Positions 1 through 40,114 of a DNA stretch of 40,114 nucleotides are shown here, piece after piece; position 1 is the first letter of the stretch, and each line of letters opens with the position of its first letter. The translations under genes were made by a program, and so were the position numbers. The notes beneath the pieces were generated by a model that saw only the letters and a list, made by a program, of their open reading frames with translations, did no database searches and had not been told where the DNA came from. This DNA is from Rhodovulum strictum. GTDB lineage: Bacteria > Pseudomonadota > Alphaproteobacteria > Rhodobacterales > Rhodobacteraceae. The stretch covers positions 1 to 40,114 of the forward strand of contig NZ_WJPO01000033.1 of assembly GCF_009649175.1 (NCBI RefSeq), read 5' to 3'.

Positions 1-54
1 AAGACCTTCCTTTCCGCCATCGCCCTCGCCGCAACCGTCCTGTTCTGGCTTTGA
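1..54 (+). CDS. C-terminal end of an unidentified gene cut by the window edge
   Basis: An open frame runs from the first base to a TGA at 52-54 and encodes 17 residues rich in Ala, Leu and Phe (ending AATVLFWL). This looks like a hydrophobic segment, either the last membrane helix of a longer protein or a very small hydrophobic peptide. Nothing more can be said because the start lies outside the window. It converges on the cytochrome b561 gene, whose stop lies 19 bases further on. The frame could also be chance. Confidence 0.25.
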   Translation, partial: KTFLSAIALAATVLFWL

Positions 55-73
55 CGATCAATGAGTCTGGAGC

Positions 74-562
74 CTAGTCGAACGGCTTGACCATGCGGGT
101 CATCGTGCCGTCCTTGCGCACGAACTGCCCGATCAGGGCCACGCCGACATGCAGCACGATCAGCAGGAGCAACGCCGCGCGCAGCGCGGAATGAACCCCG
201 CCCGCCCAGGCCGCGCCCTGCGACCAGGCGACCATGCCCGAGACCGGCAACAGCACCATCAGTAGATAGAACAGCCCATGCGTCACCCGCGCCGCCATCA
301 CCTGCGCGGCCGAATGGCCCGGATCGGGCGCAGGCACGCCATGCAGCATCCTGAGCCCGATTCGCCAGAAGGCCAGAACCATGATGACAAGGCCCAGGGC
401 GATATGAAGCGTGACGCCCAGGGTAAAGGTCTGCGTCCCCGTCTCGAGCATCCGGCCAAAGGCATGGGACATGCCCTCGGCGAACAGGAACTGCACCACG
501 ACAAGCCCCGCAACCGCCCAGTGCAGACGGATCTGCATGCGGGAATAACCGGACACCGACAT
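74..562 (-). CDS. Cytochrome b561 family membrane protein
   Basis: This 162-residue integral membrane protein has the four-helix pattern of bacterial cytochrome b561 (di-heme b, quinol-oxidising or electron-transfer membrane subunit). Histidines suited to heme ligation sit in or next to the helices: H14 (RLHW), H53 (TLHIALG), H95 (VTHGLFY) and H138 (VLHVGVA). The start at 562 is preferred over an ATG 27 bases upstream because GGAGGGCAAGAA lies directly before it. It is the last gene of a probable three-gene minus-strand cluster with a 58-residue membrane protein and a DsrE-family protein, so it may pass electrons for whatever periplasmic chemistry that pair performs. The family call is good; the electron partner is unknown. 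Confidence 0.8.
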   Translation of the reverse strand: MSVSGYSRMQIRLHWAVAGLVVVQFLFAEGMSHAFGRMLETGTQTFTLGVTLHIALGLVIMVLAFWRIGLRMLHGVPAPDPGHSAAQVMAARVTHGLFYLLMVLLPVSGMVAWSQGAAWAGGVHSALRAALLLLIVLHVGVALIGQFVRKDGTMTRMVKPFD

Positions 563-613
563 TTCTTGCCCTCCGCAGGTCGTTTCCAAAGCCGACCGCC
601 GAAGGCCCGGCGA

Positions 614-790
614 TCAGTAGATGGCGCGCGCCACCTTCCAGGATACCGGCAGCGCGATCACGAAACCCACCGCAGCGGCGGCGAGGATCGGAACGGTCGT
701 GCCGTAGCCTGCGACAAGGACGGCGACGATGCCGATCCCCATCAGGGTAGCCGAAATGAGCAGGAACAGGACTGCGGCGAGCCGAAGCAT
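614..790 (-). CDS. Small two-helix membrane protein (58 aa)
   Basis: A 58-residue frame starts MLRLAAVLFLLISATLMG and ends in a basic tail (SWKVARAIY). It contains two hydrophobic helices, about residues 3-28 and 32-50, separated by a short GYGTTVP turn. The start is supported by a GGAGG about six bases upstream. Similar tiny membrane proteins are common in Rhodobacteraceae and are sometimes mislabelled as CTP synthetase fragments; I see no such similarity. It lies 82 bases after the DsrE-family gene and 51 bases before cytochrome b561, all on the minus strand, so co-transcription is likely. Function unknown. Confidence 0.65.
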   Translation of the reverse strand: MLRLAAVLFLLISATLMGIGIVAVLVAGYGTTVPILAAAAVGFVIALPVSWKVARAIY

Positions 791-872
791 GGGGGCCTCC
801 GAGGCTGGAATTGAACCAATGCCAAGGAAACCCCCGGCAGCCCGCGCCGGCCTTGATCCAGCGCAAGCTGCG

Positions 873-1307
873 TCAGAATGACCAGACGCGGGCCGAACGC
901 TCCAGCAGCGCCTCGGCCATGGCGGGCGGTTCGGCGACGCCCACGCCCTCGATCAGCGCCGCGGCATCCGCACCCTTGCCCGGCAGGTAGATCGCGCAGA
1001 CCTCGACCGTCGCGCCCTTTTCGATTGCCGCCTTCAACAGACCCTGCGGGCTGGCGCCGCGCGGCGGCTGGGGCGCGGTGGCGGTGTCGGGCGCATCGCT
1101 CAGCGCGATGTCACCGGCCGGACCGCACAACAGGATGCGCGTCGGCACGCCGCGGTCGATGGCCTGGTTGATAAGCACCATGCTCATCAGCTGGGTCTGC
1201 GGCTCGGCAGCGGTGACGACGCCGACCAGCGAGGCCGCATCCTCGGCGGCGGCGACGGTTGCGCTCAGCAGCATGGCACAGGCACTGGCCCTGATGGTTG
1301 CGATCAT
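873..1307 (-). CDS. Exported DsrE-family protein
   Basis: This 144-residue protein has a Sec-type signal peptide (about residues 1-21, cut near AAA-ED) and then a DsrE/DsrF-like fold. That family handles protein-bound sulfur in its cytoplasmic members; exported members are poorly understood. Typical features are the strand-loop around LLCGPAGDIAL, with a cysteine where DsrE active sites often lie, and VEVCAIYLPGKG with a second cysteine, followed by a helix rich in Ala and Leu. The start is backed by AGGGAGATCACC before the ATG. It is the first gene of the minus-strand cluster that ends in cytochrome b561, and a 17-bp palindrome lies 62 bases upstream. The sulfur link is family inference only. 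Confidence 0.65.
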   Translation of the reverse strand: MIATIRASACAMLLSATVAAAEDAASLVGVVTAAEPQTQLMSMVLINQAIDRGVPTRILLCGPAGDIALSDAPDTATAPQPPRGASPQGLLKAAIEKGATVEVCAIYLPGKGADAAALIEGVGVAEPPAMAEALLERSARVWSF

Positions 1308-1368
1308 GGTGATCTCCCTTTTCCATCGGTTTCGGTGGTATCGGCCTAGCGCATCGGTCCGGGCGGGT

Positions 1369-1385
1369 ATGTGACTTGTTCACAT
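1369..1385. promoter_or_regulatory. Perfect inverted repeat ATGTGA-N5-TCACAT in a divergent promoter region
   Basis: The arms ATGTGA (1369-1374) and TCACAT (1380-1385) are exact reverse complements around CTTGT. The site lies in the 137-bp gap between the DsrE-family gene (minus) and the 91-residue conserved gene (plus). The half-sites resemble those of CRP/FNR-superfamily regulators, but the spacer is one base shorter than the E. coli CRP site, so the cognate regulator is not identified. Confidence 0.45.
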
Positions 1386-1444
1386 TGCGGCCGCGGCAGG
1401 CCGGACCCGTGCTATGCTGGCGCGACCGCACAAAGGGGGGTGCC

Positions 1445-1720
1445 ATGATCACACTGGACGATATCGAGGATTTCACCGACCTCACCCGCGACGAAATCGC
1501 CGCCATCGCCGAGCACGAGCAGATCCCCGAGGCGGATGCCGCCCTGCTGGCCGATTACCTGATGCATGCCCATCACGGGGCGCAAAAGGTGCTGGCGATG
1601 ATCAGCGAGGATATCCGCAACGCGCTGCATGCCGACGATCTGCCCCATGCGCGGGCGCTTTACGCGGTGCTGCACCGTTTCATCGCGGACCACCCCGACG
1701 CGGTACGGGGGGCAGAGTAG
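1445..1720 (+). CDS. Conserved small protein of unknown function (91 aa)
   Basis: This 91-residue soluble, acidic and mostly helical protein begins MITLDDIEDFTDLTRDEIAA and contains YLMHAHHG with three histidines near its middle. I recognise it as a type of short hypothetical protein found in Rhodobacteraceae, but I know no function. The start at 1445 is chosen because an AAGGGGGG ribosome site lies just upstream, whereas an earlier ATG at 1376 would fall inside the divergent palindrome. No membrane segment, signal peptide or cysteine is present. It reads convergently towards glpK, with 82 bases between the stops. Confidence 0.6.
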   Translation: MITLDDIEDFTDLTRDEIAAIAEHEQIPEADAALLADYLMHAHHGAQKVLAMISEDIRNALHADDLPHARALYAVLHRFIADHPDAVRGAE

Positions 1721-1802
1721 CCGCGCGCTGGCAACGGAACCCCGGATGATACGGCGGCCGGGGACGATGCGCGCCGGGGTCTGGACCGCATGGCGCGTCG
1801 GC

Positions 1803-3287
<1,485 letters not shown>

Positions 3288-3389
3288 GGCAAGGCTCCCT
3301 CGGTCTTCCTCCGGGCCGCGGCGCAGGCGCGGGCACCGCCGCCCCAGTCTTGCCCAACCGGCGATCCCTGACCAGCCCCGGCCAGCCAC

Positions 3390-4988
3390 TCATTCCGCGG
3401 CAGCGGGGGGCACGGCGCGCCGCCCGGCCATCCAGCGATCAAGCGCGGCGGCCTGATCGGCACGCATCCGCAACCCCAGCTTGCCGCGCCGCCACAGCAC
3501 ATCCTCGGCAGTGCGGGCGAATTCCTGCGCCATCAGCCAGTCCACCTCGCGCGCGGTCAGGTCGGCACCGAAGACCCGCCCCAGCTCGGCTGCGCCCCGC
3601 GCCCCACCCAGAAGCGCCCAAGCCTCGGTGCCATAGGCGCGCGCCAGCCGTCGCGCATGGGCGGGGGCAAGAAAGGGATAATCGGCACCAAGCCGCGCCA
3701 CCAGCGCATCGAACCCATCCACCGGGAAATCGCCGCCGGGCAGCGGCACCCCAGCGGTCCAGCCCGGCCGAAGTCCCGGGAAATGCGGCGAAAGCCGGTC
3801 CAGCGCCGCCTCGGCCAGCCGCCGATAGGTGGTGATCTTGCCGCCAAGGACATGCAGAACCGGCGCGCCGCACCCGGCGTCAAGCCGCAGCCTGTAGTCC
3901 CGCGTTGCCGCCGCAGCGCTTGCAGCCCCGTCATCAAGCAGCGGCCGCAGGCCGGAAAAGGTCCAGACCACATCCCCGGCGCCGATCGGATGGCGCAGGT
4001 AGCGGTTGACGCAAGCGATCAGGTAATCCTGTTCCCCGGGCGTGCAACCGGGCCGTGTCGCGGGGTCGGGATGGTCGATATCGGTGGTGCCGATCAGGGT
4101 GAAATCATCCTCATAGGGGATCGCAAAGACGATCCGGCCATCTAACCCCTGAAAGACATAGCCCTTGTCATGCGCAAACAGCTGCCGGGTCACGACATGG
4201 CTGCCCCGCACCAGCCGCAGCCTGTCGCGCGCGGGCTGGCCAAGAACGCCCGAAACCACCTCGCCCGCCCAAGGCCCGGCGGCATTGACCAGCGCGCGGG
4301 ACCGGTGGATGTGGCGCGCGCCGGTTTCGGTATCTTGCGTTTCGACCACCCAGAGCCCGTCTGCGCGCCTTGCCGAAACAACCCGCATGCGCGTCAGGAT
4401 CGTGGCCCCGCGCGCCGCGGCATCGCGGGCGTTCAGCACGACAAGCCGCGAATCCGCGACCCCGCAATCGGAATACTCGAAGCCAGGGGCAAGATGTTCG
4501 GCCAGCGGCGCGCCCTCGGGACTGCGGCGCAGGTCGAGCCTGCGCGACCCCGGCAGGATCGTCCGTGCGCCAAGCCGGTCATAGATCGCCAGCCCCAGCC
4601 GGATCAGCCAGCCCGGCCGCCGCCCACGCATCCAGGGCAGGATCCGCGCGACCGGCCAGGAACCGGGATTTGCCGCGCCGGATTGCATATCCTCATGAAC
4701 AGGAATGACAAATCGCATCGACCAAGCAATATGCGGCATCGCCCGCAACAGCGTCTCGCGTTCATTCAGCGCCTCGCGCACAAGGCGGAACTCGAAATAT
4801 TCGAGATAGCGCAACCCGCCATGCAGCAGCTTGGTCGAGGCCGAGGAGGTCGCCGCGCCCAAGTCGCCCCTCTCGGCCAAACGCACCGTCAGCCCGCGCC
4901 CCGCCGCATCGCGGGCAATGCCGACACCGTTGATCCCGCCACCGATGACGAACAGATCGGCCGGGCTATCGGGGGGCGCTTCCGTCAT
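3390..4988 (-). CDS. glpD: Aerobic glycerol-3-phosphate dehydrogenase
   Basis: GlpD is an FAD-dependent, membrane-associated enzyme that oxidises glycerol 3-phosphate to dihydroxyacetone phosphate and gives electrons to quinone. The 532-residue protein starts with a Rossmann FAD motif (VIGGGINGVGIARDAAGRG) and carries the family signature TSSASTKLLHGGLRYLE. Downstream hallmarks include NAAGPWAGEV, GTTDIDH and GGKITTYRRLAE. The start at 4988 is chosen over one 12 bases upstream because GGAGGG lies directly in front of it. It is the first gene of the glpD-glpK unit, and its promoter region is shared with the divergent glpR. Confidence 0.95.
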   Translation of the reverse strand: MTEAPPDSPADLFVIGGGINGVGIARDAAGRGLTVRLAERGDLGAATSSASTKLLHGGLRYLEYFEFRLVREALNERETLLRAMPHIAWSMRFVIPVHEDMQSGAANPGSWPVARILPWMRGRRPGWLIRLGLAIYDRLGARTILPGSRRLDLRRSPEGAPLAEHLAPGFEYSDCGVADSRLVVLNARDAAARGATILTRMRVVSARRADGLWVVETQDTETGARHIHRSRALVNAAGPWAGEVVSGVLGQPARDRLRLVRGSHVVTRQLFAHDKGYVFQGLDGRIVFAIPYEDDFTLIGTTDIDHPDPATRPGCTPGEQDYLIACVNRYLRHPIGAGDVVWTFSGLRPLLDDGAASAAAATRDYRLRLDAGCGAPVLHVLGGKITTYRRLAEAALDRLSPHFPGLRPGWTAGVPLPGGDFPVDGFDALVARLGADYPFLAPAHARRLARAYGTEAWALLGGARGAAELGRVFGADLTAREVDWLMAQEFARTAEDVLWRRGKLGLRMRADQAAALDRWMAGRRAVPPAAAE

Positions 4989-5039
4989 GTGACCCTCCAT
5001 CGGGATCTGGCGCAGGGTGACACGGACAAGGCAAAAAGG

Positions 5040-5160
5040 AAAGCCATATGCTTTCGCTTTAACGCGATTTTATCCCAGTATGCGTGACACTCTTCGGAAC
5101 TCGCAGCAATCAGAACTTTCGATTGCGTACCTGACGCCCCCATGCCACGGTAAGCGAAAG
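5040..5160. promoter_or_regulatory. Probable GlpR operator region between glpD and glpR
   Basis: This part of the 182-bp divergent gap holds repeated TTTCG-type half-sites. CTTTCGCTT at 5051-5059 recurs as its exact reverse complement AAGCGAAAG at 5152-5160, and another TTTCG lies at 5117-5121. A separate short palindrome AAAGC-N5-GCTTT spans 5040-5054. DeoR-family repressors bind repeats of this kind, and GlpR normally controls both its own gene and the glycerol operon. Assignment to GlpR is inferred from position. Confidence 0.45.
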
Positions 5161-5170
5161 GCCCGAACCC

Positions 5171-5932
5171 ATGTCGCAGACGATCCGCCACCCGGAAATC
5201 CTGGATATCGCCCGGCGCGAGGGCAAGGTCACCGTCGAGGCGCTGGCCGCGCATTTCGGCGTGACGCTGCAAACCATCCGCCGCGATCTGGCCGATCTGG
5301 CCGAGGCGGGGCGGCTGGAACGGGTCCATGGCGGGGCGGTCCTGCCCTCGGGCACGGCGAATATCGGCTATCAGGCACGCCGCGCACTTCACCTGCCGGC
5401 CAAGCGCGCCATCGCACGCGCCTGCGCCGCCCGCGTGCCCGGCGCCATGTCGCTGTTTCTCAGCATCGGGACCACCACCGAGGCCGTGGCGCAGGAATTG
5501 CTGCATCATGCCGAACTGATGCTGGTCACCAACAATATCAATGTCGCCAACATTCTGGTGGCCAACGAAAGTTGCCAGATCATCGTCACCGGCGGCACGC
5601 TGCGGCGCGCGGATGGCGGGCTGATCGGCACGCTGGCGACCGAGACGATCCGCCAGTTCAAGTTCGATCTTGCGGTGATCGGCTGCTCGGCGCTTGATTC
5701 CGATGGCGATCTGCTGGATTTCGACATCCAGGAGGTCGGCGTCAGCCAGGCGATCCTGCGCCAGTCGCGGCGCACCTTTCTGGTGGCGGATCACTCCAAG
5801 TTCCAGCGCTCGGCGCCCGCGCGCATCGCCCCGCTGGCCGAGATCGACAGCTTCTTCACCGACCGCCCGCTGCCGCCCGATCTGGCCGCGCGCTGTGCCG
5901 ACTGGGGCACCGAGGTCGTCCTTTGCACCTGA
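5171..5932 (+). CDS. glpR: DeoR-family transcriptional repressor, glycerol-3-phosphate type
   Basis: This 253-residue regulator has an N-terminal winged helix-turn-helix (about residues 18-56) with the DeoR signature VTLQTIRRDLADLAEAGRL followed by RVHGGAV. A C-terminal sugar-phosphate sensor domain of the DeoR/phosphosugar-isomerase type follows, with SIGTTTEAVA, NNINVANIL, TGGTLR and VADHSKF. It is divergent from glpD-glpK, which makes it the likely repressor of glycerol catabolism, relieved by glycerol 3-phosphate. The start at 5171 matches the usual short lead before the helix-turn-helix. A PLP enzyme follows in the same direction 66 bases downstream and may be co-transcribed. Confidence 0.88.
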   Translation: MSQTIRHPEILDIARREGKVTVEALAAHFGVTLQTIRRDLADLAEAGRLERVHGGAVLPSGTANIGYQARRALHLPAKRAIARACAARVPGAMSLFLSIGTTTEAVAQELLHHAELMLVTNNINVANILVANESCQIIVTGGTLRRADGGLIGTLATETIRQFKFDLAVIGCSALDSDGDLLDFDIQEVGVSQAILRQSRRTFLVADHSKFQRSAPARIAPLAEIDSFFTDRPLPPDLAARCADWGTEVVLCT

Positions 5933-5998
5933 CCCTTTCCGCACAAGACACGCAGCCGGGCACCCCCGCCCGGCCGATCCCCCAAGGAGATACCAGGC

Positions 5999-6979
5999 AT
6001 GACCGAGCCGCTTTTTACCCTGGACGAGTTGCACAAGGCGGCGGATTTCGTGCATGCCCGTATGCCGCCCACCCCGCAATATGCCTGGCCCCTGCTGGCC
6101 GAGGCCATCGGCACCGAAACCTGGGTCAAGCACGAAAACCACACCCCGACCGGCGCCTTCAAGATCCGCGGCGCGCATACCTTCATCGACTGGCTGAAGC
6201 GCACGCAGCCCGACTGTCCCGGCATCGTCACCGCGACGCGGGGCAATCACGGGCAGGGGCAGGCGCTGGCGGCACGGGCGGCGGGGATGGTCGCCAGGGT
6301 CTATGTCCCCGAGGGCAATTCGGTGGAAAAGAACGCCGCGATGCGCGCCTTCGGGGCCGAGCTGATCGTTCATGGCGCCGATTTCGATGCCGCGCGGCAA
6401 GAGGCCCAGCGCGTGGCCAAGGCCGAGGGGCTGGCCTTCGTACCGCCCTATCACCGCGAACTGGTGCGCGGCGTCGCGACCTATGCGCTGGAGCTGTTCA
6501 CCGCCCTGCCCGACCTGCATACGGTCTATGTGCCGATCGGCTGCGGCTCGGGCATCTGCGGCACGATCGCGGCGCGCGATGCGCTGGGGCTGTCCACCCG
6601 GATCGTGGGGGTCGTGTCGGAAAACGCCGATTGCGTGCTGCGCTCGATGGCGGCGGGGGATTACGTCGAAACCGAAACCGCCCGCACCTTTGCCGACGGC
6701 ATCGCCGTGCGCGTGCCGGTGCCCGAGGCGTTCGACATCTATGCCCGCGGCGCGGAACGGATCGTCACCGTCTCGGATGCCGAGGTGGCCGAGGCGATCC
6801 GGCTTTACTACCGCGCCACGCATAATCTGGCTGAGGGCGCAGGCGCGGCGGCGCTGGCCGCGCTGATGGCGGACCGCGCGATCATGGCCGGCAAGCGCGT
6901 CGGCGTGATCCTTTGCGGCGGCAATATAGATGGCGACTGGTTCGAAACGGTGCTGTCGGGGGGCGTGCCGCAGGTCTGA
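5999..6979 (+). CDS. Threonine-dehydratase-like PLP enzyme (fold type II), no ACT domain
   Basis: This 326-residue tryptophan-synthase-beta-superfamily enzyme probably performs PLP-dependent beta-elimination on a hydroxy-amino acid (threonine or serine to a keto acid and ammonia). The Schiff-base lysine is K55 in TGAFKIRGA, the HENHTPTG segment is typical, TATRGNHGQG binds the substrate carboxylate, and the glycine-rich phosphate-binding loop is GCGSGICG. It lacks the C-terminal ACT regulatory domains of biosynthetic IlvA, so a catabolic role or a different substrate is likely; the hydroxyectoine-pathway EutB group is a related possibility. The start is supported by AAGGAGAT. Its stop lies 5 bases from the stop of the convergent next gene. 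Confidence 0.75.
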   Translation: MTEPLFTLDELHKAADFVHARMPPTPQYAWPLLAEAIGTETWVKHENHTPTGAFKIRGAHTFIDWLKRTQPDCPGIVTATRGNHGQGQALAARAAGMVARVYVPEGNSVEKNAAMRAFGAELIVHGADFDAARQEAQRVAKAEGLAFVPPYHRELVRGVATYALELFTALPDLHTVYVPIGCGSGICGTIAARDALGLSTRIVGVVSENADCVLRSMAAGDYVETETARTFADGIAVRVPVPEAFDIYARGAERIVTVSDAEVAEAIRLYYRATHNLAEGAGAAALAALMADRAIMAGKRVGVILCGGNIDGDWFETVLSGGVPQV

Positions 6980-6984
6980 ATGCG

Positions 6985-7467
6985 CTAAAGGAAGCTCAGC
7001 GCATCGGCCGTTTCGCAGGTGCCGCTACAGGTTCCGGGGCAGTAGATCGTGATGCTCCGCTCGTCGTGATACTCGATCTCGGGCTGGAAGAAGCGCCGGT
7101 CATGGGGTTCGTAGAACCCGCCAAGCGTCAGCCCCGCCTGCGGAAAGCACAATTGTTCCTGGCACAGAGCGACATTGCCCAGCCGTTCCTCAAGCCGGCG
7201 GACGATCTCGGACGGGTCGGTGGCGAAGAAATCCTCGCCCTCGAACAGTACGCCCTGCACATGGCGGCTGGACACGATTCGCACCAGCCCGCCATCGCGA
7301 TACTCACAGATCGGAAGGCCCAGCCCACGATATTCCATCTGGCGCCCGCCCGCGCCGCGATAGACATGCTGCGGCCGCCCCATCACCGGCAGCGCCTCGA
7401 CCTCTTCGCGAGTCATGCCCAGCCGCAGCGGGCCTATGCCTTCCCCGGGCGCGATGCTCCAATCCAT
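6985..7467 (-). CDS. Unknown protein with a Cys-rich C-terminus (160 aa)
   Basis: I do not recognise this 160-residue protein. It has no signal peptide or membrane segment. The N-terminal GEGIGPLRLGMTREEVEAL element resembles a helical motif seen in various uncharacterised proteins. C102 and C107 form a CQEQLC pair, and the tail has C143, C147 and C151 in CPGTCSGTC, a spacing that could hold a metal or form disulfides. The start has a strong GGAGGGGGAA site upstream. It is followed in the genome by thpR in the same minus orientation (thpR lies upstream, 24 bases away), so it may be the second gene of that unit. Confidence 0.6.
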   Translation of the reverse strand: MDWSIAPGEGIGPLRLGMTREEVEALPVMGRPQHVYRGAGGRQMEYRGLGLPICEYRDGGLVRIVSSRHVQGVLFEGEDFFATDPSEIVRRLEERLGNVALCQEQLCFPQAGLTLGGFYEPHDRRFFQPEIEYHDERSITIYCPGTCSGTCETADALSFL

Positions 7468-7491
7468 GTTTCTTCCCCCTCCTCGCCGACT

Positions 7492-8058
7492 TCACGGAAC
7501 ATAAGTGTCCCGGCGCGGCGCGGAAAGGGGGTAATGGACAAGCTCGGTGTAACACGCGGAGCCATGCCCAAGATCCGAGCGGTAAAGCCCGAATCCGGTC
7601 ACCGGGAACGGCCCGGCGCGGAAATCGGCTCGGGCAGCGATGGCGCGTTCCAGCCGGTCGCGGCCGGACGCGGTCGGGTCGAGATAGGCCAGCGACACAT
7701 GCGGCGTGTAGCGGCGCCGTTCGATGCTGGCCCCGGCCCCGCGCGCGGCCTGTTCCAGCTTGGATTGCAGATGCCGCAACTCTGCGCTTTCGCCGACCCC
7801 GGCATAGGCCAGCCGCGGCCGTCCCCCGCCGAACAGCCCCAGACCGTCAAGCGTCAGATCGAAACCGGGCGGGTTGATCGCCGAAAAGGCCAGGTGCACG
7901 TCGTCCAGAACCGGCTCGGGCAGTTCGCCCAGAAAGACCAGCGTCAGGTGCAGGTTCTCGGGCGGGACGGGACGTTTCACCGGCAGGCTTTCCTGCACCC
8001 TGACCAGCGCGGCGCGGATATCGTCCGGCATGTCGATGGCGGCGAAGGCGCGGATCAT
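7492..8058 (-). CDS. thpR: RNA 2',3'-cyclic phosphodiesterase (2'-5' RNA ligase family)
   Basis: This 188-residue protein of the 2H phosphoesterase family (LigT/ThpR) opens 2',3'-cyclic phosphate ends of RNA and is linked to RNA repair or processing. The two catalytic HxT/S motifs are present: H37-L-T-L and H119-V-S-L. The start at 8058 gives the usual MIRAFAAIDMP opening; an ATG 24 bases upstream is possible but less family-like, and no strong ribosome site decides between them. The downstream minus-strand gene encodes the 160-residue Cys-rich protein. The physiological substrate in bacteria is unsettled. Confidence 0.88.
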   Translation of the reverse strand: MIRAFAAIDMPDDIRAALVRVQESLPVKRPVPPENLHLTLVFLGELPEPVLDDVHLAFSAINPPGFDLTLDGLGLFGGGRPRLAYAGVGESAELRHLQSKLEQAARGAGASIERRRYTPHVSLAYLDPTASGRDRLERAIAARADFRAGPFPVTGFGLYRSDLGHGSACYTELVHYPLSAPRRDTYVP

Positions 8059-8156
8059 GGCGGGTCTCTCTTTGCCACGCACTTGCGTCGCGAAAGCGCG
8101 CGTAGCATGGCCGGATTATCGGCATCGTGCAAGTCTGCGAGAGCAGGAGGCGGGGC

Positions 8157-8184
8157 GGAAAGCGGCGATCCGCCGCAGTTTTCC
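8157..8184. terminator. Strong hairpin in the gap between thpR and the gpx gene
   Basis: GCGGCG (8162-8167) and CGCCGC (8171-8176) are perfect arms around ATC. The stem can extend through GGAAA (8157-8161) pairing with TTTCC (8180-8184) around a three-base bulge. Plus-strand transcripts would end in AGTTTT and minus-strand transcripts in CTTTCC. It lies 100 bases past the stop of the peroxidase gene, which reads towards it, so an intrinsic terminator for that gene is plausible although the U-run is short. Confidence 0.4.
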
Positions 8185-8283
8185 ATCGCTTTCCTTTGGC
8201 GTTGGGCCTTGGGTTAGAGAAACGTGACTACAGCCTGACGGTGTTTGCAAAGTGCAACTTCTGGATCGCGGCAAGGCGGTCCA

Positions 8284-8811
8284 TCACCGTGGCAACAGCG
8301 CCTCGATCTGGCGGGTCACGGCACCGGATTCCGGTTTGGTCATCGAGCCCCAGGTCGCCACCAGTTCGCCCGCGGGGCCGATCAGTACCTTGTTGAAATT
8401 CCATCGCGGTGCAAAGCCATGTTCGGCCGCCAGCCAGCGGTAGAACGGGTGCGCATTGCTTCCCTTGACATGGGTGATCTCGGTCATCGGCAAGGTCAGG
8501 CCGAAATTGACGTCGCAGAATTCCTTGACCTTGGCCTCGCTGGCCAGTTCCTGGTTGAAATCGTTCGAGGGCACCGCCAGCACGACCAGCCCGCGCGGCC
8601 CATAGCGTTCATGCAACCGCTGAAGACCGTCATATTGCGGCGTGAACCCGCATTGCGAGGCGGTGTTGACCACCAGGATCGGACGCCCCCGGAAACCCTC
8701 CAGCGCGATGTCGCCGCCGTCGATCGAGGCAAAGGAAAAGCCCGGCGCGGCCATGGCCGAGGGGGCGGCGGCGCTCAGTCCAAGCGACAGGAGCAGGGCA
8801 ATAAGTCGCAT
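8284..8811 (-). CDS. Exported glutathione peroxidase family protein (Cys type)
   Basis: This 175-residue peroxidase has a Sec signal peptide (about residues 1-22, ending AMA-AP). The catalytic segment is VNTASQCGFTPQY, with the peroxidatic cysteine C54 in place of selenocysteine; WNFNK supplies the conserved Trp and Asn. A further cysteine in KEFCDVNFG is in the region of the resolving cysteine of thioredoxin-dependent members, suggesting a two-cysteine thiol peroxidase that reduces hydroperoxides in the periplasm. The start at 8811 is chosen because it begins exactly at the signal peptide. Export is less usual than the cytoplasmic form. No operon partner is evident. Confidence 0.85.
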   Translation of the reverse strand: MRLIALLLSLGLSAAAPSAMAAPGFSFASIDGGDIALEGFRGRPILVVNTASQCGFTPQYDGLQRLHERYGPRGLVVLAVPSNDFNQELASEAKVKEFCDVNFGLTLPMTEITHVKGSNAHPFYRWLAAEHGFAPRWNFNKVLIGPAGELVATWGSMTKPESGAVTRQIEALLPR

Positions 8812-8947
8812 CGGGTCAATCCTTGGCTTCTGCTTTGTCCCTGTGCCAGATATCGCGCCCCCCCGCCCGGTCAAGCGCCGCGCCCCGCGTTGCATTCCCC
8901 GGCGCGGTGGTTATCTCTTGGTCAGGTTCTGCCACGATGATCGACAG

Positions 8948-9370
8948 ATGATCCGCTATTCGCTCGATTGCGCCGCGGGACACCGGTTCGAAAGCTGGTT
9001 CCAGTCGGCCGATGCCTTCGACAAGCTGCATGCCGGGGGGCTCGTGGCCTGTGCGGTCTGTGGCGGCACCGATGTTTCCAAGGGCTTGATGGCCCCATCC
9101 GTCGCCACCGACCGCCCCGCGCCCGAACGCCCGCTGTCGCAACCGGCAAGCCCCGCCGAACGGGCGCTGGCCGATCTGCGCCGCCGGATCGAGACCGAAT
9201 CCGATTATGTCGGGCTGCGTTTCGCGCAAGAGGCGCGCGACATGCATGAAGGCCTGACGCCCCATCGCACGATCCATGGCGAGGCAAGGCTGGACGAGGC
9301 GAAGAAGCTGATCGAGGAGGGCGTGCCCATCGCCCCCCTGCCCTTCCCGCTTGGCCGCAAGACGAACTGA
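8948..9370 (+). CDS. DUF1178 family protein
   Basis: This 140-residue soluble protein fits DUF1178. It starts MIRYSLDCAAGHRFESWF and has a nearby CAVCGGTDV pair, so C8 with the later two cysteines and a histidine could form a small zinc ribbon. The C-terminal half is helical, with ERALADLRRRIETESDYVG and the family's closing GVPIAPLPFP. Function is unknown. The start at 8948 directly precedes the conserved opening; longer upstream reading is antisense to the peroxidase. The gene lies upstream of lysC in the same direction but 182 bases away, so it is probably transcribed separately. Confidence 0.8.
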   Translation: MIRYSLDCAAGHRFESWFQSADAFDKLHAGGLVACAVCGGTDVSKGLMAPSVATDRPAPERPLSQPASPAERALADLRRRIETESDYVGLRFAQEARDMHEGLTPHRTIHGEARLDEAKKLIEEGVPIAPLPFPLGRKTN

Positions 9371-9490
9371 CGCGGCGCCCCGTTGCGTCATCCGGCGCCG
9401 CAGTCTGCCTGCCGGCGCAAGACGATGGATCGCGCGGGCCGAACGGCCCGGCCGGGGCATCCGCCCGAGCATTCCCCGTTGCAAGCCCGC

Positions 9491-9519
9491 TTGCCCTTTG
9501 GCAGCCGCGCCCTTATGAA
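9491..9519 (+). promoter_or_regulatory. Candidate sigma-70-type promoter for lysC
   Basis: TTGCCC at 9491-9496 and TATGAA at 9514-9519 are separated by 17 bases, a good match to housekeeping promoter spacing. The -10 element is 33 bases before the lysC start codon. The call is by eye only; no transcription start data are available. Confidence 0.35.
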
Positions 9520-9552
9520 ACGCGCGGATAATTGCGGGGCACAGGGCGCCAG

Positions 9553-10791
9553 ATGCCGGTCTTGGTGATGAAATTCGGGGGCACCTCGGTTGCGGATCTG
9601 GGCCGCATCCGGAACGCTGCCGAAAAGGTCAAGCGCGAGGTCGAGCGCGGGTTCGACGTGATCGTCGTGGTCTCGGCGATGTCGGGCAAGACCAACGAAC
9701 TGGTCGGCTGGGTCGAACAGACCTCGCCGCTGTTCGATGCGCGCGAATATGATGCCGTTGTCAGTTCCGGCGAGAACGTGACCGCGGGCCTGATGGCGCT
9801 GATGCTTCAGGAAATGGATGTGCCTGCGCGCAGCTGGCAGGGCTGGCAGGTGCCGCTCAGGACGACCAGCGCCCATTCCGCCGCCCGGATCGAGGAAATC
9901 CCGCGCGCCAATATCGACCAGAAATTCGCCGAAGGCATGAAGGTCGCCGTGGTTGCCGGGTTCCAGGGCATCAGCCCCGAGGGCCGGATCACCACGCTGG
10001 GCCGCGGCGGGTCCGACACCACCGCCGTCGCCTTTGCCGCCGCCTTCGACGCAGTGCGCTGCGACATCTATACCGATGTCGATGGCGTCTATACCACCGA
10101 TCCCCGGATCGAGAGCAAGGCGCGCAGGCTTGACCGGATCGCCTTCGAGGAGATGCTGGAACTGGCGAGCCTTGGCGCCAAGGTGCTTCAGACGCGCTCG
10201 GTCGAACTGGCGATGCGCTACAAGGTGAAACTGAGGGTATTGTCGAGCTTCGAGGATACCGACGAGAATTCCGGCACGCTCGTCTGCGACGAGGAGGATA
10301 TTGTGGAACAGAACGTGGTTTCCGGCGTCGCCTATTCCCGCGACGAAGCCAAGATGACGCTGATCTCGGTCGCCGACCGCCCCGGCATCGCGGCGGCGAT
10401 CTTCGGCCCGCTGTCCAGGGCGGGCGTCAACGTGGACATGATCGTGCAGAACATCTCGGAAGAGGGGCGCACCGACATGACCTTCTCCTGCCCGGTCAAT
10501 CAGGTGGCCCGCGCCGAGGATGCGCTGACCCGCGCCAAGACGGATGGCGAGATCAATTTCCACGGGCTGGTGGCCGATACCGACGTAGCCAAGGTCTCGG
10601 TCGTGGGGATCGGCATGCGCAGCCATGCGGGCGTTGCCGCGCGCATGTTCGAGGCACTCGCCGCCGAGGGAATCAACATCAAGGTCATTGCAACCTCCGA
10701 GATCAAGATTTCCGTGCTGATCGACCGGAAATATATGGAACTTGCCGTGCAAGCTCTCCATGATGCGTTCGGACTGGACAAAGCAGCCTGA
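9553..10791 (+). CDS. lysC: Aspartate kinase
   Basis: LysC phosphorylates aspartate with ATP, the entry step to lysine, threonine and methionine synthesis. The 412-residue monofunctional enzyme opens with the amino-acid-kinase motif VMKFGGTSVAD and has VSAMSGKTNELVGW, the TLGRGGSDTTAVA nucleotide/aspartate site and TDVDGVYTTDPR. Two ACT domains follow (from about residue 265), with the effector-site elements DRPGIAAAIF and SHAGVAARMFEAL, so feedback control by lysine and/or threonine is expected. The start at 9553 gives MPVLVMKFGG, as in relatives; the upstream ribosome site is weak. ptsP follows after 11 bases, so the two form an operon. Confidence 0.95.
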   Translation: MPVLVMKFGGTSVADLGRIRNAAEKVKREVERGFDVIVVVSAMSGKTNELVGWVEQTSPLFDAREYDAVVSSGENVTAGLMALMLQEMDVPARSWQGWQVPLRTTSAHSAARIEEIPRANIDQKFAEGMKVAVVAGFQGISPEGRITTLGRGGSDTTAVAFAAAFDAVRCDIYTDVDGVYTTDPRIESKARRLDRIAFEEMLELASLGAKVLQTRSVELAMRYKVKLRVLSSFEDTDENSGTLVCDEEDIVEQNVVSGVAYSRDEAKMTLISVADRPGIAAAIFGPLSRAGVNVDMIVQNISEEGRTDMTFSCPVNQVARAEDALTRAKTDGEINFHGLVADTDVAKVSVVGIGMRSHAGVAARMFEALAAEGINIKVIATSEIKISVLIDRKYMELAVQALHDAFGLDKAA

Positions 10792-10802
10792 CGCGGGGGC
10801 AG

Positions 10803-13049
10803 ATGCCCGGACAGACCGACAGCGCAAGTCGCAGGCTGCTCGGCCGCCTGCGTGGTGCCCTAGCCGAACCCGGCGCGGGGCAGGAACGGCTTGATCGCAT
10901 CACCACCATCATCGCCGAGCAGATGGGTACCGATGTCTGCTCGATCTACCTGTTCCGCGACCCCGACACGCTGGAGCTGTGCGCCACCGAGGGGCTGAAG
11001 CGCGAGGCCGTGCACCAGACCCGGCTGCGCGTCGGCGAGGGGCTGGTGGGCCGCGTCGCCAAGACCGCGCAACCCATCAATACCGGCAACGCGCCGCAGG
11101 AACGCGGGTTCCGCTACATGCCCGAGACCGGCGAGGAGGTGCTGTCCTCTTTCCTGGGCGTGCCGATCCAGCGGCTGGGCGAACGGCTGGGGGTGCTGGT
11201 GGTGCAGTCCCGCGAGGGGCGGCAATATTCCGAGGACGAGGTCTACGCCCTCGAGGTCGTCGCCATGGTGCTGGCCGAGATGACCGAGCTTGGCGCCTTC
11301 ATCGGCGAGGGCGAGGCGCTGGCCGCGCTGCACCAGCGCCCGGTCATGTTCCACGGCACCGTCGGGCAAGAGGGCGTGGCTGTGGGCCACGCCTGGCTGC
11401 ACGAACCCCGCGTCGTCGTCACCAACCCGATCGCCGACGACCCCGAAAAGGAACTGGCCCGGCTTGGCGAGGCGGTCGACCGGCTGCGCGTCACCGTGGA
11501 CGAGATGCTGAGTTCGGCCCCACTGGGCGACAAGGACCAGTTGCAGGTTCTGGAAGCCTATCGGATGTTCGCCAATTCGCGCGGATGGAAGCGGCGGATG
11601 GAAGAGGACATCGCGCGCGGCCTGTCGGCCGAGGCGGCGGTGGAAAAGGAACAATCCGTCGCCCGCGCCCGGATGCAGACGGTGCCCGACCCCTATCTGC
11701 GCGAGCGGCTGCATGACCTTGACGACCTGTCGAACCGGCTGTTGCGCATCCTGACCGGCCAGGGCGAGCGGACCGGCGCCGAGCGCCCCGCCGATCCGAT
11801 CCTGATCGCACGCAATATCGGGCCCGGCGAATTGCTGGAATATGGCCGCGCGCTCAAGGGGATCGTGCTGGAAGAAGGCTCGGTCGGCAGCCATGCCGCC
11901 ATCGTGGCCCGCGCCTTTGCGATTCCGCTGGTGCTGCAAGCCAGCCGGATCACCACCGAGGCGCTGAACGGCGATCCGATCCTGCTGGATGGCGAACAGG
12001 GCATCGTCCATCTGCGCCCCGAGGAAACAGTGGCCGCCGCCTTTCGTGACAAGATGGCGATGCAGGCCAAGGCGCAGAAGCGCTATGCCGCGATCCGCAA
12101 GGAACCTGCGATCACGCTGTGCGGCCAGCGCATCGCGCTGCACATGAATGCCGGGCTGATGGCCGAACTGCCCTCGCTGGAAAGCTCGGGCGCCGAGGGC
12201 GTGGGCCTGTTCCGCACCGAATTGCAGTTCCTCGTCCGCTCCAAGGTGCCGCGCCGCAGCGAACTGGCCGCGCTTTACGCCCGCGTGATCGACGCCTCCG
12301 ACGGCAAGCGCGTGGCCTTCCGCACGCTCGATATCGGCTCGGACAAGGTGCTGTCCTACATGAAGCCGCAGGAGGAACCGAACCCGGCGCTGGGCTGGCG
12401 GGCGATCCGGGTGGGGCTGGACCGGCCCGGCATGATGCGGATGCAGTTGCAGGCGCTGATCCGGGCCGCGAACGGGCGGCCGCTGACGGTGATGTTCCCC
12501 TTCGTCGCCCAGCTTGAGGAGTTCCGCGCCGCGCGCGACCATCTGCTGCGCGAGCTTGACCGCGAGGAACGGCTGGGCCGCGTCCTGCCCGAGCGGGTCG
12601 ATATCGGCGCCATGCTGGAAACCCCCTCGATGGCCTTTGCCCCGCGCCAGTTCTTCGAGGAGGCCGATTTCATCTCGATCGGAGGCAATGACCTGAAACA
12701 GTTCTTCTTTGCCGCCGACCGCGAGAACGAGCGGGTTCGGCGGCGTTACGACACGCTGAATGTCAGCTTCCTGACCTTCCTCGAACAGATCGTGCGGCGC
12801 TGCGACGAGACGGAAACGCCGCTGTCCTTCTGCGGCGAGGATGCCGGGCGCCCGGTCGAGGCGCTGTGCCTTGCCGCCATCGGGTTCCGGGCCTTGTCGA
12901 TGCGCCCTGCCTCGATCGGGCCTGTCAAGCATCTGTTGCGCAAGAGCGATCTGTCCGAGGCCCGCGCCGTGATAGACGCGGCCCGCGCCACGGGGGCGCA
13001 ATCTGTCCGCCCGGCGGTGATGGACTGGCTCAGGCGCCGGGGCGAGTGA
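10803..13049 (+). CDS. ptsP: Nitrogen-PTS enzyme I (PEP-protein phosphotransferase)
   Basis: PtsP autophosphorylates from PEP and passes phosphate to NPr, starting the regulatory nitrogen phosphotransferase chain. The 748-residue protein has an N-terminal GAF domain (about residues 20-165), then the enzyme I N-domain with the phosphorylated histidine H364 in GSVGSHAAIVARAF, and a C-terminal PEP-binding barrel with GVGLFRTELQF, FRTLDIGSDK, DFISIGGNDLKQFFF and the catalytic-cysteine motif FCGEDAG. It lies 11 bases after lysC. Its stop falls inside the end of the convergent MFS gene, so the two genes overlap by 20 bases. Confidence 0.93.
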   Translation: MPGQTDSASRRLLGRLRGALAEPGAGQERLDRITTIIAEQMGTDVCSIYLFRDPDTLELCATEGLKREAVHQTRLRVGEGLVGRVAKTAQPINTGNAPQERGFRYMPETGEEVLSSFLGVPIQRLGERLGVLVVQSREGRQYSEDEVYALEVVAMVLAEMTELGAFIGEGEALAALHQRPVMFHGTVGQEGVAVGHAWLHEPRVVVTNPIADDPEKELARLGEAVDRLRVTVDEMLSSAPLGDKDQLQVLEAYRMFANSRGWKRRMEEDIARGLSAEAAVEKEQSVARARMQTVPDPYLRERLHDLDDLSNRLLRILTGQGERTGAERPADPILIARNIGPGELLEYGRALKGIVLEEGSVGSHAAIVARAFAIPLVLQASRITTEALNGDPILLDGEQGIVHLRPEETVAAAFRDKMAMQAKAQKRYAAIRKEPAITLCGQRIALHMNAGLMAELPSLESSGAEGVGLFRTELQFLVRSKVPRRSELAALYARVIDASDGKRVAFRTLDIGSDKVLSYMKPQEEPNPALGWRAIRVGLDRPGMMRMQLQALIRAANGRPLTVMFPFVAQLEEFRAARDHLLRELDREERLGRVLPERVDIGAMLETPSMAFAPRQFFEEADFISIGGNDLKQFFFAADRENERVRRRYDTLNVSFLTFLEQIVRRCDETETPLSFCGEDAGRPVEALCLAAIGFRALSMRPASIGPVKHLLRKSDLSEARAVIDAARATGAQSVRPAVMDWLRRRGE

Positions 13050-14301
13050 TCCCCTGGCGTGCCCGAACCGGTCCCAGGCCGGACAGGATCGTTTCGTTCC
13101 CCTTCTCGGGATGGCGCGGGATCAGCAGCGCCAGCGCGATCGACACCGCCGCCATGCCAGCCGCCAGCAGGAACACCCCGCCCGGCGAGGTGACCCACAG
13201 ATAGCCCAGCGCCGCGGGCAGGAAGACCGCTGCGATATGGTTGATGGTAAAGGCCACCGCCGCAGTGGGGGCAATGTCGCCCGGATCGGCGATCTTCTGG
13301 AAATAGGTCTTCAGTGCAAGGGCCAGCGCAAAGAACAGGTGATCCAGCACATAAAGCGCCGCAGCCAGCAGCACCCCCCAGCCGAACCAGTAGATCCCGC
13401 CATAGGCCAGGAACACCGCCGTCAGCCCCGCATATTCAAAGACCAGCGCGCGCCGTTCCCCCCATTTCGCCACCGCCCGCCCCAATAGCGGCGCCGCGGC
13501 CATGTTGGCGAGGAAATTGATCATGAAAAGCGCGGTCAGTTCATGCACCTCGAAGCCGAATTTCTCGACCATCATGAAGGCCGCGAACACGACAAAGATC
13601 TGCCGCCGCGCGCCCGACATGAATTGCAGCGCGTAGTAAAGCCAATAGCGCCGCCGCAGCACCAGCCGCCTGAGTTGCGGGTTCGGCGCCTCGAATTGCG
13701 GATAGGCGATCAGGCAGAAGATTGCGACCAGCGCGGTAAATCCCCCCGCCGTCAGGTAGACGAAATTGTAGGACAGATCGAACGCCTTCCAGGTCACCAC
13801 CAACAGCCCATAGGCAATCAGCGAGGCCGCCGAGCCCGCCGCCAGCAACCAGCCCAGCACCTGCGGCGCGCGATCCTTGGGGATCCATTGCAGTTGCAGC
13901 GACTGGTTGACTGTCTCGAAATAGTGGAACCCGATCGAACTGATCAGCGTCACCGCCAGAAGCCCGCCGAGCGAGGGGAACCAGGCGGTGACCGCCGTCG
14001 CCACCCCCAGCATCACCAGCGAGATCAGCCCCAACACCTGTTCGCGCATGAACAGGATCAGCGCGATCACGCCGACTGCCAGAAAGCCGGGAATTTCGCG
14101 CACCGTATGCAGCCAGCCGATCTCGACCCCGGTGAACCCCGCCGCCTCGATTACGAAATTGTTCAGCAGCGCCGACCAGGTGGCAAAAGCCACGGGCATC
14201 GCAAAGGCCATCACGAACAACAGGCTGACCGGCCGCCGCCAGAGCGGCAGCGCGGCAGCATCCTCCAGCGGGAACGGCGACAGGCGGAACGGGCGGATCA
14301 T
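13030..14301 (-). CDS. MFS-type membrane transporter
   Basis: This 423-residue polytopic protein has about 12 hydrophobic helices in two halves and a basic cytoplasmic loop (RRLVLRRRYW) near the middle, the layout of a major facilitator carrier. The start at 14301 (MIRPFRLSP) is chosen because it opens directly onto the first amphipathic region and has GGCAGGGC upstream. It follows a heme-type TonB-dependent receptor after 74 bases on the same strand, so it may move the same ligand or a degradation product, but the substrate is not visible in the sequence. Its 3' end overlaps ptsP by 20 bases in the convergent direction. Confidence 0.75.
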   Translation of the reverse strand: MIRPFRLSPFPLEDAAALPLWRRPVSLLFVMAFAMPVAFATWSALLNNFVIEAAGFTGVEIGWLHTVREIPGFLAVGVIALILFMREQVLGLISLVMLGVATAVTAWFPSLGGLLAVTLISSIGFHYFETVNQSLQLQWIPKDRAPQVLGWLLAAGSAASLIAYGLLVVTWKAFDLSYNFVYLTAGGFTALVAIFCLIAYPQFEAPNPQLRRLVLRRRYWLYYALQFMSGARRQIFVVFAAFMMVEKFGFEVHELTALFMINFLANMAAAPLLGRAVAKWGERRALVFEYAGLTAVFLAYGGIYWFGWGVLLAAALYVLDHLFFALALALKTYFQKIADPGDIAPTAAVAFTINHIAAVFLPAALGYLWVTSPGGVFLLAAGMAAVSIALALLIPRHPEKGNETILSGLGPVRARQGITRPGA

Positions 14302-14375
14302 GCCCTGCCATAGCCCCCCGCCCCGGTCTTGGCGAGGGGAATCCGGTTTGCAGCCCGTGCCCCGGGGCAATCCGG

Positions 14376-16343
14376 TCAGAACGTGAAGGTCGTCGAGATC
14401 GAGACGCTGCGGCCCGATTGTTCCAGACCGTTGGGATAGATCGTGTAGCCCCGGTCGAACACGTTATCGATACCGACCCGCAGCACCATGTCACCCAAAG
14501 GCCCCGCCCCCGGCGCCCATGTCGCGTAAAGGTCGAGCAGTTCGTAGCTGTCCCCGGGCGTGCCCGCCGCGGGCACCCTGTCCTGCCGCTTGGCAAAGGT
14601 GGCGCGCGCCCCCAGTTCCAGCCCCGCCATCGGGCGCAGGCCGAAACTTGCGGTCAGCCGGTCCTGCGGGATCGCGCCCAGCCATTGGCCATCGTCGCGC
14701 TGACCCCGCGCGATGCCAAGCCCCGCGCCGATGAACCAGTCCTGCGCGTCGTAATCCAGCTCCGCCTCGACGCCCCAGAGCTTGCCGTCCGCATTGTCGA
14801 AATTCGTGGTGCCCCCGGGGATGTTGACGACCTGCTCGATGTAATTGTCCACATCCGCGTGATAGGCGTTGACCGAGAAAGCCAGCCGGTCGCCCTCGCG
14901 CCAGAGCCCGCCGCGCTCGAACCGTGCGCCGATCTCGATCTGGGTGGATTCCTCGGGCTCCAGATCCGGGTTCGGCACGAAGAAATTGCCCGGGAAATGC
15001 ATCCCGCTGTTGTAAAGCTCGGTCAGCGATGGCGCGCGATAGGCCCGTGCAAGGTTGCCGTAGATCTGCCAGTCGGCGGTGGGGCGGTAGCTGAGCCCGA
15101 TCCGCGGCGACCAGAATTCGTTGCTGACATCCTGCAATCCGGCGCCGTCGGGCTTGCGCTCGTAGCGGTCGAAGCGCAGCCCCGCGATCAGGTCGAGGCC
15201 GGGCGCCAGCTTGGCCGTCGCCTCGGCAAAGGCGCCGAAGGTTGTCGCCTCGGCATCGGGGAAGGCGGGGCGCGGCGCGCCGTTGCGCAGCCCCTCCTGG
15301 GTGTCGCGAAGCGCCGACAGCCCGTAGACCAGTTCGACCGGCAGGCCAAGATCCAGCTTCGAGCGGTTCGTGATCTCCAGCCCCAGCGTGTCATAGCGCG
15401 TCTCGTCGCGGCGCGGCGCGGACACGCGGTCTTCGGTGATCTTCAGCCAATCGGCATGGAACAGCACCGACATATCCACCAGTTCCGAGCCCTCGGGCGC
15501 ATAGTCCCAACTCAGCCGCAGGTTTCGCGTCCGCGCCTCGCGGTCGACCAACGGGTTCGAGGCGGTCGGGATGCCGTTCGAATTCGCCGCCGTCTGGCCG
15601 TCATCCCCGAAGGCCGAATAGCTGAACTCCAGCCGGTTGCCCTCGGTCGGCTGATAGCCGATCTTCACCATCCCGCTTGTCTGGTCGATCTGCGAGAACG
15701 GGATCGCGTTGCCCGAACCGTCTTTCAGATCGGCCCCGATATTCCGTCCGCCCAGGAACAGCAGCGCATCCCAGTCGCCCCAATCGGCAAAGACCGTGGT
15801 CGAGCCGTTCCATTGCTGCCCGTTCGAGGTGTAGCCCAGCTTGATCCGCGCCCCGATGGTCTGGCCGGGGGCCAGCAGATCGGCGGCATCGACCGTCTCG
15901 AACGCGATCACCCCGCCCAGCGCACCCGAGCCATACAGCGTGGACCCGCCACCGCGCACCACCTCGACCCGGCGCAACAGGTCGGGGTCGATGAAGAACC
16001 GCCCGCGATGGCCCTGGTTGTAGTTGAACCGCCCGCCATCGAAGCGCAGCACGATCTGCTGATCGCGGAAGCCGCGGATATTCGGCTCCTGCGAGATCGC
16101 GCGCGGACCGCCATAGATCGTGACGCCGGGCATGTCGCCGATCAAGCTCTGGATGTCGCTGGCCTGGCGGTTCTGAAGCTCCTCGCCCGCCCGCACCGAG
16201 GCGGAAACCGGTGTGTCCAGCAACGCGCGCTGGTCGCGAAACGCGGTTTCCAGAAAGATCGGGTCAAGGACAAAGGTATTGTCCTGAGCCACGGCCCCGC
16301 TGGCGGCAATGGTGGCGGCAATCGAAATGGCGGTCCGGCGCAT
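14376..16343 (-). CDS. TonB-dependent outer-membrane receptor, heme/hemoglobin type
   Basis: This 655-residue receptor has a signal peptide (about 1-19), a plug domain with VTIYGGPRAIS, NIRGFRDQQIVLR and EVVRGGGSTLYGSGALGGVI, and a 22-strand barrel ending in the usual terminal phenylalanine (STTFTF). Within the barrel, YRAPSLTELY and NPDLEPEES bracket H449 in GMHFPG. This matches the FRAP/NPNL box with the heme-liganding histidine of heme and hemoglobin receptors (HmuR/HemR group), so heme uptake is the best call. The ribosome site GAGGGATC sits directly before the ATG. No TonB, heme ABC transporter or heme oxygenase gene is nearby; an MFS carrier follows. Confidence 0.85.
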   Translation of the reverse strand: MRRTAISIAATIAASGAVAQDNTFVLDPIFLETAFRDQRALLDTPVSASVRAGEELQNRQASDIQSLIGDMPGVTIYGGPRAISQEPNIRGFRDQQIVLRFDGGRFNYNQGHRGRFFIDPDLLRRVEVVRGGGSTLYGSGALGGVIAFETVDAADLLAPGQTIGARIKLGYTSNGQQWNGSTTVFADWGDWDALLFLGGRNIGADLKDGSGNAIPFSQIDQTSGMVKIGYQPTEGNRLEFSYSAFGDDGQTAANSNGIPTASNPLVDREARTRNLRLSWDYAPEGSELVDMSVLFHADWLKITEDRVSAPRRDETRYDTLGLEITNRSKLDLGLPVELVYGLSALRDTQEGLRNGAPRPAFPDAEATTFGAFAEATAKLAPGLDLIAGLRFDRYERKPDGAGLQDVSNEFWSPRIGLSYRPTADWQIYGNLARAYRAPSLTELYNSGMHFPGNFFVPNPDLEPEESTQIEIGARFERGGLWREGDRLAFSVNAYHADVDNYIEQVVNIPGGTTNFDNADGKLWGVEAELDYDAQDWFIGAGLGIARGQRDDGQWLGAIPQDRLTASFGLRPMAGLELGARATFAKRQDRVPAAGTPGDSYELLDLYATWAPGAGPLGDMVLRVGIDNVFDRGYTIYPNGLEQSGRSVSISTTFTF

Positions 16344-16519
16344 GATCCCTCGCGTTCTGGCTGGTTGCGCGTGGCCTGCCGACGGGTGGGACGCTGATCC
16401 TGATGCTGTTAATATAGCCTACAGAAGGGATCAAGTATTGCCAACCCCTCACATTGCCGCCAGCCCCCTTGCGCGGGCGGCGCGTTCGGCCGACAGCTTG
16501 GCGAACAAGGGGGATGGCG

Positions 16520-17143
16520 ATGCTCGACGGGATCATGCGCCGGCTGATCGACCCGCCGCTCGACCGGGCGGGCCGGGCGCTGGCCGCGCGCGGGGTGACG
16601 GCGGATTCGGTGACGCTGGCCGGGCTGGCGCTGGGGCTGGTGGCGGCGGGGTTGATTGCGCTGGGGCTGACGCTGCTGGCGCTGCTGCCGCTTCTGGCCA
16701 GCCGTCTGGCCGACGGGCTGGACGGCGCGGTGGCGCGCGCCAGCCGCAAGACCGATTTCGGCGGCTTTCTCGATATCGTCAGCGATTTCCTTTTCTACGG
16801 CGCGGTGCCGCTGGGCTTCGTGCTGCTCGACCCGGCGGCGAACGGGGCGGCAGGCGCGTTCCTGCTGCTCAGCTTCTATGTCAACGGGGCAAGCTTTCTG
16901 GGTTTCGCCATCCTGGCCGAGCGGCGCCGGATGGAAACCCGCGCGCGGGGGGTGAAATCGCTCTATTTCACCGGCGGCCTGCTGGAGGGGACCGAAACCA
17001 TCGCCTTCTTCGTCGCACTCTGCCTCTGGCCGGGCTGGTTCGCGCCACTGGCCTGGGGTTTCGGCGCGCTGTGCTTCGTCACCGCGGGCGCGCGGGTGCT
17101 GCTGGCCCGCCGGGTGTTCCCCCCCGAAGGCGACCGGCGCTGA
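16520..17143 (+). CDS. CDP-alcohol phosphatidyltransferase family enzyme
   Basis: This 207-residue membrane enzyme transfers a phosphatidyl or related group from a CDP-linked donor to an alcohol. The catalytic motif D-x2-DG-x2-AR-x8-G-x3-D-x3-D is complete (DGLDGAVAR, then GGFLDIVSD). Several hydrophobic helices surround it. The precise product (phosphatidylglycerophosphate, phosphatidylserine or another lipid head group) cannot be told. The start at 16520 has AAGGGGG at a good distance; an ATG six bases earlier abuts that site. It is divergent from the heme receptor across 176 bases, and its stop lies 22 bases from that of the convergent PPDK-like gene. Confidence 0.85.
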   Translation: MLDGIMRRLIDPPLDRAGRALAARGVTADSVTLAGLALGLVAAGLIALGLTLLALLPLLASRLADGLDGAVARASRKTDFGGFLDIVSDFLFYGAVPLGFVLLDPAANGAAGAFLLLSFYVNGASFLGFAILAERRRMETRARGVKSLYFTGGLLEGTETIAFFVALCLWPGWFAPLAWGFGALCFVTAGARVLLARRVFPPEGDRR

Positions 17144-17165
17144 CCACCGGCAAGCCACTGCATGA

Positions 17166-19754
17166 TCAAGAGCGAGCGGCCAGCGGCTGTCCGCCCCCGG
17201 TCTGGTGGCTGACCCGGGCCTGATCGCTCAGGGCGAGTTGCGCGGCCGCAAGCCGAGCGACAGGCACACGGAACGGCGAGCACGAGACATAATCGAACCC
17301 CGCCGCGCGGCAGAAGGCGATGGATTCGGCATTGCCGCCATGCTCGCCACAGATCGACAAGGTGACTTCGGGCCGGGCTTGCCGCCCGCGTTCTGCACCG
17401 ATGCGCAGCAGTTCGCCCACCCCGTCGGCATCGAGAATGTGGAACGGATCCTCGGCAAAGACGCCCTGCTTGACGTAAGAGCCCATGAACCGCCCCGCAT
17501 CGTCGCGCGACAGCCCATAGGTCATCTGCGTCAGGTCGTTCGTGCCGAAGCTGAGAAAGGCCGCATGCTGCACGATATCGCCCGCCCGCAGCGCCGCGCG
17601 CGGCGTCTCGACCATGACGCCCAGCCGATAGTCGAAATCGACCCCCCGCTCGGCGCGCACCGCAGCGGCCAGCGAATCGATCCGGGTCTTGACCAGCTCG
17701 ACCTCGCGCATCGCAGAGACCAGCGGGATCATGATCTCGGGCACCACCGGATCGCCCCTGCGGCTGGCCTCGATCGTGGCCTCGAAGATCGCGCGGGCCT
17801 GCATGTCGTAGATCTCGGGGATGGTGATACCCAGCCGCACCCCGCGCATCCCCAGCATCGGGTTGAACTCGCTCAGCGCCTGAACCCGGCGCTGCACATC
17901 CGGCACCGCCATACCCAGCACATCGGCCAGATCCTTCACGCCCTCGCGCGATTGCGGCAGGAATTCATGCAGCGGCGGGTCGAACAGCCGGATGCAGACC
18001 GGCAGCCCCTGCATGATCTCGAACAGCCGCTTGAAATCCGCCCGCTGCATCGGCAACAGCCGCGCCAGCACCGCGGCGCGATCCTGTGGCCGGTCGGCAA
18101 AGATCATCTCGTGCATGACCGTCAGCCGGTCAGCCTCGAAGAACATGTGCTCGGTGCGGCACAGCCCGATCCCCTCGGCCCCGAAGCGGCGCGCAGTCTG
18201 GGCATCGGCGGGCGTGTCGGCATTGGCCCGCACGCCGATATCGCAGGCTTCGCCCGCCCAGCGCATGAGCGCATGGAACGCATCGTCCAGCGCGGGTTCC
18301 AGCATCTTGACCCCGCCCAGCAGTACCTGCCCGCTGGTGCCGTCCAGCGTGATGACATCGCCCTCATGCAGCTTGTGGCCGCCCGCGGTAATCAGCACCC
18401 CGTCGCGCCGGTTCAGCCGCATGTCGGAAATGCCGACGACACAGGGCACCCCCAGCCCCCGCGCGATCACCGCGGCATGGCTGGTCATGCCGCCGCGTTC
18501 GGTCATCACGCCGACCGCCGCATGCATCCCGCGAATATCCTCGGGCGTGGTTTCGCGGCGCACCAGGATACAGGGCTCGCCGCGCGCCGCGCTGGCCTGC
18601 GCCGCGGCCGAACCAAAGACCAGCCGCCCCGTTGCCGCGCCCGGGCTGGCCGCAATGCCCTGCGCGATGACGTGGCGCGGGCCGGTCGGATCGACCTGGC
18701 TGTGCAGCAACTCGCTGACCGCGCGCGGTTCGATCCGGCACAGCGCGTCCTCGCGGGCGATGATCCCCTCATCGGCCAGCATCACCGCGATCCGCACCGC
18801 ACCGCGCGCGCTGCGCGGCACCCGCAGCGCATCCAGCACCCATAACCGGCCCGCCTCGACGGTGAAGTCGATCCGCATTTCCTCGCGCAGGTTCAGCCGA
18901 CAGCTTTCGCCATAGCGGCGCAGTTGCGCGATCAGGTCCGGGCAGCGGTCCTCCAGCGCCTCGCCGCGCGGATCGCGGGCAAGAAACAGCGCCCCCTCGC
19001 GGACCGAGATCGCATCGCGGCCCTGGCTTTGCGGCAGATAGCGGCCCGAGATCCGGCGCTGGCCCGTCGTACCGTCTACGAACTGGATCACGCCCGACCC
19101 GCTTTCGCCCGGCCCCACCCCCAGAATCATCGCCTGCACCAGCATGCCCAGCCCCGCCTCGGCCGGCGCGCCCTTGGCCTGGCGCAAGAGCCGTGCGGTC
19201 GTGCCCTCCCATGCGCGGGCCATCGAGCGCAGAACCTCCAGCAATTGCCGCCCCGGATCCTGCGGAAAGGGCTCGTCGGTTTCCTCGGCATAGGCGTCAA
19301 GCGCGGCGCGCAGCGCGTCCCGGGACGGCGCCTCGGGTTCGAACATGTCGGGGTCCAGCCGCGCGACATGCACCGAAAATGCCTGGATGAAGCGCAGGTA
19401 AAGCGCGTTCGCCGCCGTCTCGCCATGGCTGTCACACAGCGCGGCATGGCGGGTGTCATTCATCCCGATATTCAGGATCGAGGCCGGGCCGCCCCAGTCC
19501 TGATTGGGCGAACTTGGCCGTACCGAGACCAGCGGCGCCTTGCCGAACAGCGACAGAAGTGCAGCGGTGTCGGGCACATGGCCCTGCGCCAGCCGGTGAA
19601 CCGCGTCAAAGGACAGCGCCACCGTGCGCGGCACCGGCAGATCCATCCGCACCAGCCGTTGCAGGCATTTCGCCCGCGCACCGTGACGGTCGGCGGCGAT
19701 GTCAGCCGAGCGGGTTATCTCGGTAAAGTCAATGATCTCCGCGTCTTTCTGCAC
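17166..19754 (-). CDS. ppdK: Pyruvate phosphate dikinase-like PEP-utilising protein
   Basis: This 862-residue protein has the three-part layout of PPDK, which interconverts pyruvate, ATP and phosphate with PEP, AMP and pyrophosphate. The swivelling domain holds the phosphohistidine H426 in GGMTSHAAVIARG. The C-terminal barrel has GAEGIGLCRTEHMFF, LGMRGVRLGI, LSFGTNDLTQMTYG and the catalytic cysteine C802 in SICGEHGG. The N-terminal ATP-grasp third is divergent: where PPDK has a SGAR...MPGMMDT segment, this protein reads SVRPSSPNQDWGGPASILN. It starts with GTG. It lies downstream of glyS on the same strand, an arrangement I associate with Rhodobacteraceae. True dikinase activity is plausible but not certain. 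Confidence 0.7.
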   Translation of the reverse strand: MQKDAEIIDFTEITRSADIAADRHGARAKCLQRLVRMDLPVPRTVALSFDAVHRLAQGHVPDTAALLSLFGKAPLVSVRPSSPNQDWGGPASILNIGMNDTRHAALCDSHGETAANALYLRFIQAFSVHVARLDPDMFEPEAPSRDALRAALDAYAEETDEPFPQDPGRQLLEVLRSMARAWEGTTARLLRQAKGAPAEAGLGMLVQAMILGVGPGESGSGVIQFVDGTTGQRRISGRYLPQSQGRDAISVREGALFLARDPRGEALEDRCPDLIAQLRRYGESCRLNLREEMRIDFTVEAGRLWVLDALRVPRSARGAVRIAVMLADEGIIAREDALCRIEPRAVSELLHSQVDPTGPRHVIAQGIAASPGAATGRLVFGSAAAQASAARGEPCILVRRETTPEDIRGMHAAVGVMTERGGMTSHAAVIARGLGVPCVVGISDMRLNRRDGVLITAGGHKLHEGDVITLDGTSGQVLLGGVKMLEPALDDAFHALMRWAGEACDIGVRANADTPADAQTARRFGAEGIGLCRTEHMFFEADRLTVMHEMIFADRPQDRAAVLARLLPMQRADFKRLFEIMQGLPVCIRLFDPPLHEFLPQSREGVKDLADVLGMAVPDVQRRVQALSEFNPMLGMRGVRLGITIPEIYDMQARAIFEATIEASRRGDPVVPEIMIPLVSAMREVELVKTRIDSLAAAVRAERGVDFDYRLGVMVETPRAALRAGDIVQHAAFLSFGTNDLTQMTYGLSRDDAGRFMGSYVKQGVFAEDPFHILDADGVGELLRIGAERGRQARPEVTLSICGEHGGNAESIAFCRAAGFDYVSCSPFRVPVARLAAAQLALSDQARVSHQTGGGQPLAARS

Positions 19755-19826
19755 TGCAGCGCCCTTTTATCCCTTCGCAGCATACGCCCATCGGGGCCTG
19801 TGGCAAGCGAAGCTTGGCGCAGGGGC

Positions 19827-22043
19827 TCAGCCGCCCTCGATCCGGGTCAGATCGGCGACGGACAGGCAGGTGGCGCGGATGCGGTGCAGCAGGTTCAGCC
19901 GGTTGCGCCGCAGGATCGGGTTCTCGGCGTTGATCTGCACCGCCTCGAAGAACGCGTCGATCGGCCCGCGCAGACTGGCCATCGCGGCCATGGCGGCGGC
20001 GAAATCCTCGGCGCCCATCGCGGGGCCGATTGCGGCCTCGGCGGCATCGAGCGCGGCGAACAGCGCCGTTTCGGCCGGATCCTCGGCGAATTTCGGATCG
20101 GCGCCAAAGGAGTATTCCACCCCGTCCTTCGCCTCGGCCTGGGTCAGGATGTTGTTCGCCCGCCGGAACCCCTGGACAAGGTTTTCGCCATCCTCGGTCC
20201 TGAGAACCGCATTCAGCGCCTCGGCCCGGCGAACCAGCAGCGTCAGGTCGTCATTGCCCGGCATCGACAGGCAGGCGTCGATCACATCGTGGCGGATGCC
20301 CTGGTCTTTCAGGAACACCTTGAGGCGGTCGTGGAAGAAGGCGAGGAGGTCGGAAGTCTTCTCAGTAGCTTCGGCGCGCCAGAACTCAGCCTTTTGGTAG
20401 TCGCCGCCACCGAAGCCTCCACCGGAAAGCATCACAAAGAACTCAATCAGAAAATCCGTTTGACCTCCAAAACCATAGCCATCGCCGTTTCGACCTTCAC
20501 CACTTCTAACAACGTGCGAACGCATAAGGTGGCCCAACCCCATCTCACTTAGGCTCATTCGCACCCCATTCCCCAGCACCAGCCGGATCACCCCCAGCGC
20601 CGCGCGCCTCAGCGCGAAGGGGTCCTTCGACCCCGTGGGTTTCTCGTCGATAGCCCAGAAGCCGGTGAGGGTGTCCAGTTTGTCGGCCAGCGCCACGGCG
20701 ACGGAGACCGGCTCGGTGGGCACGTCGTCGGAGGGGCCGAGGGGGGAGTAGTGGTCGCGGGCGGCGTTGGCCACGGCGTCGCCAAGGCCCGCCTCAAGGG
20801 CGTAGTAGCGGCCCATCGTGCCCTGCAATTCGGGAAACTCGTAGACCATGGACGACGCCAGATCCAGCTTGGCCACCCGCGCGGCCTGTGCCGCCAGATC
20901 GGGATCGGCGCCGACCAGCGGCTCGATCTCGCTTGCCAGCGCCTCGATCCGGGCGATGCGGTCGGCCTGGCTGCCCAGCTTGTTGTGGAACGTGACCTGG
21001 CCCAGCGCCGCGCGCCATTCCTCCATCCCCGCACGGGCCACGGCAAGGTCGTTTCCCCAGAAAAACGCCGCATCCGACAGCCGCGCGGCCAGCACTTTTC
21101 CGTTCCCATGCAGGATGGTTTCGCCATTATCGGGCGTTTCGCGGTTCGCGACTGTCACAAATCGAACAATCCGGCCCGTTCCGGGGTCGCGCACCGAAAA
21201 GAACTTCTGATGCTCCTTCATCGAGGTCTGCAACACCTCGGCCGGCAGGCTCAGGAACTCCTCGCGGATCGCGCCCATCAGCACGACAGGCCATTCCACC
21301 AGCCCCGCCACCTCGGCCAGCAAGCCGCGATCCTCGACCAGTTCCAGCCCCTGGGCAAAGGCGGCATTGGTGGCCTCGTGCCAGATATGCGCGGCGCGCT
21401 CGTCCTGATCCAGCATCACGAAACCGCGTTTCAGCTTGGCCTGATAATCCTCGATCCCCGTCACCCGGAACGGTTCGGGCGCCATGAAACGGTGGCCGCG
21501 GGTCACATCGCCCGCGCGGATCCCGTCCACCTCCAGCGGCACGATCTCGGCCCCTGCCTCGTCACTCAGGATGCACAGGATCGACTGCAAGGGTCGCACC
21601 CAGCGCAAGCTGCCCGTGCCCCAGCGCATCGACTTGGGCCAGGGGAAGCTGCGGATCGTCGCCTCCAGCACCTCGGCCACGATCTCGGGCGCGGGGCGGC
21701 CGGGTTTTTCCAGGATCGCGACCCAGACCTGCCCCTTCTTGTCGTCACGCGCCTGCAACTGCTCGCGGCTCAACCCGGTCGAGCGCAGGAACCCCTCCAG
21801 CGCCTGCTCGGGCGCGTCGGTGCGCGGGCCCTTGCGTTCCTCGCGCAGATCGGGGCTGCGCGCCGTCAGCCCCTCGACCGCCAGCGTCAGCCGCCGGGGC
21901 GTCGACCAGGCCCGGGCGGCGGCATAGGTCAGCCCCGCCTCGACCAGCCCGTTCGTCACCCGCTCGCGCAGCGCGTCGCGCGCACCGGCCTGCATGCGCG
22001 CGGGAATTTCCTCGGAAAACAGTTCGATCAGCAGATCGGGCAT
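19827..22043 (-). CDS. glyS: Glycyl-tRNA synthetase beta subunit
   Basis: GlyS is the tRNA-binding subunit of the bacterial alpha2-beta2 glycyl-tRNA synthetase. The 738-residue protein opens with LLIELFSEEIPARMQ and carries the HD-like and anticodon-binding regions, ending in DAFFEAVQIN and RRNRLNLLHRIR. It is longer than the roughly 690-700 residues I expect. An extra stretch of about 40 residues, within residues 497-565 (about 20349-20555), is Gly- and Ser-rich (SGEGRNGDGYGFGG) and encoded by DNA of visibly lower G+C. The reading frame stays open through it. glyQ lies 9 bases upstream, so the two subunits are translated from one mRNA. Confidence 0.93.
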   Translation of the reverse strand: MPDLLIELFSEEIPARMQAGARDALRERVTNGLVEAGLTYAAARAWSTPRRLTLAVEGLTARSPDLREERKGPRTDAPEQALEGFLRSTGLSREQLQARDDKKGQVWVAILEKPGRPAPEIVAEVLEATIRSFPWPKSMRWGTGSLRWVRPLQSILCILSDEAGAEIVPLEVDGIRAGDVTRGHRFMAPEPFRVTGIEDYQAKLKRGFVMLDQDERAAHIWHEATNAAFAQGLELVEDRGLLAEVAGLVEWPVVLMGAIREEFLSLPAEVLQTSMKEHQKFFSVRDPGTGRIVRFVTVANRETPDNGETILHGNGKVLAARLSDAAFFWGNDLAVARAGMEEWRAALGQVTFHNKLGSQADRIARIEALASEIEPLVGADPDLAAQAARVAKLDLASSMVYEFPELQGTMGRYYALEAGLGDAVANAARDHYSPLGPSDDVPTEPVSVAVALADKLDTLTGFWAIDEKPTGSKDPFALRRAALGVIRLVLGNGVRMSLSEMGLGHLMRSHVVRSGEGRNGDGYGFGGQTDFLIEFFVMLSGGGFGGGDYQKAEFWRAEATEKTSDLLAFFHDRLKVFLKDQGIRHDVIDACLSMPGNDDLTLLVRRAEALNAVLRTEDGENLVQGFRRANNILTQAEAKDGVEYSFGADPKFAEDPAETALFAALDAAEAAIGPAMGAEDFAAAMAAMASLRGPIDAFFEAVQINAENPILRRNRLNLLHRIRATCLSVADLTRIEGG

Positions 22044-22052
22044 GGGCTGTCC

Positions 22053-22997
22053 CTACTCGGCCGCGGCCGGCGCGTCGCCCGTCCAGCCCCCGGCATTGGT
22101 CTCGACAAAGGCATCGGCGCAGCGTTTCGCCAGCGCGCGCACCCGCCCGATATAGGCCTGCCGCTCGGTCGGCGAGATCACGCCGCGCGCATCCAGCAGG
22201 TTGAAGAAATGGCTGGCCTTGATGCACTGGTCATAGGCCGGATGCACCATGATGATCCGCTTGCCCGAGCGCGGATCAAGCTGCGGATGGTCCAGGATAC
22301 GCCCGCATTCCGCCTCGGCCGCCTCGAAGAAATGCAGCAGTTTCGCGGTATCGGCCACGTCGAAATTCCAGCGCGAATATTCCTCTTCGGTCTGACGGAA
22401 CACGTCACCGTATTTCAGCGGGATCGGCGCGTCGGGATCGTTGAAGGGCATGTCCATCACATGGTCGATGCCCAGCACATACATCGCCAGCCGTTCCAGC
22501 CCATAGGTAAGCTCGCCCGAAACGGGGCGGCAATCATGCCCGCCGACCTGCTGGAAATAGGTGAACTGGCTGACCTCCATCCCGTCGCACCAGACCTCCC
22601 AGCCCAGGCCCCAGGCGCCCAGCGTCGGGCTTTCCCAATCATCCTCGACAAACCGGATGTCGTGATAGTCGAAGTCGATCCCGATGGCGGCGAGCGAGCC
22701 GAGATACAGGTCTTGCAGATCGGGGGGGCTGGGTTTGATCAGCACCTGGTACTGGTAATAGTGCTGCAAGCGGTTCGGGTTCTCGCCATAGCGCCCGTCG
22801 GTCGGCCGACGCGAGGGCTGGACATAGGCCGCGGCCCAGGGGCGGCTGCCCAGCGCGCGCAGCGTGGTCGCCGGGTGAAAGGTGCCCGCGCCCACCTCCA
22901 TGTCATAGGGTTGCAGGATGGCGCAGCCCTTGGCCGCCCAGTAATCCTGAAGCCGCAGGATGATCTCCTGGAAACTGCGCGGTTTGCCGTCGCTCAT
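22053..22997 (-). CDS. glyQ: Glycyl-tRNA synthetase alpha subunit
   Basis: GlyQ holds the class II catalytic site that activates glycine and charges tRNA-Gly together with GlyS. The 314-residue protein shows the strongly conserved opening [18 protein letters not shown], then [20 protein letters not shown], the [19 protein letters not shown] motif and the [11 protein letters not shown] strand. The start at 22997 ([10 protein letters not shown]) agrees with relatives; an upstream ATG would add a non-conserved lead. glyS follows after 9 bases, without the extra small gene that sometimes separates the pair in related bacteria. A 162-bp divergent gap separates it from the exported SPOR-domain protein. 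Confidence 0.96.
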
Positions 22998-23159
22998 GGC
23001 GCATGGGCCCCTTTGCCGGTGAAGACGGGGTCTCAATAGGCAACAGGTGCAACAGGGTCAATCGAACCTGCGCGCCTGACAGAGGTTTGTCGTGCATCGC
23101 CCGGCGGCTTTGCTAGGGTCTCGGGGCGATTCGCACCCGTGGGTTGAACCTGGGGACAT

Positions 23160-24914
23160 ATGGAGTTTCCAAGACTTATGACGAGACTTGCCGCCGTTCT
23201 GATCCTGCTGATCGCCGCCGCCCTGCCCGCCGCCGCGCAAGAGCGCGTCTGGGTCCAGATCGAGGCCCACCCCACGCTGAACGAGGCCGAGGACCGCGCC
23301 CGGACCTATGCGGGGAATTTCGGCAATGTGGGTGCGTTCCGGCTGGCCTCGGGCTGGTACGGGATCGCGCTGGGTCCCTATGACCGGGCCGAGGCCGAGG
23401 CGGCGCTGCGCCAGTTGCGCGGTGGCGGGTCGATCCCGCGCGACAGTTTCGTGTCGGACGGGGGCGATTTCCGTCAGCAGATCTGGCCCGTGGGCGCCGC
23501 GCTGGACAGCCCCGCCCCGCAGCCCCCCGCCGAGCCCGCTGCCGCACCTGTCCCGGCCGAGCCCCCGGCGCAGACCACGCTGCCCGACGAAACCCGGGCC
23601 GAGGCGCTGCAAGCCGAACGCACTCTGGAACGCGAAGACCGCGCACTGATCCAGACGGCGCTGCAATGGAAGGGCCACTACAATCAGGCGATCGACGCCT
23701 CGTTCGGGCCGGGCACGCGCAACGCCATGGCCGCCTGGCAGACCGCCGAGGGGCACGAGCCGACGGGCGTTATGACCACGCGCCAGCGCGCCGACCTGAT
23801 CGCCGCCTATCAGGCCGAGACCGGGCGGCTGGGCATGGCCGCGCTTGACGAACGCGAGGCGGGCATCCGGATCGAGATGCCGCTGGGGCTGGTCGAATTC
23901 GACCGCTACGAACCGCCCTTCGTCCATTTCGGCCCGCGCGGCGACAGCGGGGTGCGGGTGCTGCTGATCAGCCAGCGCGGCGATCAGGCGACGCTGTACG
24001 GACTGTATGACATCATGCAATCGCTTGAAATCGTGCCGCTTTCGGGTACGCGCGAACGCGATGCCGCGTCCTTTACGCTGACCGGCCAGAACGCCCGCCT
24101 GCAATCCTACACCTATGCGCGGCTGATCGGCGGGGCGGTCAAGGGGTTTGCGCTGGTCTGGCCCGCGGCCGAGGATGAACGGCTGATGATGCGCGCCGCG
24201 ATGACCATGCGTGAAACGCTGGAATCGGTGCCCAATGCCGCACTCGACCAGACCATGGGCGAGGCCAGCCCGGAGCAGCGCGCCGACATGCTGGCGGGGC
24301 TGGAAATCCGCAAGCCCGACGAAACCCATTCGGGCTTCTTCGTGGATGCGAGGGGCACGGTTCTGACCGCCGTGAAGGGGCTTGAGGGCTGCAACCGCAT
24401 CACCATCGGCCATGATGTCGAGATGCGCCTGACGGCCAGCGAGTCCGCGCTGGGCCTTGCCGTGTTGAAACCCACCGTGGCGCTGGCGCCGATCGAATAT
24501 GCCAGCTTCCAGGCAAGGGTGCCGCGGCTGAGGTCAGAGGTCGCGGTGGCGGGCTTTTCCTATGGCGAGGTACTGGACCTGCCGGTGCTGACCAATGGCA
24601 CGCTGGCCGATCTGCGCGGGCTGAACGGCGAGGACGGCATCGCGCGGCTGGAAATCGAGGCGCTGCCCGGCGATACCGGCGGGCCGGTCTTCGACGCAGC
24701 GGGCGCGGTGCTGGGTGTTCTGCTGGCCCCCGCCGAAGGGGCGCGGCAACTGCCCGCCAATGTGCGCTATCTGGCCGATGTCGCCTCAGTCGGCGCCTTC
24801 CTGTCGGGCAACGGCATCGAGATGCGCGCCTCCGAGTCCGAGGGCGCGCTGCCGCCTGCGGTGCTGAACCGGCGCGCGGCGGACATGACGGTGCCCGTAT
24901 CCTGCTGGAACTAG
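23160..24914 (+). CDS. Exported SPOR / peptidoglycan-binding protein with a degenerate trypsin-like domain
   Basis: This 584-residue protein has a signal peptide (about 1-27, ending AAA-QE), a SPOR-like domain (about 28-105), a Pro/Ala-rich linker, a peptidoglycan-binding helical repeat (about 155-215, FGPGTRNAMAAWQ) and a C-terminal domain from about 385 with the outline of a trypsin-like protease (FFVDARGTVLTAV ... PGDTGGPVFDAAGAVLGVL). The catalytic residues look lost: Thr506 replaces the serine of GDSGGP, and the expected histidine after the GxVLT strand is absent. It is therefore probably a cell-wall-bound binding or scaffold protein rather than a protease. A start at 23178 (MTRLAAVL) is equally plausible. 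It ends 6 bases from the convergent trkH. Confidence 0.7.
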   Translation: MEFPRLMTRLAAVLILLIAAALPAAAQERVWVQIEAHPTLNEAEDRARTYAGNFGNVGAFRLASGWYGIALGPYDRAEAEAALRQLRGGGSIPRDSFVSDGGDFRQQIWPVGAALDSPAPQPPAEPAAAPVPAEPPAQTTLPDETRAEALQAERTLEREDRALIQTALQWKGHYNQAIDASFGPGTRNAMAAWQTAEGHEPTGVMTTRQRADLIAAYQAETGRLGMAALDEREAGIRIEMPLGLVEFDRYEPPFVHFGPRGDSGVRVLLISQRGDQATLYGLYDIMQSLEIVPLSGTRERDAASFTLTGQNARLQSYTYARLIGGAVKGFALVWPAAEDERLMMRAAMTMRETLESVPNAALDQTMGEASPEQRADMLAGLEIRKPDETHSGFFVDARGTVLTAVKGLEGCNRITIGHDVEMRLTASESALGLAVLKPTVALAPIEYASFQARVPRLRSEVAVAGFSYGEVLDLPVLTNGTLADLRGLNGEDGIARLEIEALPGDTGGPVFDAAGAVLGVLLAPAEGARQLPANVRYLADVASVGAFLSGNGIEMRASESEGALPPAVLNRRAADMTVPVSCWN

Positions 24915-24920
24915 GGGGTA

Positions 24921-26369
24921 TCAGGCGCGCCAGAACTGCGTGGTCAGGATCGCGAAGACCACCAGCAATTCCAGCCGCCCGATCAGCATGGCCATCGACA
25001 GGATCCACTTCGCCGGATCGTTCAGCCCGGCGAAGTTGCCCGCGGGCCCGATATGCTCGCCCAGACCCGGCCCGATATTGGCCAGCGCCGTCGCCGCCCC
25101 CGACAGCGCGGTGGTCGCATCCAGCCCCGTCGCGCTCAGCAGCACCGATGTCAGCCCCAGCGTGACCACGAAGAACACGAAGAACGACATCACCGAGGAC
25201 AGCACCTCGTCATCCACCGGCCGCCCGTCGAAACGCGGCTGGAACACCCCGTGCGGGGCGTAGATCTCCTTGATCCGCACCCGGATCGCCGAGAACAGGA
25301 TCTGGTAGCGGAAGACCTTGACCGAACAGGCTGTCGAGGCCGAGCACCCACCGATCAACCCGATGAAAAAGAACGCGATCATCGGGAATGACCCCCAGAG
25401 CTGGTAATCGGTGCTGGCATAGCCCGTTCCCGAGATGATCGAGACGACATTGAACATGCCCTCGCGGAACGCGTGTTCGGCATTGTCCGCGTTCACCAGG
25501 ACACGGTAGCCCGCCATCAGCAGCACAAGCCCGAAGATCAGGCTCAGATAGGTCCAGACCTGGCTGTCGCGCAGCAGCGGCCGGGCATGGCCCGCGACAA
25601 GCTGGACGTAACGCACGAAGGGCAGGCTGGCGAAGATCATGAACACGGACGCGACATATTCCGCCCCCCCCTGAAACGCCCCGAACGAGGCATCGCGGGT
25701 CGAGAAGCCGCCGGTCGACATCGTGGTAAGCGCGTGGTTCAGCGCGTCGAACGCACCCATCCCGGCCGCCCCATAGGCAAACCCGCAGGCCACCGTCAGC
25801 GCGACATAGATCCACGATATCTGCGAGGCGATCTGCGCCGCGCGCGGCAGCACCTTGCCCGAGGTCTCGAACGCCTCCGAGCGGAAGATCTGCATCCCCC
25901 CCACCCTGAGTTCCGGCAGAAAGGCCATCGCCACGACGATGATCCCGATACCGCCGAACCATTGCAGCATCGAGCGCCACAGAAGCGTTCCACGCGGCAA
26001 ATCGTCGAGCCCGGAAAAGACCGTCGAGCCGGTGGTGGTCATGCCCGACATCGCCTCGAAAAAGGCATCCACCGGCCGGGCATCGGGCAGGCCCAGCACG
26101 AAGGGCAGCGCGGCAAAGACCGGCAGAACCAGCCACACCCCCGACGTCAGCAAGAATATCTGTTGCAGTTTAAGCCGGTCGTCGGTCCCATTGGCGCAGG
26201 CCAGTGCCACCAACCCGCCCGCCAGCCCGGTAATGATCGCCGACTCGAGAAAGGCCCGCCAGTTCGGATTGCCCGCCGCCATGTCGACAGCCATGGGTAT
26301 CAGCATGGTCGCGCCCAGAATGGCGACCAGCAGGCCGATCACATATCCGACGGGACGCAGATCAAACAT
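24921..26369 (-). CDS. trkH: Trk-type potassium uptake membrane subunit
   Basis: TrkH forms the potassium-conducting pore of the Trk/Ktr system in the inner membrane and works with the cytoplasmic TrkA. The 482-residue protein shows four pore-loop repeats: MTTTGSTV, MSTGGFSTR, SGTGYASTD and GGCSASTACSVKVFR. The first three fit the selectivity-filter glycine pattern. The fourth differs from the enteric GGCSGSTAGG form, a variation I believe occurs in alphaproteobacteria. Helices flank each loop. No trkA is present in the window. It follows folE2 after 45 bases on the same strand. The ribosome site before the ATG at 26369 is weak. Confidence 0.88.
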   Translation of the reverse strand: MFDLRPVGYVIGLLVAILGATMLIPMAVDMAAGNPNWRAFLESAIITGLAGGLVALACANGTDDRLKLQQIFLLTSGVWLVLPVFAALPFVLGLPDARPVDAFFEAMSGMTTTGSTVFSGLDDLPRGTLLWRSMLQWFGGIGIIVVAMAFLPELRVGGMQIFRSEAFETSGKVLPRAAQIASQISWIYVALTVACGFAYGAAGMGAFDALNHALTTMSTGGFSTRDASFGAFQGGAEYVASVFMIFASLPFVRYVQLVAGHARPLLRDSQVWTYLSLIFGLVLLMAGYRVLVNADNAEHAFREGMFNVVSIISGTGYASTDYQLWGSFPMIAFFFIGLIGGCSASTACSVKVFRYQILFSAIRVRIKEIYAPHGVFQPRFDGRPVDDEVLSSVMSFFVFFVVTLGLTSVLLSATGLDATTALSGAATALANIGPGLGEHIGPAGNFAGLNDPAKWILSMAMLIGRLELLVVFAILTTQFWRA

Positions 26370-26414
26370 GACGCGCAGGCTTGGCCGGGCGCGCCGTGGC
26401 TGTCAAGCGGCGCC

Positions 26415-27518
26415 TCAGCCGTGATGGATGAGCGTGGCGAACAGCTTTGGGTCCAGGCTTTCCGCGGCAAAGGTCGGGCCCTCGGTCAGCACGCTGACCG
26501 CGTCATGGCTGTGCAGGCTTTCCTGATGGCTTGCCACGACCCGGAAATCGTCGATCCGCGGTTCGCGCTCCAGCGCCTCGCAAAAGAGCCGCGCGGCATC
26601 CTCGACAAAGATCGGATGCGCTGCGTTCAGTTCCGCGAATGCCTGTTCGTCCTCGCGCTTGACCATCACCTGCGTCTCGGTCGGCACCGCCGAGCGGCAG
26701 ATCTCGATCAGATCCTCGAACCACAAGCAAGGCGCGTCCGGGTCCAGCACCACCGAGATGCGCGCCACCGAACGTTGCGAATGGGGTGTCGCCAATTGGC
26801 CCCGCTCGCGCCGCGCGTGTTCGGAAAGTTCAAGCGAGCACGGACAGGTCGAGGAGTACACATAGTCCATGTGCATGATCTTCTTGACCACACCCGCCTG
26901 TTCCACCAGTTCCAGCGCGAAGTCGTAATATTGGAAACCTTCAAGTCCCGAACGCAGCGAACGCACCTTCATCGGGAACGAAAACCGCATCATGATGCGC
27001 GCATCGAAGCTTTCCAGATCGCTCTTGTAGCTGTCCAGCGCCGCCTCGATCACCTCGAAGCTGAAGGTCCGTTCGGCATGCGCATAAAAGCTGCGCATGA
27101 TGCGGGACATGTTGATGCCCTTCTTCTCGGCCTCGAGGCTGACCGTGCCGGTGACCGAGGTTTCCAGCGTCAGATCGCCATTGTCGCGGGTGAGGAACCG
27201 GATCGGCAGGCGGAAATTCGAGATGCCGACATGCTGGATGGGTCGCTTCGCGCCGCGGATCAGGCTGGCGGGGCCGTTCTGCAAGTCGGGCATGGTCGCC
27301 TTGTAGGCGTCATCGGCCTGAAACCCGTGCGGATAGGCGCGGCTGAGCGCGGGATAACCGTCAGCCGGACGGCCCGCCACCAGCGCGGCCAGCGCGGGAT
27401 CGACCGTGGACAGCTCTGCCGCGGGCGCCGTGTTCGCCCAGCGGCGCAGGATCTCAAGCGCGCGTTCTGCGTCCTCGCGCCCGGGCATCGCGTCGATCTC
27501 GCGGTTATGGACGTTCAT
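26415..27518 (-). CDS. folE2: GTP cyclohydrolase FolE2
   Basis: FolE2 converts GTP to dihydroneopterin triphosphate, the first step of folate synthesis, using metal more flexibly than zinc-dependent FolE; it is often induced when zinc is short. The 367-residue protein carries the family landmarks MPDLQNG, HVGISNFRLPIRF, KGINMSRIMRSFY, the active-site cysteine region YSSTCPCSLELSEHAR and the SHQESLHSHDAV end. About 75 residues precede the conserved core, longer than in the shortest relatives. The start at 27518 is backed by AAGGAGGGG. It sits between metZ (100 bases upstream) and trkH (45 bases downstream), all minus, possibly one transcript. No Zur-like box was recognised. Confidence 0.92.
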   Translation of the reverse strand: MNVHNREIDAMPGREDAERALEILRRWANTAPAAELSTVDPALAALVAGRPADGYPALSRAYPHGFQADDAYKATMPDLQNGPASLIRGAKRPIQHVGISNFRLPIRFLTRDNGDLTLETSVTGTVSLEAEKKGINMSRIMRSFYAHAERTFSFEVIEAALDSYKSDLESFDARIMMRFSFPMKVRSLRSGLEGFQYYDFALELVEQAGVVKKIMHMDYVYSSTCPCSLELSEHARRERGQLATPHSQRSVARISVVLDPDAPCLWFEDLIEICRSAVPTETQVMVKREDEQAFAELNAAHPIFVEDAARLFCEALEREPRIDDFRVVASHQESLHSHDAVSVLTEGPTFAAESLDPKLFATLIHHG

Positions 27519-27618
27519 CTTCGGCCCCTCCTTCTCGCATCGGTTCCGACGGAGCTTAAAGATGGGCGCCCGCGGCCAAATGTCCACGGAAAATGACAGA
27601 TTTTTCCCGCGCCCCCGA

Positions 27619-28788
27619 TCACCCCGCGTCGAGCGCGGATTTCAGGTCGGAAATCAGGTCGCCCGGGTCTTCCAGCCCGACGCTGAGCCGCAGCAGACCG
27701 GGGCTGATGCCCAGCGCGGCCTTGCGATCCTCGGGCAGGCGCTGGTGGGTCGTGGTGGCGGGATGGGTCGCGATGCTTTTCGCGTCGCCAAGGTTGTTCG
27801 AGATCTTCCAGATGTCCAGCCGGTCGAGCAGCGCAAAGGCCGCGTCCTTGCCGCCCGCAAGCTCGACCGCCAGCACCGTGCCGCCCTCGGGGAACAGCGC
27901 ATGCTGCGGATGGCTGGGCAGCCCCGGATAGATCACGCGCGAGAGTCGCGGATCGCCCTCCAGCGCCGCGGCAATCGCGCGCGCGCTGGCCGCCTGTGCC
28001 CGCACCCGCAGGTCCAGCGTTTCCAGACCCTTCAGCATCACCCAGGCGTTGAACGGGCTGATCGCGCCGCCGGTATGCTTCATGTAGGTCTCGACCGGCC
28101 CGCGCACCATGTCGCGGGGGCCAAGGATCATGCCGCCCAAGCACCGCCCCTGCCCATCCACATGCTTGGTGGTGGAATAGACCACCAGATCGGCGCCCTG
28201 CTCGATGGCGCGCGAAAAGACCGGCGTGGCAAAGACATTGTCGACGATCACCAGCGCGCCCGCCGCATGGGCCAGCGCCGCCACCGCCGCAATGTCGATC
28301 ACCTCCAGCGTGGGGTTCGAGACCGTCTCGAAGAACACAGCCCTTGTGCCCGGCGTGATCGCGTCGCGCCACTGATCCAGATCGGTGCCATCGACAAAAA
28401 CGACCTCGACCCCGAAGCGGGGCAGGATTTCCTCGAGGATATAAAGGCATGAGCCGAACAGCGCGCGCGCCGCCACCACCCGATCGCCCGAGCGGACCAG
28501 CGCCATAAGCGCGCCATTCACCGCCGCCATGCCCGAGGCCGTGGCAAAGCCCGCCTCGGCGCCCTCGATCGCGGCCAGCCGGTCCTCGAACATCGCCATG
28601 GTGGGGTTGCCGTAGCGGGCATAGATGAACTCGTCCGGCCCGGCTTCGAGAAACCGCGCCTCGGCCGCGCCGGCGCTGGGATAATCGAAGCCCTGGGTCA
28701 GGAACAGCGCTTCGGAGAGTTCCCCATACTGGCTGCGCCGCGCCCCGCCATGGACTCCTTGCGTCCGCTTCGACCACTTGCCCATCAT
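27619..28788 (-). CDS. metZ: O-succinylhomoserine sulfhydrylase
   Basis: MetZ makes homocysteine from O-succinylhomoserine and sulfide, the direct-sulfhydrylation route to methionine. The 389-residue Cys/Met-metabolism PLP enzyme has RYGNPTMAMFEDRLAAIEG, ATASGMAAV, the aspartate strand IVDNVFATP and the Schiff-base lysine K208 in YSTTKHVDGQGR. The SKRTQGVHGG opening and the GQGRCLGG sequence favour MetZ over cystathionine synthase or lyase, but paralogues are hard to separate by eye. Two adjacent ATG codons (28788 and 28785) are possible; the first has the better spacing to GGAGGG. The 239-bp leader upstream shows no riboswitch I can recognise. Confidence 0.85.
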   Translation of the reverse strand: MMGKWSKRTQGVHGGARRSQYGELSEALFLTQGFDYPSAGAAEARFLEAGPDEFIYARYGNPTMAMFEDRLAAIEGAEAGFATASGMAAVNGALMALVRSGDRVVAARALFGSCLYILEEILPRFGVEVVFVDGTDLDQWRDAITPGTRAVFFETVSNPTLEVIDIAAVAALAHAAGALVIVDNVFATPVFSRAIEQGADLVVYSTTKHVDGQGRCLGGMILGPRDMVRGPVETYMKHTGGAISPFNAWVMLKGLETLDLRVRAQAASARAIAAALEGDPRLSRVIYPGLPSHPQHALFPEGGTVLAVELAGGKDAAFALLDRLDIWKISNNLGDAKSIATHPATTTHQRLPEDRKAALGISPGLLRLSVGLEDPGDLISDLKSALDAG

Positions 28789-29027
28789 CGCCCGCGCCCT
28801 CCGCGCCCAAGGAAACCACCACCGTCCAGGACGTCGGGGGTCTGGCCCTGACCTCGCGAGCGGTTTGCATTGGCTGGCCCGCATAGCAGAGCCCGCACAA
28901 CGCCCGTTCCGCCATCGCGGCCCGGCACCTGTTGTCTAGGAGATCGCCCAAGGCTGTTCAAGCCGTGTCCTGACTTCGCGTTCGCCATGTGTTCCACCGC
29001 TGAAGCGGGGCACGCGAAAAGCCATCG

Positions 29028-30125
29028 CTATCCGTCACAGGCGGGGTTCGGCGCTGCATCCGGCAGGTCGACGACCATGACCTTATCGGGAAACCCCTCG
29101 CCCGCGGGGTCGAGCCGGTCCAGCATCGCCTGCGTTACCAGCAGCTCGCCGGTGTCGGTGATCATCAGCACGGCCGAGACCCCCATCGCCGCCGCAACCC
29201 GCGCCCAGTCGGCGCGGCCAGCAACCGCCAGCGCGGTGGCGGCGGCATCGGCCCGGGCGCCATCGGTGTCGAGCACCGAAACCGACACGATCTCGCGCAC
29301 CGGATAGCCCGTGCGCGGGTCGATGATATGGGCGAAGCGCTCGCCCTCATGCTCGAAATAGCGTTCGTAATTGCCCGATGTATAAAGCACCTCTCCCGGC
29401 CGCAACGACAGCGCCGCGACCGCCCCCCAGACAAAGGGATCGCGGATCGCCACCCGCCACGGGCGGCGGCCATGCGTGCCCAGCACGTTCACATCGCCCC
29501 CCGCATTCAGCACCGCGTTGTCGATGCCGCGCGCGCGCAGTTCGGCCGCCGCCAGATCCAGCGCCGCCCCCTTGGCAAAGCCGCCAAGGTCCAGCTGCAC
29601 GGCCGGGTTGGCCGAACGGATGTCTGTCCCATCCAGGTGCAGATCGGTGATCCGCGGCCGGGCGGCGACCAGTGCAGCAACCGACTCCGGCGAAGGCGGC
29701 GCGCCCTGGGGGGGCGTGTCGGCATGAAAGCCCCATAGCGCGACAAGGGCGCCGATCGCGGGATCGAAAAGGCCGCCGCTTTCGCAGGACAGGCGCCGGG
29801 CCTCGTGCAGGATCCCGGCAAGCCGGGGGTCGACCGCATGCGCCTCGCCCCGCGCGATGGCGGCGTTCAGATCATTCAGCGCGCCGGGGCGCCAGGCGTG
29901 CCAATCCCTGTGCAATTGCTGCAACACCTGGCCAACCGCCGCCGTTGCGGTCAGCGCGGTGTCACGCTGTTCGCCGCGGATCTCGATCTCGACCAGGGTG
30001 CCGAAGACATAAAGCGTTTCGCGGTGAACCTGGTCGTTCCGGGCCGCCTGCGCCGCCGCGAACGCGATCACCGTCAGAAGCGCCGCCGCCCAAAGGGCAA
30101 GGATGCGGGCGCCTGGCCGTTTCAT
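29028..30125 (-). CDS. apbE: FAD:protein FMN transferase (ApbE / RnfF type)
   Basis: ApbE covalently attaches FMN from FAD to Thr or Ser in periplasmic flavoprotein domains; its Rnf targets are RnfG and RnfD. The 365-residue protein has one N-terminal membrane anchor or signal segment (about 9-28) without a lipobox cysteine, so it is probably anchored or exported rather than a lipoprotein. Family motifs are clear: DLGGFAKGAALD (179-190), NAGGDVNV (208-215), HIIDPRTGYP (266-275) and DGARADAAATAL with the metal-binding aspartate. Its ATG overlaps the rseC-like stop (ATGA), so it is translationally coupled as the last gene of the fprA-fdxC-fdxN unit. This placement strongly suggests it serves the divergent rnf genes. 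Confidence 0.92.
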   Translation of the reverse strand: MKRPGARILALWAAALLTVIAFAAAQAARNDQVHRETLYVFGTLVEIEIRGEQRDTALTATAAVGQVLQQLHRDWHAWRPGALNDLNAAIARGEAHAVDPRLAGILHEARRLSCESGGLFDPAIGALVALWGFHADTPPQGAPPSPESVAALVAARPRITDLHLDGTDIRSANPAVQLDLGGFAKGAALDLAAAELRARGIDNAVLNAGGDVNVLGTHGRRPWRVAIRDPFVWGAVAALSLRPGEVLYTSGNYERYFEHEGERFAHIIDPRTGYPVREIVSVSVLDTDGARADAAATALAVAGRADWARVAAAMGVSAVLMITDTGELLVTQAMLDRLDPAGEGFPDKVMVVDLPDAAPNPACDG

Positions 30126-30622
30126 GTGCCGCCCGGTCTGCGCGCCGCGATCACCTCCTCGATGCGCATGCCCGAGACCAGCCCGCCCCGGCGGTCGGCA
30201 AGACGCGCGGGCAGAAGTGACAAGGCCAGAACCGGCAGGCACAGAAGCGCAACGGTCAGGTCCGACAACCCGAGCCCCGAGAAGATGGCGGCAGCCAGAA
30301 CCAGCGCGGCGGGGGGCAACAGATAGGCCAGCCCCGCGGCGCCAAGAAGCGCGTTGCCCGGCATCGAGACAACGACCTCGTCGCCCGGCGCCACCAAGAC
30401 GCTGCGGGGCAGACGGATTTCAAGGGGCGCAGAGTCCGCCATTTCCGCCAGCGCGCCCGCGCCGCACCCGGTCCGGGCGGCGCATTGGGCGCAGCCCGAC
30501 ATCCGGTCCGCGGTCAGCCGAACGACAGCGCCCTCGACGCCCACGACCCGCAGCGTCTGGCGCAGGGCCCGCGGATCGCCGGCCGCCTGATCCGGCGGGC
30601 AGGGGCGGCTGGCGTTCGGCAT
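30122..30622 (-). CDS. RseC/MucC-like membrane protein with an N-terminal Cys cluster
   Basis: This 166-residue protein has the RseC pattern: an N-terminal beta domain with three cysteines (C44, C47, C53 in CAQCAARTGC), then two membrane helices (about 91-114 and 121-139) and a basic tail. RseC homologues belong to the SoxR-reducing Rsx system of E. coli, which is the Rnf complex under another name, so its place among Rnf accessory genes is meaningful. The start at 30622 lies 11 bases after fdxN. The stop overlaps the apbE start by four bases. A role in assembly of, or electron transfer with, Rnf is inference. Confidence 0.8.
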   Translation of the reverse strand: MPNASRPCPPDQAAGDPRALRQTLRVVGVEGAVVRLTADRMSGCAQCAARTGCGAGALAEMADSAPLEIRLPRSVLVAPGDEVVVSMPGNALLGAAGLAYLLPPAALVLAAAIFSGLGLSDLTVALLCLPVLALSLLPARLADRRGGLVSGMRIEEVIAARRPGGT

Positions 30623-30633
30623 GGCGCGCGCTC

Positions 30634-30831
30634 CTAGTCGGCCGGAACGACGCAGCCGTCTTCCATGCACAGGCTCAGGCATTGCGGCATGTCGTGATCG
30701 GGTTCGCATTCGGTGCAGAGGTCGGCCTTGACGGCATAGACGCCCTTGGTGGCGTAGATCGCGCTGGTCGGGCAGGCCGGGGCGCAATCGCCGCAGGAGG
30801 TACAGAGGTCGGCAATGATCTGCATGGCCAT
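30634..30831 (-). CDS. fdxN: 2[4Fe-4S] ferredoxin FdxN (nif-type)
   Basis: This 65-residue bacterial ferredoxin closely resembles R. capsulatus FdxN, the main electron donor to nitrogenase. The first cluster is bound by C10, C13, C16 and C20 (LCTSCGDCAPACP), the second by C39, C42, C51 and C55 (CTECEPDHDMPQC) with the eight-residue spacing between the second and third cysteines typical of the nif type; C60 is extra. The opening MAMQIIADLC and a good AAGGATCC ribosome site fix the start at 30831. It follows fdxC by 55 bases. Its likely partners are Rnf (reductant) and the nitrogenase Fe protein (acceptor). Confidence 0.95.
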   Translation of the reverse strand: MAMQIIADLCTSCGDCAPACPTSAIYATKGVYAVKADLCTECEPDHDMPQCLSLCMEDGCVVPAD

Positions 30832-30886
30832 GGGAGGATCCTTTCTTTCAGGTTTGCAAGTCGTTCCGCGTATCGTTCCGGTCGGC

Positions 30887-32495
<1,609 letters not shown>

Positions 32496-32548
32496 CACGT
32501 TGGGCGCTCCTTTCCGATGGCCTGCGGCAGGCTTCTGACCCAAGTGTA

Positions 32549-32564
32549 AGCAACAAGCATGCCA
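32549..32564 (-). promoter_or_regulatory. Sigma-54 promoter of fprA-fdxC-fdxN-rseC-apbE
   Basis: On the minus strand TGGCATG-CTTG-TTGCT gives the invariant GG and GC with exactly ten bases between them, the -24/-12 signature of RpoN promoters. Transcription should begin about 12 bases beyond, leaving a leader of roughly 40 bases before fprA. A NifA-type site lies 53 bases upstream of the element, within normal range. Confidence 0.85.
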
Positions 32565-32617
32565 AGCCGTGCCCCAGCGGGGCGCGGGCCACCCGCATGC
32601 AGCGCGGGCGCGCCTGC

Positions 32618-32633
32618 TGTCCGCTGTCCGACA
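32618..32633. promoter_or_regulatory. NifA upstream activator site shared by two divergent operons
   Basis: TGT (32618-32620) and ACA (32631-32633) flank ten bases, the exact TGT-N10-ACA NifA consensus. It is the only such match I found in the 308-bp gap 32496-32803. It lies 53 bases from the fprA -24 element on one side and 72 bases from the rnfA -24 element on the other, so one NifA site could serve both. The rest of the gap holds the two promoters and one further palindrome and no gene. Confidence 0.8.
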
Positions 32634-32642
32634 AAATGTCGG
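32628..32642. promoter_or_regulatory. Palindrome CCGACA-AAA-TGTCGG overlapping the NifA site
   Basis: Six-base arms (32628-32633 and 32637-32642) are exact reverse complements around AAA. The left arm includes the ACA half of the NifA site, so a protein bound here would compete with NifA or assist it. No known regulator consensus was recognised. Confidence 0.4.
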
Positions 32643-32705
32643 CTTTGCGACCTCGCGGCAGCGCAGCATCCATGCGCCGCCGGGATCGCCGTTCTGCCGC
32701 CCGGA

Positions 32706-32721
32706 TGGCACGCTCCTTGCT
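32706..32721 (+). promoter_or_regulatory. Sigma-54 promoter of the rnfABCDGEH operon
   Basis: TGGCACG-CTCC-TTGCT is an almost ideal -24/-12 element: GG at 32707-32708, GC at 32719-32720 and ten bases between. The start of transcription should lie near 32733, leaving about 70 bases of leader before the GTG of rnfA. With the NifA site upstream it predicts expression only under nitrogen-fixing conditions. Confidence 0.9.
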
Positions 32722-32803
32722 TCTACCTGAACGACAGCCGCTCCGGCCCGCCTTTCGCGTCCGACGACCTGCCGACGCGACCGCCATGCGAAGGAGTCCA
32801 CAG

Positions 32804-33385
32804 GTGCCCGAATTCTTGATGATCCTGCTCGGCACGGCGCTCGTGAACAACGTGGTGCTGGTCAAGTTCCTTGGCCTGTGCCCGTTCATGGGCGTGTCGC
32901 GAAAGATCGACGCGGCGATCGGCATGGGGCTGGCGACGACCTTCGTGCTGACCCTTGCTGCGGCGGCAAGCTGGGCGATCGAGACGCTGATCCTGGTGCC
33001 GCTGGACCTGGGCTTCCTGCGCATCCTCAGCTTCATCCTGGTGATCGCCGCCATCGTGCAGTTTACCGAAGCGGTGCTGCGCAAGGTCTCGCCGGGGCTT
33101 TACCGGGCGCTCGGCATCTACCTGCCGTTGATCACGACGAATTGCGCGGTGCTGGGCGTGGCGCTTCTGAACATCCAGGAGGGGCACGACTTCGTCCAGA
33201 GCCTGCTTTACGGCTTCGGCTCGGCGCTGGGCTTTACCGCGGTGCTCGCCATCTTTGCGGGCATGCGCGAAAAGCTGGCGCAGCTTGCCGTGCCCGCGCC
33301 CTTTGCCGGGCCTCCGATCGCCTTCATCTCTGCCGGTCTTCTGTCCATGGCCTTCATGGGCTTTGCCGGTCTGGTTCCGAACTGA
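32804..33385 (+). CDS. rnfA: Rnf complex subunit RnfA
   Basis: RnfA is a six-helix inner-membrane subunit of the Rnf complex, which couples ferredoxin redox chemistry to ion transport across the membrane. With RnfE it binds an intramembrane [2Fe-2S] cluster. The 193-residue protein shows the family sequences [20 protein letters not shown] and [12 protein letters not shown] with the two conserved cysteines. A GTG start at 32804 is chosen: it gives exactly the usual length and has AAGGAG seven bases upstream, whereas the upstream ATG at 32786 is not preceded by a ribosome site. It is the first gene of a tightly packed operon driven by the sigma-54 promoter. Confidence 0.93.
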
Positions 33386-33404
33386 CGGGAAGGAAACGGC
33401 ACCC

Positions 33405-33974
33405 ATGCTTCTCGCCGCCACATCCATGACCGCCATGGGCCTGGGACTGGGCCTTCTGCTGGGGCTCGCCGCGCGCAAGTTCCATGTCGAGACGCCCCCC
33501 GTCATCGACGAGATCGAGCGCATCCTGCCCGGCACGAATTGCGGCCAATGCGGGTTCCCCGGCTGCCGCGCCGGGGCCGAGGCCCTGGCCGGGGGCACGG
33601 CGCCGATCAACCTGTGCCCGCCGGGCGGGCGCGAACTGGCACTGCAACTGTCCGAAATCCTGGGCGTCGATCCCGGCGCGGGCGGCGATCTGGGCGGGAT
33701 GGAGGAGGCCGAGCCGATCGTCGCCTTCATCTTCGAGGATCACTGCACCGGCTGCACCAAATGCTACAAGCGCTGCCCGACCGACGCCATCGTGGGCGCG
33801 AACAAGCAGATCCATACCGTGATCGTCGATGCCTGCATCGGCTGCAATGCCTGCATCGAGGTCTGCCCGACCGAGGCGATCATCCACCGCACGAAACCCA
33901 GAACCCTGCGCAACTGGTACTGGGACCGCCCCGGCCAGATCGAGCAGACCGGCGAAACAAGGAGATCGGCATGA
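33405..33974 (+). CDS. rnfB: Rnf complex iron-sulfur subunit RnfB
   Basis: RnfB is the membrane-anchored ferredoxin-interacting subunit. The 189-residue protein has one N-terminal helix (about 3-23), a 4Fe-4S domain of the Fe-S type (C46, C49, C54, C71 in GTNCGQCGFPGC...LCPPGG) and two ferredoxin-type clusters (C114, C117, C120, C124 and C144, C147, C150, C154, each ending CP). All twelve cluster ligands are present. The start at 33405 places the helix at the very N-terminus as in relatives. Its stop overlaps the rnfC start (ATGA), indicating translational coupling. Confidence 0.95.
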   Translation: MLLAATSMTAMGLGLGLLLGLAARKFHVETPPVIDEIERILPGTNCGQCGFPGCRAGAEALAGGTAPINLCPPGGRELALQLSEILGVDPGAGGDLGGMEEAEPIVAFIFEDHCTGCTKCYKRCPTDAIVGANKQIHTVIVDACIGCNACIEVCPTEAIIHRTKPRTLRNWYWDRPGQIEQTGETRRSA

Positions 33975-35521
33975 GCATCTTTCCCCTTGCCGGGCGGTTC
34001 GATCCGGCGCGGCTGTTTTCCTTCCGGGGCGGCATCCACCCCGAAACCCGCAAGTTCCTGAGCGCCGATTGCGTGATCGAGGACATGCCCGTTCCACAAC
34101 TGATCCGGGTGCCGCTGCAACAGCATATCGGCGTCGAGGCCGAGCCGCTGGTACAGCGCGACGACATCGTTCTGAAGGGCCAGCTGATCGGCAAGGCGCG
34201 CGGGCCGGTCTCGGCCAACATCCATGCGCCCACCTCGGGCCGGGTCATCGCGGTCGGCCATTTCACCGCGCCCCACCCCTCGGGCCTGCCGGTGCCGACC
34301 ATCACCATCCGCCCCGACGGTGCCGACCAGTGGGGTCCGCGGCTGGCGCGGCTGCGTCCCGAGAATGCCGAACCCGAGGAAATCGCCGCCAAGGTCGCCG
34401 AAGCCGGGATCGTCGGCATGGGGGGCGCGACCTTCCCCGCCTCGGTCAAGCTGAACCTGCGCGCCAAGTATGACCTGCACACGCTGGTCGTGAACGGCGC
34501 GGAATGCGAACCCTACCTGACCTGCGATGACCGGCTGATGCGTGAACGTCCCGAGGAAGTCGCGGACGGCATCGCCATCATGGCGCGGGCGCTGGGCGTG
34601 CGGCAGGTGATCGTCGCCATCGAGTCGAACAAGCCGCAGGCGATCGAGGCGATGGGGCGGCACAAAAGCGTCCTTGGCTACACGCTGCGCATCAAGGCCG
34701 TGCCCACGCAATACCCGATGGGATCGGAAAAGCATCTGGTCAAGACTGTCACCGGCAAGGAGACCCCGGCCCGTGCGCTGACCGCCGAACTGGGCATCGT
34801 CGTGCATAATGCCGCGACCGCCCATGCGGTCCACCTGGCCGTACGCTATGGCGAACCCTCGATCTCGCGCGTGGTCACGGTATCCGGGCGCGGCGTGGCG
34901 CGTCCGGCCAATGTGCGGGTGCCGATCGGCACCTCGGTCTCCGATGTGCTGGCGCATTGCGGCGGGCTGGTCGAAGAACCCCAACGGCTGCTTCTGGGCG
35001 GACCGATGATGGGCCAGCCGATCCAGAACCTGCGCGTGCCGATCGTCAAGGGCACCAACGGCATTCTCGCGCTGACCAAGGCCGAAACCCGCAAGCCCGG
35101 CGTGATGCCCTGCATCCGCTGCGGGCTGTGCGTGCAGGTCTGCCCGATGGGCCTGACGCCGTTCGAGTTCAACACCAAGATACAGGCGGGCGATCTGGAC
35201 GGTGCCGCGCGGGTCGGGCTGCTTGATTGCATCAGCTGCGGCTGCTGCTCGTTCACCTGCCCCTCGAACATCCCGCTGGTGCAGACCATCCACTACGCCC
35301 GCGGCAAGCTGGCCGAAAAGGAAGGTCGCAAGCACCGTCAGGAAGAAACCAAGCGGCTGGCCGCAGCCCGCACCGCGCGCGAGGAGGCCATCCAGCAGGC
35401 CAAGCGCGATGCCATGGCCAAGCGCAAGGCCGAGATGGCCGCCAAGAAGGCCCGCGAGGCCGAAACCGGCACCAAACCATCCGCCGCCGAGGCGTCGCTG
35501 AACGGGGAATCGGTGAAATGA
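33971..35521 (+). CDS. rnfC: Rnf complex NADH-binding subunit RnfC
   Basis: RnfC is the cytoplasmic NADH:FMN module related to the 51-kDa subunit of complex I. The 516-residue protein starts with GGIHPETRK, has the nucleotide/flavin region around [13 protein letters not shown] and [18 protein letters not shown], then two [4Fe-4S] motifs: C381, C384, C387, C391 ([12 protein letters not shown]) and C420, C423, C426, C430 ([12 protein letters not shown]). A charged, Lys/Arg/Ala-rich helical tail of about 60 residues follows, likely a coiled coil, as in other proteobacterial RnfC proteins. AAGGAGATCGGC precedes the ATG. Both ends overlap neighbours by ATGA, linking its translation to rnfB and rnfD. 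Confidence 0.96.
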
Positions 35522-36588
35522 CCATCCCCCTTCTCGTCAGCGCGCCGCACACCCATTCGATGTTCAACGTCTCCCGCACGATGCTTGCGGTGATGGTCTG
35601 CCTCAGCCCCGCGACGATCTTCGGACTTTACCATTTCGGCTGGCCCGCGGTCTATCTGTTCGCGGTCACCATCGCCGCGGCGGTGCTGTTCGAGGTGCTG
35701 TGCCTTGCCATCTCGGGCAAGCCCATCCTGCGCTTTGCAACCGATGGATCGGCGGTGCTGACGGGCTGGATCCTGGCGCTGTCGCTGCCGCCCTGGGCGC
35801 CCTGGTGGGTGGGCGTCATCGGTGCGGGCATCGCCATCGTGATCGGCAAGCATGTCTTCGGCGGGCTGGGGCAGAACATGTTCAACCCCGCCATGGTCGC
35901 GCGGGCGATGCTCTTGGTGGCGCTGCCGGTGCAGATGACCACTTGGGTACCGGTTCTGCATGGCACCGACGGCCCGGATCATATCCAGGCGCTTGCCATC
36001 ACCTTCGGCGGCGGGGCGGATTTCGACGCGATCAGCAGCGCCTCGGTGCTGGGCCAGATCCAGAGCAAGCTGGATGCCGGCCTGCCGATGGCAAGCATCC
36101 TTGCCGAGGCGGGCAGCCTGAAGGACCAGTTCATCGGCTTCGTGCCCGGCTCGCTGGGCGAAACCAGCGCGGCCTTGCTGCTCGCGGGCGGGATCTGCCT
36201 GATCCTGCTCAGGATCATCACCCCCGTCATTCCGCTGAGCATGCTGGGATCGCTGGGCCTTCTGTCCGGCGCAGCCTGGCTGATCGCCCCCGACAGCTTT
36301 CCGCCGCCGCAGGTGCATCTGGCCTCGGGCGCGGTGATGCTTTGCGCCTTCTTCATCGCCACCGATTACGTGACATCGCCGATCACCGGTCTGGGCAAGA
36401 TGATCTACGGCATCGGGATCGGGGCGCTGATCTTCATCATCCGCAGCTGGGGTTCGTTCCCCGAAGGTGTGGCCTTTGCCGTCCTTCTGATGAATGCCTG
36501 CACGCCGCTGATCGACGAATACGCCCGGCCCCGCATCTTCGGGCGCACCCGTTCGGGCAAGCCGCTCGCCCTGCGAGAAGACAAATGA
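35518..36588 (+). CDS. rnfD: Rnf complex flavin-binding membrane subunit RnfD
   Basis: RnfD is a polytopic subunit, related to NqrB, that carries a covalent FMN and helps translocate ions. The 356-residue protein has about nine to ten helices, the opening [42 protein letters not shown] and late helices with [15 protein letters not shown]. The likely flavinylation site is S176 in D170-AISSAS. ApbE targets normally read D-x2-(S/T)-G-A-(T/S); here the glycine is replaced by Ser and the acceptor would be Ser. ATGA overlaps join it to rnfC and rnfG. The subunit call is firm; the modified residue is inferred. Confidence 0.94.
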
Positions 36589-37262
36589 CCGAGACCTCAC
36601 CCACTGCCCCGCCCCGCACCTCTGGTCCCGCCCGTTTCGCGGCGCTGCGCCATTCCCCGGCCTGGCATGGCCTGCTGCTGGCGGGATTCACGCTGGCCAC
36701 CGCGCTGATCCTGTCCTACTCGCACGATCTGACCCGGGACGCCATCGCGGACCGCCAGACCGAGGATCTGCTGGCCTCGCTTGCCCAGGTGATCCCGGCG
36801 CAGCTGCATGACAACGACCTGAGCGCGGACACAAGAACGCTCGCCGACGCGACCGAGGGCGCGGTGCCGGTCCATCTGGCGCTGCGCGGGGGCGAGGTGA
36901 CGGGCGTGGCCTTCGTGCTGACGGGCTATGGCTATTCCGGCGCGATCCGGGTTCTGATCGGCTTGGCCCCCGACGGCACGCTGCTGGGCGCGCGGGTGCT
37001 GTCGCACACCGAGACCCCGGGCCTTGGCGACAAGATCGAGATCGCCAAGCATGACTGGATCGAGGGCTTTGCCGGCCGCTCGCTGACCGATCCCGGCCCC
37101 GAGGGCTGGAAGGTGAAGAAGGATGGCGGCGTCTTCGACCAGTTCTCGGGCGCCACGATCACCCCCCGGGCCGTGGTCGGCGCGGTCCATCGCGGCCTTG
37201 CCCTGTTCGAGCGGCACCGCGACGCGCTTGTGACCCCGACCGGCGACAAGGAGGCTGAGTGA
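36585..37262 (+). CDS. rnfG: Rnf complex periplasmic flavoprotein subunit RnfG
   Basis: RnfG has one membrane helix (about 29-46) and a periplasmic FMN-binding domain with covalently attached FMN. The 225-residue protein carries the canonical ApbE target D185-QFSGAT, with T191 as acceptor, and the typical [13 protein letters not shown] segment. Its N-terminal 28 residues are Pro/Thr-rich and cytoplasmic. The FMN of this subunit faces the periplasm, so exported redox partners such as the flavoprotein encoded downstream could in principle reach it; that is inference. The ATGA overlap with rnfD and the TGATG overlap with rnfE indicate coupled translation. Confidence 0.94.
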
Positions 37263-37993
37263 TGTCCACCGATTTCGGCAGGATCGCGCGCAACGGGCTT
37301 TGGGACAACAACGTCGTCTTTGGTCAGCTTCTGGCGCTGTGCCCGCTGCTTGCGGTCACAGGCACCGCGACCAACGGGCTGGGGATGGGGCTTGCCTCGA
37401 TGGCGGTGATGGTCGGCGCCGGGCTTGCGGTGTCGATCCTGCGCAATGTCATCACCCCGGAAATCCGCATCCCGGCCTTCGTCCTGCTGATCGCCTGCCT
37501 GGTGACCGTGGTCGACCTGATGATGAACGCCTGGCTGCACGACCTGCACAGGATGCTGGGCCTGTTCATTCCGCTGATCGTCACCAACTGCGCGATCCTG
37601 GGCCGGGCCGAGGCCTTCGCCTCGCGCCAGAACCCGCTGGCCGCCGGCTTCGACGGGCTGATGATGGGGCTGGGCTTCACCGTGGCGCTGGTGGTGCTGG
37701 GCGCGGTGCGCGAAATCCTTGGCTCAGGCACGCTGTTTGCCAATGCCTCGCTGCTTCTGGGCAGCCAGTTCGGCTTTCTGGAAATGACCGTGATCCCCGA
37801 TTACCAGGGCTTCCTGCTGCTGATCCTGCCGCCGGGCGGGTTCATTGCGCTCGGCTTCCTGCTGGCGCTGAAATCGCTCGCCGACAACCGCAGCCGCGAC
37901 CGCCAGACCGGGCCTGACGAAAGGCCGCAGGAAAAGGTCTTTACCGCCGTCGGCGTGCTGTCCCCCAGAACCGTAGCCGGAGAAACGCCATGA
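37262..37993 (+). CDS. rnfE: Rnf complex subunit RnfE
   Basis: RnfE is the second six-helix subunit homologous to RnfA; together they form the pseudo-symmetric membrane core with a shared iron-sulfur site. The 243-residue protein shows GLWDNNVVFGQLLALCPLLAV and LFIPLIVTNCAILGRAEAFA with the two conserved cysteines, and a charged C-terminal tail (about 215-243). The ATG at 37262 overlaps the rnfG stop and has AGGAGG seven bases upstream; a GTG directly before it is less likely. The rnfH start overlaps its stop (ATGA). Confidence 0.95.
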   Translation: MSTDFGRIARNGLWDNNVVFGQLLALCPLLAVTGTATNGLGMGLASMAVMVGAGLAVSILRNVITPEIRIPAFVLLIACLVTVVDLMMNAWLHDLHRMLGLFIPLIVTNCAILGRAEAFASRQNPLAAGFDGLMMGLGFTVALVVLGAVREILGSGTLFANASLLLGSQFGFLEMTVIPDYQGFLLLILPPGGFIALGFLLALKSLADNRSRDRQTGPDERPQEKVFTAVGVLSPRTVAGETP

Positions 37994-38244
37994 TCGTGGG
38001 TGTCGCCTTTGCCAAGCCGACCGCGCAGGTCTGGAAGAACATCGACATTCCCGAAGGCGCCACCGTGCGCGACGCGATCGAGCGCTCGGGGCTTCTGGAC
38101 CAGTTCCCCGAGATCGACCTTGCCACCAACAAGGTCGGCATCTTCGGGGCGATCGTGAAACTCGACCAGCCCGTAAAGGAAGGCGACCGGGTCGAGATCT
38201 ACCGCCCGATCCATCCCGAAGCCGAGCTGCTCGAAAAGACCTGA
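37990..38244 (+). CDS. rnfH: RnfH, ubiquitin-like-fold Rnf accessory protein
   Basis: This 84-residue soluble protein of the RnfH/UPF0125 family closes the canonical rnfABCDGEH order found in R. capsulatus. It has the beta-grasp pattern with VGVAFAKPTAQVW, the helix GATVRDAIERSGLL, the NKVGIFGAIVKLDQPV strand pair and GDRVEIYRPI near the end. Its exact role is not settled. It overlaps rnfE by four bases. The next gene (exported flavoprotein) starts 41 bases downstream without any visible terminator, so the transcript probably continues. Confidence 0.93.
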   Translation: MIVGVAFAKPTAQVWKNIDIPEGATVRDAIERSGLLDQFPEIDLATNKVGIFGAIVKLDQPVKEGDRVEIYRPIHPEAELLEKT

Positions 38245-38284
38245 GCCGATGCGAAACCCGGTCCGACGCCAAGGAGACAGGACG

Positions 38285-39295
38285 ATGCAGACCCCCACCC
38301 GCCGCCGCTTTCTGGAATGCCTGCTGGCCGGTGCCGCTGCGACCGGCGCGTGCGGGCTGCTCGCCCCCGCCGCCTGGGCGCGCAGCCCCGCCATCATCGT
38401 CGGGGGTGGCCCGGCAGGCGCAGGCGCCGCGCTGGCGCTGCGCCAGGCACAGCCCGACACCCCCGTTCTGATGATCGAGCGCGATCCGACCCGGCTGGGC
38501 CGCAGCCCGGCGCTGGCCTTCGACCAACCCGCTGCCGGACCGGATCTCGACATGCTGCGCCGCGCCGGGGTCGAGGTCGTTCTGGACGATGTCGTGGATC
38601 TCGACTGGAAAGCCGCGCGGATCGAGTTGTTCAGCGGGCGGCGCCTGGCCTTCGATCGGCTTTTCATGGCGCCCGGAAGCGCCGCGCTGGACGAGGCCAT
38701 CCCCGGCCTCGATCCCAGAACCCGCCATCTCTGGCCCGCCGCCTGGGGCAATCTGCGCGAGGCCCGCCGCCTGAGGGCGCAACTGGCCAGCCTGCCCGGG
38801 ACGGGCCATGTCGTGCTGCGCCTGCCCGCCACGATCAGCCATCCCGAGGCCGCGCTGGGCCGCGCCCTCGATCTGGCCGCACTGCTTTCGCGCACACGGC
38901 CCGACAGCCGGTTGACCGTTCTCGAAGGCAGCCGCGGAACCGATCTGGCCGCGCGCTTCCAGAGCGAACTTGCCCGGCAGCGGCTGCATCTCGGGACCGA
39001 ATGGCTGGACGGCGCAAATGGCGGCACGGTCCTGCGGGTCGATGCTGCCCGGGGCGAGATCGAGACCGATGCCGGCCGGCTGCGCGCCGATGTGGTCAAC
39101 TTCGTCGGACATCAGGGCGCAGGCCCGATTGCCCGCACCGCCGGGCTGACCGATGACAGCGGATGGTGCCCGACCGATCCGCGCGGCCGCTCGACCCGCC
39201 ATCCCGAAGCCGTGATCCTGGGCGATGCGCGCAAGGCCGCCCGCCGCACGATCGCCGACGCCCTGCTGTCGGCACGCGCCGCGGCCTCGGCCTGA
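38285..39295 (+). CDS. Tat-exported FccB/SoxF-like flavoprotein, short and lacking one redox cysteine
   Basis: This 336-residue protein starts with a twin-arginine signal (TRRRFLE, residues 5-11, then a hydrophobic stretch to about 33). A FAD-binding Rossmann motif follows (IIVGGGPAGAGAALAL, 37-52), and the C-terminus (TDDSGWCPTD, then HPEAVILGDA) matches flavocytochrome c sulfide dehydrogenase flavoprotein subunits. C295 corresponds to one of the two redox cysteines of FccB; the other, in an RCPP context, has no counterpart here (region about 181-192 reads PATISHPEAALG). The protein is also shorter than the roughly 400-430 residues of FccB, and no cytochrome c partner is encoded nearby. AAGGAGACAGG precedes the start. 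It is likely co-transcribed with rnf; its function is unknown. Confidence 0.7.
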   Translation: MQTPTRRRFLECLLAGAAATGACGLLAPAAWARSPAIIVGGGPAGAGAALALRQAQPDTPVLMIERDPTRLGRSPALAFDQPAAGPDLDMLRRAGVEVVLDDVVDLDWKAARIELFSGRRLAFDRLFMAPGSAALDEAIPGLDPRTRHLWPAAWGNLREARRLRAQLASLPGTGHVVLRLPATISHPEAALGRALDLAALLSRTRPDSRLTVLEGSRGTDLAARFQSELARQRLHLGTEWLDGANGGTVLRVDAARGEIETDAGRLRADVVNFVGHQGAGPIARTAGLTDDSGWCPTDPRGRSTRHPEAVILGDARKAARRTIADALLSARAAASA

Positions 39296-39313
39296 CGCCC
39301 GCCCGCTTGCCCA

Positions 39314-39339
39314 CGCCTGCGCCATGCACGGCGCAGGCG
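39314..39339 (+). terminator. Perfect 10-bp hairpin between the FccB-like gene and nifF
   Basis: CGCCTGCGCC (39314-39323) and GGCGCAGGCG (39330-39339) form a perfect stem around ATGCAC. No T-run follows, so it is not a standard intrinsic terminator. It could attenuate or process the rnf transcript, or protect the 3' end upstream of nifF. Confidence 0.45.
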
Positions 39340-39354
39340 CCGACGCGACCCTAA

Positions 39355-39933
<579 letters not shown>

Positions 39934-39969
39934 CCCGGCCGCCCTTCGCCGTTTTTAGGTTCTTTTGTC

Positions 39970-39985
39970 TGTCTGTTTTGCGACG
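39970..39985 (+). promoter_or_regulatory. Imperfect NifA-type site (TGT-N10-ACG)
   Basis: TGT at 39970-39972 and ACG at 39983-39985 flank ten bases, one mismatch from the NifA consensus. It lies 53 bases upstream of a -24/-12 promoter, the same distance seen for fprA. The gap 39934-40093 otherwise holds a G-rich element and that promoter. Confidence 0.4.
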
Positions 39986-39994
39986 TTGTGTTCT

Positions 39995-40034
39995 GGGTTT
40001 GACGGGTTGGGTGGCTTGGGTGTTGGGTCTGGGG
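39995..40034 (+). other. G-quadruplex-prone G/T-rich tract
   Basis: Six runs of three or four G (39995, 40004, 40009, 40018, 40025 and 40031 are their first bases) are separated by loops of 6, 2, 6, 4 and 3 bases on the plus strand. The surrounding 65 bases are almost entirely G and T, unlike anything else in the window. It sits between the imperfect NifA site and the promoter, where the bending DNA loop would form. Confidence 0.6.
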
Positions 40035-40038
40035 AGAT

Positions 40039-40055
40039 TGGCATGGTTTGTGCTT
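40039..40055 (+). promoter_or_regulatory. Sigma-54-type promoter of the gene at the right edge
   Basis: TGGCATG-GTTTG-TGCTT has GG (40040-40041) and GC (40052-40053) with ten bases between, as required for RpoN. The -12 half is GTGCT instead of TTGCT. The start codon at 40094 lies about 40 bases downstream, which fits. Confidence 0.7.
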
Positions 40056-40093
40056 CTTCCCTTTCGCACATTCAAGGCACAGGAGACCTGCCC

Positions 40094-40114
40094 ATGTCCG
40101 CGCCGCTGATCCCG
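40094..40114 (+). CDS. Start of a gene cut by the right edge
   Basis: An ATG preceded by AGGAGACCTGCCC opens a frame whose first seven residues are MSAPLIP. The ribosome site and the sigma-54-type promoter upstream make it a real gene, probably part of the nif regulon, but the product cannot be identified from seven residues. Confidence 0.6.

What the first reader, a model, noticed from the sequence alone, without database searches (positions are those of the whole stretch)
38285..39295. Exported FccB-like flavoprotein embedded between rnfH and nifF
A Tat-exported relative of the sulfide dehydrogenase flavoprotein sits inside a nitrogen-fixation electron-transport operon. It is shorter than FccB, retains C295 but lacks the counterpart of the second redox cysteine, and has no cytochrome partner. 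RnfG places a covalent FMN on the same side of the membrane. A new periplasmic input or outlet for Rnf electrons, or an Rnf maturation factor, is a reasonable hypothesis; it is not known to me as a described Rnf component.
Basis: partly seen in the sequence, partly recalled or inferred. Interest (0 to 1): 0.75.

Follow-up and report, generated by a model that had tools for sequence, protein, structure and literature searches.

The report
Rnf-dedicated exported flavoprotein, truncated FccB relative
A gene usually mistaken for a sulfide-oxidising enzyme turns out to be a separate flavin-carrying protein that is exported across the membrane and travels with Rnf, the membrane machine that powers nitrogen fixation in Rhodobacter relatives; what it does there is not yet known, but it can be tested by a single gene deletion.

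Summary
The ORF is real: 38285-39295 (+), 336 aa, Tat-type twin-arginine start, FccB-like FAD fold, 40 bases behind rnfH. It belongs to a distinct clade ('FccL' here), split from 48 FccB proteins by a long branch (SH-aLRT 100). I found it in 23 genomes (22 Rhodobacterales plus Rhodothalassium), in the nif-type rnf island every time: after rnfH in 19, after rnfF (ApbE) in 4. Starting from RnfG instead, 19 of 19 Rhodobacterales genomes with this RnfG also have FccL; 6 of 6 genus-mates without RnfG lack it. Compared with 100 FccB proteins, FccL has lost the FAD-linking Cys, both redox Cys and the C-terminal domain; no CxxCH cytochrome was called near it. Two papers together place a 'putative FCSD' (rcc03294) right after the rnf genes of Rhodobacter capsulatus, so the model organism probably has it, filed as sulfide dehydrogenase (inference). 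Most likely it is a dedicated periplasmic Rnf accessory, not a sulfide dehydrogenase. My preferred mechanism is flavin maturation with RnfF, possibly as a Tat-exported FAD carrier; electron exchange with RnfG is the main rival. No experiment supports either mechanism yet.

The parts
38285..39295 (+). fccL (name used here): Tat-exported FAD flavoprotein, truncated relative of FccB
38285..38386 (+). twin-arginine signal region (TRRRFLE), up to the first strand of the FAD domain
   Evidence: twin Arg invariant in 23 of 23; cleavage motif not conserved in the 22 N-termini listed
38402..38419 (+). FAD-binding GGGPAG motif (GxGxxG), residues 40-45
39167..39169 (+). codon of C295, the only invariant Cys of the clade; not a redox cysteine of FccB
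37990..38244 (+). rnfH
37259..37993 (+). rnfE
36585..37262 (+). rnfG, with flavinylation motif SGAT
   Evidence: start counted by me
35518..36588 (+). rnfD; acceptor motif reads SSAS here
   Evidence: ORF (start counted by me); matched in all 23 loci; motif; no family search was run on it
33971..35521 (+). rnfC
   Evidence: ORF (start counted by me); no family search was run on it
33405..33974 (+). rnfB
   Evidence: ORF (start counted by me); no family search was run on it
32819..33385 (+). rnfA
   Evidence: ORF (start counted by me); no family search was run on it
29028..30128 (-). rnfF (ApbE flavin transferase); no Tat motif found here; fccL lies directly behind rnfF in 4 of 23 genomes
32618..32633 (.). 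NifA-type upstream sequence TGT-N10-ACA between the divergent operons
   Evidence: present in 12 of 16 intergenic regions scanned; no shuffled control
39391..39933 (+). nifF flavodoxin; adjacency seen in this genome only

Best explanation
FccL is a dedicated accessory of the nitrogen-fixation Rnf complex that arose from a sulfide-dehydrogenase flavoprotein and lost that chemistry. Shown by sequence: it has a Tat-type start, keeps the FAD-binding core, has lost the covalent FAD anchor, the redox disulfide and the C-terminal domain, has no cytochrome gene called nearby, and was found only with rnf. Inferred: it is exported folded with non-covalent FAD to the side of the membrane where RnfF (ApbE) needs FAD to attach FMN to RnfG and RnfD, and it works in that flavin-maturation step, most simply by bringing or handing over FAD, or by holding RnfG/RnfD during flavinylation. 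The 'dedicated Rnf accessory, not a sulfide dehydrogenase' part I hold at about 0.9; the maturation mechanism at about 0.4.
For: 19 of 19 Rhodobacterales genomes found by RnfG carry FccL in the rnf island (synteny 17, 33). 6 of 6 genus-mates without RnfG lack it. In all 23 loci it is behind rnfH (19; gap -4 to 78 bases) or behind rnfF (4; gap 117-225), on the same strand. FprA of the same island was matched in 17 of 23 loci and RseC in 22, against 23 for FccL, rnfF, fdxN, fdxC and rnfA-H; for the four loci found only through FccL (L009, L010, L011, L014) the FccL count is true by construction. Cys losses. FAD motifs G40/G42/G45, E65, G313-D314 invariant in 23 of 23 except G41 and P43 inside the first motif. 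Model pLDDT 85.5, FccB fold. The simple Tat motif I searched for is absent near the start of RnfF in 17 of 23 loci (in one of the 6 others, L007, the match lies upstream of the likely start), so most RnfF probably cross the membrane without FAD (inference). PMC5655446 (passages) calls the periplasmic source of FAD for ApbE an open issue. The alphaproteobacterial ApbE relative NosX is itself exported by Tat (PMC7660919, passages). FccL distances follow RnfF as closely as any of the 10 genes compared (r 0.80).
Against: No experiment. RnfC correlates equally (r 0.80, partial r 0.65 for both), so that test does not single out RnfF. Other Rnf systems do without FccL: the gene list given for the nif cluster of Zymomonas mobilis, which includes rnfABCDGEH, names no such gene (PMC8594446, passages), and 0 of 8 other class genomes with an RnfG-like hit have it; one of them, G409, has a weak 26% match over 111 residues. 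One protein per FAD is an expensive delivery. The four rnfF-side loci form one clade (SH-aLRT 81), so this is probably one relocation, not four. RnfF of about five loci looks Tat-like. The genome searches score only the best few first-look candidates per genome in the large samples, so a miss is possible.
Confidence: 0.4

Rival explanations
1. Electron partner: FccL docks on RnfG/RnfD and passes electrons between its FAD and the periplasmic FMNs, as an input, an outlet or a safety valve.
For: The FccB fold is an electron-transfer fold; FAD motifs kept; RnfG has the SGAT/SGAS acceptor in 22 of 23 loci and AGAT in the other, so its FMN is expected on the same side; loss of the C-terminal domain should expose one flavin face (inference).
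Against: No CxxCH ORF was called in 22 of 22 fetched loci. The substrate-oxidising disulfide is gone. A side exit or entry at the periplasmic FMN would short-circuit a proton-driven NADH-to-ferredoxin pump (inference).
Confidence: 0.27
2. Structural or protective cap of the periplasmic flavins of Rnf, or an assembly chaperone not involving FAD transfer.
For: Co-retention with rnfA-H in 23 of 23 loci; cleavage motif not conserved in the 22 N-termini listed, so it may stay anchored.
Against: Would not obviously need a conserved FAD site; not in the subunit table of solved Rnf complexes as far as the passages of PMC12174285 show, though those come from other lineages.
Confidence: 0.18
3. Periplasmic sulfide dehydrogenase flavoprotein (FCSD), as annotated in R. 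capsulatus, protecting or feeding nitrogen fixation.
For: FCSD_central Pfam domain, FccB is the closest solved relative.
Against: FAD-linking Cys in 0 of 23, redox Cys in 0 of 23 and 0 of 23; no CxxCH ORF called in 22 of 22 loci, while all three full-length FccB paralogues of this genome adjoin one; found in Rhodothalassium salexigens (L009), whose genome paper reports no flavocytochrome c or SQR genes (PMC11762602, passages).
Confidence: 0.05
4. Hitch-hiker: a gene kept only because it sits in a co-inherited nif island.
For: The island keeps its gene order across genomes; the Rhodothalassium FccL nests inside the Rhodovulum copies.
Against: dN/dS 0.19-0.35 over the 12 pairs computed; 62 invariant residues; kept after relocation, and in 6 loci where FprA was not matched.
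Confidence: 0.05

Closest known systems
FccB, flavoprotein subunit of flavocytochrome c sulfide dehydrogenase (PDB 1fcd, 3vrd, 5n1t)
   Same: Tat-type start, FAD domain, central domain, the Cys at C295/C274, overall fold
   Different: no FAD-linking Cys, no redox Cys pair, no C-terminal domain, no cytochrome partner called, linked to rnf; 34 columns conserved in at least 22 of 23 FccL whose residue is in under 10% of FccB
Rhodobacter capsulatus rcc03294, 'putative FCSD' (PMC9995734, passages)
   Same: by locus numbering it follows the rnfABCDGEH genes (rnfA rcc03287, rnfB rcc03288, rnfG rcc03291 in PMC6925177, passages)
   Different: its sequence was not seen here; identity with FccL is inferred from number and label
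ApbE/RnfF and NosX flavin transferases
   Same: same compartment; RnfF is encoded in the same island; NosX is Tat-exported (PMC7660919, passages)
   Different: unrelated Pfam family (ApbE); nothing suggests that FccL is a transferase
NqrM, maturation factor encoded with nqr (PMC12174285, passages)
   Same: an accessory encoded with a related pump (analogy only)
   Different: NqrM is a small membrane protein for the [2Fe-2S] site; FccL is an exported flavoprotein

Membership tests
FccB (FCSD flavoprotein) | FAD-binding FccB fold | tested here: met
   (TM-score by query length 0.79, 0.77, 0.78 to 5n1t, 3vrd, 1fcd)
FccB (FCSD flavoprotein) | Cys that binds FAD covalently (C42 in 1fcd; role recalled) | tested here: not met
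   99 of 100 FccB, 0 of 23 FccL
FccB (FCSD flavoprotein) | redox cysteine C161 (role recalled) | tested here: not met
   100 of 100 FccB; 0 of 23 FccL, His in 19
FccB (FCSD flavoprotein) | redox cysteine C337 and C-terminal domain (role recalled) | tested here: not met
   100 of 100 FccB; column absent in 23 of 23, FccL ends at residue 345-350 of a 429-residue reference
FccB (FCSD flavoprotein) | cytochrome c partner encoded alongside | tested here: not met
   no CxxCH ORF called in 22 of 22 fetched loci, with a crude gene caller (L188 and L189 hold only 378 and 589 bases beyond FccL); window neighbours are RnfH and NifF
FccB (FCSD flavoprotein) | sulfide:cytochrome c activity | not testable with these tools
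   needs purified protein
Two-domain disulfide reductase (thioredoxin reductase type) | active-site cysteine pair | tested here: not met
   only one invariant Cys, C295; 12 of 23 have a second Cys two residues on
Rnf complex component | encoded in the rnf operon or island | tested here: met
   23 of 23 loci
Rnf complex component | physical part of purified Rnf | not testable with these tools
   subunit table passages in PMC12174285 show no such subunit, for other lineages

The most novel reading that the evidence does not exclude
FccL is a Tat-exported protein carrier of FAD: it loads FAD in the cytoplasm, crosses the membrane folded, and gives the FAD up to RnfF, which flavinylates RnfG and RnfD. 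That would be a protein-borne flavin export route, unlike the Bfe and ECF transporters, made from a dismantled sulfide dehydrogenase.
Probability: 0.22. Interest if true: 0.85.

Novelty: new variant of a known kind. Interest (0 to 1): 0.62.

Why it matters
Rnf was discovered in R. capsulatus as the electron supply of nitrogenase. A constant companion of it appears to have been overlooked there because it is filed as a sulfide dehydrogenase. If it is needed for flavinylation it bears on how FAD reaches periplasmic ApbE, which PMC5655446 (passages) calls an open issue. It may also matter to anyone moving a Rhodobacterales-type rnf set into a new host, and sulfide-metabolism surveys that count rcc03294-like genes as FCSD would need correcting.

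Tried and rejected
Rejected: sulfide dehydrogenase (cysteines); recent truncation of an FccB (all 23 end within six residues of each other on the reference, one clade with a long stem); cytochrome partner nearby; a general Rnf component (0 of 8 other class genomes with an RnfG-like hit have FccL; two of these, L192 with rnfA-H and L191 with rnfB-H up to its contig end, show no nif gene among the 10 neighbouring ORFs scanned). No further FccL was seen in a sample of 388 phylum genomes (best non-own match 199 bits against 527; only 5 first-look candidates scored per genome as a rule) or in 72,556 plasmid records (53 with a match, best identity in the rows listed about 35%).

Led nowhere: mirror-tree distances do not separate RnfF from RnfC; -24/-12 promoter patterns were not found in the window interval. 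For an FccB relative linked to rnf in print I ran the searches; apart from rcc03294 none of the titles, abstract starts or passages that I saw makes that link, and most listed papers were not opened. I could not map conserved residues on the model because its coordinates were not among the files in the script box (listing), nor predict a complex with RnfG.

Dropped rows: the 100 FccB are those of 112 candidates with 400-450 residues and were found by similarity to FccL; the tree used 48 of these 100 (quick method, SH-aLRT only). The NifA-site scan used 16 of 23 loci. dN/dS is given for 12 of the 253 possible pairs: the 8 closest and 4 with the window. The scan kept 80 of 92 relatives and needs an exact match to one of six peptides. 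Genomes without RnfG in the order and class samples were not searched for FccL as such.

Full report
What is there. The window holds a divergent island: rnfF-rseC-fdxN-fdxC-fprA on the minus strand and rnfABCDGEH on the plus strand, followed 40 bases after rnfH by an ORF at 38285-39295 and then nifF. Family searches were run on FccL, RnfH, NifF, RnfE, RnfG, RnfF and the RseC-like protein; the names of rnfA-D, fdxN, fdxC and fprA rest on my reading of their ORFs and on the conserved island. The longer ORF start at 38249 is less likely than 38285, which has AAGGAGA before it. The product, 336 aa, begins MQTPTRRRFLE, a Tat-type motif, and carries GGGPAG at 40-45. Pfam finds Pyr_redox_2 and FCSD_central; the best sequence matches among solved structures are FccB proteins 5n1t, 3vrd and 1fcd. 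The genome has a nifH over the curated cut-off on another contig and three longer FccB paralogues with open frames of 441-476 residues and 28-34% identity. The host is a Rhodovulum: contigs of genomes in the same genus code match those of Rhodovulum robiginosum and R. tesquicola in length.

A separate clade. A scan of 84,980 species genomes returned ten loci at 51-68% identity and then a gap to 36% and below (80 of 92 relatives kept). A sample of 394 family genomes gave seven matches at 54-100% and then, among the matches listed, nothing above 37%. With genus and order samples this makes 23 distinct genomes including the window: 22 Rhodobacterales and Rhodothalassium salexigens (orders recalled). 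I call the clade FccL. Its 23 members are 324-342 aa, have 65% mean column identity, 62 invariant residues and an invariant twin arginine. On a tree of 71 rows, 23 FccL and 48 FccB, FccL is one side of a branch with SH-aLRT 100 and a stem of 1.1 changes per column. The Rhodothalassium copy falls among Rhodovulum copies, which suggests transfer.

Linkage to Rnf. All 23 copies lie in the rnf island. These four group together (SH-aLRT 81), so one move is enough to explain them. Because some loci were found through FccL itself, I also started from RnfG: 7 of 394 family genomes, 10 of 16 genus genomes and 8 of 390 order genomes have this RnfG, 19 distinct genomes in all, and 19 of 19 have FccL. In the genus the 6 genomes without RnfG have only matches of 29-32%. 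In the family sample the seven genomes with FccL are the same seven that have RnfG. Outside the family, 8 class genomes of a sample of 385 have an RnfG-like hit at the looser threshold and 0 of 8 has FccL; one has a weak 26% match over 111 residues. Within the island, FccL, rnfF, fdxN, fdxC and rnfA-H were matched in 23 of 23 loci, FprA in 17 and RseC in 22; for the four loci found only through FccL its count is true by construction.

Not a sulfide dehydrogenase. Against 100 full-length FccB proteins: the cysteine that carries FAD is Cys in 99 of 100 FccB and in 0 of 23 FccL; the redox cysteine corresponding to C161 is Cys in 100 of 100 and in 0 of 23 (His in 19); the redox cysteine corresponding to C337 is Cys in 100 of 100, and the stretch is absent in 23 of 23, because FccL ends at residue 345-350 of a 429-residue reference. 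The roles and numbers of these cysteines are recalled; their places in 1fcd were counted by me on the alignment (C42, C161), and C337 was taken to be the remaining Cys found in every FccB. No CxxCH ORF was called in any of the 22 fetched FccL loci, while each of the three FccB paralogues of this genome has one next to it (a crude gene caller; L188 and L189 hold only 378 and 589 bases beyond FccL; the window itself was not in that call). Rhodothalassium has FccL (L009), yet its genome paper reports neither flavocytochrome c nor SQR genes (PMC11762602, passages).

Structure. AlphaFold2 on the 23-row alignment gives mean pLDDT 85.5; Foldseek ranks the three FccB structures first, TM-score by query length 0.77-0.79. 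The key residues of the FAD-contact motifs (G40, G42 and G45 of GxGxxG, E65, G313-D314) are invariant. So FccL should bind FAD without a covalent bond and without the C-terminal domain; both statements are inferences.

Selection and regulation. dN/dS is 0.19-0.35 in the 12 pairs computed. A NifA-type TGT-N10-ACA lies between the divergent operons in 12 of 16 islands scanned, at 32618 in the window; 4 of 16 lack it, among them three (L011, L188, L189) of the four with FccL behind rnfF. No shuffled control was run, and no -24/-12 match was found in the window interval.

The model organism. In R. capsulatus rnfA is rcc03287, rnfB rcc03288 and rnfG rcc03291 (PMC6925177, passages), which puts rnfH at rcc03293 if numbering is continuous. 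PMC9995734 (passages) names rcc03294 as the putative FCSD of R. capsulatus and says the FCSD gene is not controlled by SqrR. I did not see its sequence; that it is FccL is an inference from number and label. Neither PMC6925177 nor PMC10936413, searched by term in their main text, mentions sulfide or a flavocytochrome. My literature searches showed no other link between an FccB relative and rnf in what I saw of their results.

Mechanism. RnfG and RnfD carry FMN attached by ApbE outside the cytoplasm (PMC12052999 and PMC12174285, passages). PMC5655446 (passages) calls the source of the FAD for this an open issue and describes the Bfe exporter. RnfF shows the simple Tat motif I searched for in only 6 of 23 loci, one of them (L007) probably upstream of its start; the related NosX goes by Tat (PMC7660919, passages). 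A Tat-exported FAD protein without covalent FAD, without redox disulfide and without a cytochrome fits a role in flavin maturation, most boldly as the FAD carrier. Against this: Zymomonas mobilis has a nif-linked rnf operon whose published gene list names no such protein (PMC8594446, passages), distance correlations favour RnfC as much as RnfF, and nothing has been tested at the bench. Electron exchange with RnfG remains the main rival.

Noticed in passing
window 35518-36588 and 22 related loci: The flavin acceptor motif of RnfD reads SSAS (serine acceptor) in 14 of 23 loci including the window, SGAS or SGAT in 4, SAAS in 1, and was not matched by my pattern in 4, whereas RnfG keeps SGAT/SGAS in 22 of 23 and AGAT in one. 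PMC12052999 (passages) says ApbE prefers threonine.
   Followed up: partly
window 31191-32500, FprA: FprA of the same island was not matched by tblastn in 6 of 23 loci, so it seems dispensable to the island, unlike FccL.
   Followed up: partly
FccL N-termini (22 of 23 listed): The twin arginine is invariant but an A-x-A cleavage motif just before the FAD domain is not conserved, so some FccL may stay anchored in the membrane.
   Followed up: no
L009 (Rhodothalassium salexigens): Its FccL nests with Rhodovulum copies and its rnf island has the same gene order without FprA, pointing to horizontal transfer into another order; only FccL was put on a tree.
   Followed up: partly
FccL alignment, two residues after C295: 12 of 23 members read WCPC, 8 WCPT and 3 WCPV; unexplained.
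   Followed up: no
window 10803-28884: The ten further ORFs of the window scanned by Pfam look like ordinary chromosomal genes where they match anything (glycyl-tRNA synthetase subunits, TrkH, GTP cyclohydrolase, TonB receptor, PEP-utilising enzymes), so no other nif gene was seen beside the rnf island here; nifH is on another contig.
   Followed up: no
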